Positions 1 through 64,000 of a stretch of 64,000 nt of DNA are shown here, piece after piece. Position 1 is the first letter of the stretch. The number at the start of each line of letters is the position of its first letter. The stretch comes from Pseudomonas coleopterorum (GTDB taxonomy: Bacteria; Pseudomonadota; Gammaproteobacteria; Pseudomonadales; Pseudomonadaceae), in contig NZ_FNTZ01000001.1 in assembly GCF_900105555.1 (NCBI RefSeq), positions 4,591,001 through 4,655,000 of the forward strand. The letters are read 5' to 3'. A program made the translations under genes and the position numbers. The notes under the pieces were generated by a model. It had not been told where the DNA came from. It saw only the letters and a program-made list of their open reading frames with translations, and ran no database searches.

Positions 1-315
1 CCCCACCACCGTCTGGCCAAACAGGCTGCCTGCGCCCAGTGCCGGGAAGAACAACAATACGGCCACGGCAAGCATCACCATTTGCGCCCGCAACCCTGCC
101 CCGCGGCGATCACGGATGAACACCCGCCAGGCCGAGGTGAACCCGAACGCCGCGTGATAGAGCGTCAGGCCCAGGGCGGCCCCAACCACCCACAACAGCA
201 CTTGCCGAGCACCCACCACGGCCGCGAGAAACACCGCGCCGAGCACCAGCAGCGATACCGCCACCAACGGCGCGCCCAAGGCACGTCGCGGGGCAACAGA
301 AACAGTCGAGCTCAT
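1..315 (-). CDS. YeeE/YedE family membrane transporter, N-terminal part
   Basis: Reading the minus strand from an ATG at 315 gives 105 codons that stay open to the window edge, so only the N-terminus is present. The product begins with a short basic stretch, then has two hydrophobic segments (about residues 17-33 and 37-52), the motif YHAAFGFTSAWRVF, and a third hydrophobic segment. That motif and arrangement are what I recall of the YeeE/YedE (DUF395) family of small-solute and thiosulfate-type transporters in pseudomonads. The substrate of this member cannot be told from the sequence. The gene reads out of the window, away from the GNAT genes, so its promoter should lie in the gap after 315. 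Confidence 0.75.
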   Translation of the reverse strand, partial: MSSTVSVAPRRALGAPLVAVSLLVLGAVFLAAVVGARQVLLWVVGAALGLTLYHAAFGFTSAWRVFIRDRRGAGLRAQMVMLAVAVLLFFPALGAGSLFGQTVVG

Positions 316-525
316 GGAAGCGTCCAGATAGGAAAAACAATCGGCCAGTATAAAAGTTAATACACCGCCGTGCCGGCAAGCGTTGGCCGAAATTGACCGC
401 TGCCGCACGAACCCTTTTGTGAACAACTTCACTGCAACGTTCTTCACGGGTGCCGGTCAGAAACTAGCCAATGATCGTACCGCAAGCCATTTTACTGTAT
501 GTAAAACCAGATGACTGGATTCATC

Positions 526-582
526 TGTGGATAAGGCTGTGCATAAACAGGGGTATAACCCTGTGGATACCTGTGTGGATAA
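526..582 (+). promoter_or_regulatory. Array of DnaA-box-like 9-mers on a 12-bp period
   Basis: The 343-base gap 316-658 holds no convincing gene. Within it, 9-mers of the DnaA-box type (TGTGNATAA) start at 526, 538 and 574. A one-mismatch copy (TGTGGATAC) starts at 562 and a badly degenerate copy (GGGGTATAA) at 550. All point the same way and start exactly 12 bp apart, so the stretch can also be called a decayed 12-bp tandem repeat. DnaA binding is inferred from the consensus only. A titration or reactivation site (compare datA and DARS of E. coli) or DnaA control of the flanking genes are both possible. The rest of the gap shows no recognised motif. Confidence 0.6.
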
Positions 583-658
583 TTTCCGAACGGGCCGATG
601 GATGCGTTCATCGAGACGAACTGCCAAGATGACAGTCATCCACCACCGGAGCCCGAGC

Positions 659-1105
659 ATGTCCGACCTTGCAATCCGTCCTGTCACTGCTGCCGACTAT
701 TCCACCTGGCTGAGCCTCTGGCAGGCCTATCAGCGTTTCTACAAGACCGACATCCCCGACGCCGTGACCCAGGTCACTTGGCAGCGCATGCTCGACGAGG
801 CCGAACCCATCAACGCCGCGCTCGCCTGGCGCGACGGCGTGGCGGTCGGTATGGTCCACTACATCTATCACCGCTCATGCTGGACCATTGAAAATTCCTG
901 CTATCTGCAGGACCTGCTGGTGGACGATGCGGCACGCGGCGCAGGCGTCGGTCGCTAGTTGATCGACTATGTCTACGCCACCGCGAAGGCCGCCGGGTGC
1001 GTCAAGGTGCACTGGTTGACCCATGAAACCAACGGCACTGCCATCGGCTTGTACCAGCGTGTCGCCGAACAACCCGGCTTCATTCAATTTCGCAAGACAC
1101 TCTAG
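659..1105 (+). pseudogene. GNAT N-acetyltransferase interrupted by an amber codon
   Basis: An ATG at 659 opens a frame of 148 residues with a GNAT fold signature. Residues 93-99 (ARGAGVGR region) form the acetyl-CoA binding loop, which normally runs on as Q/R-G-x-G-x-G/A followed by a helix. Exactly there, codon 100 (956-958) is TAG. The same frame then continues without other damage as LIDYVYATAKAAG and ends at 1103-1105. A C-to-T change of CAG (Gln) to TAG would explain it. The product would lack the C-terminal third, including part of the cofactor site, so it is probably inactive unless the codon is suppressed or is a sequencing error. The final TAG lies in the Shine-Dalgarno sequence of the next gene, suggesting they were co-transcribed. 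Confidence 0.75.
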
Positions 1106-1113
1106 GAGCTGCC

Positions 1114-1791
1114 ATGCCTACCTCCGCAATCGACTGGAAGCCTGTCAAGGCACCCGTGGCGACCACCATGAATGGCCGCTACATCCGCCTGGAGAAACTC
1201 GACCCCAAGCGCCATGGCGAAGACCTCTGGGAAGCCCTGCAAGGGCCGCAGTCCGACGCGCAGCTGTGGGACTACCTGCCCTACGGCCCGTTCAACGACC
1301 TGGAACTGTTCTACATCTGGCTCGATGGCTATGCGATCAGCAATGACCCCCTCGGCTTCTGTGTGGTCGACCAGCACACCGGCAAGGCCGAGGGCATCCT
1401 CAGCCTGATGTCGATCGTACCGGCGCACGGTCGCCTGGAAGTCGGCCATGTGGCCTTCGCCGCCTCCATGCAGCGCACGCCCAAGGGCACCGAAGCCATC
1501 TACCTGGCGCTCAAGCTGGCCTTCAGCCAGGGTTATCGCCGGGTCGAATGGAAATGCGACAACGCCAACAAACGCTCGCGTCGCGCCGCCGAACGGGTCG
1601 GTTTCACACTGGAGGGCGTGTTTCGTCAGCACATGATGGTCAAGGGTCGCAACCGTGACACGGCGTACTTCTCCATCACCGACAGCGAATGGCCGGCGAT
1701 CGAGGGCGCGTTCGAGGGGTGGCTGGCAGCGGACAACCAGCCGGCGTCGGGGCAAGTGAAGGCGCTGGAGCAGTTTCGCGTCGCCGGTTAA
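1114..1791 (+). CDS. GNAT family N-acetyltransferase (RimJ/RimL type)
   Basis: This 225-residue protein matches the COG1670 branch of GNAT acetyltransferases, which includes ribosomal-protein and small-molecule N-acetyltransferases. The C-terminal half carries WKCDNANKRSRRAAERVGF, the typical Asn-x-x-Ser-x-Arg...Gly-Phe helix that contacts acetyl-CoA. The N-terminal part includes IRLEKLDPKRHGEDLWEAL, usual for the family. The start has a good AGGAG 8 bases upstream, which overlaps the stop of the broken GNAT gene before it, so the two form an operon. The acceptor substrate is unknown. Confidence 0.8.
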   Translation: MPTSAIDWKPVKAPVATTMNGRYIRLEKLDPKRHGEDLWEALQGPQSDAQLWDYLPYGPFNDLELFYIWLDGYAISNDPLGFCVVDQHTGKAEGILSLMSIVPAHGRLEVGHVAFAASMQRTPKGTEAIYLALKLAFSQGYRRVEWKCDNANKRSRRAAERVGFTLEGVFRQHMMVKGRNRDTAYFSITDSEWPAIEGAFEGWLAADNQPASGQVKALEQFRVAG

Positions 1792-1852
1792 ATAATTCTG
1801 TAAAGACCAGCCGCTATACAGGACGACCTCACTGCCTCCAGGTCGTCCGCTC

Positions 1853-4813
1853 ATGCCGTACTCTCCGCACCGCCTTGCCCTTGCCATCGCACTGCTCACC
1901 TTGGGCACACAGATGTCGGCAGCCTTTGCCAAAGACCTGCAGATCGACACTGCCACCCAGGCGACGCAAAGCCTGAGCGACACCGATCGGCTGATCGTGG
2001 GCAAGGCTGGAAGCATTACCGCCAGCACCGAAGCGATCAAGCTCAAAGGTGCGGCAGCGGGCACCGGCGTGGTGGTGGATAACTCAGGCCGACTGATTTC
2101 CACCGGGAATCGGGCCATCGACAGCTCTGGCAGCGGCGCCGTACGCAGCTATACCCTGATCAATCGCGCGGGCGGCCTGGTGCAAGGTTCGTCCGACGCC
2201 TTTCGCATCAAGGATGACTTCGACCGTGGCGCCATCGTGGTCGACAACAGCGGCACACTGCGCTCGCTGAACAAGCGTGCCATCGATCTGGAGGCGCTGA
2301 AAAGCACCGGCATTGCGACCACCCTCGACAATCGTGCGGGCGGGCTGATCCGCAGTGAAAAGAACGACGCGATGAAAACCGGGATCAATGCCACCATCAC
2401 CAATCACGGTGAGATATCCACAGGCGACACCCTGAGCCTGGACGATAAATACGACGGTATCGACGTGGCCGCAGCGACCGGCGTCTCCGTGTACAACTAT
2501 GGCCTGATCAGCGGTGGCCGCCACGGCGTGACCACGGATGAAGGCGCCCTGCTCTACAACGAAGGCACCGTGATCGGCCGCAATGGCTCCGGCTATGGTT
2601 CGGACGGCAATGGCACTGTGATCAACCGAGGCCTGATTTCCGGCGATGTGTCCGGGCTGCAAGCCGTGGGCGACGGCGACGGCGTAGACATCGACTACAT
2701 CGGCCATATCGAGAACTATGGGACCATTCGCGGCACCGGCGCGTCCGGCGCCAAGCCCGGCGACCCGTTGAACGCCAGTGAAGGCATCGCCATGGGCGGT
2801 GGCTATATCTTCAATGCCTCGGGCGCCACCATCAGTGGTGCCGACAATGCCATCCTGATCGACGATGGCAGCAACGGCTCGGCCCATGGTGCCACCTACC
2901 TGGAGAACCACGGCAGCATCACCGGGCTCAAGGGTTTCGGCGTGCAATTGAATGGCGAGTTTGCCGACACCGTGATCAACGCCGGGACCATCGGCGGCAG
3001 CAATGGCCAAGCGCTGCAGATGGGCGCTGGCGATGACAGCTTGACCGTACACAGTGCGGGCCGCTTCATCGGCCTGGTGGACGGCGGCAGCGGCAGCGAC
3101 CGGGTGAATCTGCAAGGCAATGCCGATGGCAGCTTTGGCAACAGTCGCAACTTCGAGACGCTGGAGGTGCAGAGTGGTACCTGGACCCTGACCAGCGTCG
3201 ACGATTTCAGCGCCCAGAGCCGCATTGCCAACGGTGCCACGCTGATCAACCAAGGTAGCATCGCCGGTGCGCTGACCGTGGACCAGGGCGGGGTCTACGC
3301 CGGTGGCGGCGCGGTAGGCAATCTGCTCGTCAACGGAACCCTGGCGACCAACAGCCGGCTGGGCACGGCCGTGGTCCGTGGCGACCTGACTCTGGCACGC
3401 GGCGCGACGTTGGCATATGGGGTCAACGCCGATGGCAGCAGTGCGCCACTGCGGATTGCAGGTGCGGCCAACCTCGACGGCGCCACCTTGAACATCGTGC
3501 CGAGCAGCGGTGAGTATCCCTGGCAGAGCCGCTACACGGTGTTGCAAGCCGGCAGCGTCAATGGCCGCTTCGCTACGGTGACGAGCGACTACGCCTTTCT
3601 GACCCCGACCCTGAGCTACAGCGCGACCTCCATCGACCTCGACTACGCCCGCAACGACATCGCCTTCGCCGACTACGCCAGTACTGTCAATGGCGGCAAC
3701 GCTGCGCGCAGCATGTCCGCCATGAGCGGCGGCGCCCTGTATGAGGCGTTGCTCGGCACCCGTGCTGCCAGCGCGGGGATGGCCATCGAGCAACTGGCTG
3801 GCAGCAGCAATGCCAGCCTGGGTGTTGCGACGTTGGCCAGTACTGCACAGGTCGGCCAAAGCATGTTGTCGGCCATGCGCCAGATGGGCAGCGATGGCGG
3901 CCTGCTGGTGGGCCTGCACGAGCGGGACACGCCGGTACTGGCGGCCAATGGCGTGCCTGACCAGGCACGCAACCTGAACGACCCAAATGCCCGTGGCCGG
4001 GTATGGATCCAGGCGCTGGGCAGCTACGGCAAGCTCGAGGGCGCACACGGCGGCGATGGTCTTGAGCAACGGACCTCGGGCGCCGTGCTGGGTACCGACT
4101 GGGCACTGACGCCGGAGTGGCGCGCAGGTCTGCTGGGCGGTTACTCACGCACCGACCTGGACGCGTCCGGCGTGGACGGCAACGTCGACAGCTGGCACGC
4201 GGGCCTCTACGCCATGCGTCAGAGCGGACCTCTGGCCCTGCGCCTAGGCGCGGCGTACAGCAAACATGACGGCAACAGCAAACGCACGGTCAGCTTCGAC
4301 GGCTTCAGCGACCGGCCACAGGGTGACTACGATGCCGACAGCCAACAGGCCTTTGCCGAACTGGGTTACAACCTGGGCAGTGGCCGGCTGAGTGCCGAGC
4401 CGTTCGCCAACCTCGGCTACCAGCGCTACAGCCGCAACGGTTACCGGGAAAAAGGCGGCCCGGCGGCGCTGGACGTGGAATCGCAAACCCAGGACAACTT
4501 CACCAGCACCTTCGGTGTGCGCTTGGCCCACCTGAGCCAACTGGACAATGGCATGAGCCTGACGCCACGCGGCAGCCTGGGCTGGCGTCACACCTATGGC
4601 GATGTGGCCAACAGCACACGCCAGGCTTTCCTGAGCGGCGGCAGTGGCTTCAACGTGGAAGGCAGCGCCCTGGATCGCGACAGCCTGATGCTGGAAGCCG
4701 GGCTGGATCTGGGCGTGAGCGCGCGGCAGAGCGTGGGAATCAGCTACAGCGGGGAGTTGGGCAGCAACAACCGTAACCATGCTTTGGCAGGGCACTGGCA
4801 ACTGCGCTTCTAA
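1853..4813 (+). CDS. Autotransporter (type Va secretion) with beta-helix passenger
   Basis: The 986-residue protein starts with a Sec signal peptide (cleavage probably after SAAFA, about residue 26). A long passenger follows, made of irregular repeats rich in Asn, Gly, Ser and Thr with recurrent patterns such as VVDNSG-L-S and I-NHG-ISTG, as in right-handed beta-helix passengers. About the last 280 residues form the beta-barrel translocator: alternating aromatic strands, the WIQALGSYG entry, and a terminal strand ending in W-Q-L-R-F, a C-terminal aromatic residue as required by the BAM machinery. No protease, lipase or adhesin catalytic motif was found in the passenger, so it may be an adhesin or surface protein of unknown role. 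It stands alone, downstream of the GNAT pair. Confidence 0.85.
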   Translation: MPYSPHRLALAIALLTLGTQMSAAFAKDLQIDTATQATQSLSDTDRLIVGKAGSITASTEAIKLKGAAAGTGVVVDNSGRLISTGNRAIDSSGSGAVRSYTLINRAGGLVQGSSDAFRIKDDFDRGAIVVDNSGTLRSLNKRAIDLEALKSTGIATTLDNRAGGLIRSEKNDAMKTGINATITNHGEISTGDTLSLDDKYDGIDVAAATGVSVYNYGLISGGRHGVTTDEGALLYNEGTVIGRNGSGYGSDGNGTVINRGLISGDVSGLQAVGDGDGVDIDYIGHIENYGTIRGTGASGAKPGDPLNASEGIAMGGGYIFNASGATISGADNAILIDDGSNGSAHGATYLENHGSITGLKGFGVQLNGEFADTVINAGTIGGSNGQALQMGAGDDSLTVHSAGRFIGLVDGGSGSDRVNLQGNADGSFGNSRNFETLEVQSGTWTLTSVDDFSAQSRIANGATLINQGSIAGALTVDQGGVYAGGGAVGNLLVNGTLATNSRLGTAVVRGDLTLARGATLAYGVNADGSSAPLRIAGAANLDGATLNIVPSSGEYPWQSRYTVLQAGSVNGRFATVTSDYAFLTPTLSYSATSIDLDYARNDIAFADYASTVNGGNAARSMSAMSGGALYEALLGTRAASAGMAIEQLAGSSNASLGVATLASTAQVGQSMLSAMRQMGSDGGLLVGLHERDTPVLAANGVPDQARNLNDPNARGRVWIQALGSYGKLEGAHGGDGLEQRTSGAVLGTDWALTPEWRAGLLGGYSRTDLDASGVDGNVDSWHAGLYAMRQSGPLALRLGAAYSKHDGNSKRTVSFDGFSDRPQGDYDADSQQAFAELGYNLGSGRLSAEPFANLGYQRYSRNGYREKGGPAALDVESQTQDNFTSTFGVRLAHLSQLDNGMSLTPRGSLGWRHTYGDVANSTRQAFLSGGSGFNVEGSALDRDSLMLEAGLDLGVSARQSVGISYSGELGSNNRNHALAGHWQLRF

Positions 4814-5218
4814 CCCACGCAGGTTGAGAAGGCGGCACCTTCATTCACGGCCAGCGTCTCATCCAAGCTGCCTCGCTCATCATTCGGTGAACCGTACGCA
4901 TTTTTGAGCGCCAGCCTGGCGGCGACTCAAGCACGCCGCCGGGGCGGCCTGAAACGGTGGGCAACGGACGTGATCCAGTCAATGCCCCACGTTTCAGAAC
5001 TTGCATTGCGCACGCTCAAATCCCAGCGCGGCCTACCCTCGTTAGTCATCCCTTAACTCAAGTAAAGACCGGCTCTAAATCCACCGGCCAGCAAAATGTG
5101 ACAAATAATTAAAGCTACTTCGTACCCCCCTCTTCAACGACTACGCTCCAATGCCATTTACATAAAACACCTGCGCCACTGCAGCGGGTGACGATCGAGT
5201 GCAAAAAAAGAGCGTTAT
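4814..5218. other. 405-base intergenic gap without a recognised gene
   Basis: No open frame with codon use or a ribosome binding site like its neighbours was found on either strand. The half nearest the protease gene becomes A+T-rich (5050-5218) and presumably holds its promoter, but I could not assign -35 and -10 boxes with confidence. No tRNA-like or long inverted-repeat structure was seen. Confidence 0.5.
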
Positions 5219-6754
5219 ATGAATATTGATTTCTACAAACTTGCTATTGCGCTAACCTTTATAACTGTATTGCCCGTACCCACATTTGCTATTGACTGGG
5301 GAGAAGGGCTACCCAACTTACAACCTTCCCAGGCTTTGCTTAACGGCCAAGGCCAGCATGCCGCGTGGGAAGCCATTGGTCGATTGACCGTAGAGGGAGG
5401 CATGGAATGCACAGGCGCGCTGCTGGACACGCGGCAACCTGGAACGCCGACTGATGCACCCGCTTATGTTCTAACGGCCGGTCACTGCACGCATCCGTCC
5501 AATCAGCCGCAACGTATCGCTTATCAAATGGACGCTGAGGGCTCAATGACCTTCAACTATTTTGAAGATACGCAAGACCAGCGCAAGGTGTTCAGAGTCA
5601 AGCGTATTACCTGGAGCACCCTGCGAGGGTCAGACCTCTCAATTGTAGAACTGGACGCCAGCTTGCAGACCGTGCTGAAGGCAGGTATTACTCCGCTCAA
5701 GCTCAGGAGTGAACCTTCACCGGCCCACCAACTGCCCATACTGGTGATAGGCGCGCCGCTGGCCTTCCAGGGTGCCGAAGGCTACTTGCGCATGGCCGCC
5801 TGCCTCGCGCAACCCAGTGCAGCGGTGGTCGAGTACATGTGGGTATGGGTCAACGAGCAAAGTAATGGCTGCCATGACATCTTTCCGGGCGTCTCTGGTT
5901 CGCCGATCCTGGACCGTTTTACCAATGAAATCATCGGTGTGATTGGCACCTCGACATGGGGCGGCGGGAGGTCGCGATGCAGTCGCAATGATCCGTGCGA
6001 GGTTGAGAATGGTGGCATCACCAAGCAGACGAATACCAGTTATGGCTCCAAGACTCAGGGCTTGACCAAATGTTTCTCAGCGGGGCGATTTGCCTTCAAC
6101 GCAGTGAACTGTCCGCTTGGCGCGCCGACAACCTTTGAACTAGGTAGTGATCCACTTTTCGATTATCTCAAAGGTGGCGATGGCACGTGGCAGTGGGAAC
6201 AAACTTTCTCGGTCAATGCACCCGCCATACGCTACAAGTACGTTCGCTCTGCGACGGACTGCGCAACACTGGAAAATTACGCTGAGGCAATACCTTCGAC
6301 CGGTCCCGTCACGGTCTCCCATGCAATGAACGAAGGCCCTGGCATTACGTTCCTTTGTGTACTGCCTCTTGAAACTCCAGACGGCCCGATTCGACCCCTG
6401 TTTTCCAATAGTGTTTTAATCTTCTACCGCTGGCTTATCAATCCACCATCGCTCATGCCGCCTCACTATCGCAGAACGTACGATGCTGAAACACGCGTGC
6501 ATGAATTTACGTTGCTTCCAGTAACGCCAGAGTTAGACATGGCCGGTTATCGTTACAAGTCCGGTGAGCCGGATAAGCTGGATTGTCTCTCTGATCAAGA
6601 CTATCAGCGGATCAACCCCAGCTTCGGGCGTTTCGAGGTCGAGGTGGGTTCGCAGCCCTCTGTCGTTTGCATAGCAGGCATGGACATGGCGGGCCATCAG
6701 TCGCCTCGTATACGCCTGCATCTGGCACCTGCGACGATAGCCAGCAACCAATGA
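5219..6754 (+). CDS. Secreted trypsin-like serine protease (S1 family)
   Basis: The product has 511 residues with a signal peptide of about 24 residues (ending near VPTFA). A chymotrypsin-fold domain follows. His is in YVLTAGHC (His89), Asp in RGSDLSIVEL (about 139), and Ser in PGVSGSPIL (about 226). The usual GDSGGP is therefore GVSGSP, but the nucleophile Ser is kept. Cys64/Cys90 and further cysteines suggest disulfides. After about residue 290 there are some 220 residues without a motif known to me, possibly two beta-rich accessory domains. The gene is clearly more A+T-rich than its neighbours, mainly in its first 150 bases and the upstream region, which may mean recent acquisition. The start follows a weak GAGCG. 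Confidence 0.75.
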   Translation: MNIDFYKLAIALTFITVLPVPTFAIDWGEGLPNLQPSQALLNGQGQHAAWEAIGRLTVEGGMECTGALLDTRQPGTPTDAPAYVLTAGHCTHPSNQPQRIAYQMDAEGSMTFNYFEDTQDQRKVFRVKRITWSTLRGSDLSIVELDASLQTVLKAGITPLKLRSEPSPAHQLPILVIGAPLAFQGAEGYLRMAACLAQPSAAVVEYMWVWVNEQSNGCHDIFPGVSGSPILDRFTNEIIGVIGTSTWGGGRSRCSRNDPCEVENGGITKQTNTSYGSKTQGLTKCFSAGRFAFNAVNCPLGAPTTFELGSDPLFDYLKGGDGTWQWEQTFSVNAPAIRYKYVRSATDCATLENYAEAIPSTGPVTVSHAMNEGPGITFLCVLPLETPDGPIRPLFSNSVLIFYRWLINPPSLMPPHYRRTYDAETRVHEFTLLPVTPELDMAGYRYKSGEPDKLDCLSDQDYQRINPSFGRFEVEVGSQPSVVCIAGMDMAGHQSPRIRLHLAPATIASNQ

Positions 6755-6867
6755 ACTTGACGAGCCAGTAGGTCGCCCATCATTGAATCCAAGCCTACTG
6801 AAATAGGCCAGGGATAAACAAACGTCACCGGTGCCCGATGAGGCACGGGCCCTGGGTCAGCATACTG

Positions 6868-6894
6868 AAAAAAAAAGGGGGCCACCCGGCCCCC
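6868..6894 (-). terminator. Rho-independent terminator of the pyruvate carboxylase operon
   Basis: Read on the minus strand there is a 7-bp perfect GC stem (6877-6883 with 6888-6894), a 4-base loop and then a run of nine T. It lies 25 bases after the stop of the biotin-carrying subunit gene. Confidence 0.9.
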
Positions 6895-6918
6895 AGAGGA
6901 AAACCTTGCAGCCCGAGG

Positions 6919-8742
6919 TCAGCCCTCGATCTCGATCAATATCTCGCCGGGGTTCACGCGGTCGCCTTTGGCCACATGGATGGCCACCACCTTGCCGGCC
7001 ACACCGGCCTGAACCTCGGTCTCCATTTTCATCGCCTCGGTGATCAACACCGCCTGCCCGGCCTTGACCGCATCGCCCTGCTTGACCAGCACGTCGACGA
7101 TGTTGCCGGGCATCGCAGTGCTGACATGGCCCGGTTCGCTGGCCTGCTTGCGCTTGCCGATACCGCCGCTGACGAACTCGTTCAGGGGTTCGAACACCAC
7201 CTCTTCGGGCATGCCGTCGATGGACAGGTAGAAATGCCGCTTGCCTTCGGCCTTGACCCCGACGCCGGTGATGTCGACCCGATAGCTTTCGCCGTGCACA
7301 TCGATGACGAACTCGGTCGGTACCCCTTCACCAGTGCGCGCAACCTGGGCACCTGCCTCGGGGATCGGCAGCAACACCTCGGGCACCAGCGTGCCGGCGG
7401 CACGCTCTTCGAGGAACTTGCGCCCGATGTCGGGGAACATCGCAAACGTCAGTACATCCTCCTCCGACTGGGCCAGCTCGCCGATGTCCTTGCGCAGCTT
7501 GTCCATCTCCGGCTTGAGCAGGTCGGCGGGACGTACGTCGATGACTTCCTCGCTGCCGATCGCCTGGCGCCGCAGTTGTTCGTTGACCTTACCCGGCGCC
7601 TGGCCATAACCGCCTTGCAGGTACAGCTTCACTTCGTTGGTGATGGTCTTGTAGCGCTCGCCGGCCAACACGTTGAAAAACGCCTGGGTACCGACGATCT
7701 GCGAGGTAGGCGTGACCAGGGGCGGGAAGCCCAGGTCTTCACGCACCTTGGGAATCTCGGCCAGCACCTCGTTCATACGGTTCAGCGCGCCCTGCTCCTT
7801 CAGCTGGTTGGCCAGGTTGGAAATCATGCCGCCGGGCACCTGGTTGACCTGCACGCGAGTATCGACCGCCGTGAATTCGCTCTCGAACTGGTGGTATTTC
7901 TTGCGCACGGCATAGAAATACAGGCCGATCTCCTGCAGCAGCTCCAGGCTCAGGCCGGTGTCGAATTCGCTGCCCTTGAGCGCGGCGACCATGGACTCAG
8001 TGCCCGGATGACTGGTGCCCCAGGCAAAGCTGGAGATGGCCGTATCGATATGATCGGCGCCATTTTCCACCGCCTTGAGCTGACACATCGCGGCCAGGCC
8101 GGCCGTGTCGTGGCTGTGGATGAACACCGGCAGCGACTGCTCGGCCTTCAGGGCCCTGACCAGCTCGCCGGTGGCATAGGGCGTCAACAGACCCGCCATG
8201 TCCTTGATCGCCACCGAGTCGCAGCCCATGGCTTCCATCTGCTTGGCCTGGGCCACGAAGGCGGCGACGGTGTGCACCGGGCTGGTGGTGTAGGCGATGG
8301 TGCCCTGGGCGTGCTTGCCAGCCGCCTTCACCGCCTCGATGGCCACACGAAGGTTACGCACGTCGTTCATTGCATCGAAGATGCGGAACACATCGATACC
8401 GTTGTCGGCCGCCTTGGCCACGAAGGCGCGGACCACATCGTCGCTGTAGTGCCGGTAGCCCAGCAGGTTCTGCCCGCGCAGAAGCATCTGCAGACGGGTG
8501 TTGGGCAGCGCCTGGCGCAGTTTGCGCAGGCGTTCCCACGGGTCTTCCTTGAGGAAGCGCACACAGGCATCGAAGGTGGCGCCGCCCCACACTTCCAGCG
8601 ACCAGTAGCCGACCCGGTCGAGCTTGTCGCAGATGGGCAGCATGTCTTCGGTGCGCATGCGGGTCGCCAGCAACGACTGATGGGCGTCGCGCAGGATGGT
8701 GTCGGTCACGAATATGCGCTTGGAAACAGGAGTATTGGACAT
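6919..8742 (-). CDS. oadA: Pyruvate carboxylase subunit B (oxaloacetate decarboxylase alpha-like, biotinylated)
   Basis: This 607-residue subunit carries the carboxyltransferase and biotin carrier of the two-subunit pyruvate carboxylase of pseudomonads, which makes oxaloacetate from pyruvate and bicarbonate for anaplerosis. The N-terminal TIM barrel opens with VTDTILRDAHQSLLATRMRT and has the metal ligands in the HSHD region. The central conserved carboxyltransferase domain follows. The C-terminal biotinyl domain has EAMKMETEV with the biotinyl lysine. I chose the ATG at 8742, with GAGGA 10 bases upstream, rather than an ATG five codons earlier at 8757. It lies 11 bases after the subunit A gene in one operon. 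It is often annotated oadA although no sodium-pump subunits are present here. Confidence 0.93.
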   Translation of the reverse strand: MSNTPVSKRIFVTDTILRDAHQSLLATRMRTEDMLPICDKLDRVGYWSLEVWGGATFDACVRFLKEDPWERLRKLRQALPNTRLQMLLRGQNLLGYRHYSDDVVRAFVAKAADNGIDVFRIFDAMNDVRNLRVAIEAVKAAGKHAQGTIAYTTSPVHTVAAFVAQAKQMEAMGCDSVAIKDMAGLLTPYATGELVRALKAEQSLPVFIHSHDTAGLAAMCQLKAVENGADHIDTAISSFAWGTSHPGTESMVAALKGSEFDTGLSLELLQEIGLYFYAVRKKYHQFESEFTAVDTRVQVNQVPGGMISNLANQLKEQGALNRMNEVLAEIPKVREDLGFPPLVTPTSQIVGTQAFFNVLAGERYKTITNEVKLYLQGGYGQAPGKVNEQLRRQAIGSEEVIDVRPADLLKPEMDKLRKDIGELAQSEEDVLTFAMFPDIGRKFLEERAAGTLVPEVLLPIPEAGAQVARTGEGVPTEFVIDVHGESYRVDITGVGVKAEGKRHFYLSIDGMPEEVVFEPLNEFVSGGIGKRKQASEPGHVSTAMPGNIVDVLVKQGDAVKAGQAVLITEAMKMETEVQAGVAGKVVAIHVAKGDRVNPGEILIEIEG

Positions 8743-8753
8743 TGTTGTGTTCC

Positions 8754-10169
8754 TCACAGGCCGGCGTGGGCGGCGATGGCGGCAGCGATGGCCAGGGCCA
8801 GCTCTTCGGGTTTGCGCTTGATCGAGTACTGGGTCAGCTCCGGATGGCTGTCGACGAAGCTGGTATTGAACTGGCCGCTGCGAAACTCGGGGTTGCGCAG
8901 GATTTCCTGGTAGTAGGCCGCCGTGGTCTTGATGCCTTGCAGGCGCATGTCATCGAGCGCCCGCAGGCCGCGGTCCATGGCCTCTTCCCAGGTCAAGGCC
9001 CAGACCACCAGTTTGAGGCACATGGAATCGTAGAACGGCGGAATGGTGTAGCCGGTGTAGATCGCTGTGTCGGTGCGCACGCCCGGCCCGCCGGGAGCGT
9101 AGTAGCGGGTGATCTTGCCGAAGCTGGGCAGGAAGTTGTTCTTCGGATCCTCGGCATTGATGCGGAACTGCAGGGCAAAGCCGCGGTGCACGATGTCCTC
9201 CTGCTTCACCGACAGCGCAAGGCCCGAAGCAATGCGGATCTGCTCGCGGACAATGTCGATACCGGTGATTTCCTCGGTGATGGTGTGCTCCACCTGCACC
9301 CGGGTATTCATCTCCATGAAATACACCTCGCCTTCGGCGAGCAGGAACTCCACGGTACCGGCGTTCTCGTAGCCGACCGCCTTGGCTGCGCGCACCGACA
9401 GGTCGCCGATGTAGGCGCGCTGCTCGGGGGTCAGCTGCGGGCTGGGGGCGATCTCGATGAGCTTCTGGTTGCGTCGCTGGATCGAACAGTCGCGTTCGAA
9501 CAGGTGCACCACATTGCCGAAGCGGTCACCCAGGATCTGCGCCTCGATGTGCTTGGGATTGACGATGCACTTTTCCAGGAACACCTCGGCCGAGCCAAAG
9601 GCCTTGGTCGCTTCGGAAATCACCCGTGGAAAGGCCTGCTCCAGTTCCTCGCGGCTGTTGCAACGGCGAATGCCTCGCCCACCGCCGCCCGAGGTAGCCT
9701 TGAGCATGACCGGGTAGCCAATGCGCTCACCCTCGGCCAACGCCTCGTGGATATCGGCGACGTTGCCCTCGGTGCCGGGCGTGACGGGTACGCCCGCCTT
9801 GATCATGCTGCGCCGGGCTTCGGTCTTGTCGCCCATGCGGCGAATGACCTCGGCCGACGGCCCGATGAACTTGACCCCGCGCTCGGCGCAGATGTCCGCC
9901 AGTTCGGCATTCTCGGAGAGAAAGCCATAGCCTGGATGCAAGGCATCGCAGCCGGTTTCCACCGCCAGGTTCACCAGCTTGCGCGGGTTCAAATAGCCGG
10001 CCAGGGGCTCGGCGCCGATGCTGTGGGCTTCGTCTGCGCGCTTGACGTGCAACGCGTGACGATCGGCTTCGGAATAGATCGCGACCGAACGAATGCCCAT
10101 TTCGGCGCAGGCTCGTACGATGCGTACGGCAATCTCACCTCGGTTGGCGATCAGGATCTTTTTTATCAC
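8754..10169 (-). CDS. pycA: Pyruvate carboxylase subunit A (biotin carboxylase)
   Basis: This 471-residue ATP-grasp enzyme carboxylates the biotin of the partner subunit with bicarbonate and ATP. The N-terminus IKKILIANRGEIAVRI is the biotin carboxylase signature. A glycine-rich ATP loop (SGGGGRGIR) and the catalytic MNTRVQVEH follow. The best start is GTG at 10169, with GAGGAA 8 bases upstream; an in-frame extension to 10256 has no family match. It is the first gene of the operon with the biotinyl subunit and is divergent from a LysR gene, which probably controls it. Confidence 0.92.
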   Translation of the reverse strand: MIKKILIANRGEIAVRIVRACAEMGIRSVAIYSEADRHALHVKRADEAHSIGAEPLAGYLNPRKLVNLAVETGCDALHPGYGFLSENAELADICAERGVKFIGPSAEVIRRMGDKTEARRSMIKAGVPVTPGTEGNVADIHEALAEGERIGYPVMLKATSGGGGRGIRRCNSREELEQAFPRVISEATKAFGSAEVFLEKCIVNPKHIEAQILGDRFGNVVHLFERDCSIQRRNQKLIEIAPSPQLTPEQRAYIGDLSVRAAKAVGYENAGTVEFLLAEGEVYFMEMNTRVQVEHTITEEITGIDIVREQIRIASGLALSVKQEDIVHRGFALQFRINAEDPKNNFLPSFGKITRYYAPGGPGVRTDTAIYTGYTIPPFYDSMCLKLVVWALTWEEAMDRGLRALDDMRLQGIKTTAAYYQEILRNPEFRSGQFNTSFVDSHPELTQYSIKRKPEELALAIAAAIAAHAGL

Positions 10170-10357
10170 TTTGAATTTCCTCGACCGATGAATCCATTCG
10201 GGTCGGTGCGTGGCCGACCCTTTGGGTAACCAGTTGTTTCCTGGTCGCCTCTGCAAGCTAGCGCGGTACGAGGATTAATAAAAATCAATCTTTGTTAGGT
10301 TACATATTAGCTAAAGCTTATAGTTGGTTGATTATCGTTCGAACATCGGATGGGGGC

Positions 10358-11320
10358 ATGCGTAAGTCACTGATGCGCCTGACATTGCGTCAGCTGCAAG
10401 TATTCAACGAGGTGTGCGATCTGCGCTCCTACAGCCGTGCCGCCGAAGAAATGTCGCTCACCCAGCCAGCGGTGAGCCTGCAGATTCGCCAGCTGGAAGA
10501 GCTGGTGGGCCAGCCACTGTTCGATTACGTGGGCAAGAAGCTCTATCTGACCGAAGCAGCCCAGGCGCTGCAGGCGGCCAGCCGCGACATCTTCGGCCGC
10601 CTGGAAAACCTCGACATGCAGCTCTCCGACATGCAGGGCTCCCTGCAGGGGCAGCTCAAGCTGGCGGTCGAATCCAGTGCCAAGTACTTCACGCCCCATC
10701 TGTTCGCCGCCTTCCGCACCCTGCACCCGGAGGTCAACCTGCAGCTCACGGTGGTCAACCGCGCCCAGGTGATCCGCCGCCTGAGCGACAACCGCGACGA
10801 CGTGACCATCATGTCGATGGTGCCGCAGGACATGGGCTTGGACTTCATGCCTTTCCTCAACAATCCGATCGTCGCCGTCGCCCCGCCCGAGCATCCGCTG
10901 TGCCAGTTCGAACGGCTGAGCCTGCAGGAGCTGCAAGCCTATACGTTGCTGGTGCGCGAACAAGGTTCGGGCACGCGCCGGGCCTGTGAGGAATATTTCA
11001 AGGAGAAACGTGTGTACTTCACGCAGACCCTGGAAGTGGCATCTGCCGAAGCCCAGCGCGAATGCGTGATCGCAGGCCTGGGGCTGGCGCTGCTGACGCG
11101 CCATGCCGTCGCCCGGGAGTTATCCACAGGCACGCTGCGAGAGTTGCCTGTGGCAGAACTGCCGTTGCAGCGCAGCTGGTGCGTGGTGCAGGCCAAGGCG
11201 CGGCGTCAGTCGCCGGTGGCGTTGGCCTTCGCCGCGTTCATCCGTGCCGAGCGGGCGCAGATCACGACGCTGGTCGAGCGCTTTGCCGGACATCCACCGA
11301 CACCGTCTGCCAGACGTTGA
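10358..11320 (+). CDS. LysR-type regulator, probable controller of pyruvate carboxylase
   Basis: The product has 320 residues. The N-terminal winged helix-turn-helix is LTLRQLQVFNEVCDLRSYSRAAEEMSLT in type, and the C-terminal part is a periplasmic-binding-like effector domain. The start at 10358 gives the length usual for the family; an in-frame upstream codon at 10292 would add an unlikely 22 residues. The 188-base divergent region with pycA is A+T-rich and should hold both promoters and the LysR sites. The gene's last 59 bases overlap a conserved small gene on the other strand. Divergence next to the pyruvate carboxylase genes is, as I recall, conserved in other pseudomonads. The effector is not known from the sequence. 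Confidence 0.85.
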   Translation: MRKSLMRLTLRQLQVFNEVCDLRSYSRAAEEMSLTQPAVSLQIRQLEELVGQPLFDYVGKKLYLTEAAQALQAASRDIFGRLENLDMQLSDMQGSLQGQLKLAVESSAKYFTPHLFAAFRTLHPEVNLQLTVVNRAQVIRRLSDNRDDVTIMSMVPQDMGLDFMPFLNNPIVAVAPPEHPLCQFERLSLQELQAYTLLVREQGSGTRRACEEYFKEKRVYFTQTLEVASAEAQRECVIAGLGLALLTRHAVARELSTGTLRELPVAELPLQRSWCVVQAKARRQSPVALAFAAFIRAERAQITTLVERFAGHPPTPSARR

Positions 11321-11477
11321 GCTGGGCGTCGTCGCCAATTTCCTGGAGCAGGCGACGCTGCTCGGCGTAGCTTTCGATCGCACGGCGAAACTCCATGCGG
11401 CGCTGATCTTCCTGCTGACGTTTGGTGCGGGCGGCACTGTTGCCTTGCGCTTGCGAGCCATCGACGTAACGAGCCAT
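11262..11477 (-). CDS. Small conserved hypothetical protein (71 residues)
   Basis: This short protein, rich in Arg, Gln and Glu (RTKRQQEDQRRMEFRRAIES), is predicted to be helical, and it resembles a small hypothetical protein I recall from other Pseudomonas genomes at this place. The ATG at 11477 has a good GGGAG seven bases upstream. The C-terminal 20 or so codons overlap the 3' end of the convergent LysR gene. No known domain or membrane segment is visible. Function unknown; the helical, charged sequence could mean a nucleic-acid or protein-binding role, but this is a guess. Confidence 0.65.
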   Translation of the reverse strand: MARYVDGSQAQGNSAARTKRQQEDQRRMEFRRAIESYAEQRRLLQEIGDDAQLNVWQTVSVDVRQSARPAS

Positions 11478-11578
11478 TGCCTGTCTCCCAGTTCGAGTTC
11501 GGGAGTACAGGGTGGCGTGGGTGTATGAAGGTTTGGCGACGGGGCGGTGAACATCGGGTTAAACCCATCACGCCTCGC

Positions 11579-12454
11579 TCAGTCCTCGTGGGCCTCGTGG
11601 GCCTTCAACGACTTGGGCGACAGGCGCAGGCTGCGCAGACTGCGCTTGACGCTCTTCAAGTGATTGACCAGGTCCGGGCCACGGGCCATCGCCACGCCCA
11701 TGGCCAGCACGTCGATCACCACCAGGTGGGCGATACGCGAGGCCAGCGGCGTATAGATCTCGGTGTCTTCGTGCACATCGACCGCCAGGTTGACCGTCGC
11801 CAGCTCCGCCAGCGGCGTCTGCCCCGGACACAGGGAGATCAACGTGGCGCCACTTTCGCGCACCAGGTTGGCGGTGATCAGCAGGTCCTTGGAGCGCCCC
11901 GATTGGGAGATGCACACGGCCACGTCGGTCGGCTTGAGGGTCACCGCCGACATGGCCTGCATGTGCGGGTCCGAATAGGCCGCCGCCGTGAGCAGCAGGC
12001 GGAAGAACTTGTGCTGGGCATCGGCCGCCACCGCGCCAGAGGCGCCGAAACCATAGAACTCGACCCGCTGCGCCGTGACCATGGCGCTGATCGCCCGTTG
12101 CAAGGCTTCGGGGTCGAGCTTCTCGCGCACTTCCATCAAGGTATGCAGGGTGGTGTCGAAGATCTTCAGGCTGTAGTCGGCCACCGAGTCGTCTTCGTGA
12201 ATGGCGAACTGGCCGAAGCTCGCCCCCGCCGCCAGACTCTGCGCCAGCTTGAGCTTGAGGTCCTGGAAGCCGGTGCAGCCGATCGCGCGGCAGAAGCGCA
12301 CGATGGTCGGCTCGCTGATGCCCACGCTGTGCGCCAGATCGGCCATGGAGCTGTGCATCACCGCCGCAGGGTCCAGCAGCACATGCTCGGCAACCTTGAG
12401 TTCGGATTTGCGCAGCAGGTGGCGAGACTGGTCGATGTGTTGCAGCAGGTTCAA
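11579..12454 (-). CDS. RpiR family transcriptional regulator (HTH plus SIS domain)
   Basis: The product has 291 residues. An N-terminal helix-turn-helix of RpiR type (SMADLAHSVGISEPTIVRFCRAIG) is followed by a SIS sugar-phosphate binding domain (VEFYGFGASGAVAADAQHKFF ... CISQSGRSKDLL). Relatives such as HexR sense phosphosugars of the Entner-Doudoroff pathway. The N-terminus differs from the HexR I remember, so I call it a HexR-like paralogue. Its own promoter region carries a 23-bp perfect palindrome matching HexR/RpiR-type sites, which suggests autoregulation. The C-terminus is rich in Leu, Lys and Ser and ends in a short acidic tail. Confidence 0.85.
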   Translation of the reverse strand: MNLLQHIDQSRHLLRKSELKVAEHVLLDPAAVMHSSMADLAHSVGISEPTIVRFCRAIGCTGFQDLKLKLAQSLAAGASFGQFAIHEDDSVADYSLKIFDTTLHTLMEVREKLDPEALQRAISAMVTAQRVEFYGFGASGAVAADAQHKFFRLLLTAAAYSDPHMQAMSAVTLKPTDVAVCISQSGRSKDLLITANLVRESGATLISLCPGQTPLAELATVNLAVDVHEDTEIYTPLASRIAHLVVIDVLAMGVAMARGPDLVNHLKSVKRSLRSLRLSPKSLKAHEAHED

Positions 12455-12497
12455 GGGACAGCTTCCGCTAAAGGAGTCGAGGGGCCAGGATGTAGCT

Positions 12498-12520
12498 GGC
12501 CTGTAGTTATACTACAGGCC
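12498..12520. promoter_or_regulatory. 23-bp perfect palindromic operator upstream of the RpiR gene
   Basis: Two perfect 10-bp arms, GGCCTGTAGT and ACTACAGGCC, flank TAT. The core TGTAGT-N3-ACTACA is of the type bound by RpiR/HexR regulators. It lies 44 bases upstream of the RpiR start and 172 bases upstream of uvrD, so autoregulation of the RpiR gene is the simplest reading. Confidence 0.75.
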
Positions 12521-12691
12521 TCGGTGATCGCCCAGTTAAACGTCTCAGCACCCGCCGCGCAGGCAAAAACGGCCGCACATTGCTCGGCGCACACGTCGAA
12601 TCTGCACCTTATGTCCGACACTCGCAGGATTTGTCTCGCAAGCGACAACTCTTGTTTGCCCCAACTCCATCGCGCACCCTAAAATGCCGGA

Positions 12692-14875
12692 ATGCGCGAT
12701 GACCTCTCCCTTCTGCTGAATTCCCTCAACGATGCCCAACGCCAGGCCGTAGCCGCCTCCGTCGGCCGTCAGTTGGTCCTGGCCGGTGCTGGTTCCGGTA
12801 AAACCCGAGTGCTGGTTCACCGTATCGCCTGGTTGATCCAGGTCGAAAACGCCTCGCCCCACTCCATCCTGTCGGTGACGTTCACCAACAAGGCCGCTGC
12901 CGAGATGCGCCAGCGCATCGAGCAGTTGATGGGTATCAACCCGGCCGGCATGTGGGTAGGCACCTTCCACGGCCTGGCCCACCGCCTGCTGCGCGCGCAC
13001 TGGCAGGAAGCCAACCTGAACCAGAATTTCCAGATTCTAGACAGCGACGACCAGCAACGTCTGGTCAAGCGGGTCATGCGCGAGCTGGGCCTGGACGAGC
13101 AGAAATGGCCGGCGCGCCAGGCGCAGTGGTTCATCAATGGGCAGAAGGACGAGGGTCTGCGCCCGCAGCACATCCAGCCTGGCGGCGATCTGTTCCTGGC
13201 AACCATGCGCTCGGTCTACGAAGCGTACGAGGCAGCCTGTGCACGGGCCGGCGTGATCGACTTCTCCGAACTACTGCTGCGCGCCCTCGACCTGTGGCGC
13301 GACAACCCCAGCCTGCTGGCGCACTACCAACGTCGTTTCCGCCATGTGCTGGTCGACGAATTCCAGGACACCAACGCCGTGCAGTACGCCTGGCTGCGGC
13401 TGCTGGCACAAGGTGGCGACAGCTTGATGGTGGTGGGTGACGATGACCAGTCGATCTACGGCTGGCGCGGTGCCAAGATCGAGAACATCCACCAGTATTC
13501 CGCCGACTTCCCGGACTCCCAGCTGATTCGCCTGGAGCAGAACTACCGTTCCACGGCGGGTATCCTCAAGGCCGCCAACGCGCTGATCGCCAACAACAGC
13601 GGGCGACTGGGCAAGGAACTGTGGACCGACGGCGACGATGGCGAGCCGCTGAGCCTGTATGCCGCGTTCAATGAACACGACGAGGCGCGCTACGTGGTCG
13701 AAACCATCGAGAGCGCCCTCAAGACCGGCCTGGCGCGCAGCGACGTCGCCATTCTGTACCGCTCCAACGCCCAGTCGCGGGTGCTGGAAGAGGCGCTGCT
13801 GCGCGAGCGCATTCCCTACCGCATCTACGGTGGCCAGCGCTTCTTCGAACGCGCCGAAATCAAGAACGCCATGGCCTACCTGCGCCTGCTCGAAGGGCGC
13901 GGCAACGATGCAGCCCTGGAACGCGTGATCAACGTCCCGCCCCGTGGCCTGGGCGAGAAGACCGTCGAAGCCATCCGCCAGCATGCACGTCACGCCGAAC
14001 TGTCGATGTGGGAAGCCGGGCGGCAACTGGTGGCCAACAAGGGCCTGACCGGTCGCGCCGCCAACGCCCTGGGCGCGTTCATGGAGCTGATCGAGAACCT
14101 GGCCGCCAAGGTCATGCACATGCCGCTGCACCTGATGACCCAGACCGTCATCGAGCAGTCCGGCCTGATCGTCTATCACCAGGAAGAAAAGGGTGAAAAA
14201 GGCCAGGCACGGGTGGAAAACCTCGAGGAACTGGTCAGCGCCGCGCGCAACTTCGAAAACAGCGAAGAAGACGCCGACCTCACGCCCCTGGCCGCATTTC
14301 TTGGCCATGCGTCCCTCGAAGCCGGCGACACCCAGGCCGAGGAGCACGAAGACAGCGTTCAGTTGATGACCCTGCACAGTGCCAAGGGCCTGGAGTTTCC
14401 CTACGTGTTCCTGGTGGGCATGGAAGAGGGCCTGTTCCCGCACAAGATGAGCCTTGAAGAGCCTGGTCGCCTGGAAGAAGAACGCCGCCTGGCCTATGTC
14501 GGCATCACCCGGGCCATGCAGCACCTGGTGATGACCTATGCCGAAACACGCCGTCTGTACGGTAGCGAGACGTACAACAAGGTCTCGCGCTTCGTGCGCG
14601 AAGTGCCCGCCGGGCTGATTCAGGAAGTGCGCCTGTCCAACAGTGTGAGCCGTCCCTTCGGCGGGGGTCAGGCACAGAACTCGAGCAGCCTGTTCGGGGC
14701 TGCCGCCATCCCGGAAACCCAGTTCAATCTCGGCCAGCGGGTACAGCATTCGGTTTTCGGCGAGGGTGTGATCCTCAACTTCGAAGGCTCCGGCGCCCAG
14801 GCGCGGGTGCAGGTCAACTTCGCCGAAGGCAGCAAGTGGCTGATGCTGGGGTACGCGAAACTGGAGGCGGTGTAA
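12692..14875 (+). CDS. uvrD: DNA helicase II (UvrD), SF1 3'-5' helicase
   Basis: The product has 727 residues, close to the size of UvrD. It has the Walker A LAGAGSGKTRVL (motif I), motif Ia SVTFTNKAAAEMRQR, Walker B VDEFQDTN, motif III VVGDDDQSIYGWRGA, motif IV with LEQNYRS, motif V LMTLHSAKGLEFPYVFLVGMEEGLFPH and motif VI RRLAYVGITRA. The C-terminal Tudor-like segment (GQRVQHSVFGEGVIL) contacts RNA polymerase in UvrD and PcrA. It acts in nucleotide excision repair and mismatch repair. The ATG at 12692 lacks a strong Shine-Dalgarno sequence but gives the family N-terminus. Confidence 0.95.
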   Translation: MRDDLSLLLNSLNDAQRQAVAASVGRQLVLAGAGSGKTRVLVHRIAWLIQVENASPHSILSVTFTNKAAAEMRQRIEQLMGINPAGMWVGTFHGLAHRLLRAHWQEANLNQNFQILDSDDQQRLVKRVMRELGLDEQKWPARQAQWFINGQKDEGLRPQHIQPGGDLFLATMRSVYEAYEAACARAGVIDFSELLLRALDLWRDNPSLLAHYQRRFRHVLVDEFQDTNAVQYAWLRLLAQGGDSLMVVGDDDQSIYGWRGAKIENIHQYSADFPDSQLIRLEQNYRSTAGILKAANALIANNSGRLGKELWTDGDDGEPLSLYAAFNEHDEARYVVETIESALKTGLARSDVAILYRSNAQSRVLEEALLRERIPYRIYGGQRFFERAEIKNAMAYLRLLEGRGNDAALERVINVPPRGLGEKTVEAIRQHARHAELSMWEAGRQLVANKGLTGRAANALGAFMELIENLAAKVMHMPLHLMTQTVIEQSGLIVYHQEEKGEKGQARVENLEELVSAARNFENSEEDADLTPLAAFLGHASLEAGDTQAEEHEDSVQLMTLHSAKGLEFPYVFLVGMEEGLFPHKMSLEEPGRLEEERRLAYVGITRAMQHLVMTYAETRRLYGSETYNKVSRFVREVPAGLIQEVRLSNSVSRPFGGGQAQNSSSLFGAAAIPETQFNLGQRVQHSVFGEGVILNFEGSGAQARVQVNFAEGSKWLMLGYAKLEAV

Positions 14876-14888
14876 CGGTTGGCTTCCT

Positions 14889-14924
14889 GGCCTTTTCGCA
14901 GTGCTCGGCGGCCGCGAAAAGGCC
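14889..14924 (+). terminator. Inverted repeat after uvrD, possible terminator
   Basis: An 11-bp perfect stem (14889-14899 with 14914-14924, GGCCTTTTCGC) has a 14-base loop and starts 13 bases after the uvrD stop. There is no run of T after it, so it may be an mRNA-stabilising hairpin or a weak terminator. Confidence 0.45.
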
Positions 14925-15066
14925 GACACTGCATTTTCCACAGGCAGTGAAATTTCCTACGCCGCTTTTCGCAATTACGCAAAAGCTCGAAACATGTTGT
15001 CACTAGCTATGTACAGCACACCTGTGCAACATGACTCGCGTGCAATCCACCTAACGGAATGAACCT

Positions 15067-15918
15067 ATGCAACGATTTCTCAGCATGGCTCTGGCCCTTT
15101 GCATTGGCCTGACCATGAGCCTGGATGCCAGTGCCAAACGCTTCGGCGGCGGCAAGAGCATGGGCGCAGCCCCGACTCACCAGACGCGCCAGGCCGCGCC
15201 TGCCACTCCAGGTGCCACAGCCGCCGTACCGGGCCGTGCCGCCCCTGCCGCGAGCGGTGCTTCGCGCTGGTTGGGCCCTCTGGCCGGCCTCGCCGCCGGT
15301 GGCCTGCTGGCCTCCATGTTCATGGGCGACGGCTTCCAGGGCATGCAGATCTTCGACTTCCTGATCATGGCAGTCATCGCCTTCCTGATCTTCCGCTTCA
15401 TCGCCGCTCGCCGTCGCAAGCAGCAAGGCCCGCAAATGGCTGGCGCCGGTGCACCTTACCAGCGTGAAACCATCAACCAGGCCCCTGCCCAGCCGTCGAT
15501 CTTCGGTGGTGCAAGCGGTGCTTCCGCAGCCCGTCCGGTGATCAACGCGCCGGCCTGGTTCAACGAAGAGAACTTCCTGAACGCCGCACGCAACCACTTC
15601 CAGTCGCTGCAGCAGCACTGGGACGCGAACGAGATGGACAAGATCGCCGAGTTCGTCACCCCACAGATGCTGCAATCGCTGAAGCAGGAACGCGCCGAGC
15701 TGGGTGATGGCTTCCAGTCCACCTACATCGACGATCTGCATGTACAGCTGGAAGGCGTGGATGATCGTGCCGAGAAGACTATCGCTACCCTGACATTCGT
15801 TGGTGTATCGAAGACTTCGCGCTTCGACAAGGGCGAACCCTTCAGCGAAAGCTGGAACATGGAACGCGCCCAGGGCGAGAACCAGCCTTGGCTGGTGGCC
15901 GGTATCCGCCAGAACTGA
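15067..15918 (+). CDS. Tim44-like domain membrane protein
   Basis: The product has 283 residues. There is a signal-like N-terminus (about 25 residues, ending near DASA), an Ala/Pro-rich linker, two hydrophobic segments at about residues 77-92 and 98-117 (MQIFDFLIMAVIAFLIFRFIAARRRK) followed by basic residues, and a C-terminal Tim44-like domain (NAARNHFQSLQQHWDANEMDKIAEFVTP). In mitochondria Tim44 tethers Hsp70 to the import pore; the bacterial homologues have no established role. It is a single gene with its own terminator. Confidence 0.8.
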   Translation: MQRFLSMALALCIGLTMSLDASAKRFGGGKSMGAAPTHQTRQAAPATPGATAAVPGRAAPAASGASRWLGPLAGLAAGGLLASMFMGDGFQGMQIFDFLIMAVIAFLIFRFIAARRRKQQGPQMAGAGAPYQRETINQAPAQPSIFGGASGASAARPVINAPAWFNEENFLNAARNHFQSLQQHWDANEMDKIAEFVTPQMLQSLKQERAELGDGFQSTYIDDLHVQLEGVDDRAEKTIATLTFVGVSKTSRFDKGEPFSESWNMERAQGENQPWLVAGIRQN

Positions 15919-15935
15919 TACGCGTCACGCTTTGC

Positions 15936-15964
15936 AAAGCCCCGGCCCTGGTCGGGGCTTTTGC
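15936..15964 (+). terminator. Rho-independent terminator after the Tim44-like gene
   Basis: An 8-bp stem AAGCCCCG/CGGGGCTT (15937-15944 with 15953-15960) is followed by T residues. It lies 18 bases downstream of the stop. Confidence 0.85.
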
Positions 15965-16035
15965 ATTTTGAACGTTGCATCCATTTCCAGCTAAGGTATA
16001 AACCGCAGCGCGTATTCTGGTCAGAGGAAAACATC

Positions 16036-16443
16036 GTGGAAGAAGTGATCGAGCAGCTCCGAGAAGCCAACGAACCGGTACCGGTTCCCCTGGAACTGCC
16101 AGACGAAGACCTGCTGGTCGAGATCGAAGAGCAGTTGTTCATCAACATTCCGTTCGTCTTCAAGGAATATCTGCTCACCGTCAGCGACGTGGTGTACGGC
16201 AGCCTGGAGCCGGTTACCGTGACCGATCCGCAATCGCACACCTACCTGCCGGACGTTGCGGCGACGGCATGGGACCTCGGCGTCCCGCGCGAGCTGATCC
16301 CGATTTGTCAGGACGGCGACGATTACTACTGTGTCGAAGAAGACGGCACCGTCGTGTTGTGGTCGGGCGAAGAAGAGCTGGTGACCGAGGAAAGCTGGGA
16401 GTCTGTCTGGCATTGGGCGCGGGACGTCTGGCTGGAAAGCTGA
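16036..16443 (+). CDS. SMI1/KNR4 (SUKH) family protein
   Basis: This 135-residue acidic protein has the SMI1/KNR4-type core (DEDLLVEIEEQLFINIPFVFKEYLL, then YLPDVAATAWDLGVP and ICQDGDDYYCVEEDGTVVLW). The superfamily includes immunity proteins against contact-dependent toxins and general yeast regulators. No toxin gene is adjacent, and it is a conserved orphan in pseudomonads as far as I recall, so an immunity role is not supported by context. The GTG start at 16036 has AGAGGA about 10 bases upstream; an ATG-less extension to 15961 lies in the terminator and is unlikely. Confidence 0.7.
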   Translation: MEEVIEQLREANEPVPVPLELPDEDLLVEIEEQLFINIPFVFKEYLLTVSDVVYGSLEPVTVTDPQSHTYLPDVAATAWDLGVPRELIPICQDGDDYYCVEEDGTVVLWSGEEELVTEESWESVWHWARDVWLES

Positions 16444-16495
16444 TCGGTACAGGCAGGTGTGACCTTTTCACAGCTCGATGGCGCGCCGCCAACCT

Positions 16496-16525
16496 TGTGG
16501 GAGCGGTTCTACCCGCGAAGAGGCC
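16496..16525. repeat. REP-like element, single copy
   Basis: A sequence of the P. putida REP type (TGTGGGAGCGG ... CCCGCGAAGAGGCC) lies between the stop of the SMI1/KNR4 gene and the end of the convergent antiporter gene. Related sequences occur at 58676-58698 and 62610-62655. Confidence 0.6.
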
Positions 16526-16543
16526 AAACCTGCCTACCCAACT

Positions 16544-18298
16544 TCAATGCTCGACGTTGTTGTCCAGGGTCTCCAGCAAAGCCACCTGCATCCGCGTATG
16601 CACGCGAATGAACCAGCGCCACAACACGGCTACCACTGCGGCTGCCACCACGGCGATCAGCAGCAGCAATTCCAGGGTTGGCAGGATACTCGCCGACAGC
16701 GCGGCCAGCAGCACGAAAATCATCAGCAGCGACAATAGCGGAATGACTTCGGCAATGATGCGTCGAACCCGCTGGGTGTGCCTGCCCGCCATTTCCGGCT
16801 TCACGCCCATTTCCGCCAGGAGCATCGACAGCGCCTTGAGCTTGCGATAGGCCGCGATCAGGAATGGCAACGACAGCAGCAAAGCTGCGCCCCAGATCAA
16901 AGCTTTCTGCCCACCGGGCTCTGCCACCCATGTGGTCAGGTAGCCACCGATCCGCTCGGCGAAATAGGCCCCGGCAAAGAAGATACCGATCACCAGCGCC
17001 AGGTTGACCCCCACCTGCAGGAGAATCTTGCGGATCATCGACGCCAGCATGGCGCTCTGCCCGCGCGGCTGAATGCTGCGCAGCCATTCCCCATACATCC
17101 CCAGCACCCGCGCCATCCGCTGCGGCACCAAAGCGCCCAGACGGTGGGAAAGCGGGTCTGCCGCCCGGATCAGGTACGGCGTGGACAAGGTCGTCAGCAC
17201 CGACACCGCCACGGCAACGGGATAGAGGAAGTCGCTGGTGACCTGCAGGGTCATGCCCAGCGCTGCGATGATGAACGAGAACTCGCCGATCTGCGACAGC
17301 CCCATCCCCACTCGCAGGGACGTCTTGCCATCGTTGCCGGCGATGAATGCACCCATCCCGCAGGAGACGATCTTGCCCAGCACCACCGCCACGGTGATGA
17401 CCGCGATCGGCCAGGCGTAGGCAAGCAGGATGGCAGGGTCGAGCATCAGGCCGATGGCGACGAAGAAGATCGCGCTGAACATGTCGCGGATGGGTTCGAT
17501 CAGCCGCTCGATTTTCAGCAGTTGCCGAGATTCGGCCATGATCGCCCCGATCAGGAAGGCGCCCAGTACCATGCTGTATTCAAGCTTGACCACCAGCAGG
17601 CAGAAGCCGAAGCACAGGCCCAGCACGGTCACCAGCAGCATCTCGTTGCTCTCGAAGGTGGCCACGTAGGCCAGCAGACGCGGCACCACCAGGATCCCCA
17701 CCACCAACGCGATCACCATGAACAGCGAGAGCTTGCCGACCGTGGAGAACACCTCACCGGAACTCACCGCACCGCTGACGGCGATACCTGAAAGCAGGGC
17801 AATGATGCCGATACCCAGAATATCCTCGACGATCAGCACACCAAAGATCAATTGCGCAAACCGCTCGTTCTTCATCTTCAGGTCATTGAGCGCCTTGACG
17901 ATGATGGTGGTCGAGGAGATGGCCAGGATCGCACCCAGGAACAGCGAGTCCATGGTGCCCCAATCGAACCAGCGGCCGATCTCGTAGCCGATCCAGATCA
18001 TCAGCACGATTTCCAGGAACGCGGCGATGAAGGCCGTGGCGCCGACCTTGAACAACTTGCGCAGGCTGAATTCGAGCCCGAGGCTGAACATCAGGAAAAT
18101 CACTCCCAGTTCGGCGAGGGTCTTGATGGTGTCTTCGTCGTGGATCAAGCCGAAAGGCGGAGTGTGCGGGCCAATGATGAAACCCGCGACGATGTAGCCG
18201 AGCACCACCGGTTGCCGCAATCGGTGAAACAGAATGGTCACCACGCCGGCCACCAGCATGATCACTGCCAGGTCCTGGATGAAACTGATGGCATGCAC
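16544..18298 (-). CDS. CPA2 family cation:proton antiporter (KefB/YbaL type without RCK domain)
   Basis: The product has 584 residues. About twelve hydrophobic segments in the first 385 residues carry the CPA2 landmarks GYIVAGFIIGPHTPP, LGVIFLMFSLGLEFS and LGAILAISSTTIIVKAL. After residue 390 the protein has further membrane segments instead of a TrkA-N/RCK nucleotide-binding domain (no GxGxxG), unlike KefB and KefC. It probably exchanges K+ or Na+ for protons at the inner membrane. It is read alone on the minus strand and is divergent from the thioesterase gene. Confidence 0.85.
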   Translation of the reverse strand: MHAISFIQDLAVIMLVAGVVTILFHRLRQPVVLGYIVAGFIIGPHTPPFGLIHDEDTIKTLAELGVIFLMFSLGLEFSLRKLFKVGATAFIAAFLEIVLMIWIGYEIGRWFDWGTMDSLFLGAILAISSTTIIVKALNDLKMKNERFAQLIFGVLIVEDILGIGIIALLSGIAVSGAVSSGEVFSTVGKLSLFMVIALVVGILVVPRLLAYVATFESNEMLLVTVLGLCFGFCLLVVKLEYSMVLGAFLIGAIMAESRQLLKIERLIEPIRDMFSAIFFVAIGLMLDPAILLAYAWPIAVITVAVVLGKIVSCGMGAFIAGNDGKTSLRVGMGLSQIGEFSFIIAALGMTLQVTSDFLYPVAVAVSVLTTLSTPYLIRAADPLSHRLGALVPQRMARVLGMYGEWLRSIQPRGQSAMLASMIRKILLQVGVNLALVIGIFFAGAYFAERIGGYLTTWVAEPGGQKALIWGAALLLSLPFLIAAYRKLKALSMLLAEMGVKPEMAGRHTQRVRRIIAEVIPLLSLLMIFVLLAALSASILPTLELLLLIAVVAAAVVAVLWRWFIRVHTRMQVALLETLDNNVEH

Positions 18299-18548
18299 GG
18301 TGATAGCCTCCTTTGCTATTCGGAATTACGGTACCAATTGTTTCAGGAGGCAGGTTAACACTGCCCATTGCAGGCAAACGTCGGTGCAATATGCGGAAAC
18401 AGATCGCCGCTATGCCCTACGTAATGGCACGATAGACGTGACGGAGTAGCCTCGTTCAGCGTCCGCCTGTGGACGAGACCCGTCGTAAGTGGCCAACGCC
18501 AGAATAGGTGATGCCCCTGTAATTCTGCCAACCAACCGTGAGTTCACT

Positions 18549-19034
18549 ATGGAACCTGGAAACGCCCAGCTGTCGATGACGGTGCTGATGACCCCTGACA
18601 TGGCCAATTTTTCCGGCAATGTGCATGGAGGAACGCTGCTCAAATACCTCGACGAAGTGGCTTACGCCTGCGCCAGCCGCTATGCCGGCCGGTATGTGGT
18701 GACCTTGTCGGTGGATCAGGTGATTTTCCGCGAGCCAGTGCACGTGGGCGAGCTGGTGACCTTCCTGGCATCGGTCAACTACACCGGCAACACGTCGATG
18801 GAAGTGGGGATCAAAGTGGTCACCGAGAACATCCGCGAGCGTTCGGTGCGCCACACCAACAGTTGCTTCTTCACCATGGTGGCGGTGGACGACCAGCGCA
18901 AACCCGCTCACGTACCGCCTTTGAAGCCACAGGATGCCGAGGGCACGCGGCGCTTCATCCAGGCGCAGCAGCGCCGGCAGATCCGCCAGGAGCTGGAAAA
19001 GCGCTACCGCGATCTCAAGGAAGAACCGATTTAA
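18549..19034 (+). CDS. Acyl-CoA thioesterase (hotdog fold, YciA/BACH type)
   Basis: The 161-residue product has the 4HBT/hotdog signature [20 protein letters not shown] (catalytic Asn/Gly-Asp region and His-Gly-Gly) and [22 protein letters not shown]. The C-terminus is a charged helix ([20 protein letters not shown]). It should hydrolyse acyl-CoAs. I prefer the ATG at 18549 with GTGAG upstream over an in-frame codon 20 residues earlier. The stop TAA shares the TTAA with the stop of the convergent pdxY. Confidence 0.85.
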
Positions 19035-19897
19035 AGCGCCACGGCTTCGAAACGCAGGCGCGGATGCACGATCCGATCCTGGGCGCGCACCAACTCCAGT
19101 TCGTAGCTGGCGCACGCCTGGGTCTCCAGCAGCACTTCGTGCACTGCCGCGGCCGTGAACTCGAAAGCGGCCAGCCAATCATCGCCCAGCAGTAGCCTGG
19201 CCAGGAACAAACCGCTGGTCAGATCACCCACGCCGACCGGCTGACGCGGAAACGCCAGCAGCGGACGCCGCAGGTGCCAGCTGCCTGTGGCGGTGACCAG
19301 CAGCATCTCGAAGTCTTCAGGTGATTTGCCGGGGTAGGCCAGATGTTTTACCAGCACCGCTTTCGGGCCCCGGGCCAGCAAGGCGCGCGCCATGGCCACG
19401 CAATCCTGCAGGGAGTCGGCCTTGCGGCCGCTGAAGCTGTCGAGCTCCAATTGGTTGGGACATAGCACGTCGGCTGCCGCCACGGCTTCATCGAGCAGAA
19501 AGTCGCTGACCTCGGCCGGCACCACGCAGCCTTTCTCCGCATGCCCCATCACTGGGTCGCACAGGTACAGGGCCTTGGGATTGGCTGCCTTGACTCGCCG
19601 TACCACGCCCAGGATTGCCCGCCCCTGCGCAGCGCTGCCCAGGTAGCCGCTGAGCACCGCATCGCAGTTGCCCAACTCGCCAATCGTCGCAATCCCTTCG
19701 ACCAGTGCGGGAATGTGTTGCGGCGCCAACACTTCTCCCGTCCACTGACCATACTGTGTGTGATTGGAAAACTGCACCGTATTCAATGGCCAGACCTTGA
19801 CGCCCACTCGCTGCATCGGGAAAACCGCCGCGCTGTTGCCGGCGTGGCCGAACACGACGTGGGACTGGATGGCGAGCAGGTGTGGTGTACGTTTCAT
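19031..19897 (-). CDS. pdxY: Pyridoxal kinase PdxY
   Basis: This 288-residue member of the ribokinase fold phosphorylates pyridoxal in the vitamin B6 salvage pathway. It has [22 protein letters not shown], the PdxY/PdxK start, [24 protein letters not shown] and the C-terminal [12 protein letters not shown] with the catalytic Asp in the anion hole motif. The ATG at 19897 gives the family length; the frame is open to 19978 but lacks similarity there. It is convergent with the thioesterase gene and divergent from the DUF3301 gene. Confidence 0.92.
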
Positions 19898-20014
19898 GCA
19901 AGGATTCCGGACCGGTGACAGGACTTCATGGCGCGCAGTATCGCGCGAAATGCAGCCTGTACGACAGACCGGAGACACAGTTAAGCTGCGAGCAACCGGT
20001 TGGAGCGCACGTTG

Positions 20015-20404
20015 ATGTTGACCCTTGGCAATATGTTCATCCTGATGTTACTAGCCGCAGGTGCGGCCTGGTTGTGGCACAACCATGGCCTGCGCGAGAA
20101 GGCGTTGGAGCGGGTCAAGCAGCATTGCGGCAAGCTCGATCTGGAACTGCTCGACGACAACGTCGCCTTCAAGCGCTTTGCCTGGCTGGCCGATGCCAAC
20201 GGCCGCAAGCGCCTGGCGCGGGTGTACAACTTCGAGTTCACCGTCACCGGCGAGCAGCGCCATGCAGGCATCGCCACGCAGTTCGGGCCGCACGCAGTGC
20301 AGATCGAGCTGGCGCCCTACCCGTTCGAAGTGAAGACGCCGACCAGTGCCGAGGTCATCGAAATGAGCCAGTGGCGCCAGGAACACAAGCGCTGGCGCCC
20401 CTGA
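20015..20404 (+). CDS. DUF3301 family single-span membrane protein
   Basis: The product has 129 residues. One N-terminal membrane helix (about residues 5-20) is followed by a soluble domain with [20 protein letters not shown] and [19 protein letters not shown], which I recognise as DUF3301. The function is unknown. The ATG at 20015 has GGAG ten bases upstream. It runs towards the COG0523 GTPase gene and ends five bases from it. Confidence 0.75.
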
Positions 20405-20409
20405 GGGTG

Positions 20410-21375
20410 TCAGTCCTGTAACGGATCCGGCACCTGTGCTCGCAGCAACCCTTGCTGCAAGCGCGTTGCGTCCTGGGGTGTGTCGAATATCAGCTCCACC
20501 CGTGAATCGCGACGCCACTCACTCGGTCTCCATTGGGCGGTTTGTCCTGCCAGCAAATTACTTGATCGCCACCCCTGCGTGCTGTGGATAACCAGCTTGG
20601 CCCGACGCCAACTTTCATCCTCCAGCCAACGCCCTAGGGTCTGCAGGTCGAACTGCACCTGTGGGTGCCAGCGCCAGCCGATGCTCCAACCATCAGGATG
20701 ATTCTGCACCTGGCATTGGGCGAGAGACTTATCCACCCATAGATCACCCAGCGCATTGGGGCTGTCTATCAGCTTGTCCACAAAAAGCTCTACAGGCTTA
20801 TCCACAATCGGCAGTTGATCGAAGCAGATTTCGTCGACGTCCCGCCACAGCATTTGCGCTGTGGGTAAATTTGTACTTATGCACAGCTCATCGGTACCGG
20901 ATGCCTTGTTCATGATCAGCAATCCCGCCTCGCGCGCGGCTTCCAGCTGTACCGCAGGCAGCGCATTCCCCACCCTGAGTGCCAGCGCGTCGAGCACCAT
21001 CACCAGCGGTTGCACGGCCAGGACCCCACGCCAAGGCGCTTCACCCAGTTGTGCAAGGATCTGCAGCGGATGGCCCAGGCCCGACGGCTCGATGAACAAT
21101 CGGTCCGGAGGGGCACTGCGCAGCAAGCGGGCAAGACCAATTTGAAACGGCGCTCCATTCACGCAGCACAGGCAACCCCCGGCGATTTCACCGATTGCGA
21201 TACCATCGTCGGCTGTAGCCAGCAACGCGGCGTCTATGCCCACCAGACCGAATTCGTTGATCAAGACGGCCCAGCGTTCGTGCGCTGGTTTGCACGTCAG
21301 CAGATGACGAATCAGGCTGGTCTTGCCGGCGCCCAAGGGGCCTGCGATGACATGGGTGGGAATGTTCTGCAGCAT
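20410..21375 (-). CDS. COG0523 (CobW/P47K) GTPase, putative metallochaperone
   Basis: The product has 321 residues. It has Walker A GPLGAGKTSL, the metal-binding CxCC motif in EIAGGCLCCVNGAP, and the guanine motif NKAS, all expected of G3E-family metal chaperones (relatives serve zinc, cobalt or nickel enzymes). The C-terminal CobW_C domain is shorter than in the paralogue 390 bases downstream and less typical. It begins 26 bases from the divergent small secreted-protein gene. About 300 bases of its coding sequence are packed with DnaA-box-like 9-mers, giving repeated V-D-K residues. No Zur box was found in its own short upstream region. Confidence 0.8.
   Translation of the reverse strand: MLQNIPTHVIAGPLGAGKTSLIRHLLTCKPAHERWAVLINEFGLVGIDAALLATADDGIAIGEIAGGCLCCVNGAPFQIGLARLLRSAPPDRLFIEPSGLGHPLQILAQLGEAPWRGVLAVQPLVMVLDALALRVGNALPAVQLEAAREAGLLIMNKASGTDELCISTNLPTAQMLWRDVDEICFDQLPIVDKPVELFVDKLIDSPNALGDLWVDKSLAQCQVQNHPDGWSIGWRWHPQVQFDLQTLGRWLEDESWRRAKLVIHSTQGWRSSNLLAGQTAQWRPSEWRRDSRVELIFDTPQDATRLQQGLLRAQVPDPLQD
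20583..20885. promoter_or_regulatory. Cluster of DnaA-box-like sequences inside a COG0523 GTPase gene
   Basis: Perfect TTATNCACA boxes are at 20583-20591 (plus-strand TGTGGATAA), 20798-20806 and 20877-20885. One-mismatch boxes are at 20729-20737, 20774-20782 and 20860-20868. That is six in about 300 bases, in both orientations, entirely within coding sequence. Protein binding is not shown; the call rests on the consensus and on the density. Confidence 0.55.
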
Positions 21376-21401
21376 GGTCGGATGTCTATGGAGGTTGAAC
21401 G

Positions 21402-21752
21402 ATGCGTGTGTGGGTTTTGCTAGGCCTGCTGGCCAGCACTCAGGTATGGGCCGAGGCCTGCGTGGTGCACAGCCAGGCCGAGCGGGTGAGCGTGGAAGTG
21501 TGCCAGCAGAATCGCACTATACCGCCGAAGCTGTTTCATGACGGATTCTGCCAGCCGAATCTGCCGGGCCAGAAGGTCGAGGTGCAACACCTGGAGCAAT
21601 GCCCGCAGGGCGCCTACGGTGTCTGTCGCGGCGCGCGCGTGGAGCGCATGCCCTATGAACAGGACATCCACTACTACGGTGTGGCCAGCGATGCCGCTTA
21701 CCTCAAGCCATTCTGCGAACAGAACAGTGGGGGCCACTGGGAGACCCCCTGA
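21402..21752 (+). CDS. Small secreted Cys-rich protein of unknown function
   Basis: The product has 116 residues. A signal peptide of about 17 residues (MRVWVLLGLLASTQVWA) is followed by a mature part with six cysteines (AEACVV, EVCQQ, GFCQ, EQCPQ, GVCRG, PFCEQ), which could form three disulfides in the periplasm. No family known to me matches. It is 26 bases from the divergent COG0523 GTPase and points at a second, Zur-box-linked COG0523 GTPase, which it almost touches. A metal-related role is suggested by neighbours only. Confidence 0.65.
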   Translation: MRVWVLLGLLASTQVWAEACVVHSQAERVSVEVCQQNRTIPPKLFHDGFCQPNLPGQKVEVQHLEQCPQGAYGVCRGARVERMPYEQDIHYYGVASDAAYLKPFCEQNSGGHWETP

Positions 21753-21762
21753 TCAGCCGAAG

Positions 21763-22974
21763 TTACACGACCGGTGTCTGCTCGTGCCAGTCACCGAAGG
21801 GATCCGGCCAACGGGTCCAGGCGCGTGCACCCAAGGCCAGTTCCTCGTCATCGAGCAGGCAACTGTCCAAGTCTCGACTCAAAGCGGCGAAGTCGATGTT
21901 CTGGCCAATGAACACCAATTCCTGTCGGCAGTCGCCGGTGTCGGCGTTCCAGTTGTGCTGGATGGCAGCGATGCTTTCAGCATCCTGCGGCCATTGCGAT
22001 TCAGGCACGAAGCGCCACCAGCGCCCGGCAAAACCATAGCGCATCAGTCCTCCCGCCTGTGACCAGCTCCCGGCTTCCCGGGGCTTGCTGGCCAACCAGA
22101 AAAAGCCCTTGGAGCGCAGCAACTTGCCGTTGGTCCAGGGTTGGTCGATGAAGGCATGGAAGCGCTGTGGATGAAACGGGCGTCGGGCGCGATAGGCCGT
22201 CGAGGCGATGCCGTAGGCGTCGGTTTCAGGCACATGTTCGCCCTGCAGCTCCTTCAGCCAACCTGGCGCCTGCGCCGCGCGCTCGAAATCGAACAGTCCA
22301 GTGTCCAGTATGCGCGCCAGAGGTACCTGACCCATGACCATCGGCAGCACCTGTGCGACCGGGTTGAGCTTTTGCAGCACCGCGGTCAGTTCGGTGCGTT
22401 CGGCCTGGCTGATGAGGTCGATCTTGCTGATCAGGATCACATCGGCGAACTCCACCTGCTCAATCAACAGCTCGGTGATCGCCCGCTCGTCTTCCTCACC
22501 CAACGTCTCGCCTCGGCTCGCCAGACTTTCAGCTGCCTGGTAGTCGAGCAGGAAATTGACCCCATCGACGACGGTGACCATGGTATCGAGCCGCGCCAGA
22601 TCTGCCAGGCTCTGACCTTGCTCGTCGCGAAAGGTGAAGGTTTCTGCCACCGGTAGCGGTTCGGAGATGCCGGTGGATTCGATCAACAGGTAATCGAAAC
22701 GCCCGTCGGCGGCCAGTTTTGCCACCTCCTGAAGCAGGTCTTCGCGAAGCGTGCAGCAGATGCAGCCATTGCTCATTTCGACCAGCTTTTCTTCGGCGCG
22801 GTTGAGGCTGACATCGCGCTGCACTTCGCTGCCGTCGATGTTGATCTCGCTCATGTCATTGACGATCACCGCGACGCGCAGGTCGTCACGATTACGCAGG
22901 ATGTGATTGAGCGAGGTGCTTTTCCCGGCTCCCAGAAAACCTGAGAGCACAGTGACGGGTAAACGGTTGGGCAT
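21763..22974 (-). CDS. zigA: Zinc-responsive COG0523 GTPase (ZigA)
   Basis: The product has 403 residues. The Walker A is [10 protein letters not shown], the metal motif [14 protein letters not shown], with [11 protein letters not shown] and the guanine-specificity motif SKIDL. The C-terminal CobW_C domain starts near [11 protein letters not shown]. Zinc-regulated members of this family (ZigA, and eukaryotic ZNG1) deliver zinc to target enzymes under starvation. The ATG at 22974 has GAGG upstream; an in-frame ATG at 22986 is less likely. A perfect Zur box lies 49 bases upstream, so it should be induced by zinc limitation. Confidence 0.88.
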
Positions 22975-23022
22975 GACGGACCTCATCAGGAACGGTTACA
23001 ACGGACTATACGCTGATTTTAT

Positions 23023-23037
23023 TGTTATAACATAACA
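23023..23037. promoter_or_regulatory. Zur box upstream of zigA
   Basis: TGTTATAACATAACA is a perfect 6+3+6 dyad matching the pseudomonad Zur consensus (GTTATAnnATAAC). It is 49 bases upstream of the zigA start, in the intergenic region shared with the DUF3617 gene. Zur would repress zigA when zinc is replete. Confidence 0.85.
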
Positions 23038-23089
23038 TTAACAGCGTTAATCTGTTGTCACTTAACCGATTCGTCATGAGTTAAAAAAA

Positions 23090-23113
23090 CACGTGTTCCA
23101 CGTGGAACACGTG
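23090..23113. promoter_or_regulatory. parS centromere-like site (ParB binding)
   Basis: The 16-mer TGTTCCACGTGGAACA at 23094-23109 is the exact consensus parS. It sits in a 24-bp perfect palindrome (CACGTG at each end). A half site TGTTTCACGT starts at 23119, 25 bases from the start of the 16-mer and overlapping the stop codon of the DUF3617 gene. ParB of the chromosomal Par system should load here, so the window is likely origin-proximal. Confidence 0.93.
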
Positions 23114-23122
23114 CCCTATGTT

Positions 23123-23650
23123 TCACGTACGGGGCTTTACCGCACCGCAGTCGTTACCCAACCAGACGGCACGGGTATTCATGCTGCCCTTCTGAGCGGT
23201 ACCGGAGGCATTGAAGGTGCCGCTGACCGTAGTCAGAAATTCCCGGTCGCTCAGGAATTGCGCCTGTCCCGCGCCTTGAGCCTTTGGACAGCTGAATTGG
23301 AATTTCCAGACATTGCCGTTGCGCTCGGTGATCTTCTGCGTGCAGCCCGACTTGGGGTCCTGCAGCGGGATGTCGTTGGTCTTGACCTGTTCTGGGGTCA
23401 GGCACGAACGAATGCCATTACCGCCCAAGGTAATGCCCTGGTTGGCCAATACGCCTTCCATCATCGCCCTTTGCTCGGGCGGGAGCATCTTCAGCTGGCC
23501 CAGCATGACCTGCATGTCCGGCAATGGCTTGCCATCGACCTGCATGTTGCTGGTGGTCATTTCCCATAGACCTGGCTGCAACATCTGCGCCTGCGCGCCT
23601 GTCGCCGAAAGGCTCACTATCAATGCTGCCATCGGCCATTTGAATCTCAT
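23123..23650 (-). CDS. DUF3617 family periplasmic protein
   Basis: The 175-residue product has a signal peptide (about 22 residues ending ATGAQA) and the DUF3617 pattern MLQPGLWEMTTSNMQVDGK, then SCLTPEQV and GCTQKITERNGNVWKFQFSC. Function unknown. The gene ends inside the half parS site and is divergent from clsA. Confidence 0.8.
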   Translation of the reverse strand: MRFKWPMAALIVSLSATGAQAQMLQPGLWEMTTSNMQVDGKPLPDMQVMLGQLKMLPPEQRAMMEGVLANQGITLGGNGIRSCLTPEQVKTNDIPLQDPKSGCTQKITERNGNVWKFQFSCPKAQGAGQAQFLSDREFLTTVSGTFNASGTAQKGSMNTRAVWLGNDCGAVKPRT

Positions 23651-23798
23651 CTGATGTCACTCCTGAAGGTCGTTGGGAAAAGCGCGGGCGCCTCGGCTTT
23701 TGACGCCGAAACCGGACCCGAGTTGCGCAGGAATAAAAACGCGACAACCGCTCCTGAACGTGGTCTGTTACCACAGCGCATCAAGGAGCCGCCGTGCA

Positions 23799-25238
23799 AT
23801 GGATTATCACAGTCCGATTTTTTTTGGGTATCTATTTGGCCTGCTGCACGTACTGGGCATCGGGGCGGCCGTACATGCCGTGCTTACCGTACGCACCGCG
23901 CAAGGGTCGATCGCCTGGGCCTTGTCGTTGATGTTCATTCCCTACCTCACATTGATCCCCTATCTGGTGTTCGGGCGCAGCACGTTCGATGGCTACATCG
24001 AGGCGCGTCGGCATGCCAACAAAGAAATGCACACAGCCATTGCCGACCTGGATTGGCGGCCGTGGATCGAGGAAGCGCTGGCTGCACGAAAGTCGACGTC
24101 CTACGCCTCGCTCAGAGCCATGCCCAAGCTTGGTCGCATGCCCTGCCTGGCCAACAATCGGGTCGGCCTGCTGGTCAACGGCCACGCGACATTCGATGCC
24201 ATCTTTGCTGCCATCCGCGAGGCCAAACAAGCAGTGCTGGTGCAGTTCTTCATCATTCATGACGACCATATCGGGCGTCAGCTGCAAGGCCTGTTGTTGC
24301 AGAAAGCCTCCGAAGGTGTGCAGGTCTATGTGCTGTATGACCAGGTCGGAAGCCATGCCCTGCCCCGTGAATACGTCGAGCGCCTGCGTGACGGTGGAGT
24401 GAACGTAAAGGCGTTCGCCACGCAGAGCGGCTGGTTGAACAGGTTCCAGGTGAATTTCCGCAACCATCGCAAGATCGTGGTGGTGGACGGTATCAAAGGC
24501 TTCATCGGCGGTCATAACGTGGGTGATGAATACTTGGGTGGCAACCCCAAGCTGTCGCCTTGGCGCGATACCCATGTGAGCATCAGCGGACCTGTGATCG
24601 CCTGCCTGCAGGAGTCTTTCGCGGAGGACTGGTTCTGGGCGGCACGCGAGCTGCCACCGTTGATTCTGCCGGATGCGTACGAAGAGGACGGTGTGCTGTG
24701 CCAGGTCCTGGCGACCGGTCCGGCGGATTCCTATGAAACCTGCTCACTGTTTTTCGTCGAGTCGATTCACGCCGCGAACGAACGCGTCTGGATCACGACG
24801 CCCTATTTCATCCCCGATGAGGCGGTGTTTGCCGCTCTGAGGCTGGCCGTGCTGCGCGGTGTGGACGTCAGGATCCTGCTGCCCTCTCGTCCCGATCACA
24901 AAGTGGTGTATGCCGCCTCCAGCCTGTTCGCTTTCGAGGCCGTCCGTGCGGGCGTCCGGATGTTCCGGTATGGGCCGGGATTTCTGCACCAGAAAGTGGT
25001 GCTGATCGATGACGAAATCACCGCGATCGGGAGCGCCAACATGGACAACCGCTCCTTCCGCCTGAACTTCGAAATCATGCTGTTGACCGTGGACAAGGAT
25101 TTCACCGGCGAAGTCGAACGAATGCTGCTCGACGACTTCGCTCAATCACGCGAGATCGATGTGCGCGACAGCAAGGAAACCCATCGCCTGCAAAAGTTGG
25201 GCATGCGCGTCGCGCGGCTGATCTCACCCATCCTCTAG
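23799..25238 (+). CDS. clsA: Cardiolipin synthase
   Basis: The 479-residue enzyme joins two phosphatidylglycerol molecules to cardiolipin at the inner membrane. Two N-terminal membrane helices are followed by two phospholipase-D motifs, [17 protein letters not shown] (motif H-x-K-x4-D, first active site) and [19 protein letters not shown] (second), plus an N-terminal half built on [12 protein letters not shown]. The ATG at 23799 has AAGGAG 11 bases upstream. It is convergent with cfaB, which also modifies membrane phospholipids. Confidence 0.93.
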
Positions 25239-25243
25239 CCTGC

Positions 25244-26431
25244 TCAGCTGCTGTAGATATCATCGCGGGTCCAGGGCAGTCCGGTATGGCCGTCGGTGTA
25301 GGGTTTGACGGCAAGGATCTGGTGGATGTTGATCCAGCCCCGACTGAACCCATAGGCGCAGCCGGCCAGGTACAGACGCCAGATCCGCAGAGACTGTTCG
25401 GATACCATGCCGGCGGCGGCCTCCAACTGGTTTTCCAGGCGCGCGCTCCAGTGCTGCAAAGTGCGCGCGTAGTGCAGCCGTAGACTCTCCACGTCCACGA
25501 CCTCAAGTCCCGCTTCGCTGACCTGCGCGTCGACCATGGACAGGTGAGGCAATTCGCCGTGGGGGAAAACGTACTTGCCGATGAACTCCCCCGCGCCCCT
25601 GCCGACCGGACGGCCGTCCGTGTGCCGGGCCGTGATGCCGTGGTTCATCACCAGGCCACCCTCGCGAACAGCGCCGCAAAGGCGCTGGCAATAGAGCCCC
25701 AGGTTCGCGTGGCCAACATGCTCGAACATGCCCACGCTGACGATCTTGTCGAAGCGTCCGTCCTGGGGCAGGTCACGATAATCTAGCAGCTGCAGTTCGA
25801 CCTGATGTTGCAGGCCTTCGGCTACCACTCGCGCCCGAGCCAGCTTCAGCTGCTCCTTGCTCAGGGTAATCCCCAGCACCCTGGCACCGAACTCGCGCGC
25901 GGCGAATCGCGCCAGGCCACCCCATCCACAACCGACATCCAGCAGGTAGTCACCCTGGCGCAGACGTAATTTGCGGCACAGGTGTCTGAACTTGTCCTGT
26001 TGCGCCTGTTCCAAGGTCTCCTGACCGGTATGGAAGTAAGCACAGGAGTAAGCCATGTCGCGGTCAAGCCAGAGCTGATAGAACTCGTTGGACAAGTCGT
26101 AGTGATAGGCGATCGAACGTTCATCGGTGTCCTTGTCGTGTGCCGAGCGCACGGGCACGGGCCCCTCATCGTCGTGCAGAATCGCCTGGCTGAGTTCATC
26201 GCACAGGCGGATGACGTCACCGATCTCGCCTTCCACATCCACCTTGCCTTCGATGAAGGCACTACCAAGCTGATCCAGGCTGGGGTGGGAAAACTGGCTG
26301 ATGACCTGCGGCTCTTTCAGCACGAGTGTGACGCTTGGTGAAGGACCCAGGTCCAGTTCGTGTCCATCCCAGAGACGCAGCCGTAAGGGAAGCTGCAGGT
26401 TTTGCAACACAGGCGGTAGGTGCGCGAGCAT
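25244..26431 (-). CDS. cfaB: Cyclopropane-fatty-acyl-phospholipid synthase
   Basis: The 395-residue methyltransferase transfers the methyl of S-adenosylmethionine to the double bond of unsaturated acyl chains in phospholipids, typically in stationary phase. The SAM site is LLDVGCGWGGLARFAA and the family motifs SIAYHYDLSNEFYQLWLDRDMAYSCAYF are present. In P. putida the homologue is called cfaB, and it pairs here with clsA, as I recall for that group. The ATG at 26431 follows GGGAG. A possible sigma-S type -10 (CTAGTCT on the minus strand near 26470) could drive it, with low certainty. The 229-base gap to the acyltransferase gene holds both promoters. Confidence 0.92.
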   Translation of the reverse strand: MLAHLPPVLQNLQLPLRLRLWDGHELDLGPSPSVTLVLKEPQVISQFSHPSLDQLGSAFIEGKVDVEGEIGDVIRLCDELSQAILHDDEGPVPVRSAHDKDTDERSIAYHYDLSNEFYQLWLDRDMAYSCAYFHTGQETLEQAQQDKFRHLCRKLRLRQGDYLLDVGCGWGGLARFAAREFGARVLGITLSKEQLKLARARVVAEGLQHQVELQLLDYRDLPQDGRFDKIVSVGMFEHVGHANLGLYCQRLCGAVREGGLVMNHGITARHTDGRPVGRGAGEFIGKYVFPHGELPHLSMVDAQVSEAGLEVVDVESLRLHYARTLQHWSARLENQLEAAAGMVSEQSLRIWRLYLAGCAYGFSRGWINIHQILAVKPYTDGHTGLPWTRDDIYSS

Positions 26432-26660
26432 GGAAGTTCTCCCCTGTCTGAACGATTCAGCACAAAAGACTAGCTCAGAAGTCGGTGCCCGGATGACCAG
26501 TCGATCATCGAGTCAGGTGCCGTGGGTCGGTAATCCTTCGATCTGTAATTAAATTTTCACGTCATCAGCTACGCTGGCAGCTACAGGACACATCCAGAAA
26601 CATCGGAAATGCCAGATGTAGCATGCCCGGGCTTCGACATCATCAAGGAAATGGACCTGC

Positions 26661-27959
26661 ATGAGCGCAGACAACGAAAGATTCATAGGTTTGGAATGGC
26701 TGCGCTTTTTCCTCGGCGTGTACCTTGTGATGTTTCACACACTGCCCTTCTACAGCGAGTACACGCACCTGAGCGGATTGGTGGAGTTCACCGAACTGGG
26801 ATTTTTCGCCACCAGTAGCTTCTTCGCGTTATCCGGCTTTCTCCTTACCCACGTCTACCTGGACGGCAACAAGCTTCGAGAGCCGCCGCTCTCCTTCATG
26901 ACCAAGCGCTTCGCCAATCTCTACCCCATTCACTTGTTCGGCCTTGCCAGTTGCGTGATCCTGATTGCGCTCACGGGCCTGTTCGACAGCAACACCGACC
27001 TGGGTGTCGCCTATCGATCCGATGACCTGCTCAAGCGCACCGCTCCCGAGCTGCTGAAATATCACCTCAGTGACTTCCAGATAGCCGTCAACGCGGTGCT
27101 GCAGGTCACCCTGCTGCAAGCCTGGAACCCGGTCTACCTCGCTTACAACGGGCCGCTGTGGTCGATCTCGGCACTGTTCTTCTTCTATCTGGTATTCCCC
27201 TGGTTCGCACCGCGTCTGGCGGCCGCCAAACACAAGGTGCGGTTGCTGCTGATCATCTGGGCGGCGTGTCTGGTCCCGCCGCTGCTGGTGGTCCTCAACG
27301 ATGACTACAGCTCGATCTGGATCGGTTTCCTTCACCACTTTCCGTTGCTGCGGCTACCGGTTTTCCTCGCCGGCATCGTCGCCTATCTATTGTTTCGCGA
27401 GCATCGGTTGATGGGCGCCGGGTTGCGGGGCCCTGGCAAACTGCTGGCGGTGGTTGCCCTGGGCTTTGGTGTAGCGATCGCCGCCGAGGTCAACTGGCGG
27501 GGTGCCAGCCACTGGTATGTGCTGCTGCACAACGGCCTGCTGCTGCCGCTGGTGCTCAGTGGGATCACGCTGTGCGCCATGGCCTCGAGTCCGCGCAGCG
27601 AGCGCTACATCAAATGGGCGCGCCGGCTGGGCGCGGCATCGCTGCCGATGTTCGCCTTGCACACACCGATCTTTATCATCTTCCGTCGTCTGGAAATGCT
27701 GGCGAACATCAATGTGCCGTTGTGCTTCAGCAATGCCTCGGCCTGCGTTGCGCAAGCCAAGGGCCATCCGCTGTCGCTGGCGTACTACCCTCTCCTGCTG
27801 CTGCTGTGCATCATCATCTGCGTGATATTCCAGGAGCAGATCGGCGACCGCACGCGGCAGTGGCTGTTGCAGGGGCCGCTGAGTCGGTGGGTGGTCAAGA
27901 GCAAACGTGCAGATACCGGCAAGGCCAAGACCATGCGCACGAGCATGAGCCGCGGCTGA
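26661..27959 (+). CDS. Acyltransferase family 3 integral membrane protein (OafA/YrhL type)
   Basis: The product has 432 residues with about ten hydrophobic segments. It starts with GLEWLRFFLGVYLVMFHTLPF and has the conserved Arg-Phe and His pattern plus ALSGFLLTHVYLD. Family members O-acetylate or succinylate cell-surface sugars or lipids. No polysaccharide genes lie beside it, so its target is unknown. The start has AAGGAAAT upstream. Confidence 0.85.
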   Translation: MSADNERFIGLEWLRFFLGVYLVMFHTLPFYSEYTHLSGLVEFTELGFFATSSFFALSGFLLTHVYLDGNKLREPPLSFMTKRFANLYPIHLFGLASCVILIALTGLFDSNTDLGVAYRSDDLLKRTAPELLKYHLSDFQIAVNAVLQVTLLQAWNPVYLAYNGPLWSISALFFFYLVFPWFAPRLAAAKHKVRLLLIIWAACLVPPLLVVLNDDYSSIWIGFLHHFPLLRLPVFLAGIVAYLLFREHRLMGAGLRGPGKLLAVVALGFGVAIAAEVNWRGASHWYVLLHNGLLLPLVLSGITLCAMASSPRSERYIKWARRLGAASLPMFALHTPIFIIFRRLEMLANINVPLCFSNASACVAQAKGHPLSLAYYPLLLLLCIIICVIFQEQIGDRTRQWLLQGPLSRWVVKSKRADTGKAKTMRTSMSRG

Positions 27960-27966
27960 GGGGCCA

Positions 27967-28009
27967 AGCGCCATGCCCTGAGACCGTTGGGTTCTCAGGG
28001 CATGGCGCT
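27967..28009. terminator. Long hairpin between convergent genes, likely bidirectional terminator
   Basis: A 17-bp perfect stem (27967-27983 with 27993-28009) with a 9-base loop lies between the stop codons of the acyltransferase and the TonB receptor. No long T runs flank it, so it may work as a bidirectional attenuator. Confidence 0.7.
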
Positions 28010-28018
28010 GGCACCCGG

Positions 28019-30139
28019 TCAGTACTTCCAGCTGACCGATGCGGTGATGTTGCGCGGCGCGCCGTAGCTGCTGGCGGTCTGGCTGTACAGCGAACGCAGG
28101 TACTTGCGATCGGTGACATTGTTGAAGTTCAGCGACGTGCTCCAATGGTCGTCGATGTCATAGCGGGTCATCAGATCGACGATGGCATAGGCATTCTGGC
28201 GAATGGCGCTGTTGGTGTCGTTCTCCACCCCGCTCTGCCAGCTCAGGCGCGTGCCCACGTGAGCCTTCGGCAGCATCGGCAGGCGGTAGCTGACCAGACC
28301 GTGGAAGCTGTGTGTAGGCACATAGTTGCGCGCATCACTGCCGTCCTCGTCTTCGATGGCGACATAGGTGTAGCCGGCCAGCACGTCCAGGCCGGGGTAC
28401 GCTTCGCCTGAAGCCTCCAGTTCCACCCCATGGCTCTTGTAGTCCTCGGTCTCGTACAGGTACTGCGATCCCACCAGGGTGGAGGCCCCGGCCACGTTGC
28501 TCTGCTGCGTCTTGAACACAGCCGCCGTCAGGTCCAGACGGTTGTCGAGCAAGCGACCCTTGACGCCGGCCTCCAGGCTTTTGCCTTCGAGCGGGTCAAG
28601 CAACTTGCCATCCAGCCCATAGGTGGCGTATTGCGGATTGAAGATCCGTGTCCAGCTGGTATACACCGCCCACTGCTCGCTCAGGTCGTAGACCAGGCCA
28701 GTGTACGGCGTCACTCGGCCATGCTCGCGCAGGGAATGATCCGAGCCGTAGCTCTCACCCGAGCCATCGGCGCTGAGCATGCGTGCACCCGCGATCCAGT
28801 GCAGATCGTCCGTCAGGTTGAAGCGCGCGCCGGCGAAGAGGCTTTTCTGCCTGTCCACGAAGTTCTGGGTATTGGTATCGCTGGTTTCGGTGAAGGACGG
28901 ACGTGCGGTGGTGCCGTTCAGGATGTTTGCGAATGACGTGTAGTAATACCCCCCCAGCTCTATTCCTTCGGAAGAGTCGTACTCACGCGCAGTCTGATGC
29001 GTTCGTCCGTAGGTGGCCCCAAAGGTCAGTTCATGCTGGCGACCGAACAGGCTGAAAGGGCCCGACAGCTTCGCTTCACCAATGGCCTGGTTGGCCGTGG
29101 CGGAGGTGTCTGCCGCAAAGACCAGCGCCTGATCAGCGTCCAGACCCGCCACGTAGAACATGTTTGTGTCCTGGTATTCATGAATACCGGTTACCGTCAG
29201 CGTGGCATTCCAGCCGTTGTCGAAGGCATGCTGCAGCTCGGCGAAGGTGCGCTGCGTGTGCATGTTCCAGTAGGTCCAGGGCTGGCCCACGTTGGAACTG
29301 CGGCTGCTGTAGTGCAACCGGTTGCCGCCGTCGTCCACCAGCGGCAGGTTGCCCCAGGTGCTGGCATTGGAGTCGCTGTTGTGCTGGGAGAAGCCGACCG
29401 TGAGCGTATCCCGCTCGCTCAGATCGAACGCCAGCAAACCCGCGGCCACGTTGCGTTCGTGGCTGTAGCGGTCCATCCAGGAGTTGCCCTTGTCGTGGGC
29501 GTAGATGAAACGGCCACGCACGTTGCCGGTGTCGGTCAACGGGCCTGAGACGTCGGCGGCGATACGGCGGCCGTCCCAAGAGCCCACGCTGCTATCGATC
29601 TGCGCCTGGAAGGTCTCGGTTGGGCGTTTGCGCACGAAATTCACCGTCGCCGACGGGTTGCCGGTCCCGCTCATCAATCCGTTGGCCCCGTGCAGCACGT
29701 CGATCTGCTCGTACTCAGCCATGTCAACGTCGCCGATCAAGGTGGCCTGGGAAAACGGCATGCTCATCCCATCGTATTCGAACGACGTGATTTCAAAGCC
29801 GCGGGATGTGAATTCGGTCCGATCGCTCTCGCTCTGCTCCACCGTCACCGAAGGCGCCGAGCGCAAGGCATCCTTGATGCCACGGATCTTGAAGTCTTCC
29901 ATCTGCGCCTGGGTGACGGTGGTGATGCCCTGTGGTGTTTCCTGCTTGCTCAGCCCCAGCTTGGTGGTGCTCGAGGACGGCTTGGCCGTGTAGCTGACAG
30001 TGGGATCTCTGTATTGATCCTCGGAGGCCGACTCTTGCACCTGAATGGACGGCAGCGTGAGGGAATCATCGGCGTGCGCCAGCGGAAAGGTACCGCAGGC
30101 GCCGGCCAGCAACAGGGTGGCGGAAATACGAGGCTTCAA
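28019..30139 (-). CDS. TonB-dependent siderophore receptor (FhuE/FpvA-like)
   Basis: The product has 706 residues. It begins with a signal peptide (about 23 residues, ending AHA) and a TonB-box-like region. A plug domain follows (TPQGITTVTQAQMEDFKIRGIKDAL, then GFEITSFEYDGM), and a 22-strand barrel ends in the C-terminal W-K-Y aromatic strand. There is no N-terminal signalling domain of the FpvA type. The terminal YGAPRN-type strand is shared with FhuE-like hydroxamate receptors. No biosynthesis or sigma-factor genes adjoin it, and I did not find a convincing Fur box in the A+T-rich 160-base gap upstream. The ligand is unknown. Confidence 0.85.
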   Translation of the reverse strand: MKPRISATLLLAGACGTFPLAHADDSLTLPSIQVQESASEDQYRDPTVSYTAKPSSSTTKLGLSKQETPQGITTVTQAQMEDFKIRGIKDALRSAPSVTVEQSESDRTEFTSRGFEITSFEYDGMSMPFSQATLIGDVDMAEYEQIDVLHGANGLMSGTGNPSATVNFVRKRPTETFQAQIDSSVGSWDGRRIAADVSGPLTDTGNVRGRFIYAHDKGNSWMDRYSHERNVAAGLLAFDLSERDTLTVGFSQHNSDSNASTWGNLPLVDDGGNRLHYSSRSSNVGQPWTYWNMHTQRTFAELQHAFDNGWNATLTVTGIHEYQDTNMFYVAGLDADQALVFAADTSATANQAIGEAKLSGPFSLFGRQHELTFGATYGRTHQTAREYDSSEGIELGGYYYTSFANILNGTTARPSFTETSDTNTQNFVDRQKSLFAGARFNLTDDLHWIAGARMLSADGSGESYGSDHSLREHGRVTPYTGLVYDLSEQWAVYTSWTRIFNPQYATYGLDGKLLDPLEGKSLEAGVKGRLLDNRLDLTAAVFKTQQSNVAGASTLVGSQYLYETEDYKSHGVELEASGEAYPGLDVLAGYTYVAIEDEDGSDARNYVPTHSFHGLVSYRLPMLPKAHVGTRLSWQSGVENDTNSAIRQNAYAIVDLMTRYDIDDHWSTSLNFNNVTDRKYLRSLYSQTASSYGAPRNITASVSWKY

Positions 30140-30299
30140 GATCGGCGTCCCAAGACGAAGAAAAGGACGGGGATGATGTAGGAAATTTCAAACAAGAACT
30201 AGAATCGTTTACCTGTTTTTTACTTTTTTTTCACATTTATTCTGGGAAATCAGTCGTGTCGGCAAGGGGATGGTGCCGAGCATCAGGCTCGCAGGGCGA

Positions 30300-30899
30300 T
30301 CAGTCCACCTTGTCCAACTCCACCACACAGACCTGAGCCATTGCGCCCTCCAGGCTATAGCGCTGCAACTGACCGCCGACGTTGGTGCAACGCAGCGTGG
30401 CTCGCGGGGCCAGTTGATGGCGCTGCCCACTGCTCGCGTGAGTGACGTTGACAATGCCCACTGACGCATTGAAGAAAACGACCTGAGTCGCCTTGGAGCC
30501 CAACACCACGGCCGGATGACAATCCACCCAGCGCAACGACGCGTTGATCCGATCCGGGCGGTAGATCAGGTTGAAATCCTCGATCGGCGAGCCCAGCAAG
30601 CGACACTGCACGGTCGCTCCACCGTCGAAACTCAGCGGCTGCAGGGGACCCAGCGCCTCACTGTCCACCCCATTGATCTGCAACACCATCCCATCGCCAT
30701 GCAGCACGGTGATGACCCGGCTATAGCCGGGGAACACGGAAAAGGGTCCATCGACATCGATCTGGGCGATCGACAGGCGCCAGTCATAGCCGCTGTCATC
30801 GACGCAGCGCTGCTGGGCAATCTCCAGGGTGCTGCCACCCCCGTTTTTCCATGGCATGGCCGTGTACGCTTCGGGTTGGTACAGGTGCGAATCAGTCAT
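30300..30899 (-). CDS. hutD: HutD family protein (cupin-like)
   Basis: The 199-residue product starts SHLYQPEAYTAMPWKNGGGSTLEIA and has DWRLSIAQIDVDGPFSVFPGY, the HutD signature. HutD is a conserved protein of histidine utilisation operons; in P. fluorescens it is thought to limit pathway flux by binding an intermediate. It is the last gene of the operon with hutF and hutG (24-base gap). Confidence 0.88.
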   Translation of the reverse strand: MTDSHLYQPEAYTAMPWKNGGGSTLEIAQQRCVDDSGYDWRLSIAQIDVDGPFSVFPGYSRVITVLHGDGMVLQINGVDSEALGPLQPLSFDGGATVQCRLLGSPIEDFNLIYRPDRINASLRWVDCHPAVVLGSKATQVVFFNASVGIVNVTHASSGQRHQLAPRATLRCTNVGGQLQRYSLEGAMAQVCVVELDKVD

Positions 30900-30923
30900 C
30901 GGAATCCGGCTAGCAAAGAAATG

Positions 30924-31727
30924 TCAGGCAGGCTTGAACGCCATGAAGCGCTCGATCAGCGCAAGCAGTACCGGGCGCAAGGTATCGACTTTGGCCTGTT
31001 GCAACCCGTAGGGCGGCGCTTCCTGCATGTAGGCACGCTGCGCCAGCTCCAGCTGAACCGCGTGAACCCCATGGGCCGGGCTGCCGTACTGGCGGGTGAT
31101 GTAGCCGCCCTTGAACCGACCGTTGAGCACCGCTGGCAACTGCGGGGCCAACTGCTCGGCCAAGGCGTGCAACTGCTCGCCAACGCCAGGTGCGCAGGCG
31201 CTGCCGCTTGCCGTACCGAAGTTGAACACCGGCAACTCGCCTTCGAACAGGTGCGGGATGACCGAACGGATCGAGTGGGCATCCCACAGCAGGGCATACC
31301 CGTGGATGGCTTTGATTCGCTGCAGTTGCTGGTGCAAGGCCCGGTGGTAAGGCTGCCAATAAAGCTCCAGGCGCCGAGCGATTTCAGTATCGTCAGGCTC
31401 GTATCCCGGCTGATACAGCGGCACGTCGTCGAAGGTCGCCAGCGGGCAGAGTCCGGTGGTGTTCTGGCCCGGATAGAGGCTGGCGCCATCGGCCGGCCGA
31501 TTCAGATCGATCACGTAGCGCGAAAAGCGGGGGCGCAGTGTCGACGCCCCCAGCGCGGTGGCGAAGTCGTACAGCTCATGAATATGCCAGTCGGTGTCGT
31601 CTACCGCCTGGCCGACCGGGCTGTAATGCGCCTTCAGATCGTCTGGCAGTTCAATGCCCACGTGGGGCATGGAGATCAGCAAGGGGCCGATGCCCTCATG
31701 CACCTCGAACGTGTGTTCCTGAGTCAT
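30924..31727 (-). CDS. hutG: N-formylglutamate deformylase (HutG)
   Basis: The product is 267 residues of the N-formylglutamate amidohydrolase family. It has IGPLLISMPHVGIELP, DDTDWHIHELYDF and ALLWDAHSIRSVIPHLF, with histidine and aspartate metal ligands. It cleaves N-formyl-L-glutamate to glutamate and formate, the last step of the HutF branch. The start codon overlaps the hutF stop by four bases (ATGA), so they are translationally coupled. Confidence 0.9.
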   Translation of the reverse strand: MTQEHTFEVHEGIGPLLISMPHVGIELPDDLKAHYSPVGQAVDDTDWHIHELYDFATALGASTLRPRFSRYVIDLNRPADGASLYPGQNTTGLCPLATFDDVPLYQPGYEPDDTEIARRLELYWQPYHRALHQQLQRIKAIHGYALLWDAHSIRSVIPHLFEGELPVFNFGTASGSACAPGVGEQLHALAEQLAPQLPAVLNGRFKGGYITRQYGSPAHGVHAVQLELAQRAYMQEAPPYGLQQAKVDTLRPVLLALIERFMAFKPA

Positions 31728-33148
31728 ATCGTTTGCTCCAAGAGGTCGGCCAGGGTGGCGCGGTAGCCGTGCAGCGCTTCCACCTGCAGGGCGTGCTGGC
31801 CGTTGTCGATGACGTGCCTGCCGCCGACGAAGACATCGCGTACGGGGTGGGTGCCGTGCTCGCAGAACACCATCGAGGACAACAGCTGTGCCGGATTGCC
31901 CGGGGCGATAGTGGCGGCGTCCGAATCGATCACGACCAGGTCGGCACGCTGGCCGACCACCAGTCCGCCCACCGAGCGGCCCGTGGCCTGCGCCCCGCCA
32001 CTGACCGCCTGAGCGAACAGTCGGTCCGCCACCACCGGCGCTTCGGCGCTGGCCAGCACGTTGCGGCGGCGATGCAACAGGCGTTGGCCGTATTCCAGCA
32101 AGCGCAGTTCGGCCCAGGGATTGACCGCCACGTTGCTGTCCGAACCGATACCCCAATTTCCCTTGTCGGCCAGGAAACGCTGCGCATCGAACACACCATC
32201 GCCAAGGTTGGCTTCGGTGGTCGGACACAGACCGACGACGGCACCACTGCGCGCCAAGGCGGTGTATTCGGCGTCGTCCATGTGGGTGGCGTGCACCAGG
32301 CACCATCGCGGGTCCAAGGGTTGGCGGTCCAACAGCCACTGCACCGGGCGCTGGCCGAGGATGGCTACGCAGTCATCGACCTCACGGGTTTGTTCGGCAA
32401 TATGGATATGCACGGGCGCCCGTGGGTCTTCACTGTTCACGCCCTGGATCAGCCTCGACAAGGAGGCTTCGCTCACGGCGCGCAACGAGTGCGGCGCTAC
32501 GCCGTAGCGCCGATTGCCGTTCTGCGGCATGGCTTTTTGCAGGTGCTGACGCAGCTCGAAGATCCACTCGGGTGAATTGATGAAGCGACGCTGGTGCGGT
32601 AACGGTTCCGCCTGACCCAAGCCGCCGTACTGGTACAGCACCGGCAGCAGGGTCATGCCGATGCCCACCTCCTCGGCTGCACGAACCACGCGCAGGGACA
32701 GTTCGGCGGGGTTGGCGTAGGGCTGGCCGTCAGCGCCATGGTGCACGTAGTGAAACTCGCAGACCGAGGTGTACCCGGCCTTGAGCATCTCGATGTACAG
32801 ATGCCGGCCGATGGCCTGCAGGTGCCGCGGCTGCAGGCGCTGGGCGAAGCGATACATCAGGGTGCGCCAGCTCCAGAAGGAGTCTTTCGGGTCACCCAGG
32901 GTTTCGGTCAACCCGGCCATGGCGCGCTGAAAGGTATGGGAATGCAGATTCGGCATGCCACTGATCACCGGGCCCCGCGCCACCGGCGTGCCAGCCGCAG
33001 GTACGGCATCGATGCTCACGGTGGTCAGATCGCCGAGCGCGTTCCAGCTCAGCAGCACATTGTGCTGCCAGCCATCGGGCAGTAGGGCGTTGTGGGCAAA
33101 CAGGCTGCTCTGGGCGTGACTGGTAGGTGAATCCAAGGGTGTATCCAC
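31724..33148 (-). CDS. hutF: Formimidoylglutamate deiminase (HutF)
   Basis: This 474-residue amidohydrolase turns N-formimino-L-glutamate into N-formylglutamate and ammonia. It has GMPNLHSHTFQRAMAGL (His-x-His metal site), HIHIAEQ, LVHATHM and IGSDSNV (Asp). It lies 34 bases downstream of the ABC ATPase gene, so the deiminase, deformylase and HutD are in a transport-catabolic operon. The genes for histidine ammonia-lyase, urocanase and imidazolonepropionase are absent from the window. Confidence 0.9.
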   Translation of the reverse strand: MDTPLDSPTSHAQSSLFAHNALLPDGWQHNVLLSWNALGDLTTVSIDAVPAAGTPVARGPVISGMPNLHSHTFQRAMAGLTETLGDPKDSFWSWRTLMYRFAQRLQPRHLQAIGRHLYIEMLKAGYTSVCEFHYVHHGADGQPYANPAELSLRVVRAAEEVGIGMTLLPVLYQYGGLGQAEPLPHQRRFINSPEWIFELRQHLQKAMPQNGNRRYGVAPHSLRAVSEASLSRLIQGVNSEDPRAPVHIHIAEQTREVDDCVAILGQRPVQWLLDRQPLDPRWCLVHATHMDDAEYTALARSGAVVGLCPTTEANLGDGVFDAQRFLADKGNWGIGSDSNVAVNPWAELRLLEYGQRLLHRRRNVLASAEAPVVADRLFAQAVSGGAQATGRSVGGLVVGQRADLVVIDSDAATIAPGNPAQLLSSMVFCEHGTHPVRDVFVGGRHVIDNGQHALQVEALHGYRATLADLLEQTI

Positions 33149-33182
33149 ATGAACCTCTGGGCAGTGAGTCAGGCGCGGGCAA

Positions 33183-33956
33183 TCAGAGAACAGGCGCTGC
33201 GTCTCGCGACAGCACGCTTTGCAGGAAACTGCGCGTACGGGCTTCGCGAGGCGCGGTGAACAGCTGGGCTGGCGGCGCGGCTTCGACGATGGCGCCTTGG
33301 TCCATCACCACCACTACATCGGCCACTTCCCGGGCAAAACCCATTTCGTGGGTGACGATGATCATGGTCATGCCTTCGTTCGCCAGGGTCTTCATGACCT
33401 GCAACACCTCACCCACCAGCTCCGGGTCCAGTGCCGAGGTCGGCTCGTCGAACAGCATGACCTTGGGTTCCATGGCCAATGCACGGGCGATCGCCACGCG
33501 CTGCTTCTGCCCGCCCGACAGGGTGCCGGGATAGACCTGGGCCTTGTGTTCGAGGCCGACCTTGTTCAACAGGCGCAGGCCCTGCTCTTGCGCAGCCTGG
33601 CGCGACTTGCCGCGCAGGGCCATGGGCGCCAGGGTGATGTTGTCCAATACGCTGAGGTGCGGGAACAGGTTGAAGGACTGGAACACCATGCCGACTTCGC
33701 TGCGCAGGGCGTCGAGTTTGCTTTCGGACATCATCCGGCCCTGCTCCACCACCGTGTGGCCGCAAGCCCGCAGCGTTCCGCCTTCGGCGGTCTCCAGGCC
33801 GTTCATGCAACGCAGGAAGGTGCTCTTGCCCGACCCGCTGGGGCCGATCACTACCACAACCTGACTGGCCTGCACGCTGAAGTCGATGTTGTGCAGCACC
33901 TGATGGGTGCCAAAGGATTTGCTCAGGTTCTGAATGTCGATGATGGCGGTGCTCAT
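33183..33956 (-). CDS. Polar amino acid ABC transporter, ATP-binding subunit
   Basis: The 257-residue product of the GlnQ/HisP type has Walker [12 protein letters not shown], signature [16 protein letters not shown] and Walker [14 protein letters not shown]. Its ATG shares one base with the stop of the permease gene (TGATG), and the order is binding protein, permease, ATPase, hutF, hutG, hutD. This context suggests uptake of a HutF substrate such as formiminoglutamate, but the ligand is inferred. Confidence 0.9.
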
Positions 33957-34621
33957 CACACTCTCCCGTCAGCGCGCAGCACTTTCTCGGTGCGGCGCAG
34001 GATCAAGGTGGTGATGCTGGTCAGCATCAGATAGATGAAGGCGATGGCCAGGTACACTTCGAGGGAGCGATACGACACGCTGATGATCTTCTCGCCTTCG
34101 TGCATGACGTCGGCAATGGTCAGCAACGACACCAGCGCCGAGTTCTTGATCAAGGCAATGAATTCGTTGCCCAGGGCGGGAATCATGCGCACGAAGGCCT
34201 GGGGCAGGATGACCTTGCGCATCGCCAGCTTGTGCGGCAGCCCCAGGGATCGAGCGGCTTCCATCTGGCCCTTTTCCACGGACTGGATCGACCCGCGGAC
34301 GATCTCCGAGACATAGGCCGCGCTGTAGATGCCCAGGCCAAAGATCCCACATACATAGGCCGGCAATTGGATGCCGAAATGCGGCAGACCGAAGAACAGA
34401 ATGAACAACTGCACCAGCAGCGGCGTGCCACGGACCAGCGTCAGGTAGGTGGTGCACAGCCCATAGATGATCTTGCGATCGGGATTGAGCCGGCCCAGCC
34501 CGATCAACAGGCCCAGCACACAGCCCAGCACCAATGCCGCAGCCGTGATTTCGATGGTGATCAGGGTGCCGGAGGCGAGCGCGCGCCAGCCGTCCCAGAC
34601 CGGGGAAAAGTCGAGATCCAT
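33956..34621 (-). CDS. Polar amino acid ABC transporter, permease subunit
   Basis: This 221-residue inner-membrane permease has about five membrane helices and the EAA loop [15 protein letters not shown] ([24 protein letters not shown]). It has the features of the HisM/GlnP family. The ATG at 34621 follows CGGAG, and a longer frame to 34678 is not needed. Confidence 0.88.
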
Positions 34622-34700
34622 GAAGTACTCCGCACAGGCTACGGTTGAAGGCGTGATGTGCAGGTCCGCCGCAAGCATCGCGCGGACCTGCAGCGGCGGC

Positions 34701-35456
34701 TTATTCTTTGGTGGTGCCGAACCATTTCTGGGTCAGGGCGGCATATTCGCCGTTGCTGCGCAGGGTTTGCAGCGCCTGGTTCATCTGCTGTTGCAGCTCG
34801 GTGTCATTCTTGCGAATGGCGAAACCGTACAGTTCGGTGGTCAGACCTTCGTCCAGCACCCGGACCTTGGGCTGACGCTTGGCGTATTCCACTGCCGCCG
34901 GACGCCCAGTGACCGCAGCGTTGACCCGGCCAATGGCCAACAGGTCGAACATGGCCTGGTTCTTCTCCACTTCCACCACAGTCACTGCGGGGTAGTTGGT
35001 CTTCAGAAAGTCGATGGACTTGGTGCCCACTTGGGCCGAAACCTTCTTGCCCGCCACCAGATCGGCAGGCTTGCCGATGCTGGCGTCCTCCTTCAGGACC
35101 AATACAGCCAGGCCCCCGCGATAGTAGGAGTCGGTGAAGTTGACCACCTTCTGACGCTCTTCGGTCATGTAGATGGCCGATGCGGCGACATCGAAGCGGT
35201 TCGAAATCAAGCCCGGAATCAGCCCCTTGAAGCCGATGTCGACCCATTCGACCTTCTTGTTCAGTTGCTTGCCGATGGCTTCGATCAATTCGATATCGAA
35301 GCCGGTGCGCTTGCCATCCTGCACGAACTCCATGGGCGGGAAGGTGGCATCGGTGCCGACACGCATCACATCGTCGGCTGCCTGGGCCGAGGTGCAGAGC
35401 GAGGCCATCAGCGTCAGCGCGGCAGCCAGGGGGGTGAACAACTTCAACGCTTTCAT
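34701..35456 (-). CDS. ABC transporter, periplasmic amino-acid binding protein
   Basis: The 251-residue product has a signal peptide of about 26 residues (ending AQA) and the SBP family 3 motif GFDIELIEAIGKQLNKKVEW. The ligand arginine or aspartate usually clamps the amino-acid carboxylate and amine; here the TDATFPPMEF and NRFDVAASA regions are typical. It is the first gene of the operon and is preceded by the IclR gene. Confidence 0.9.
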   Translation of the reverse strand: MKALKLFTPLAAALTLMASLCTSAQAADDVMRVGTDATFPPMEFVQDGKRTGFDIELIEAIGKQLNKKVEWVDIGFKGLIPGLISNRFDVAASAIYMTEERQKVVNFTDSYYRGGLAVLVLKEDASIGKPADLVAGKKVSAQVGTKSIDFLKTNYPAVTVVEVEKNQAMFDLLAIGRVNAAVTGRPAAVEYAKRQPKVRVLDEGLTTELYGFAIRKNDTELQQQMNQALQTLRSNGEYAALTQKWFGTTKE

Positions 35457-35515
35457 CACAAATTCCTTTGGCAAGGGTGAGTCCGTCAGGACCCGAAACA
35501 TGGATTGAGCGGCAG

Positions 35516-36253
35516 TTAGAAGCGATTGCAGATGCGGCTGGCTGCTTTTCTGGTGAGGCTGATCAGCTCAGCCTCCCGTGGGCCAACGCGCAATGACGGC
35601 GCCATCAACGTAATGGTGCCTTCCAGGCCACCGTCCGCTGAAACCAATGGGACACTCACGCCCCAGACACCCAGATCGACTTCACTGTCACTGGTGGCAT
35701 AGCCATTCTTGCGAATCCGGGCGATCTCCTTTTCCAGCGCCGCGATGTCCACGGCGCCCTGTTGCGCTTGCTCTGCGAGCAACTGGCGCTGCACCGGCTC
35801 GGGCAGAAACGCCAGCAGGCTCTTGGCCGATGCCCCCTGCATCATGGAATGCGCGCGGCCCTTGGTGAACGAGCAACGCAGCGAGCTGCTGCTCTCCTCC
35901 ATGGCGATGCACACCATCTGGCCGTTGCTGTACACCAGCAGGCCAACACTTTCGCCCGTGCGTTCAGCCAGGGCACCGATCTCGTCGCGGCTCTGGCTGA
36001 TCAGGTGGGACGTCTGATCGAAGCCCCAGGCCAGTTGCACCCCGGTCGCACCGGGTTCGTACAGCCCGGTGGTCATGTGCTCTTGCAGCAAGCCCCACTT
36101 CTTCAGCGACGCCAGATGCCGGTAGACCGTGCTCAGCGGCAGCTCAACCTGCGCGGCAATGCGCTTGGCCGCTATGGGTTGTCCGGCCTTGGCCACACAG
36201 GTCAGCACCTGCAGCACACGGTCGACGATGCCTGTGGTTCGTGGGTCGTTCAT
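35516..36253 (-). CDS. IclR family transcriptional regulator
   Basis: The 245-residue product has an N-terminal winged HTH (PIAAKRIAAQVELPLSTVYRHL) and a C-terminal effector domain of IclR type with SAKSLLAFLPE. It stands 59 bases upstream of the binding-protein gene, in the same direction, and probably controls the transport-hut operon. Confidence 0.88.
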   Translation of the reverse strand: MNDPRTTGIVDRVLQVLTCVAKAGQPIAAKRIAAQVELPLSTVYRHLASLKKWGLLQEHMTTGLYEPGATGVQLAWGFDQTSHLISQSRDEIGALAERTGESVGLLVYSNGQMVCIAMEESSSSLRCSFTKGRAHSMMQGASAKSLLAFLPEPVQRQLLAEQAQQGAVDIAALEKEIARIRKNGYATSDSEVDLGVWGVSVPLVSADGGLEGTITLMAPSLRVGPREAELISLTRKAASRICNRF

Positions 36254-36448
36254 GACTGCACTATAAGAACAAATTCTCGATTCTGAAGGACGATTCTCAC
36301 TGAGCGGGAAAAAAATCCCACACAGCCGACTGTAGTCTTCACTAAGGCAGCCATGGGATGCCTCACTGACCGCTCTAGATCCGAACTCTCATGATTTCCT
36401 ACAGGTCACAACTCCATGTCCTGCCCACGGACTTTCAGGAGACAGCCC

Positions 36449-37492
36449 ATGCCCTACTCGACCCCTACGCTGCTGACACCTTTGCGCCGCGCGTGCCTGG
36501 CCGGGCTGTTGCTCGGCGCCCTGCCGATGGCCCATGCGGCCGACGTCCTGCTGGTGGGCAACAAGGCCGGCGCCAGTGTGTCGGCACTGGACATGGTCAA
36601 CGGCAAGGAACTGTTGAAGCTGCCAGTCGGCACCGGCCCCCATGAAGTCATCGTCGCCGGCGACGGTCGGCTGGCAGTGGTGGGCAACTACGGCGCCCAG
36701 GGCAAGGCCAACAACAGCCTGAGCGTGATCGACTGGCCGACCCGCAAGGTGGTGCGCACCATCGACCTGGGCCAGGATTCGCGCCCCCACGGCATACGCT
36801 TCTTTCCCGACAACCAACGCATCGTGGTGACCACCGAAGACAGCGAACGCCTGCTGGTGGTCGACCTGGCCCAGGGCAAGGTGCTCGCGCGCATCGACGT
36901 TGGCGGTGGCCAGCCCCATATGGTGGTGCTGTCGGCAGACGCCAGCCGCGCCTACGTGACCCACGTCAAAGGCGGCAGCCTGTCGGTGGTCGACCTTGTA
37001 CAGCACCGCAAGCTCGCCTCGGTGCCCACCGGCAACAGCACCGAGGGCATTGCCATCGAGCCGTCGGGCAAGCATGTGTGGGTGAGCAATCGTGAAGACG
37101 ACGAGGTGGCGCTGGTCGATACCCAGACGCTGAAGGTGCTGGATCGGATCAAGACCGGCCGCTTCCCGATCCGCATCGTCATGACACCCGATGGCAACCA
37201 TGCCTTGGTCAGCTGCGCCAAATCTGCCGAGCTGTCGGTGATCGACGTGGCGAACAGGCGCGAGATCAAGCGCATCGATCTGGCCCGAAAAGGCGCGGTG
37301 TATCGCGAAACCTTGCTGGGCGCCGCAGCCCTGCCCATCGGCGCGGTGGTGGCGCCGGACGGCAAGCGTGCATTCGTGGCCATCAGCGGCGGTGACGAGA
37401 TTGCCGTGATCGACACTGCCACCTGGTCCGTGCAGGCCCGCTGGCCGGCAGGCCCGGAGCCGGATGCACTGGCCATTATTCCGCAGGGTTGA
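36449..37492 (+). CDS. YncE-like seven-bladed beta-propeller periplasmic protein
   Basis: The 347-residue product has a signal peptide of about 30 residues ending AHA. About seven repeats follow of the YVTN type (VLLVGNKAGASVSALDM; VVGNYGAQGKANNSLSVIDW; VVVTTEDSERLLVVDLAQ; AYVTHVKGGSLSVVDL; VWVSNREDDEVALVD; ALVSCAKSAELSVIDV; AFVAISGGDEIAVID). Such proteins bind DNA, metals or partners in the periplasm; no function is known here. It is convergent with an ABC ATPase gene. The start follows AGGAG. Confidence 0.85.
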   Translation: MPYSTPTLLTPLRRACLAGLLLGALPMAHAADVLLVGNKAGASVSALDMVNGKELLKLPVGTGPHEVIVAGDGRLAVVGNYGAQGKANNSLSVIDWPTRKVVRTIDLGQDSRPHGIRFFPDNQRIVVTTEDSERLLVVDLAQGKVLARIDVGGGQPHMVVLSADASRAYVTHVKGGSLSVVDLVQHRKLASVPTGNSTEGIAIEPSGKHVWVSNREDDEVALVDTQTLKVLDRIKTGRFPIRIVMTPDGNHALVSCAKSAELSVIDVANRREIKRIDLARKGAVYRETLLGAAALPIGAVVAPDGKRAFVAISGGDEIAVIDTATWSVQARWPAGPEPDALAIIPQG

Positions 37493-37588
37493 GTGATCGT
37501 CCCCGGCGCTGCACAGCAGGGACGCTGGCTGTGCGCGTCGTCACCTTCGGCTTCGCGCACTGGCCAGACGGGAGCACGCGGTTGCGGG

Positions 37589-38317
37589 TCAGTGGTGGAG
37601 AATCTGTCGCAAGAAGGCTTTGGCCCGCTCAGATTTCGGGGCATTGAAGAAGTGTTCCGCCAGCGCATCCTCGATGATTTCTCCCGCATCCATGAACAGC
37701 ACACGATCGGCCACCTTGCGCGCAAAACCCATTTCATGGGTCACGCAGAACATAGTCATGCCTTCACGGGCCAGCTCGGTCATCACAGCCAGCACTTCGG
37801 CCACCATCTCGGGATCCAGCGCTGAAGTCGGCTCGTCGAACAGCATGGCTTGTGGCTCCATCGCCAGCGCACGTGCGATCGCCACGCGTTGCTGCTGCCC
37901 TCCAGAGAGCTGAGCAGGGTACTTGTCACCGTGGGCGGCAAGACCGACCCGCTCCAGCAGTTCGCGGCCCTTGATCAGCGCAGCGGCCTTGCCGCGCTTG
38001 AGAATGCGGGTTTGTGGGATGGTCAGGTTATCCATCACCGTGAGGTGAGGAAAAAGCTCGAACTGTTGGAAGACCATGCCTACCCGGCGACGCAGCAGCG
38101 GCAGATCGGTGCCCTTGGCGCCCACGGAGATGCCATCGAAATGGATCTCGCCTTCATCGAAGGGCTCCAGCGCATTGATGCATTTGATCAACGTGGATTT
38201 CCCCGAACCGGAGGGGCCGCACACCACGATCACTTCACCTTTGGCCACTTGCGTGGTGCAGTTCTTCAGCACCTGAAAAGAGCCATAGAACTTGTTCACC
38301 TGATTGATGGCGATCAT
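37589..38317 (-). CDS. Polar amino acid ABC transporter, ATP-binding subunit
   Basis: The 242-residue GlnQ-type ATPase has Walker [11 protein letters not shown], signature [16 protein letters not shown] and Walker [13 protein letters not shown]. Its ATG overlaps the M20 gene stop by four bases. No permease is beside it on the same strand; the nearest permease without an ATPase of its own is across the palindrome at 44378-45127, so the transporter seems to be split over two divergent operons. Confidence 0.9.
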
Positions 38318-39555
38318 TTTTCAACGCCCTCCTTGAGCAGCTCCAGAAGAGTATTGGCAATCACCTGGGTGGCCTTGCGCAGGTCTTGCAGGGGGACGCG
38401 CTCGTCGGCGCGATGGCCGTTGGCTTCCAGCAACGTCCGCGGGCCGGCACCGTACATGACGGTTGGAATGCCCGCCTCGCTGTACAGGCGGGCATCGGTG
38501 TACAGCGGCACGCCGATGGGTGTGACCGGCTCGCCGAACACTGCGCCCGCTTCACGGCACACCAACTCGGCCAGGCGCTCGCTGCCTGCCACCGGCACGA
38601 AAGGCCTCGCCAGCAAGATCCGCGAAACGTCGATGGTGATGCCTGGGAGCTGCGCGGCCACGGTCTGGATCAGATCGCGCAATTCGGTCTCCACCGCTTC
38701 GGGTGACTCCTCCGGCACGATACGGCGGTCCAGACGCAGGGTCAGGCGGTCGCCGACGACGTTGGTGTTGATGCCGCCTTCGATCAAGCCCACTACCAGC
38801 GTGGGATGGCTGATACCCAGGGTGGCCGAAGGGCGCTCGCGCAGGCTGTCGCGGTAGCGGTACAGGGCCTGCAGCAACGGCACGCTGGCCTCGATGGCAT
38901 CCACGCCGGTATCGGGCATCGCCGCATGGGCAGATTTGCCAAGCAGGGTCAGCTCCAGGTGCAGACAGCCGTTGTGGGCAGTAATCACATGGTAGGAAAA
39001 CGCCGCGCTGAGCACGTAGTCGGGCTTGCTCAGCCCAGCGCCCAGAATCCAGCCGGGGCCTGTGGCACCGCCGGTTTCCTCGTCGTAGGTAATGTGCAAT
39101 TCGACACTGCCGGCCAGCGGTGTTTGCAGTGTTTTCAGCGCTGCCAGCGCGCAGGCATAGGTGGTGATGTCGGACTTGGACACCGCAGCGCCGCGACCGT
39201 AGAGCCAGCCTTCGCGAACCTCACCGCCATAGGGGTCGGCGCTCCAACCACGGCCGGGCGGCACCACATCGCCGTGGGCATTCAGGGCAATGGTGGGGCC
39301 AGGGCCAAACCGATGGCGCACGATCAGGTTGGTGGCGCTGAGCATCCCGGCCTCGGCCACCACTTCGGCTGGGGTGACATGCCGCTCGACCTCAAGACCC
39401 ATGGCTTCGAGCAGGCGCGCCGTGGCTTCGGCATGAGGCGTGCAGTCGCCGGGCGGATTGTCCGACGGCGTACGCACCAAGGCTTGCAGCATTGCGGTTT
39501 GCGCAGTGAAGCCTTGGTCGATCCGAGCCGCGAGATGTTGCTTGAGGTCGTGCAT
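38314..39555 (-). CDS. M20 family metallo-amidohydrolase (ArgE/DapE type)
   Basis: The product has 413 residues. It has metal-ligand motifs [10 protein letters not shown] (His, Asp), ITYDEETGG (Glu-Glu) and a C-terminal His near [12 protein letters not shown], with a dimerisation domain in between ([17 protein letters not shown]). This is the architecture of N-acyl amino acid deacylases and peptidases. It lies 15 bases after the fused dehydrogenase gene and is coupled to the ABC ATPase gene, so it likely trims an acylated amino-acid substrate. Confidence 0.85.
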
Positions 39556-39570
39556 GCACTTCGATCCCTG

Positions 39571-42513
39571 TCAGGCTGTGGCGCCGAAGCGCTCGATACG
39601 GAAGGCGGAAATGTCCAGTTCGGTCCGCCCGTTGACGATCAGCTCGGCCACCGTGTGCGCCACGATCGGCGCAAGGGTGTAGCCATTGGAGGTGACGGCA
39701 TTGAAGAAACCAGGTACGCCGGGGACTTCACCCAGAATCGGTGCGCCGTCGATGTTCACGTTCATGCCGGCCCAACTGCGCAGCATATGCAACCCGCGCA
39801 GGGCGGGCAGGACCCTGGCGGCGACCCACAGATTGCCCTCGATGCTGCTGCGCACGGCGTGGTTCAGGCGCATGGATGCATTGAAGCCGGCGCTCCAGCC
39901 GCCGCCGATCAGCAGGCCACCGTTGGCGCTCTGCTTGAGGCTCAGGTGACGGTCGGCATGGGCGATCAGGTGATCGACCAAGGGCGGAGCACGTTCAGTG
40001 ACGATCATTTGCAAGGGCGCGCCCTTCACCGGAATGGCCACACCGAGCATGTCGCCAATGGTGCTGGACCAGGCGCCCGAGGCGTTGATCAAGCGCTTGG
40101 CTACGATAACGCCACGGCTGGAGGTCACGCGAAAACCGCCGTTGGCCAGTTTTTCGATGCCCTGCACATTGGTACCGCGCTGAAAGCGTGCGCCCTGCTC
40201 ACGGGCCAGCGCGCCGACGGCATAGGTCGCGCGCAACGGGTTGATCTTGCCTTCCAGAGGGCAGAGTTCGGCACCGATCAGGTTATCGGCCAAGTGCGGT
40301 GAAAGCCGGCGCAGTTCGGCGCCATCGAGCATCTGCGCATCGATACCGTAGCTGCGTTCCAGGTGTACCTTCTGCTCGAGGAAGCGCAGGCCTGGTTCGT
40401 TCTCGGCAACCATCAGGCCGCCGGTGATCTTGATTTCAAGCGACTCGCCGCACGCCCGCTCCAGGTCTTGCCACAACTTGATGGACAGCGGCCCCAGCGG
40501 CAGAGTCTGCGCGGCGGGGCCACCGCCCGCCTGGGCCTTGGCGCCGAAGTCGAACGACAGCAATTGCACATGCAGACTGCCAGCATTGGCGCCCGACGCC
40601 TGCAGGTTGCTGTCATCACGGTCGATCACCAGCACTTGGGCACCCGCCTTGGCCAAGTAATAGCCCAGACAACTGCCCAGTACTCCGGCGCCAATCACCA
40701 GCACATCGGTATGCTGCTCGGTCAGCGGCGTGGTTTCCACCGGCCGGGCCAGGTTCGGTGTCATGGCGGGCAAGTGGCCGCCCCACTCGGGCTTCTCGAA
40801 GGTCAGGGCCGCAATGGGTACCGGCTTTGCCGGTGGACGTGGGGCGAAGCCGCTTTCCACCTGAGGAGCACGACCGCAGGTTTCCTCCAGCAGCTGGCAG
40901 GCGACGCCCGAACAATAGCGGCCCTGACAGCGCCCCATGCCCAGACGCGTGTTGCGCTTGAGGCTGGCAAGTGTGTCGTGCCCGTCGCCGACGGCCTTGC
41001 GCAAGGTGCCCAGGTCGACTTCTTCGCAACGACAGATCGGAGTCGCATCGGCAAGGCCCGCCAGCTTTACCGGCGGCGCTTGGTACAGGCGCCACAACGC
41101 CGACTGGAACCGTTCGGCGCTGTGCAGCCGCCGCCGCGCCAAGGCCGCCTGACCTTCATCGCTGCCCAGTCCCAGTGCCTGGGCGACCGCCAGCCCGGCC
41201 AAGGTGCCGCGTGCCAGCGCCACCCGCGAGCCACCCAGATCGGCACCGTCGCCAATCACGTAAACACCGGCGATGCTGCTCGCGCCATCCTCGGCAGTAC
41301 GCACCGCAGGCGTGCTGAAGGGTGTGGTACGCAGGTACTGCTCGCAGCCGAGCATCCGGGCCAGTTCCGTGGAAGGAATGAAGCCGTGTCCCAGGCACAA
41401 CACATCGCATTCGATGCGTCGCTCGCTGCCGGGCACCGCTTGGCCGTTGATGTCCAGGCGGGCGACGGTCACCGCCTCCAGGCGTTCGTTGCCATGCGCT
41501 GCGATCACCGTTTGCCCCCAGCGCAGCGGCACCCCGGCGCGCTTCAGGCGACTCAGGTACGCGGCGCCCTCGGCCAATAGGTCACTGCCCTCGCGCAGCA
41601 GGCCGAATAGCTCCCTCCACCGCTGCAAGGAAGGCGCCGGTGCCGACTCCAACACCTCGCACACCCCGGCTCCACCATTCAACAGCTCTGCCGCCAGCTG
41701 CAGATTCAAGGGACCGTTACCGCTGATCACGGTGCGCTCGCCTGCAGCGACCTGGTAGGCCCGCGCCAGCGTCTGCCCGGCGCCTGTGGTCATGACCCCT
41801 GGCAGCGTCCAGCCAGGAAACGGTACCGGCCGCTCGTAGGCGCCCGGCGCGAGGATCAGCTGACGAGGCTCGAACACCCAGGCTTCACCGTCTACCAGCG
41901 CGGCAATCTCGTTGACGCCGAAGGCGCCCCATACGCAGGCGCCCTGACGGATTTGCACGCCGGCCGCCCTGGCTGCGGCTACCAATGCCAGCCCTTTGGC
42001 GAACTGCGCGGCCGGGGCACGTTTGAAGCCGTGGGACGGTGCCAAGGGCTTGTAGAACTGCCCGCCACTTTGTAGGCGCTCGTCCAGCACCAGTACCTTG
42101 GCACCCCGCTGCGCGGCGGCCAGTGCAGCCGACAAACCGCCAGGGCCGGCGCCGACCACCAGTACATCCGGGCGCTCTACTGCCGGCTCATGACCTTGGG
42201 GTGTCGGCGCCAGGGGCGCCAATTGTGCCTGGGCTGGCAAGCCACTGCTGACCTGCATCCCATCGCTGACCTTGACCAGACAACTGCGCTGTCCACCCTG
42301 CCCGTCCACTTCGACGGCGCATTCGAAACACGCGCCCATCCCGCAATACAGACCGCGGCGACCGCTGTAGCGGGTCTGCCGCACGCCCACGATGTGCGCC
42401 CGAGCCAGCGCCGCGGCAATGGTTTCGCCCGCCAGCGCAGAGACCGGCTGCCCGTCGTATTCGAAGGTAACGGCAGCGGCGATGCTTTCGATTGCGGGAT
42501 GGATAAGACGCAT
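39571..42513 (-). CDS. Single-chain fusion of HcnABC/opine-oxidase-type dehydrogenase subunits
   Basis: The protein has 980 residues and three parts that are normally separate subunits. First, a [2Fe-2S] ferredoxin domain with Cys57, 62, 65 and 78 (HcnA-like). Second, a NAD(P)/FAD-type oxidoreductase from residue 115 (GAGPGG at 121-126), ending in a BFD-like [2Fe-2S] domain (ICRCEEVDLGTLRKAV, then GRCQGRYC) as in HcnB/OoxA. Third, a D-amino-acid-oxidase fold from about residue 615 (VLVIGAGVLGS) as in HcnC/OoxB. The sum of the three subunits in HcnABC is close to this length. Relatives oxidise glycine, opines and D-hydroxyproline. The ATG at 42513 is close to the palindrome; the upstream frame to 42597 runs through it and is spurious. 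Confidence 0.85.
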   Translation of the reverse strand: MRLIHPAIESIAAAVTFEYDGQPVSALAGETIAAALARAHIVGVRQTRYSGRRGLYCGMGACFECAVEVDGQGGQRSCLVKVSDGMQVSSGLPAQAQLAPLAPTPQGHEPAVERPDVLVVGAGPGGLSAALAAAQRGAKVLVLDERLQSGGQFYKPLAPSHGFKRAPAAQFAKGLALVAAARAAGVQIRQGACVWGAFGVNEIAALVDGEAWVFEPRQLILAPGAYERPVPFPGWTLPGVMTTGAGQTLARAYQVAAGERTVISGNGPLNLQLAAELLNGGAGVCEVLESAPAPSLQRWRELFGLLREGSDLLAEGAAYLSRLKRAGVPLRWGQTVIAAHGNERLEAVTVARLDINGQAVPGSERRIECDVLCLGHGFIPSTELARMLGCEQYLRTTPFSTPAVRTAEDGASSIAGVYVIGDGADLGGSRVALARGTLAGLAVAQALGLGSDEGQAALARRRLHSAERFQSALWRLYQAPPVKLAGLADATPICRCEEVDLGTLRKAVGDGHDTLASLKRNTRLGMGRCQGRYCSGVACQLLEETCGRAPQVESGFAPRPPAKPVPIAALTFEKPEWGGHLPAMTPNLARPVETTPLTEQHTDVLVIGAGVLGSCLGYYLAKAGAQVLVIDRDDSNLQASGANAGSLHVQLLSFDFGAKAQAGGGPAAQTLPLGPLSIKLWQDLERACGESLEIKITGGLMVAENEPGLRFLEQKVHLERSYGIDAQMLDGAELRRLSPHLADNLIGAELCPLEGKINPLRATYAVGALAREQGARFQRGTNVQGIEKLANGGFRVTSSRGVIVAKRLINASGAWSSTIGDMLGVAIPVKGAPLQMIVTERAPPLVDHLIAHADRHLSLKQSANGGLLIGGGWSAGFNASMRLNHAVRSSIEGNLWVAARVLPALRGLHMLRSWAGMNVNIDGAPILGEVPGVPGFFNAVTSNGYTLAPIVAHTVAELIVNGRTELDISAFRIERFGATA

Positions 42514-42527
42514 CAGAAAAGATCCAG

Positions 42528-42577
42528 AGGTTGTTGCATACCGATTGTATACGTATACAATCGGTATGCAACAACCT
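42528..42577. promoter_or_regulatory. 50-bp perfect palindrome in the divergent promoter region
   Basis: The two 25-base arms (42528-42552 and 42553-42577) are perfect inverted complements with no spacer. The centre is TTGTATAC followed by GTATACAA, and outer half sites contain TTGCATACC and GGTATGCAA. It fills most of the 77-base gap between the fused dehydrogenase and the DapA-family gene. Such TTGTATAC-type dyads are typical targets of GntR/FCD regulators, and one is encoded at the end of the plus-strand operon. Confidence 0.9.
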
Positions 42578-42590
42578 TCGAGAATCTGCG

Positions 42591-43487
42591 ATGACACATT
42601 TCCGCGGTACCTACACAGTCCTGATCACACCTTTCACGGCCGACGGCAGCGCGGTTGACGTTGCTGCTTTGGAACGCCTGGTGGAATGGCAGATAACCGA
42701 AGGCATCCACGGCCTGATTCCGTTGGGGAGCACGGGCGAGTTTCTGTCGATGACCCGCGAAGAGCGGCAATTGGTCACCGAAACAGTAATTCGCACCGCC
42801 AACGGGCGTGTTCCGGTCCTGATCGGCACGGGCGCCGAATGGACCCGCGATTGCGTCGAGCTGAGCCTGGAAGCGCAGTCGATGGGCGCCGATGGGGTCA
42901 TGATCATCCCGCCTTTCTATAGCTGTCCCAACGAGGACGAGCTGTTCGCTCACTACCGCGCAGTGGGTGAAGCAATCGACATACCAATCATGATCTACAA
43001 CAACCCGGCGACCGCGAACGTCGACCTGATTCCCAGCACGGTAGCGCGCCTGGCGCAGATCGACACCGTGAACTACATCAAGGAGTCCACCCTGGAAGTC
43101 ACCCGGGTGCGCGACATCATCGAACTGTGCGGCGAACGCATGAACGTGTTCGCCGGCATTCTGGGCTACGAGTCGTTCTGGCTCGGTGCTTGCGGCTGGA
43201 TCGCGGTGGCGTCCAACCTGCTGCCCAAACTCTCCGCGCAAATGTTCGAAGCCGCCGTGGACCGCGGTAATCGCGACGAAGCGCTGGCCATCTACAAGAA
43301 AATCCTGCCCATCGTGCGTGCCGTAGGCGGCCCGCACTATGTGGCAGCCAGCAAAGCCGGGCTGGACATGCTCGGACTCGCAGTCGGCGACCCGCGCGCG
43401 CCACGTTTGCCTTTGGCACTGCCGCAACAACACGCCTTGCGCGCCGCCCTGGAAGAACTTCAGGTCATCGGCAGCCTGCGTGGCTGA
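42591..43487 (+). CDS. DapA superfamily lyase or aldolase of unknown substrate
   Basis: The product has 298 residues of the class I aldolase TIM barrel. It has GSTGE at 46-50 (usually G-T/S-T-G-E), Tyr in IMIYNNPAT (near 136) and the Schiff-base Lys in NYIKEST (near 164). Members make or cleave 2-oxo acids and imines, such as dihydrodipicolinate, N-acetylneuraminate or hydroxyproline-pathway imines. It differs in motif from the pyrroline-hydroxycarboxylate deaminase I remember. It is the first gene of the plus-strand operon, 14 bases after the palindrome. Confidence 0.85.
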   Translation: MTHFRGTYTVLITPFTADGSAVDVAALERLVEWQITEGIHGLIPLGSTGEFLSMTREERQLVTETVIRTANGRVPVLIGTGAEWTRDCVELSLEAQSMGADGVMIIPPFYSCPNEDELFAHYRAVGEAIDIPIMIYNNPATANVDLIPSTVARLAQIDTVNYIKESTLEVTRVRDIIELCGERMNVFAGILGYESFWLGACGWIAVASNLLPKLSAQMFEAAVDRGNRDEALAIYKKILPIVRAVGGPHYVAASKAGLDMLGLAVGDPRAPRLPLALPQQHALRAALEELQVIGSLRG

Positions 43488-43517
43488 TCAATCCTTCGCC
43501 GACTAGAGAGCACGTCC

Positions 43518-44348
43518 ATGAGAGCACCCCTGCGCAGCCTTTTGACCCTCGGCCTGCTGGCCACCTTCGCGACAGCCCCGGCCTTTGCCGCCGACTGCAC
43601 CGCCCCGACGGGACTGACCCTGATCAACCCCGGCCACCTGGTGATGTCGACCAACCCAACCTTGCCACCCTTGCAGTTCGTCGACAGCAGCGGCGAGCTC
43701 AAGGGCATGCGCATCGAGCTGGGCGCGGAAATCGCCAAGCGCCTGTGCCTGCAGCCCGACTACGTGCGTATCGAGTTCTCGGCCATGGTGCCGGGTCTAC
43801 AGGGGGGCCGCTGGGACATGATCAATACCGGCATTTTCTTCACCCCCGAGCGAGCCAGGATCATGTGGATGATCCCTTACGAGAACCAGGCCGTCAGCCT
43901 GTCGGCACTCCCGGACAATCCCGGCAAGATCAGCCGTCTGGAAGATCTCGCCGGCCAGAGCGTGGGCGTGGAGATTGGTGGCTTCGAGGAAAACGCTGCC
44001 AAGAAAGCCAGCGCCGAACTGGTTGCCAAGGGCCTCAAGCCTATCGATATCCGTACCTTCGATAACTTCTCCATCGCCTTCCAGGCCCTGCGCGCCGGCC
44101 AGGTTCAAGCGGTGGTCAGCCTGGACTCGGTCGCCGTCGAGTATCAGAACCAAGGCAAATTCAAACAGGTGATCGCCGGACTGGAACCGACCCCGGTCGC
44201 CATCGCCTTCAAGGACCGCGCCCTGGCCGATGCCGCCGCCAAGGTGCTCAACGACATGCGCGCCGATGGCAGCCTGGAGGCTCTGTTCAAGCGCTACGGC
44301 GCCCAGAGCACGTCCGGCGATTTCACCGTCAAGGGCCCGACCACCTGA
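43518..44348 (+). CDS. ABC transporter, periplasmic amino-acid binding protein
   Basis: The 276-residue product has a signal peptide of about 24 residues (ending AFA) and an SBP family 3 fold (ELKGMRIELGAEIAKRL; RWDMINTGIFFTPERA; DNFSIAFQALRAGQVQAVV). It is placed between the lyase and the permease genes of the plus-strand operon and is the likely partner of the ATPase at 37589-38317. Confidence 0.88.
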   Translation: MRAPLRSLLTLGLLATFATAPAFAADCTAPTGLTLINPGHLVMSTNPTLPPLQFVDSSGELKGMRIELGAEIAKRLCLQPDYVRIEFSAMVPGLQGGRWDMINTGIFFTPERARIMWMIPYENQAVSLSALPDNPGKISRLEDLAGQSVGVEIGGFEENAAKKASAELVAKGLKPIDIRTFDNFSIAFQALRAGQVQAVVSLDSVAVEYQNQGKFKQVIAGLEPTPVAIAFKDRALADAAAKVLNDMRADGSLEALFKRYGAQSTSGDFTVKGPTT

Positions 44349-44377
44349 ACGTCCGCCACTCAAAGGAGGCATGACTG

Positions 44378-45127
44378 ATGAATCAAGGCTGGAGCTGGAC
44401 CGGGTACTTCGACTACCTCTTCAATCATTTCTTGATGATGGGGGCGTTCTACACCGTCTGCCTGACTCTGGCCGGGATGCTGGGCGGCCTTGTGCTGGGT
44501 GCGCTGCTGACCTTCGCGCGGATGTCGCCCAGGGTCTGGTTGTCGACCCCGGCGCGCCTGTACATCTGGATCTTCCGCGGCACGCCGTTGCTGGTCCAAC
44601 TCATCATCATCTATACCGGCCTGCCCCAACTGGGGCTGCGCTTCAGCGTACTCGAAGCGGTGGTGCTGGGGCTGGTGATCAACGAAGCGGCGTACCTGGC
44701 CGAAATCATCCGCGGTGGCGTCCAGGCCATCCCGCCGGGGCAAATCAATGCGGCCAAGGCACTGGGCTTCCGCGGCCTGGGCGTACTGCGCTACGTGGTG
44801 TTCCCGCAGACCATGCGCCTGATCGTGCCGACCCTGGGCAACAGCTTCAATGGCCTGCTCAAGACCACCTCGATCGCGTCGGTGATTTCCATGGAGGAGT
44901 TGCTGCGCCGCACGCAGATGCTCATTCAGGAGAAATTCATGGTGCTGGAATTGTTCATGGTGGCGGCCACCTATTACCTGATCCTCACCACCCTGTGGGA
45001 TTTCGTCCAACGGCGCATCGAGCGTCATTACGCAACCGCCTACCTTGTCGATCGCGGCAGCAATAAAAATGTGCCTGCGCTCGACACACCTGCCGCCCTA
45101 CCCACCACCGCCAAGGAGAGTCGCTGA
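44378..45127 (+). CDS. Polar amino acid ABC transporter, permease subunit
   Basis: The 249-residue product has about five membrane helices and the conserved cytoplasmic loop QINAAKALGFRGLGVLRYVVFPQ. It is of the HisM/GlnP family. It is 29 bases after the binding-protein gene and 0 bases before the amidohydrolase gene. Confidence 0.88.
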   Translation: MNQGWSWTGYFDYLFNHFLMMGAFYTVCLTLAGMLGGLVLGALLTFARMSPRVWLSTPARLYIWIFRGTPLLVQLIIIYTGLPQLGLRFSVLEAVVLGLVINEAAYLAEIIRGGVQAIPPGQINAAKALGFRGLGVLRYVVFPQTMRLIVPTLGNSFNGLLKTTSIASVISMEELLRRTQMLIQEKFMVLELFMVAATYYLILTTLWDFVQRRIERHYATAYLVDRGSNKNVPALDTPAALPTTAKESR

Positions 45128-46546
45128 ATGCACCGCTTCGACCTGATTGTCAGCAACGCCGATATCGTCACGGTGGGCGGTCGCTTCAACGCCGACATAG
45201 GCGTTCGCGACGGCCGTATCGCGACCTTGGCCCACGGCCTGGATCCTGCCCTGGCCGACCAGGTGATCGATGCCGCCGGGCGCATGGTCACTCCGGGTGG
45301 CGTGGACGCCCACTGTCATCTGGATCAAGCATCCGACGATGGCTCCAAAGGCTCGGATGACTTCCTCACCGGCACCCGCTCGGCAGCCTGCGGTGGCACC
45401 ACCACGGTGATTCCGTTCGCCATGCAGTTCAAGGGACAAAGCCTGGACGAAGCAGTGGCCGACTACCACCGACGTGCCGAGGGTCAGGCCAGCATCGACT
45501 ACGCCTTTCACCTGATCATCAGCGACGCTTCTCCCGCTGTGGTCAAGGAACAACTGCCGCGCATGGTCGAGGCGGGTTACACCTCGTTCAAGATCTACAT
45601 GACGTATGAATCGCTGAAGCTGTCAGACCGTGAAATCCTCGATGTACTCGACGCGGCTCGCACGCTGGGTGCCTTGAGCATGATCCATGCGGAAAACGAC
45701 GACTGCATCGCCTGGCTCACCGAGCGCCTGCTGGCTCAAGGCAAGACTGCCCCGCGCTACCATGCGCTGGCCCATTCCGCGATTGGCGAGCGCGAGGCGA
45801 CCCACCGGGCTATCTCCCTGTCCGAACTGGTAGACGTCCCCATCCTGCTGGTGCATGTCTCCAGCCGCGCGGCAGTGGAGCAGATTCACTGGGCGCGCGG
45901 CCAAGGGTTCAACATCTTCTCGGAGACCTGCCCGCAGTATCTATTTCTGACGGCCGAAGACCTGGGCATAGGTGACGATTTCCATGGTGCCAAGTGCATC
46001 TGCAGCCCGCCGCCACGAGATGCAGATAGCCAGAAGGCCATCTGGAATGGGCTGGCCAACGGTACGTTCACGATCTTCTCCTCGGACCACTCCCCCTATA
46101 ACTTCGACGATCCGCAGGGCAAGAAGCTGCACGGCGAAGATGCCTCCTTCGACCGTATTCCCAACGGCATCCCGGGTTTGGAAACCCGCTTGCCGCTGCT
46201 GATGAGCGAAGGTGTATTGGGCGGACGCATCAGCGCCGAGCGTTTCGTGGAACTCACGGCCACGGCTCCGGCACGCCTGTACGGGCTGTATCCCCAGAAA
46301 GGCACCATCGCCGTGGGCGCCGATGCCGATCTGGTGATCTGGGACAACGACCTGGATAAGACCCTTCGCCATGTCGACCTGCATAGCGCGGCAGATTACA
46401 CTCCGTACGAAGGCTTCAAGCTCAAGGCATGGCCGGCATGGACCTTGTCGCGTGGCAAGCCGGTGTGGGCCCACGGTGCCTATTGCGGCACCGCCGGAGC
46501 GGGACGTTTCCTCCCATGCGCAGCGCCCTTCCCTGCGCAGAAATGA
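45128..46546 (+). CDS. Dihydropyrimidinase/hydantoinase-type amidohydrolase
   Basis: The product has 472 residues. It has GGVDAHCHLDQ (His-x-His metal ligands), the lysine to be carboxylated in SFKIYMTY, MIHAEND and LVHVSS (further His ligands), and SSDHSPYN with the Asp. This is the cyclic amidohydrolase (hydantoinase, dihydropyrimidinase, allantoinase) superfamily. It starts directly at the permease stop. It would open a cyclic amide or imide; no carbamoylase of the AmaB/HyuC kind was found. The C-terminal 20 residues look unusual for the family and may be a tail. Confidence 0.85.
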   Translation: MHRFDLIVSNADIVTVGGRFNADIGVRDGRIATLAHGLDPALADQVIDAAGRMVTPGGVDAHCHLDQASDDGSKGSDDFLTGTRSAACGGTTTVIPFAMQFKGQSLDEAVADYHRRAEGQASIDYAFHLIISDASPAVVKEQLPRMVEAGYTSFKIYMTYESLKLSDREILDVLDAARTLGALSMIHAENDDCIAWLTERLLAQGKTAPRYHALAHSAIGEREATHRAISLSELVDVPILLVHVSSRAAVEQIHWARGQGFNIFSETCPQYLFLTAEDLGIGDDFHGAKCICSPPPRDADSQKAIWNGLANGTFTIFSSDHSPYNFDDPQGKKLHGEDASFDRIPNGIPGLETRLPLLMSEGVLGGRISAERFVELTATAPARLYGLYPQKGTIAVGADADLVIWDNDLDKTLRHVDLHSAADYTPYEGFKLKAWPAWTLSRGKPVWAHGAYCGTAGAGRFLPCAAPFPAQK

Positions 46547-46583
46547 CCGGGCTGCACTCATTCATTACGGATTCAACACTTTC

Positions 46584-47270
46584 ATGTCGGACAACCAAGA
46601 CAAAGCGCTCGCCGCGATCATGGCGGCCACCCCGCTCTCCCTGAAATCTTCCAGCCTGGCGGAGCAGATCTACACACTGCTGCGTCAGTTGATCCTGGAA
46701 CGCAAGATCCCGGGCAGCAGCGAGATGTCTGAATCCCGGTTGGCGGATGAACTCAAGGTTTCTCGTACACCCATGCGTGAAGCCTTGGTACGCCTGGCCG
46801 GCGAGGGCCTGCTGGTACGCCGCGGCGCCCGCTCGTTTGCCGTTCGCGCAGTGGATACCAAGGAATACTTCGACAGCATGACCCTGCGCGAAATGCTCGA
46901 GTGCGAAGCCATCGTCAAGGCTGCCGGACGGATCGACCAAGCTCAACTGGAAGTCTTCGCGGCGGAACTGCAGGAACTGGACCAAGGCGAGCACGACGAG
47001 AACGACTACTGGCTGTTCGACGATCGCCTGCACAATTTCATTGCCGAAGCCTCCGGCAATACGGTGCTGGTAAAGTTGCTCGCCCAACTGCGCGCCAACT
47101 CCCGCCTTTTCCGCCTGCACAGCCCCCTGCATCGGCAGAAGGAAAACCATAGCGAGCATTCGGCCGTGCTCGATGCGTTGCGCCAGCAGGATACCGAGGC
47201 CGGGGTATCGGCGATGCGGCAGCACATCCAGAACCTGCGCAATGAAGTGCTCAAAGCCCTTTCAGAGTAA
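46584..47270 (+). CDS. GntR family regulator (FCD domain)
   Basis: The 228-residue product has an N-terminal winged HTH (SRLADELKVSRTPMREALVRLAGEGLL) and a C-terminal FCD all-helical ligand domain with the metal-type Asp/His residues (DDRLHNFIAEASGN, HSEHSAVLDAL). It ends the plus-strand catabolic operon, and the 50-bp palindrome upstream of the operon is its likely target. I chose the ATG at 46584; the frame is open earlier but without similarity. Confidence 0.88.
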   Translation: MSDNQDKALAAIMAATPLSLKSSSLAEQIYTLLRQLILERKIPGSSEMSESRLADELKVSRTPMREALVRLAGEGLLVRRGARSFAVRAVDTKEYFDSMTLREMLECEAIVKAAGRIDQAQLEVFAAELQELDQGEHDENDYWLFDDRLHNFIAEASGNTVLVKLLAQLRANSRLFRLHSPLHRQKENHSEHSAVLDALRQQDTEAGVSAMRQHIQNLRNEVLKALSE

Positions 47271-47399
47271 TCCAGACCCCTCTATACCCGGCACCTGCGC
47301 AGAGGAGACATCCTTCGCGCCAGTCACATCCGGGCATTCAACAGCGTCGAATTCCATGGGATAGTGGCCGTCTTCCTCACCATCTGAAGACCCTGCCCC

Positions 47400-47930
47400 A
47401 TGGCCACCAAGCACCCACTTGAACCGCTGGCTCGACGCTTCCTCGGCAAACACCCTCATCAGCTCGAACCCGAAGAAATCCATGTGCTGGAGCAGATGAG
47501 AAAACGACTGCCGGTCAGCCGCGATGCCGGTGACGCCTCCGATGAGGTAGCCACCTTCGGTGAACGGTTGTCCGATCGTGTAGCGGCAATCGGTGGTTCA
47601 TGGGCCTTCATCATCGCTTTCACCATCATCCTGCTGGGCTGGATGCTGCTCAACACCGATGTACTCGATCACTTCGGCCTGGCCTTCGACCCCTACCCGT
47701 ACATTTTCCTCAACCTGATGCTGTCCACCGTCGCAGCCATTCAGGCGCCGGTGATCATGATGAGCCAGAACCGCCAGTCAGCCAAAGACCGCCTGGCCGC
47801 GAGCCTGGACTTCGAGGTGAACCTGCGCGCGGAGCTGGAGATCATGCGACTGCATGAAAAGATCGACAAGGAGATCGTCGAGCGCCTGGATCGGATATTG
47901 GCGAAGGTGGAGCCTGAGGGGACGGTGTGA
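47400..47930 (+). CDS. DUF1003 family inner-membrane protein
   Basis: The 176-residue product has two central membrane helices (SWAFIIAFTIILLGWMLLNT and PYPYIFLNLMLSTVAAIQAPVIM region) and a charged C-terminal helix (RLAASLDFEVNLRAELEIMRLH), the pattern of DUF1003. Function unknown. It is a single gene with a terminator shared with the aldehyde dehydrogenase gene on the other strand. Confidence 0.85.
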   Translation: MATKHPLEPLARRFLGKHPHQLEPEEIHVLEQMRKRLPVSRDAGDASDEVATFGERLSDRVAAIGGSWAFIIAFTIILLGWMLLNTDVLDHFGLAFDPYPYIFLNLMLSTVAAIQAPVIMMSQNRQSAKDRLAASLDFEVNLRAELEIMRLHEKIDKEIVERLDRILAKVEPEGTV

Positions 47931-48013
47931 GAAGGCTTGTGGAAACCCACCCTCCAACTGGCCGTATAACCGTCTGTGCTCATGCCATTGGAGAAAAAAG
48001 GTCGCGATGAACG

Positions 48014-48047
48014 AAAAAGCCAGGCGCGCAGGCGACCTGGCTTTTTT
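48014..48047. terminator. Bidirectional rho-independent terminator
   Basis: An 11-bp stem AAAAAGCCAGG/CCTGGCTTTTT with an 11-base loop has T runs on both strands. It separates the DUF1003 gene from the convergent aldehyde dehydrogenase gene. Confidence 0.85.
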
Positions 48048-48072
48048 GCTTTACACGGTTGGCTACCTTGCA

Positions 48073-49512
48073 TCAGTTCAGGCCAGGCACCCCGGCCCGC
48101 GTCACATGCTTCACCGCCTGATACGCCGCCAGCCCCCAGGGGCCGAGTTCGCGCCCAATGCCGCTGCCCTTGCTGCCACCCCACGAGGTTTCGACGAACA
48201 CCGCTTGTATCGAGTTGATCCACACGTGCCCGACCTCAAGCGCATCAGCCACCCGCTCGGCGCGGGCAATATCGCAGCTGGCTACCGTGGCCACCAGGCC
48301 GAAGCGGCTGTCGTTGGCACGATCGATCGCCTCTTGTTCACGGCTGAAACGCTGAGTACACAGCACCGGGCCGAAGATTTCTTCATTCCACAAACGGCTG
48401 CTCGTCGGCACGTCCTGGTACAGCGTCGGGCTTACGAACCAGCCGTCTCGCGTCAGCGCGGCGCCGCCGCTCAGGCACCGCAAGCCTTCCTGTTCGGCAA
48501 TGGCGAAATACTCGCGCACCTTATGCCACTGCGCCTGGCTGGTCAGCGGTCCCATGTCGACCTCTTCGGTCAGGGGGTTACCCACCCGCAGTGCGGCGAA
48601 CGCAGCCTGTAAGCGCGGGATCAGTGCCTCGGCGATGCCGTCCTGAATCAGCAACCGCGAAGTGGCCGAGCACATTTGTCCTGCGTTCCAGCAGATGCCA
48701 CCCACGATCCATTCCACCGCCTCGTCGGGGTCGCAGTCATCGAACACGATAAACGCCGATTTTCCGCCCAGCTCCAGAGTAACTGGCCGACAGAATGCCG
48801 CTGCGCTGTGCATCACCTGGCTACCTACGCTGTTGCTGCCGGTGAACGACAGCTTGTCGAGGCCCGCATGGTTGCTCAGTGCCGCGCCGATGTCTGCCTT
48901 GCCGTTGACGATATTCAGCACGCCGGCGGGCAAACCCAGGCTATCGGCGATTTCGGCGTAGGCCTGCTCGATCAGCGGGGTGACTTCCGAGGGTTTGAGT
49001 ACCACGGTGCAACCGGCCGCCAGGGCCGGGGCAAGTTTCCAGGCGCTGGTGACCAGTGGAAAATTCCACGGCACGATCAGGCCGACCACGCCCACCGGTT
49101 CCAGCCGTGTGCGGGACGTGAAGCCGGGCAAGGCCAGTTCGACGTCGCGGTGGCTGGACTGGGTTTCGATCAGCTTGGCGTAATAGCCGAAGGTCGCCAC
49201 AGCGTCGTCGAGATCGACTTCGGCTTCGTGCCGAGGCTTGCCGTTGTTGCGCATCTGCAAGGCAACCAGCGCTTCGCGGCGCTGGATAAGGTGCTCGGCA
49301 AAACCGCGCAATACGGCAGCGCGCTCGGCGACAGAGGTGTTTTTCCACGCAGGCAGCGCGGCGCGGGCGGCAGCCACGGACTGATCGACCTGCGCGCTGC
49401 TGGCGGCGATCAGTTCGACGAAGGGCAGTCCCAGCGCCGGATCGTACACGGTCAGGACATCAGCGCCCTCGCCCGGCTGCCAGCGGCCATTGATGTAGTG
49501 CGGGGTGTTCAT
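48073..49512 (-). CDS. NAD(P)-dependent aldehyde dehydrogenase, possibly 4-guanidinobutyraldehyde dehydrogenase
   Basis: The product has 479 residues. It has PWNFPLVTSAWKLAPALAAG, the LSFTGSNSVG nucleotide site, the general base in LELGGKSA and the nucleophile in GQMCSATSR. It is the last gene of the minus-strand guanidino operon, 32 bases after the AruI-like decarboxylase gene, whose product would be an aldehyde. In the arginine transaminase pathway KauB oxidises 4-guanidinobutyraldehyde to 4-guanidinobutyrate, which the guanidinobutyrase of the same operon then uses. The substrate is inferred from context. Confidence 0.85.
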   Translation of the reverse strand: MNTPHYINGRWQPGEGADVLTVYDPALGLPFVELIAASSAQVDQSVAAARAALPAWKNTSVAERAAVLRGFAEHLIQRREALVALQMRNNGKPRHEAEVDLDDAVATFGYYAKLIETQSSHRDVELALPGFTSRTRLEPVGVVGLIVPWNFPLVTSAWKLAPALAAGCTVVLKPSEVTPLIEQAYAEIADSLGLPAGVLNIVNGKADIGAALSNHAGLDKLSFTGSNSVGSQVMHSAAAFCRPVTLELGGKSAFIVFDDCDPDEAVEWIVGGICWNAGQMCSATSRLLIQDGIAEALIPRLQAAFAALRVGNPLTEEVDMGPLTSQAQWHKVREYFAIAEQEGLRCLSGGAALTRDGWFVSPTLYQDVPTSSRLWNEEIFGPVLCTQRFSREQEAIDRANDSRFGLVATVASCDIARAERVADALEVGHVWINSIQAVFVETSWGGSKGSGIGRELGPWGLAAYQAVKHVTRAGVPGLN

Positions 49513-49544
49513 GGTGTGGCTCCATCGGGGATTTTATAGCGGGT

Positions 49545-51158
49545 TCAGGGGGCAAACGGTGGAGCCTGGTTGATTTCGATGATCAGCGGGCGATCATCCG
49601 GGGCTTCGCGCAGCAGGGTTTGCAGGTGTTGGTAATCGCGGGCGCGCTCGGCCGCGCAGCCAAACCCGCGGGCTATCGCGAGAAAGTCCGGGGTGTAGAT
49701 GTCGACACCCAGCGGCGTGATGTCGCGGCGTTGCATGTAGCTTTTGATCTCGCCGTAGCCCTGGTTATTCCAGAGCAGCACGATGATGCCAACCTGCGCC
49801 TCAACGGCGCTGGCCAGTTCCGGCAGGGTGAACTGAATGCCACCGTCACCCATCAGGCTGATCACCACCCGCGCAGGCTCGGCCAACTTGGCGCCGATGG
49901 CCGCCGGCAGGCCGTAGCCAAGAGTGCCGTAGCCGGTGGAGGCGTTGAACCAGCGGCGTGGGCTGCTGAGCTCGACCAGGTGATTGCCGCTGTACACCGT
50001 CTGCGTCGAGTCGCCGACAAAGCGCGCCTCGGGCAGTACCTCAAGCACGCAGTCGAACAGTTTGCGGTAGTGCGCCCAGCTGCTGAAATCCTCGGCCAGT
50101 TGCTGCTGCACCGCCGCCGTACGCTGCACGCCAAGGCTATCGGCACTGGCCGCCCGCGCCGGCAGTTCGGCTAGCAAGGCGCGTATCGCTGCCGTCGCAT
50201 CACTGAGGATCGCGAGATGCGGCGTATGGTTGCGGGTCAACTGTTCGGCATCGATATCGATGCGGATCAGTTCGCCGCCAATCCTGAAGTTGCCATCGAA
50301 CACCACGTCGTAATCGGTCTCGCCCAGCTCGGTGCCGATCGCCAGCACCACATCGGCATCCAGCGCTAGTTGCCGCACCGGTACCAGCGACTGGTTGCTG
50401 CCCAGCAACAACGGGTGCCCGCCCGGCAACAAACCTTTGGCATTGATGGTCAGGGCCGTCGGTGCATCCAGCCGGGTGACCAGCTCGCGGACTTCGTCCA
50501 TCGCGGCCACGCAGCCTCCACCGAGTAACAGCAGCGGCTGCTGGGCTGCGCGCAACCGCGCAGCCGCCTTGCTGATCGCCTCAAAGTCCGGCGCCGGTCG
50601 GGCGATGACCTGGCGCGGCACCAGCGTCAGGTGATCGGCGCTGGCAGTGATGATGTCCAGCGGCAGCTCGATGTGCACCGGGCGTGGGCGCTGGCTGTCG
50701 AACACCGCGAAGGCCCGCGCCAGCACAGCGGGCAGTTCGTCGACGCTCATCAGCGTGTGGCTGAATGCGCTGACGCCGGCGACCATCGTCCGCTGGTTGG
50801 GCAACTCGTGCAGATAGCCGTTGCCCAGGCCCAGGCGATGACGCTCGTTGACGCTGGAAATCACCAGCATCGGAATCGAGTCGGCATACGCCTGGCCCAT
50901 CGCGGTGAGGATATTGGTCATGCCGGGGCCGGTGATGATGAAACATACCCCAGGCTTGCCACTAACCCGCGCATAGCCGTCGGCCATGAAGCCCGCGCCC
51001 TGTTCGTGGCGCGGCGTGACATGGCGAATGCCGCTGTTTGGCAGGCCGCGATACAGCTCGACGGTGTGCACGCCGGGAATGCCGAACACCATGTCGACGC
51101 CCCAGGCATGCAGTTGCTTGACCAGGAACTCTCCGCAAGTGCTTGCACACGTACTCAT
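49545..51158 (-). CDS. Thiamine-diphosphate decarboxylase (AruI/IlvB family)
   Basis: The product has 537 residues. It has the catalytic Glu in TPRHEQGAGFMADGYAR, the central domain, and the cofactor motif GDGGIQFTLPELASAVEAQVGIIVLLWNN. Among the IlvB family it most resembles, by memory, the 5-guanidino-2-oxopentanoate decarboxylase AruI rather than biosynthetic acetolactate synthase, and no small regulatory subunit gene is present. AruI converts 2-ketoarginine to 4-guanidinobutyraldehyde. Its start overlaps the stop of the fused ABC gene by four bases. Substrate assignment rests on context with gbuA. Confidence 0.75.
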   Translation of the reverse strand: MSTCASTCGEFLVKQLHAWGVDMVFGIPGVHTVELYRGLPNSGIRHVTPRHEQGAGFMADGYARVSGKPGVCFIITGPGMTNILTAMGQAYADSIPMLVISSVNERHRLGLGNGYLHELPNQRTMVAGVSAFSHTLMSVDELPAVLARAFAVFDSQRPRPVHIELPLDIITASADHLTLVPRQVIARPAPDFEAISKAAARLRAAQQPLLLLGGGCVAAMDEVRELVTRLDAPTALTINAKGLLPGGHPLLLGSNQSLVPVRQLALDADVVLAIGTELGETDYDVVFDGNFRIGGELIRIDIDAEQLTRNHTPHLAILSDATAAIRALLAELPARAASADSLGVQRTAAVQQQLAEDFSSWAHYRKLFDCVLEVLPEARFVGDSTQTVYSGNHLVELSSPRRWFNASTGYGTLGYGLPAAIGAKLAEPARVVISLMGDGGIQFTLPELASAVEAQVGIIVLLWNNQGYGEIKSYMQRRDITPLGVDIYTPDFLAIARGFGCAAERARDYQHLQTLLREAPDDRPLIIEINQAPPFAP

Positions 51159-52672
51159 GCTGCGCTCTCCTGTTCCAGACCGATAAAGCGCCGCACCCGC
51201 GCATCGCCTTTGTGGCGGATCGCCGCTGGCGAGGCGTCGGTGACCACGTGGCCGTTTTCCATGAACACGATGCGATCGGAAATCGACAGGGCGAAATCCA
51301 TCTCGTGGGTGACGATCAGCATGGTCATGCCTTCGGCCGCCAGGTCACCAATCACCTTGAGCACATCGCCCACCAGTTCCGGGTCCAGCGCCGAGGTCGG
51401 TTCGTCGAACAGCATGATGTCGGGCTCCATCGCCAGCGCGCGGGCAATCGCCACGCGCTGTTGCTGGCCGCCCGACAACTGGTGCGGGTACTTGTCGGCA
51501 TGCGCCAGCAGCCCGACCCGGTCCAGCAAGGCATGGCCCTTGCGGCGCAACTCAGCCGTACTGGCCAGACTGTGGTAACGCGGGGCAAGGATGACGTTGT
51601 CGAGAATGGTCCGGTGCGGGAACAGATTGAAGTTCTGGAAGACCATGCCGATGCGCCGGATGCCTTGGCGGATCACCGGAGAATCGGTGCGTGTGCCGGC
51701 CTTGATGAAGTCATGGCCGAACAGCACGATTTCGCCTTGATCAATGGTCTCCAGGCTATTGATAGTGCGGATCAACGAGGTCTTGCCGGAGCCGGACGGG
51801 CCGATGATCGAAATCACCTCACCGGGCCGCACAGCGAGGTCGATGCCCTTGAGCACTTCATGGTTGCCATAGCGCTTGTGAATGTTGCGCAGTTGCAAGG
51901 CGTCGGGCTGTCCCGCCACCGGCTCGCAACGCGGCTTCGCAAGGCCGGCCGGTTGGCGCAAGGCTTCGGTCTGCACGGCCTCCAGGGTTTGTGCGTTTTT
52001 GCGTGAGAGGTCCAGATGGCGCTCGGCCCACTGCAACAGCCAGCCGAACAGGGTGACGATCAGCACGTAATACACGGCTACCGCTGCCAGGGTTTCCAGC
52101 ACCAGAAAGTTTTGCGCGTACAGGCGCTGGCCGACCATCAGCAGCTCGCTGAGCGAGATCACCGAGACCAGCGAGGTGAGTTTGACGATGGTCACGTATT
52201 CGTTGGTCAACGTCGGCAAGGAGATACGAATCGCCTGCGGGATGATCACCAGCCGCTGCGCGCCCAGCCCGCGAATACCCAGCGCCTTGGCCGCTTCGCG
52301 CTGGCCCTTGAGCACCGACAGCAGGCCGCCCCGGTGAATCTCGGCCATGTACGCGGTTTCAGTCAGTACCAACGCGATCAGCCCGGAATAGAACGGCTGC
52401 GACAGCACGCTGCCGGCGGCTGGAAACAGCTGCGGCAGGTTATAGACGAACACCAGCAGCACCAACAGCGGGATGCTGCGAAACAGCCAGATGTACAGGC
52501 TGACCGGCAGGCGCAGCCAGGCACGCGTCGACAGCTTGGCGCTGGCCAGTACAAAGCCCAGCACCAGACCCAGAGTCCAGGACAAGGTGCTGAGCTGCAC
52601 CACCGTCAGGCAGGCCTTCCAGAAGGCCGAGACGGAGAACAGTGAGAAAAAATAGGCCCATTCGAATGCCAT
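51155..52672 (-). CDS. Amino-acid ABC transporter, permease fused to ATPase
   Basis: The product has 505 residues. The N-terminal 210 residues are a HisM/GlnP-type permease (EAA-type loop QREAAKALGIRGLGAQRLVIIPQ). After a linker of about 45 residues, a GlnQ-type ATPase follows (Walker A GPSGSGKTSL, signature [16 protein letters not shown], Walker [13 protein letters not shown]). The fusion spares a separate gene. It pairs with the binding protein upstream and is part of the guanidino operon, so arginine-like compounds are plausible cargo. Confidence 0.88.
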   Translation of the reverse strand: MAFEWAYFFSLFSVSAFWKACLTVVQLSTLSWTLGLVLGFVLASAKLSTRAWLRLPVSLYIWLFRSIPLLVLLVFVYNLPQLFPAAGSVLSQPFYSGLIALVLTETAYMAEIHRGGLLSVLKGQREAAKALGIRGLGAQRLVIIPQAIRISLPTLTNEYVTIVKLTSLVSVISLSELLMVGQRLYAQNFLVLETLAAVAVYYVLIVTLFGWLLQWAERHLDLSRKNAQTLEAVQTEALRQPAGLAKPRCEPVAGQPDALQLRNIHKRYGNHEVLKGIDLAVRPGEVISIIGPSGSGKTSLIRTINSLETIDQGEIVLFGHDFIKAGTRTDSPVIRQGIRRIGMVFQNFNLFPHRTILDNVILAPRYHSLASTAELRRKGHALLDRVGLLAHADKYPHQLSGGQQQRVAIARALAMEPDIMLFDEPTSALDPELVGDVLKVIGDLAAEGMTMLIVTHEMDFALSISDRIVFMENGHVVTDASPAAIRHKGDARVRRFIGLEQESAA

Positions 52673-52783
52673 GATGACCTCGGTATAGCGGATGGATGGC
52701 GATCAGCTCGGGGTTAGCACGAACGTTGCAGGAGCGCGCTTGCCGGAATGCCGGACCGCCACGCTCCTGCGCAGGGAGGATTG

Positions 52784-53587
52784 TCAGGCAGGGTCCAGGT
52801 TGTACTTCTTCAGCAGTTCGCTGTATTCGCCGCTGCGCTTGTAGGTTTCAACCACGCCACGCATCTTTTCCAGCAACTCGGTGTTGCCCTTCTTCACATA
52901 AATGCCGAGGGTCTGCGGGTACAGGGATTTCTGCGAGCTGATCACGATCCGGCCACGGGCCTTGTCGACGATCATTTTCGCTGCCGCCGAGATTTCCAGA
53001 TGCGCCTGGATATTGCCGGACATCAACGCCTGGGAAGCTTCTGCGGTGGTCGGGAATTCGCTGATGGCGATCTCGCCCTTGTTCTGCTTGGTGCAGTAAT
53101 CAGCCGAAACTGCCTTGAGCTGGTTGATCCAGTTGGTGCCCTGCTGCAAGCCGACTTTCAGGCCGCACAAGTCTTCAGGCTGCTGCGGTTTGGCGGTGCT
53201 GTCGCTGCGCACCATGATCGCCGCGCCGACTTGCGCGTACGGAATCGCGTCGGCCTGCTTGGTGCGCTCGTCGGTGATGTACATGCCGGAAATGATGGTG
53301 TCGAAGCGGTTGGCGTTCAGGCCCAGGATCAGGTTCGGAAAGCGGGTGTCGACGAATTCGACCTTCAGGTCGCCCAGTTGCTTGGCCAGCGCGGTCGACA
53401 CCTCAGGGTCAAAGCCCACCACCTTGTCGCCGTCGTAGGACTCGAACGGCGGGTAAGAAATCTCCATGCCGACCTTCAGCGTACCGGGCGTGGCAGTGGG
53501 CGCGGCCTGCACGCTGCCGGCGAACAGGGCGGCACCCATGAGCACAGAAGTGGCAAGGCGCGAAAACGTGGTGTTTGGCATAGTCAT
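52784..53587 (-). CDS. ABC transporter, periplasmic amino-acid binding protein
   Basis: The product has 267 residues with a signal peptide (about 26 residues, ending VQA). It is an SBP family 3 protein with VVGFDPEVSTALAKQLGDL and NRFDTIISGMYITDERTKQ. The start may be 53587 or the ATG two codons later (53581). It is 111 bases upstream of the fused permease-ATPase gene. Family 3 proteins bind amino acids and guanidino compounds; the ligand cannot be told. Confidence 0.87.
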   Translation of the reverse strand: MTMPNTTFSRLATSVLMGAALFAGSVQAAPTATPGTLKVGMEISYPPFESYDGDKVVGFDPEVSTALAKQLGDLKVEFVDTRFPNLILGLNANRFDTIISGMYITDERTKQADAIPYAQVGAAIMVRSDSTAKPQQPEDLCGLKVGLQQGTNWINQLKAVSADYCTKQNKGEIAISEFPTTAEASQALMSGNIQAHLEISAAAKMIVDKARGRIVISSQKSLYPQTLGIYVKKGNTELLEKMRGVVETYKRSGEYSELLKKYNLDPA

Positions 53588-53613
53588 GATTCCAGATTGA
53601 GGGTAAAGGCAGA

Positions 53614-54651
53614 TCACGAAGTCACGTTCTGGTTTTTCAGGTGCCCGAAGCTAGAAGGCTTTCTGGCGTGCTGCGGCAAGGCAATCTGCCCGTCGGCGAC
53701 ACGCTGGCGAAGGTACTGATAGGTCTGTAAAGCCTGGGCCCACATGTGCTCGCCAATGGTGATGGGCGTGTAGTTCTGCTCGCCGGCCGCGAAGGGCGGC
53801 AGCGGTTTGATCTGGGTGTGGTAATCGCAGGCGTAGAACAGCGGAAACGAATAACGCTCCTGCTTGACCTTGCGCACCCGGTGCGCGGTGGCGACAAAGG
53901 CGCCGGCGGTCATCACCTCGAGCATGTCGCCGATATTGACCACGAAGGCGCCGTCGACCGGCGGCGCATCGATCCACTCGCCCTGCTCGTTCATTACCTC
54001 AAGGCCTGGCTGGTCGGCCTTGAGAATGGTGAAGCACTCGTAGTCGGTGTGCGCGCCGATGCCCGGTGCGTCCTGTGCGTCGCCATCAAACGGATAATGG
54101 ATCAGGCGCAGCTTGGACGGCGGAAAGCAGGCCATGTCGTCGAAGGCATGTTCATCCAGGCCCAGCGCCAGGGCAAAGCCGCGAAACAGCTGGTGCCCCA
54201 AGGCAAACACCGCTTTGTAGTAGGCCTGCACCGCCGCTTGAAAACCTGGCAGGGTCGGCCAGTTGTTCGGCCCCAGCAGCGGCGTGCCGTTGAGCACCAG
54301 CGGGTTGTCTGCCGGTACTTCAAAACCGATATCGAACGCCTCTTTATGGTCCGGCTTGCCGGTGCCGTACACCTCCTCCCCCTCGGGAACGAAGCCCTTG
54401 TGGCTATCGGAAGCGCCGATGTAGTGCTGCATCTTGGCGTCCAGCGGCTGGGCGAAATACTGTTCGGCGGCGCGGTGCAGGTTATCGATCAGCTGCGGCG
54501 CGATGCCGTGGCCGGTGATGTACAGAAAGCCCACATGCCTGGCCGCCTCGCCGAGCGCCTGGGCCACTGCCTGGCGATCTTCCAGGCGTTCGCTGAACAG
54601 ACCGTGGATATCGACCACGGGAATGCGGGTGAAAGCAGAACGTTCACTCAT
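53614..54651 (-). CDS. Iron/2-oxoglutarate-type oxygenase (isopenicillin-N-synthase family)
   Basis: The product has 345 residues. It has the N-terminal DIOX_N domain ([11 protein letters not shown] ... [11 protein letters not shown]), and in the C-terminal 2OG-Fe(II) domain the iron triad GAHTDYE (His, Asp) and TAHRV (His), with the cosubstrate-binding Arg-x-Ser in ERYSFPLF. The arrangement and a GEEV...GKPD stretch recall the ethylene-forming enzyme, whose co-substrate is arginine, but I cannot align them. The gene overlaps the TIM-barrel gene (ATGA). A hydroxylation of an arginine-like compound would fit the operon; this is inference. Confidence 0.85.
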
Positions 54652-55508
54652 GGCAGCAGGCTCTCCGGACGGTTGGAAAAGGCAGTGAAGTGTTCGCGCT
54701 CGGTGCGGCCCATCCACGCATTCAGGTTCCACAGGTCGGCCACCGGCACATCGGTGAACGGCAAATGATGCAGGTAACCATCGGGGCCGAACTCCGGCGT
54801 CAGCGTGGTGCCGGTGTAGCCGCGGGCCTGTTGCGAGCGCCAGATGGCTTGCCAGTGCTGCTGATGAAACGCCAGCGCAGCGGCGTATTCCGGCGCGCCG
54901 GGATGCGGCACTTGCGGGCCCTGGTCATAGCCGACCCGGGCCTGAATGTGATGCACGCGCTCGACAAAGGCGCTGAGGTCATCGGCGGGATCGTCGAGCA
55001 GTCGCTCGCACGTCACCACCCAATGGCTGATGTCGCTGGTAAAGCGCAGGTCGGGCACTTGCTCGATCAATTGCAGGGTCAGCCACGGATTGAACAGCGA
55101 GCGCGCGCGGTGGGTTTCAAAGCTGCAGGTCAGGCCGCTGCGTTTTGCAATCTCCAGCGCCTCAGCGAAAAAGTCGACCTGCTGAGCCAGCGGCCAGCGG
55201 TCGTTGCCGGCCAGTACATTGACAAAACGAGGTTCCAGTTCGACGGTCAGTTGCAACTTGCGGGCAAAGTCCGTCAGGTGCTCGGCCGGCGTCGCCGCCT
55301 GCAACGGCAGCACCGGCGTCGAAGTAAAAAGAATGGCGATGTACGGCACGCGATTGTCACGCAGGAACGCCGCGAACGCCGCCCGCTCGGTCGCGTCCTC
55401 GGGGATGCGCGCCTCGAAGCCGTCGAAGCCTGCGGCACGTGCCTCGACCAGCGCCTGTTGCCATGTGCCGCGATAGCCCCACAGCGTACGAAAGATTTCC
55501 AGTTTCAT
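54648..55508 (-). CDS. Sugar phosphate isomerase/epimerase-like TIM-barrel protein
   Basis: This 286-residue member of the AP-endonuclease-2 superfamily has a probable metal site from [20 protein letters not shown] and LTPEFG. Relatives are isomerases and epimerases of sugars, hydroxypyruvate and inosose. It lies between the permease gene and the oxygenase gene (coupled start), so it may act on a product of the oxygenase. No substrate can be assigned. Confidence 0.75.
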
Positions 55509-55550
55509 GGGCGAACCTCGCCGCCTGTGCCCGCTTGGGCACAGCACGGA

Positions 55551-57053
55551 TCACAAATGGGCGGTGGCCGATTGAGTGACGTTGCTCATGGCCTTGCGGC
55601 CCAGCATCGGGTGCGCGCCTTTCGGGCCGTATACCGAAGCCGGCTCCGGAAACGTGCGCAGCAAGGTCAGGTACAGCAGCGCGGCAAGGCCCAGCGTGAT
55701 CGGCAAGCTGATGTCGATACCGCCGGCCAGTTCGCCCAGCGGCCCGACAAATTGCCCTGGCAGATTGACGAAGCACAGGCCCACCGCCGCGCTCGGAATC
55801 CACGCGCCCAGGCCGCGCCAGTTCCAGCCATGGTTGAACCAGTAGCGACCACCGCGCTGGCCACGAGTGAACACCTGCAAATCATCGGCGTGATAAAAAC
55901 CGCGACGGCTGATCAGGCCAAGGATCATCACCACCATCCACGGGCTGGTGCAGGTGATGATCAGCACCGCGAAGGTCGACACGCTCTGGACCAGATTGAA
56001 GGTGAAACGGCCAATGAAGATAAACGCAATCGCCGCCACACCGATCAACAGCGTAGCGCCAGCGCGGCTGAGCAGGCGCGGAAACATGCTCGACATGTCC
56101 AGCCCCGTGCCATACAGCGCCGTGGTGCCGGTCGACAGGCCGCCGATCACCGCAATCAGACACACCGGCAGGAAGAACCAGCTCGGCGAAATCGCCAGCA
56201 GGCCGCCAACATAGTTATTCGCCTCGATGTATTGCGGTGCCTGGGACGCGACCAGCGTCGCCGTGCACAGGCCGAACAGGAAGGGAATCAGCGTACCGGC
56301 CTGAGCGGCCAGCACCGCGAGCATGATGCGAGTCTTGTCGGTGTCGCGCGGAATGTAGCGTGACCAATCGCCGAGAAAGGCACCGAACGACACCGGGTTG
56401 CTCATCGCCAGCAACGCCGCGCCGATGAACGCCGCCCAGAAGCCCGGTTGTTGCAGGTTGACGCTGCCGGCATAGCCCGCATCGAATGGCCCGGCAAACG
56501 CCAGAATGCCCAGCAGAAACAGCAGGCTCGACGCCCACACCGCGATTTTGTTGACCCACAGCATGAAGCGAAAACCGAAGATGCAGACGATCAATACCAG
56601 CACCGCAAACAGCCCGTAGGCCAGGCCCAGGCTGAAGTCGGTTTCCGGCAAGCCAACCAGTCGTCTCGCGCCACCGACCAGCGCGTCGCCAGAGCTCCAG
56701 ACCGAGAGGGAAAAGAACGCCACCGCCGTGAGCAGTGACAGAAACGAGCCGATGATGCGCCCGTGGACGCCGAAGTGCGCCCCGGACGACACCGCGTTGT
56801 TGGTGCCATTGATGGCGCCGAACAAGCCCATCGGCGCGAGAATCAACGCCCCCACCGCCACGCCCAGCAGAATCGCCCAGACCCCGGCCTGGAACGACAG
56901 CCCGAACAGCACCGGGAAACTGCCCAGCACCGCCGTGGCAAAGGTATTGGCACCGCCGAAGATCAAGCGAAACAGATCGATAGGGGAAGCATCGCGTTGG
57001 TTGTCGGGTATCTGCTCGACACCAAAGGTTTCGATACGCGTCGAATGGCTCAT
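55551..57053 (-). CDS. NCS1 family permease (cytosine/purine/allantoin type)
   Basis: The product has 500 residues with about twelve membrane segments. It starts IPDNQRDASPIDLFRLIFGGAN, the NCS1 pattern, with SFGAFLGDWSRYIPRDTDKTRI and GTGLDMSSMFP. The ATG at 57053 has GGAG upstream. From memory, a related permease gene sits beside gbuA in P. aeruginosa, so a guanidino acid is a plausible substrate. Confidence 0.85.
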   Translation of the reverse strand: MSHSTRIETFGVEQIPDNQRDASPIDLFRLIFGGANTFATAVLGSFPVLFGLSFQAGVWAILLGVAVGALILAPMGLFGAINGTNNAVSSGAHFGVHGRIIGSFLSLLTAVAFFSLSVWSSGDALVGGARRLVGLPETDFSLGLAYGLFAVLVLIVCIFGFRFMLWVNKIAVWASSLLFLLGILAFAGPFDAGYAGSVNLQQPGFWAAFIGAALLAMSNPVSFGAFLGDWSRYIPRDTDKTRIMLAVLAAQAGTLIPFLFGLCTATLVASQAPQYIEANNYVGGLLAISPSWFFLPVCLIAVIGGLSTGTTALYGTGLDMSSMFPRLLSRAGATLLIGVAAIAFIFIGRFTFNLVQSVSTFAVLIITCTSPWMVVMILGLISRRGFYHADDLQVFTRGQRGGRYWFNHGWNWRGLGAWIPSAAVGLCFVNLPGQFVGPLGELAGGIDISLPITLGLAALLYLTLLRTFPEPASVYGPKGAHPMLGRKAMSNVTQSATAHL

Positions 57054-57116
57054 GTGTTGCTCCAGCACCTGTCACGGTTGTTGTAAGGCCAGCGCAGGCA
57101 CGCTGACCCTTTATGG

Positions 57117-57137
57117 CCGCCCGTTGACCCCGGGCGG
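57117..57137 (-). other. GC-rich hairpin in the leader of the NCS1 permease gene
   Basis: A 7-bp perfect stem CCGCCCG/CGGGCGG with a 7-base loop lies 64 bases upstream of the permease start, after a very A+T-rich run on the minus strand. It has no T run, so it may be an attenuator-like or mRNA-processing structure. Confidence 0.4.
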
Positions 57138-57172
57138 AGGGTTGCTGCTATTTTTTTATAATGTCGCGGCGG

Positions 57173-57559
57173 TTAACCCGTCACTTCCGACAAATGCTCA
57201 TGCCAAGCAAGCCAGCGCTCGCCCTCACAGCGGAATACGATCGTCTCGCGCTCCTTCAAGCGCAGCTCTTCGGTACCGATGCGCACATGTGTCGCCACGT
57301 CATGCACGAAAATGGCCGTATCGCCCTGCACGTTGACCCAGACGTTACTCGACTCACAGCCCAGCACCGCAAAACCATCGATCTGCCATTGCTGCCACAA
57401 CGTTTCATACTCGGCCCGCGAGTTCAGCGGCTTGGCCAGGGTATGAAAGACAAAACTGGCGTCAGGACTGAAACAGTCGAAATAACGTGCCGTGTCGTTG
57501 CTGGCAAAGGCCGCGACCAGCGCCGCAGCCGCCTCGAGAACCTCGGTTTCACGGTTCAT
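57173..57559 (-). CDS. NTF2/SnoaL-like protein of the gbu cluster
   Basis: The product has 128 residues of the cone-like NTF2 fold (LVAAFASNDTARYFDCFSPDASFVFH, then WLAWHEHLSEV). The same gene lies by gbuA in other pseudomonads, as I recall. The role is unknown. Its ATG overlaps the gbuA stop by four bases. Confidence 0.75.
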   Translation of the reverse strand: MNRETEVLEAAAALVAAFASNDTARYFDCFSPDASFVFHTLAKPLNSRAEYETLWQQWQIDGFAVLGCESSNVWVNVQGDTAIFVHDVATHVRIGTEELRLKERETIVFRCEGERWLAWHEHLSEVTG

Positions 57560-58515
57560 CGACGGACGACGCCCGGCAGCACACAGAGCATTTCGTACAA
57601 CAGGTTGGCGCCCAGCAGCGAGGTGTTGCCAGTGGTGTCATACGGCGGCGACACCTCGACCAGATCGCAACCGATCAAGTCCAGCCCCTGGCAACCTCGG
57701 ATTATCTCCAGCGCCTGGATCGTAGTCAGCCCGCCGACCTCCGGTGTCCCGGTGCCCGGTGCCCAGGCCGGGTCGATGCCATCGATGTCGAACGACAAGT
57801 ACACCGGCCCACCACCGACCTTCTCGCGGACTTCGGCCATCAACGGCGTCAGCGACTTGTGCCAGCAATCCTCGGCCTGCACCACACGGAAACCCTGCTT
57901 GCGGCTCCAGTTGAAATCCTCGGCGGTATAACCCTGAGCCCGCAGGCCGATCTGCACCACACGGTCGCTGTCGAGCAGACCCTCTTCCTGCGCGCGGCGG
58001 AACGTGGTGCCGTGGGCAATCTTCTCGCCGAACATGTGATCGTTGACGTCGGCATGCGCATCGATATGCACCAGTCCGACCTTGCCATGCTTCTTGTGAA
58101 TGGCCCGCAGGATCGGCAGCGTCAGTGTGTGATCGCCTCCCAGCGTCAGCGGCACGATGCCGTGGCCCAGAATCCGGTCGTATTCCTGCTCGATGATGCG
58201 CACCGCATCGAGCAGGTTGAAGGTATTGATCGGCACATCGCCGATGTCGGCCACGTTCAACGAATCGAACGGCGCGGCACCGGTGGCCATGTTGTAAGGA
58301 CGGATCATCACCGACTCGGCACGAATCTGCCGTGGCCCGAAACGAGTGCCGGAACGCAGCGAAGTACCGATGTCGAGCGGGATACCGATAAACGCTGCAT
58401 CCAACCGATCGAGTTCTTCGGCGGCTTGTATATGAGGCAAACGCAGCATGGTGGCGATGCCGCCGAAACGAGGCATCTCGTTCCCGCCCAAAGGCTGGTG
58501 GAAAGTCGTGTCCAC
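57556..58515 (-). CDS. gbuA: Guanidinobutyrase (ureohydrolase family)
   Basis: This 319-residue manganese enzyme cleaves 4-guanidinobutyrate to 4-aminobutyrate and urea. The ureohydrolase metal motifs are GGDHT, HIDAHADVND and SFDIDGIDPAWAPGTGTPE. The sequence, including the N-terminal HQPLGGNEMPRFGGIATM, agrees with the GbuA of P. aeruginosa I remember, which distinguishes it from agmatinase and arginase. It is the first gene of a ten-gene operon that ends with the aldehyde dehydrogenase. Confidence 0.9.
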   Translation of the reverse strand: MDTTFHQPLGGNEMPRFGGIATMLRLPHIQAAEELDRLDAAFIGIPLDIGTSLRSGTRFGPRQIRAESVMIRPYNMATGAAPFDSLNVADIGDVPINTFNLLDAVRIIEQEYDRILGHGIVPLTLGGDHTLTLPILRAIHKKHGKVGLVHIDAHADVNDHMFGEKIAHGTTFRRAQEEGLLDSDRVVQIGLRAQGYTAEDFNWSRKQGFRVVQAEDCWHKSLTPLMAEVREKVGGGPVYLSFDIDGIDPAWAPGTGTPEVGGLTTIQALEIIRGCQGLDLIGCDLVEVSPPYDTTGNTSLLGANLLYEMLCVLPGVVRR

Positions 58516-58599
58516 GGGGTGGCCTCACTTTGTGGTCATTGAAGTGACCCCATTCTGGTGACGCCCCGCAGCCAGAAGAATCGCTGCCCACAAATAATC

Positions 58600-58619
58600 A
58601 GTTCAGAGATTTCTAAACT
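58600..58619. promoter_or_regulatory. Imperfect dyad in the gbuA-gbuR divergent region
   Basis: AGTTCAGAGA and TTTCTAAACT are an 8-of-10 inverted repeat. They fit a LysR-type binding site between the divergent genes and are 85 bases upstream of the gbuA start. Confidence 0.5.
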
Positions 58620-58749
58620 ATCCAGGGATACACTGGCCGTCTGAAACACTGCGATATCCCATCCGGCAATGGACCTGTGGGAGAGGGCTCTGCCCGCGCC
58701 ACAGCCCAACCCTACAAGACCTGAACTGCCCCCCCGGAGCCCACCCCCA

Positions 58750-59643
58750 ATGTCCTCTGCCCTGCCCGACCTCAAACTGCTGCGCATCTTCGCCTGCGTA
58801 GTACGCCACCAGGGTTTCGCCGCCGCGCAGCAGGAACTCAACCTCTCCACTTCCGCCATCAGCACTTACATGAGCCAGCTCGAGACCCAGCTCGGCCTGG
58901 TGCTCTGCCACCGTGGCCGTGGTGGCTTCAGCCTGACCAGCAAAGGCGAACTGTTCCATCAGGAAACCTTGCGCCTGCTCGCCGAACTCGAAGGCTTCGA
59001 ACGCTACAGCGCCGCCCTCAAAGGCGAACTGCGCGGCACTCTCAATCTCGGTGTGCTCGACTCCACCGTCAGCGACCCGGCCCTGCCGCTGGCCGACGTC
59101 ATCGGCGCCTACAGCAAGGAACACCCCGCAGTACACCTGCACCTCTCCGTGCTCAGCCCCGCGCAACTGCAACTGGGCTTACAGGAAAACCGCCTGGACC
59201 TGGCCATCGGCGCCTTCTCGGTGCGCATGAATGGGCTTATGTACCAAGCGCTGTACCGCGAACAGCACTGGCTGTATTGCAGCGATCGGCATGAGTTGTT
59301 CGAGCAGCGGCGAATTCCGGCCGAGGTGATCACCCAACAACGAATGGTCGGGCGCGGGTACTGGAGCCAGGCGGAACTGGCCCGCCACGGGTTCAAGCAC
59401 AGCGCGGCGACGGTGGAGTCGATGGAGGCGCAACTGATCTTGGTGTTGTCGGGAGCGTATATCGGCTATCTGCCGGAACACTACGCGCAATTCTGGGCGG
59501 ATCAGAAGCGGTTGAAGGTGCTGTTGCCGACGACGTTCGGATATCAGGCACCGTTTTCGTTGGCTTTGCGGCGGGGACGGTCGAGGGAGCCTTTGATACA
59601 GAGCTTTCGAGATCGGTTGAGGGGGTGGTTTGAAGCCAGCTGA
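58750..59643 (+). CDS. gbuR: LysR-type regulator GbuR, likely activator of the gbu operon
   Basis: The 297-residue product has an HTH (FAAAQQELNLSTSAISTYMSQLETQLG) and a LysR effector domain. It is divergent from gbuA, as gbuR is in P. aeruginosa, where it is needed for growth on guanidinobutyrate. The ATG at 58750 has GGAG 11 bases upstream; a longer frame from 58669 passes through a REP-like repeat (58676-58698). It is convergent with glmS. Confidence 0.85.
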   Translation: MSSALPDLKLLRIFACVVRHQGFAAAQQELNLSTSAISTYMSQLETQLGLVLCHRGRGGFSLTSKGELFHQETLRLLAELEGFERYSAALKGELRGTLNLGVLDSTVSDPALPLADVIGAYSKEHPAVHLHLSVLSPAQLQLGLQENRLDLAIGAFSVRMNGLMYQALYREQHWLYCSDRHELFEQRRIPAEVITQQRMVGRGYWSQAELARHGFKHSAATVESMEAQLILVLSGAYIGYLPEHYAQFWADQKRLKVLLPTTFGYQAPFSLALRRGRSREPLIQSFRDRLRGWFEAS

Positions 59644-59751
59644 TTCAAGTGACACAAAATCCGCGGGAGTAAGCGACGCTCGCCAATTGAGTATGCAGCG
59701 CCGCAGAAATGCGCCTTGCTGGTAGACCGCTACACGATGAGGCCTGGCCAG

Positions 59752-59777
59752 CAGGGGACCTGAAGGCCCCCTGTTTG
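59752..59777 (+). terminator. Probable terminator after gbuR
   Basis: A nine-step stem with one mismatch (59752-59760 with 59765-59773, CAGGGGACC/GGCCCCCTG), loop TGAA, is followed by TTT. It is 109 bases after the gbuR stop. The gap 59644-59842 has nothing else. Confidence 0.5.
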
Positions 59778-59809
59778 TACGGTTGTTTAGCTTTCTGAAC
59801 GGTTTTCAA

Positions 59810-59875
59810 TCCGAACGACCACGGCTTGCAATCCTACCCCCCTCACTCCACCGTCACCGACTTCGCCAAATTACG
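59810..59875 (-). other. attTn7 region at the 3' end of glmS, apparently unoccupied
   Basis: TnsD of Tn7 binds the last codons of glmS, and Tn7 inserts about 25 bases beyond the stop in pseudomonads, i.e. near 59818. No Tn7 end or tns gene is present, and gbuR follows at 59643. Boundaries are inferred from the known system. Confidence 0.55.
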
Positions 59876-61678
59876 CGGCTGATCCACATCCGTCCCCTTC
59901 AGCACCGCCACGTAGTACGAAAGCAGCTGCAACGGAATGGTGTAGAGGATCGGCGCCAACGCATCGATGATGTGCGGCATGGCCACCACATGAGTGCCGG
60001 GGCCGTTGCTCAGCTGCGCCTGCTCATCGGCGAATACCACCAGCTCGCCGCCGCGTGCGCGCACTTCCTGCAGGTTGGATTTGAGTTTTTCCAGCAGCTC
60101 GTTGTTCGGTGCCACGGTGACCACCGGCATGTCCTTGTCCACCAGCGCCAGCGGCCCGTGCTTCAATTCGCCAGCAGGATAGGCTTCGGCATGGATGTAG
60201 GAGATCTCCTTGAGCTTCAGTGCACCTTCCATTGCCACCGGGAACTGCGCGCCGCGGCCCAGGAACAGCGTGTGGTGCTTCTCGGCGAACAGCTCGGCGA
60301 TGCGCTCGATGGTGGTGTCCATGGCCAGGGCTTCGCCCAGGCGGGTGGGCAGGCGGCGGAGCTCGGCCACCAGCTGCGCCTCGACACCCTCCTCCAATGA
60401 TCCGTGGACCTGCCCAAGGGAAAGCGTCAGCAACATCAGCGCGACCAGCTGCGTGGTGAACGCCTTGGTCGAAGCCACACCGATCTCCGGGCCTGCCTGA
60501 GTCAGCAGGGTCAGGTCGGACTCGCGCACCAGAGAGCTGATGCCGACGTTGCAGATGGCCAGGCTGCCGAGAAACCCGAGTTGCTTGCCGTTGCGCAATG
60601 CGGCCAGGGTGTCAGCCGTTTCGCCGGACTGGGAGATGGAGACGAACAAGGTGTCGGGCTGCACCACGACCTTGCGATAGCGGAACTCGCTGGCCACTTC
60701 GACCTGGCAAGGGATGCCGGCCAGGCCTTCGAGCCAGTAGCGCGCAACCATACCCGCGTGATAGCTGGTGCCGCACGCAACGATTTGCACGTTGCGCACC
60801 TTGGCGAACAGTTCGGCCGCCTGTGGGCCGAAGGCCTGCACCAGCACCTGGTTCTGCCCAAGACGGCCTTCCAGGGTGCGCTGTACCACGGTAGGTTGCT
60901 CATGGATCTCTTTCATCATGAAGTGGCGATATTCGCCCTTGTCGGCGGCCTCTGCGCCTTCGTGGTACTGCACGCTTTCGCGTTCCACAGGTGCGCCCGC
61001 GGCGTCCCAGATCTGCACGCTTTCACGACGGATCTCGGCAATGTCACCTTCCTCCAGGTACATGAAGCGGTCGGTCACCTGGCGCAGGGCCAACTGGTCG
61101 GAGGCCAGGAAGTTCTCGCCCATGCCCAGGCCGATCACCAGCGGACTGCCGCTGCGGGCGGCGACCAGACGATCGGGCTGGTGCACGCTGATGGCAGCCA
61201 GGCCGTAGGCGCCGTGCAGTTGCTTGACCGTCGCCTTGAGCGCATCGGCCAGGTCCGGGAGGGCCTTGAGGGTGTGGTGCAGCAAGTGGGCGATGACTTC
61301 GGTGTCGGTCTGCGAGGTGAACACGTAGCCCAGCTCCTTGAGCTGGGTGCGCAACACTTCGTGGTTTTCGATGATGCCGTTGTGCACCACGGCCACTTCG
61401 TCTGTGGAAAAGTGCGGATGAGCGTTCTGTTCGGTGGGTGCGCCGTGGGTAGCCCAGCGGGTGTGGGCAATCCCCAGCTTGCCGAGCAGTGGCTCATCCG
61501 CCAGCGCCGTTTGCAGTTCAGCGACCTTGCCCACACGACGTTGGCGCTGCACGCTGCCATCTTCGCCCAGCACCGCGACACCGGCGCTGTCGTAGCCACG
61601 ATATTCCAGGCGCTTGAGACCCTCGACCAGAATGGCTGTGATGTTGCGCTCCGCAATGGCGCCGACGATTCCACACAT
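59843..61678 (-). CDS. glmS: Glucosamine-6-phosphate synthase (glutamine-hydrolysing)
   Basis: This 611-residue enzyme makes glucosamine-6-phosphate from fructose-6-phosphate and glutamine, the first step of cell-wall amino sugar synthesis. Cys2 (MCGIVGAI) is the glutaminase nucleophile. Two SIS domains follow ([47 protein letters not shown]), and the terminal LAKSVTVE is the family end. Eleven bases separate it from glmR upstream, in the same operon. Confidence 0.96.
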
Positions 61679-61689
61679 GTTCGCTTCTC

Positions 61690-62457
61690 CTAGCTGGTAG
61701 CGGCGAGCACGAGATCGATCCCGCGCGCCTGAATCTGATCGCGCGCTTCGAGCGGCAGACGATCATCGGTGATGAGGGTACTGATGCGGCCCCAGGGCAG
61801 CTCCAGATTGGGAATCTTGCGTCCGACCTTGTCGGACTCGACCATGACGATCACTTCGCGAGCGACTTCGGCCATTACCCTGCTCAGGCCCAGCAACTCG
61901 TTGAAAGTCGTCGTGCCGCGCTCCAGATCGATGCCGTCGGCACCGATGAAGAGCTGATCGAAGTCATAAGAGCGCAGGACCTGTTCGGCCACTTGGCCCT
62001 GGAACGATTCGGAGTGCGGATCCCAGGTGCCACCGGTCATCAGCAGTACGGGCTCGTGTTCCAGCGCACCCAGAGCGTTGGCCACGTGCAGCGAGTTGGT
62101 CATGACGACCAGACCCGGCTGCTTGCCCAACTCCGGAATCATCGCCGCCGTGGTGCTGCCACTGTCGATGATGATCCGCGCGTGTTCCTTGATACGTAGA
62201 ACGGCTGCACGGGCGATGGATTGCTTGATGGCCGAGACGCGTGGACCGGGTTCGCCAATGAGCTCCTGAGGCATGGTCACCGCACCGCCGTAGCGACGCA
62301 GGAGCAACCCGTGACTCTCGAGGGCGGCAAGGTCCTTGCGAATGGTCACTTCGGAAGTGGCGAAATGCTTGGCCAAGTTATCCACACTCACTTCGCCCTG
62401 CTCGTTGAGCAAGGCGAGGATGCTGTGACGGCGTTGAGGCGTATTACGCTTCGACAT
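61690..62457 (-). CDS. glmR: DeoR family regulator of amino-sugar synthesis (GlmR)
   Basis: The product has 255 residues. The DeoR N-terminal HTH is [41 protein letters not shown], and the C-terminal effector domain has [14 protein letters not shown] and [12 protein letters not shown]. It lies between glmU and glmS, as the GlmR described in P. aeruginosa that affects glmS expression. The gap of 226 bases to glmU holds a REP-like repeat. Confidence 0.9.
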
Positions 62458-62609
62458 GACGACCTAAGTTTCGTTTCGAAAGATAACGAAGGTAATGGAA
62501 ACCTAAAATGAAAGGTCCGTCAATGGTGAAGCAAAGCTTTTCTGTAATCTCTTCGTGGAGCGGAGGGGTCACCGCCCGCCTCGCTCTCACGAATTAGCAC
62601 ACAGGACAC

Positions 62610-62655
62610 TGTGGGAGCGGGGCGGGCGGCCAAGCCCTCTGCCCGCGAAGAGGCC
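62610..62655. repeat. REP-like element between glmU and glmR
   Basis: TGTGGGAGCGGGGCGGGCGG with GCCCGCGAAGAGGCC downstream is a P. putida-type REP sequence with a hairpin core. It is near the glmU 3' end, followed by a TGTGGATAA box at 62675-62683. Confidence 0.65.
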
Positions 62656-62683
62656 AGTGATAAAACCACCGTGCTGTGGATAA

Positions 62684-64000
62684 CTAAGGCTTTTTGATCT
62701 TCACCGGCCGTTTCCACCCTTCAACATTGCGCTGCCGGGTCCGCGCCACTGCCAACTGCCCTTCCGGCACCTCTTGGGTAATGGTCGAACCCGCAGCAGT
62801 GGTCGACCCCGCCAAGATATCCACAGGCGCTACCAGCGAATTGTTCGAACCAATGAACACGTCCTCACCAATGGTGGTTTTCCATTTGTTCGCCCCGTCG
62901 TAGTTGCAGGTGATGGTCCCCGCGCCGATGTTGCTGCCGGCACCGATGTCCGCATCACCCAGATAGGTCAAGTGACCGGCCTTGGCGCCCTCGCCCATGC
63001 GCGCGTTTTTCAGCTCGACAAAGTTACCCACATGGGCGCGAGCCTCCAGCACTGTACCCGGTCGCAGCCGCGCGAACGGGCCGGCATCGCTGTTTTCATG
63101 CAACACGGCACCGTCCAGATGACTGTTGGCCTTGACCACCACGCCGCGGCCCAGGGTGCTGTCCTTGATGTAGCAGTTGGGACCGATGACCACGTCGTCC
63201 TCGATCACCACGCGGCCTTCGAGCACCACGTTGACGTCGATCAGGACATCGCGGCCCACGGTGACGTCTCCGCGCACATCGAAGCGTGCCGGGTCGCGCA
63301 AGGTCACGCCTTGGGCCATCAGGCGACGACCTTCGCGCAGCTGGTAGTGACGCTCCAGTTCCGCGAGCTGACGCCGATCATTGGCGCCCTGCACTTCCAT
63401 CGGATCCTGAGCGGTTTCAGTGGCAACCACCAAGCCGTCGCTGACCGCCATGGCGATCACGTCGGTCAAGTAATACTCACCCTGGGCGTTGTCGTTGGAC
63501 AGGCGCGCCAGCCAGTCGGCCAGGCGCTTTCCAGGGACCGCAAGAATACCGGTGTTGCCTTCGTTGATGGCTTTCTGCGCATCGCTGGCGTCCTTGTGCT
63601 CGACGATGGCCTGCACCTGACCATCAGCATCACGCACGATGCGCCCGTACCCCGTGGGGTCGGCCAGGTTGACGGTGAGCAGACCCAGTTGATCGGCACT
63701 GACCTTCTGCAGCAGCCGCTGCAGGGTCGTCACCTCGATCAGCGGTACGTCACCGTAGAGAATCAACACATTATCGGCGCTCAGGCCCGGAACCGCCTGT
63801 GCGACCGCATGGCCCGTACCCAGCTGCTTGTCCTGCAACACGAAATTCAGATCATCGGCAGCGAGGCGTTCGCGTACGGCATCGGCGCCATGGCCGATCA
63901 CCACGTGGATTCCCTGCGGCTGGAGTTGGCGCGCGCTGTGGATAACATGGCCGAGCATGGAATTGCCGGCGACAGGGTGCAATACCTTGGGCAGGGCCGA
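62684..64000 (-). CDS. glmU: Bifunctional GlmU (UDP-GlcNAc pyrophosphorylase/glucosamine-1-P acetyltransferase), partial
   Basis: The C-terminal 438 codons are present (stop at 62684-62686); about 17 N-terminal residues lie beyond the window. The uridyltransferase half has [15 protein letters not shown] and [12 protein letters not shown], and the acetyltransferase half is a left-handed beta-helix with hexapeptide repeats ([33 protein letters not shown]). It makes UDP-GlcNAc and is clustered with glmR and glmS. Confidence 0.95.

Follow-up and report, generated by a model that had tools for sequence, protein, structure and literature searches.

The locus described here raises the question of which guanidino compound is consumed by an operon that unites a guanidinobutyrase gene (gbuA) with genes for an AruI-like decarboxylase, an oxygenase and a TIM-barrel protein. 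The recognition of guanidino compounds as a nitrogen source is recent and, to our knowledge, the known routes into them are few. Within the window, by which we mean the whole analysed stretch of 64,000 nucleotides from Pseudomonas coleopterorum, the operon runs along the minus strand from the GTG start of gbuA at 58515 to the stop codon of an aldehyde dehydrogenase (ALDH) gene at 48073. Its order on that strand is gbuA, a SnoaL-like protein (57173..57559; Pfam SnoaL_3), an NCS1-type permease (55551..57053; Pfam Transp_cyt_pur, with NCBIfam ncs1 under its cut-off), the TIM barrel, the oxygenase, a periplasmic solute-binding protein, a permease-ATPase fusion, the AruI-like decarboxylase and the ALDH. 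The sequence-only reading of this locus had described a ten-gene operon; the operon is real and its ends were placed exactly, but it holds nine genes, ten being reached when the LysR gene or the transporter halves are counted.

The overlapping starts described earlier were seen at gbuA/snoaL, TIM barrel/oxygenase and permease-ATPase/aruI. Since there are three such overlaps and the remaining intergenic gaps are of 26 to 119 nt, it is plausible from the gene layout that the nine genes are transcribed together as a single transcript. A divergent LysR-type regulator is encoded upstream on the plus strand (58669..59643; Pfam HTH_1 and LysR_substrate), for which no NCBIfam cut-off was reached among the matches listed. 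On the other side, downstream of the ALDH gene, RNA folding revealed a terminator-like hairpin with a U tract on the minus strand (48005..48062; -22.9 kcal/mol, z -4.36), and none of 200 shuffles folded equally well. The hairpin was missing from a simple consensus scan, in which promoter-like and terminator-like sites were no commoner than in shuffled sequence. No family reached the threshold in an Rfam scan of 47500-59500.

The arginine transaminase pathway of Pseudomonas consists of AruH, AruI, KauB and GbuA, and the operon resembles it in encoding an AruI-like decarboxylase, a full-length relative of GbuA and an aminoaldehyde-type ALDH. Residues 1-319 of GbuA (57556..58515, minus strand; Pfam Arginase) align with residues 1-319 of PDB 3nio, named guanidinobutyrase, at 683.9 bits. 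The product of 49545..51158 (minus strand) is a predicted 2-ketoarginine decarboxylase AruI, scoring 855.7 bits against the subfamily model NCBIfam PRK07524 (5-guanidino-2-oxopentanoate decarboxylase; cut-off 500). The ALDH (48073..49512, minus strand; Pfam Aldedh) is of the aminoaldehyde/betaine-aldehyde type, and its closest PDB relatives are betaine-aldehyde and aminoaldehyde dehydrogenases of plants. Its top NCBIfam model, PRK13473, gave 440.4 bits under a cut-off of 615, and as all 25 listed matches fell under their cut-offs, no substrate, such as the 4-guanidinobutyraldehyde used by KauB, was assigned to it. The operon departs from the pathway in having no aminotransferase and in carrying an extra cassette, whose relatives outside Pseudomonadaceae occur without AruI. 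Profile searches of the operon genes bore out the earlier statement on the aminotransferase, and an AruH-type arginine aminotransferase was looked for among these genes and not found.

The novelty had been placed in the joining of gbuA to AruI and the ALDH, and this did not hold. In all 16 Pseudomonas genomes having the operon-type AruI, no more than 10 kb separate it from gbuA; nine of these 16 lack the oxygenase and TIM barrel. Locus L190, with the order lysR, gbuA, snoaL, ncs1, symporter, aruI, aldh, is the otherwise identical operon devoid of oxygenase and TIM barrel that the sequence-only reading had named as evidence against itself; a sodium symporter takes their place. The snoaL gene follows gbuA in some cassette-free relatives, such as L187 and L190. 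Two genomes from another genus of the same family encode AruI (80-81%) at 3.6 kb from gbuA, along with a second AruI (61%) elsewhere. An absence of aruI from the operon in P. daroniae and P. flavescens was ruled out from whole-genome coordinates, which gave a gbuA-aruI spacing of 3.6 kb. Judged by these gene orders, gbuA, snoaL, the NCS1 permease, the AruI-like decarboxylase and the ALDH are an older operon, and the operon of the window is a composite.

The second component is a cassette of four genes, namely the TIM barrel, the Fe/2OG-type oxygenase, the binding protein and the fused permease-ATPase. It was whole and in the same order in all 34 genomes with an oxygenase orthologue in the genus survey (33 fetched loci and the window), and the TIM gene adjoins an oxygenase gene in 34/34 of these and in 17/20 genomes outside the family. 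By comparison the cassette is a conserved unit, and its function is what we infer. The search across genomes for the same gene set, which had been proposed earlier, recovered the gene groups in relatives, and because the same groups recur there the set is beyond chance. It is quite unlikely, in our estimate, that the cassette handles an unrelated polar compound and was inserted into a convenient operon, so that its neighbourhood says nothing of function. This would agree with the 27 of 34 cassettes that do not lie within 10 kb of gbuA (present elsewhere in all 27 genomes) and with the unlinked Pseudomonas cassettes forming a single clade; against it, the linkage to gbuA occurs in several families with altered gene order and an adjoining LysR gene, and gbuA lies within 10 kb of the cassette in seven of 34 genomes where 0.11 would be expected under uniform placement, relatedness ignored. 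Among the loci of the best 80 of 224 TIM relatives, 21 contain gbuA, and these 21 show at least four different gene orders. A single ancestral gbuA-cassette arrangement may lie behind the linkage, and the linkages are therefore not to be taken as many independent events.

Outside Pseudomonadaceae, six genomes follow one plan, in which a divergent lysR (51-54% to the LysR of the window) adjoins gbuA in all six, followed by the TIM barrel, oxygenase, binding protein, permease-ATPase, a class II aldolase and a D-2-hydroxyacid dehydrogenase. These six are exactly those, of 20 non-family genomes with a TIM relative, in which this importer was found; Salinicola also has the cassette with gbuA. In each of these seven genomes a GbuA of 74-77% sits inside the cassette locus, and the search for AruI in all seven returned TPP-enzyme matches of 26-31% only. 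As gbuA and the cassette persist there with no AruI above 31%, 2-ketoarginine need not be an intermediate, contrary to the route first proposed. From this gene content, the core partner of the cassette is GbuA rather than AruI. An 'aldII' label at L098 was discarded as a 42% match on the opposite strand.

The same seven genomes bear on the route in the form given by the sequence-only reading, where 2-ketoarginine would be produced or altered by the oxygenase and TIM barrel, or hydroxyarginine or homoarginine would be used by them, with AruI, the ALDH and GbuA acting in sequence thereafter. The window does hold all of these genes in one operon, and in the best 80 loci script labels gave gbuA with aruI in 13 and gbuA with aruI and an aldolase in a further five, one of these aldolase labels being doubtful; G205 and G209 have a 61% AruI about 1.6 kb away from the cassette, with gbuA missing there. 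We regard this route as unlikely, since none of the seven gbuA and cassette genomes outside Pseudomonadaceae has an AruI above 31%, and nine gbuA-aruI operons dispense with the cassette, L190 doing so with its ALDH present.

The explanation towards which we lean, with some reserve, is that a guanidino acid is taken up and oxidatively converted by the cassette to a substrate of GbuA, with AruI outside the core; what we infer in it is the identity of the compound and the reaction of the TIM barrel. The operon would be a guanidino-acid catabolic unit put together from two modules. The first, whose enzyme roles are taken from their families and that of the ALDH by inference, would lead from 2-ketoarginine through 4-guanidinobutyraldehyde and 4-guanidinobutyrate to GABA and urea, and would also include the NCS1 permease and the LysR gene. 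In the second, the ABC importer would bring the guanidino acid into the cell, the oxygenase would hydroxylate it and the TIM barrel would isomerise or split the hydroxylated product, the guanidino-retaining product passing to GbuA. In other families the class II aldolase and D-2-hydroxyacid dehydrogenase would complete the processing of the leftover fragment. The proposal that a modified guanidino compound is the real substrate appears likely, as the oxygenase and TIM barrel travel with the importer and are recurrently tied to gbuA. No description of this gene set was found among the papers listed in searches of the open-licence literature. The route of guanidinobutyrate breakdown is itself a known one, to which the operon joins the conserved importer-oxygenase-TIM set. 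The cassette genes have stayed together in no fewer than four families belonging to a single bacterial order and are repeatedly linked to GbuA; they point to a nutrient route, so far undescribed, that would use their oxygenase and TIM barrel. The seven genomes with GbuA and cassette but no recognisable AruI set GbuA apart from the arginine transaminase pathway.

The importer gives some indication of the compound. The binding protein is of the polar amino acid type (52784..53587, minus strand; Pfam SBP_bac_3) and the permease and ATPase are fused in a single frame (51155..52672, minus strand; Pfam BPD_transp_1 and ABC_tran). In PAAT binders, as in LAO-type structures, an Asp binds the alpha-amine; here Ile199 falls in the column where most listed amino-acid binders carry Asp. 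Ile199 was found in 121/121 cassette matches, some genes being counted repeatedly as loci overlap. The six non-cassette matches below 44% identity with this column had Asp in one (L190, 43%), Val in three, Ile in one (L195) and Gln in one (L194), a weak control, and alignments near 25-31% identity are unsafe. One of four PDB stretches compared has Asp at the Glu198 column, and amine binding by Glu198 is therefore possible. The imported guanidino acid probably has no free alpha-amine. Other conceivable inputs, none of them favoured over the rest, would be opines, N-acyl arginine, argininic acid, homoarginine, agmatine conjugates and glycated arginine.

The oxygenase (53614..54651, minus strand; Pfam DIOX_N and 2OG-FeII_Oxy) is a predicted member of the isopenicillin-N-synthase-like Fe(II)/2OG group, having the HxD...H iron triad and the arginine for 2OG; H201, D203, H257, R266 and Glu92 are invariant in all 19 aligned rows, and Thr replaces Glu92 in two paralogues of 39-40%. 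The PDB entries ranking first and second among its relatives are 9ovh, which comes from a paper on ancestral reconstruction of ethylene-forming enzyme (EFE), and PaIPNS 6jyv. Through alignment to PaIPNS, Glu92 corresponds to EFE Glu84, which also contacts the amine, and Val94 to EFE Thr86, a comparison based on sequence alignment and the published superposition of a different homologue; Glu84 and Thr86 belong to the arginine pocket of EFE. Compared with the enzymes of the EFE study (PMC12329707), the oxygenase matches EFE and PaIPNS in fold family, iron ligands, 2OG arginine and the Glu at EFE Glu84, and differs from EFE in being nearer to PaIPNS/9ovh in sequence, in the Val at the Thr86 position and in gene context. 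These two relatives and Glu92 would suit an EFE-like arginine hydroxylase giving guanidine and P5C, its proximity to gbuA reflecting shared arginine induction only. We consider this very unlikely, because PDB entries named ethylene-forming enzyme, other than 9ovh, rank 14th or lower, P5C was undetectable with PaIPNS (PMC12329707), Val stands at the Thr86 position, the binding protein has no Asp at the usual column, and neither a guanidine-using gene among the operon genes nor an Rfam match was found.

The TIM-barrel protein (54648..55508, minus strand) appears xylose-isomerase-like by its family profile (Pfam AP_endonuc_2 above cut-off; PF01261 in 27/29 rows) and by E131, D159, H187 and E239, invariant across 29 rows, which we take to be metal-type residues. 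A model built on a wider alignment reached pLDDT 93.4 (63.7 in the first model) and returned distant fold relatives only, with TM-scores of about 0.6 and 11-18% identity in 50 listed rows; no close relative of known function was among the fold matches listed. UlaE, D-allulose 3-epimerase, IolE, AsbF and C-glycosyl deglycosidases share the TIM fold and four conserved metal-type residues and differ in their 11-18% identity in the listed rows. Epimerases, dehydratases and lyases have this same fold.

A parallel exists in the MgdH/MgdL system of Vreelandella boliviensis, comprising methylguanidine hydroxylase and lyase (PMC12508155). There too, an operon for a guanidino compound encodes a 2OG/Fe oxygenase together with a second enzyme dedicated to the next step, and an encoded ABC importer is mentioned. 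The MgdL lyase model is a beta-barrel whereas the partner in the window is a TIM barrel, and that operon is controlled by guanidine riboswitches and goes with guanidine carboxylase, in contrast to GbuA beside LysR here (PMC12508155). A more specific and rather speculative idea, which we rate as unlikely in this exact form, is oxidative N-dealkylation by the cassette, the oxygenase hydroxylating the carbon on the guanidine nitrogen and the TIM barrel acting as a new metal-dependent hemiaminal lyase. An N-substituted guanidino acid would then yield 4-guanidinobutyrate for GbuA and an aldehyde or keto fragment, to be used by the aldolase, 2-hydroxyacid dehydrogenase, a short-chain dehydrogenase or the ALDH depending on the locus. 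Methylated arginines in keto or butyrate form, or N-alkyl guanidino acids of other kinds, would make natural inputs, and, if this is true, a sister TIM type near desaturase-like hydroxylases would act likewise on other N-alkyl compounds. Of the PDB entries, Art22 matched the TIM profile best.

The operon of the window, encoded at 58515-48073 on the minus strand, was found to comprise nine genes plus a divergent LysR gene; the sequence-only reading had named these genes correctly, except that the permease and ATPase it listed separately form a single fused gene. GbuA matched PDB 3nio, a named guanidinobutyrase, over its full length, and the AruI-like protein scored above the NCBIfam cut-off for 5-guanidino-2-oxopentanoate decarboxylase. 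The aldehyde dehydrogenase (ALDH) fell below the cut-off in all 25 NCBIfam models among the matches listed. A terminator-like hairpin lies 3' of the operon, and an Rfam scan of the region returned zero families. At E 1e-150 the operon copy is the only AruI of the genome, in which a TIGR01078 search detected no arginine deiminase; two more arginase-family genes (L002 and L003) are present besides gbuA. On the plus strand, the neighbouring genes at 43518-47270 encode an SBP_bac_3 binding protein, an ABC permease, an amidohydrolase and an FCD-type GntR regulator, and a DUF1003 protein (47400-47930) adjoins the operon end.

The four-gene cassette of TIM-barrel protein, Fe/2-oxoglutarate (2OG)-type oxygenase, binding protein and fused permease-ATPase was traced across 149 genomes of the genus, our own included. 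The oxygenase was present at 72-100% identity in 34, and from 20 kb fetched around 33 of these loci, with the window itself for the remaining one, the gene order was found to be kept in 34/34. A gbuA gene lies within 10 kb of the cassette in seven of them and elsewhere in the genome in the other 27, where the unlinked cassettes neighbour recBCD genes, a short-chain dehydrogenase, molybdenum-enzyme genes and others; gbuA as such was present in 133/149 genomes at E 1e-150. Oxygenase relatives at 54-58% occur in five genomes, two of them also among the 34, and the other matches listed were paralogues at 38-42%. Relatives at 53-58% (L067:22-3131, L068:7801-11323, L069-L071) lie near a binding protein, whose NMT1-type family was observed in L067 only, and a protein of at least 310 aa. 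The L067 copy of the latter matches no Pfam family, and no kinship to the TIM profile was seen for two copies.

Of 224 relatives detected when genome contigs were searched with the TIM alignment, the best 80 were retained, and 21 of these have gbuA in the locus; some of the genomes also belong to the genus survey, so that the counts overlap. The gbuA gene comes first in the P. syringae group (P. viridiflava, P. cichorii, P. cerasi and others) and Stutzerimonas kirkiae; the order is gbuA, cassette, class II aldolase, aruI in S. azotifigens and S. nosocomialis, cassette, aldolase, gbuA in P. daroniae and P. flavescens, and cassette, gbuA, NCS1 permease, ALDH in Salinicola peritrichatus. In an order-wide survey the TIM protein was found in 25/390 genomes, 20 of them outside the family. 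Six of these 20 (G304, G653, G827, G856, G873 and G877; families f6, f8 and f118) share a fixed plan of divergent LysR, gbuA, the cassette genes in the usual order, class II aldolase and D-2-hydroxyacid dehydrogenase; at one such locus, L197, the permease-ATPase match is split in two pieces. In ten, the TIM gene adjoins a desaturase-like hydroxylase, with a complete NMT1-type ABC importer in six; a further genome pairs an oxygenase relative with an NMT1-type binding protein, and three TIM loci, one on a 3.6 kb contig, have no recognised oxygenase.

The gbuA-aruI operon is distributed more broadly than its combination with the cassette. AruI relatives in the genus form groups at 77-100% (operon type, 16 genomes), 67-68%, 59-64% (in most of the surveyed genomes) and 54-57%. 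The operon type has gbuA within 10 kb in 16/16, with the cassette in seven and none in nine. Among loci lacking the cassette, L187 reads gbuA, snoaL, ncs1, sodium:solute symporter, aruI, and L190 repeats this order, its symporter sharing 92% identity with the L187 one, and adds an ALDH 77% identical to ours. As L190 shares the operon and carries its symporter at the cassette position, the window operon looks like L190 with the cassette in place of the symporter; in L194 a different ABC importer occupies this position. Many gbuA-aruI operons are closed by a metallo-beta-lactamase-fold hydrolase (L188, L189, L191-L194; L039:18176-18925). In the six fixed-plan genomes and Salinicola, the AruI search gave only 26-31% TPP-enzyme matches (7/7), each has a 74-77% GbuA at the cassette, and two carry an additional 39-43% arginase-family relative. 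Judged by gene content, cassette and gbuA are independent of AruI outside Pseudomonadaceae. Two genomes from another genus of the family, G205 and G209, hold a gbuA-aruI pair without the cassette; their cassette is some 1.6 kb away from a 61% AruI. G500 has gbuA and aruI on one contig and cassette and aldolase on another.

Two trees were built, one of joined TIM and oxygenase proteins (67 of 104 distinct rows), the other of TIM proteins including the desaturase type (52 rows). In both, gbuA-linked cassettes fall in several lineages; several rows sit on long branches. The unlinked Pseudomonas cassettes form one clade in both (99/99 and 99/97), outside which falls L181 from another genus. The linkage label requires two changes on the TIM tree, of which the starred branches force only one. 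The linkage may have arisen only once, with later reshuffling and loss; we claim that linkage was retained while gene order shifted, and do not claim many independent origins.

Ile199 of the binding protein is invariant in 17/17 aligned rows and in 121/121 cassette matches by tblastn, some genes being counted twice. Of the four PDB stretches listed, three have Asp in this column and the fourth has it at the Glu198 column, where one cassette protein (L197) has Leu. In LAO-type binding proteins this Asp holds the alpha-amine. Since six non-cassette matches below 44% identity are rarely Asp here (one Asp, L190 at 43%; three Val, one Ile, one Gln), the control is weak, which slightly lowered our moderate confidence in guanidino-acid import and oxidation. 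The oxygenase retains an invariant iron triad and 2OG arginine in the alignment. PMC12329707 equates Glu84-Val85-Thr86 of the ethylene-forming enzyme with Gly89-Glu90-Leu91 of PaIPNS, an isopenicillin-N-synthase-like relative. Aligned to 6jyv, whose chain numbering runs five higher, as confirmed by the SFP motif, this position is Glu92-Glu93-Val94 in our oxygenase. Two overlapping alignments, of 19 and 16 rows, have Glu92 throughout, and two paralogues have Thr there, a hint at a guanidino substrate that falls short of proof.

The TIM protein keeps E131, D159, H187 and E239 in all 29 rows, at identities down to 31%. Its predicted structure (pLDDT 93.4, pTM 0.91) resembles UlaE, D-allulose 3-epimerases, IolE, AsbF and C-glycosyl deglycosidases (TM-score about 0.6, 11-18% identity, 50 rows listed), a modelled fold that allows isomerase, dehydratase or lyase chemistry. 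Its gene neighbours hydroxylases from two unrelated types, which suggests the hydroxylated product as its substrate.

The two modules and their linkage are established at the level of sequence. On balance we lean slightly towards a cassette that imports a guanidino acid and converts it oxidatively to a GbuA substrate: the imported acid would be hydroxylated, the product rearranged or cleaved by the TIM protein, and the result passed to GbuA to yield GABA and urea. The boldest reading, oxidative N-dealkylation, is proposed by analogy with the MgdH/MgdL pair, for which PMC12508155 shows that a guanidine hemiaminal can be stable enough to require a lyase; we regard it as improbable. A search of open-licence papers found no description of this gene set. 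Every enzyme family in the set is already known, and we file the set within guanidino-acid catabolism rather than as a separate type of system.

The second TIM type, beside the fatty-acid-desaturase-like hydroxylase and without gbuA, occurs with a full NMT1-type ABC importer at L184:9550-14209, L185:5794-10511, L201, L203, L204 and L206, and in part at L202, L205, L207 and L208. Among the weak matches of the L185 hydroxylase is the arginine hydroxylase model GntB (30.3 bits; cut-off 380).
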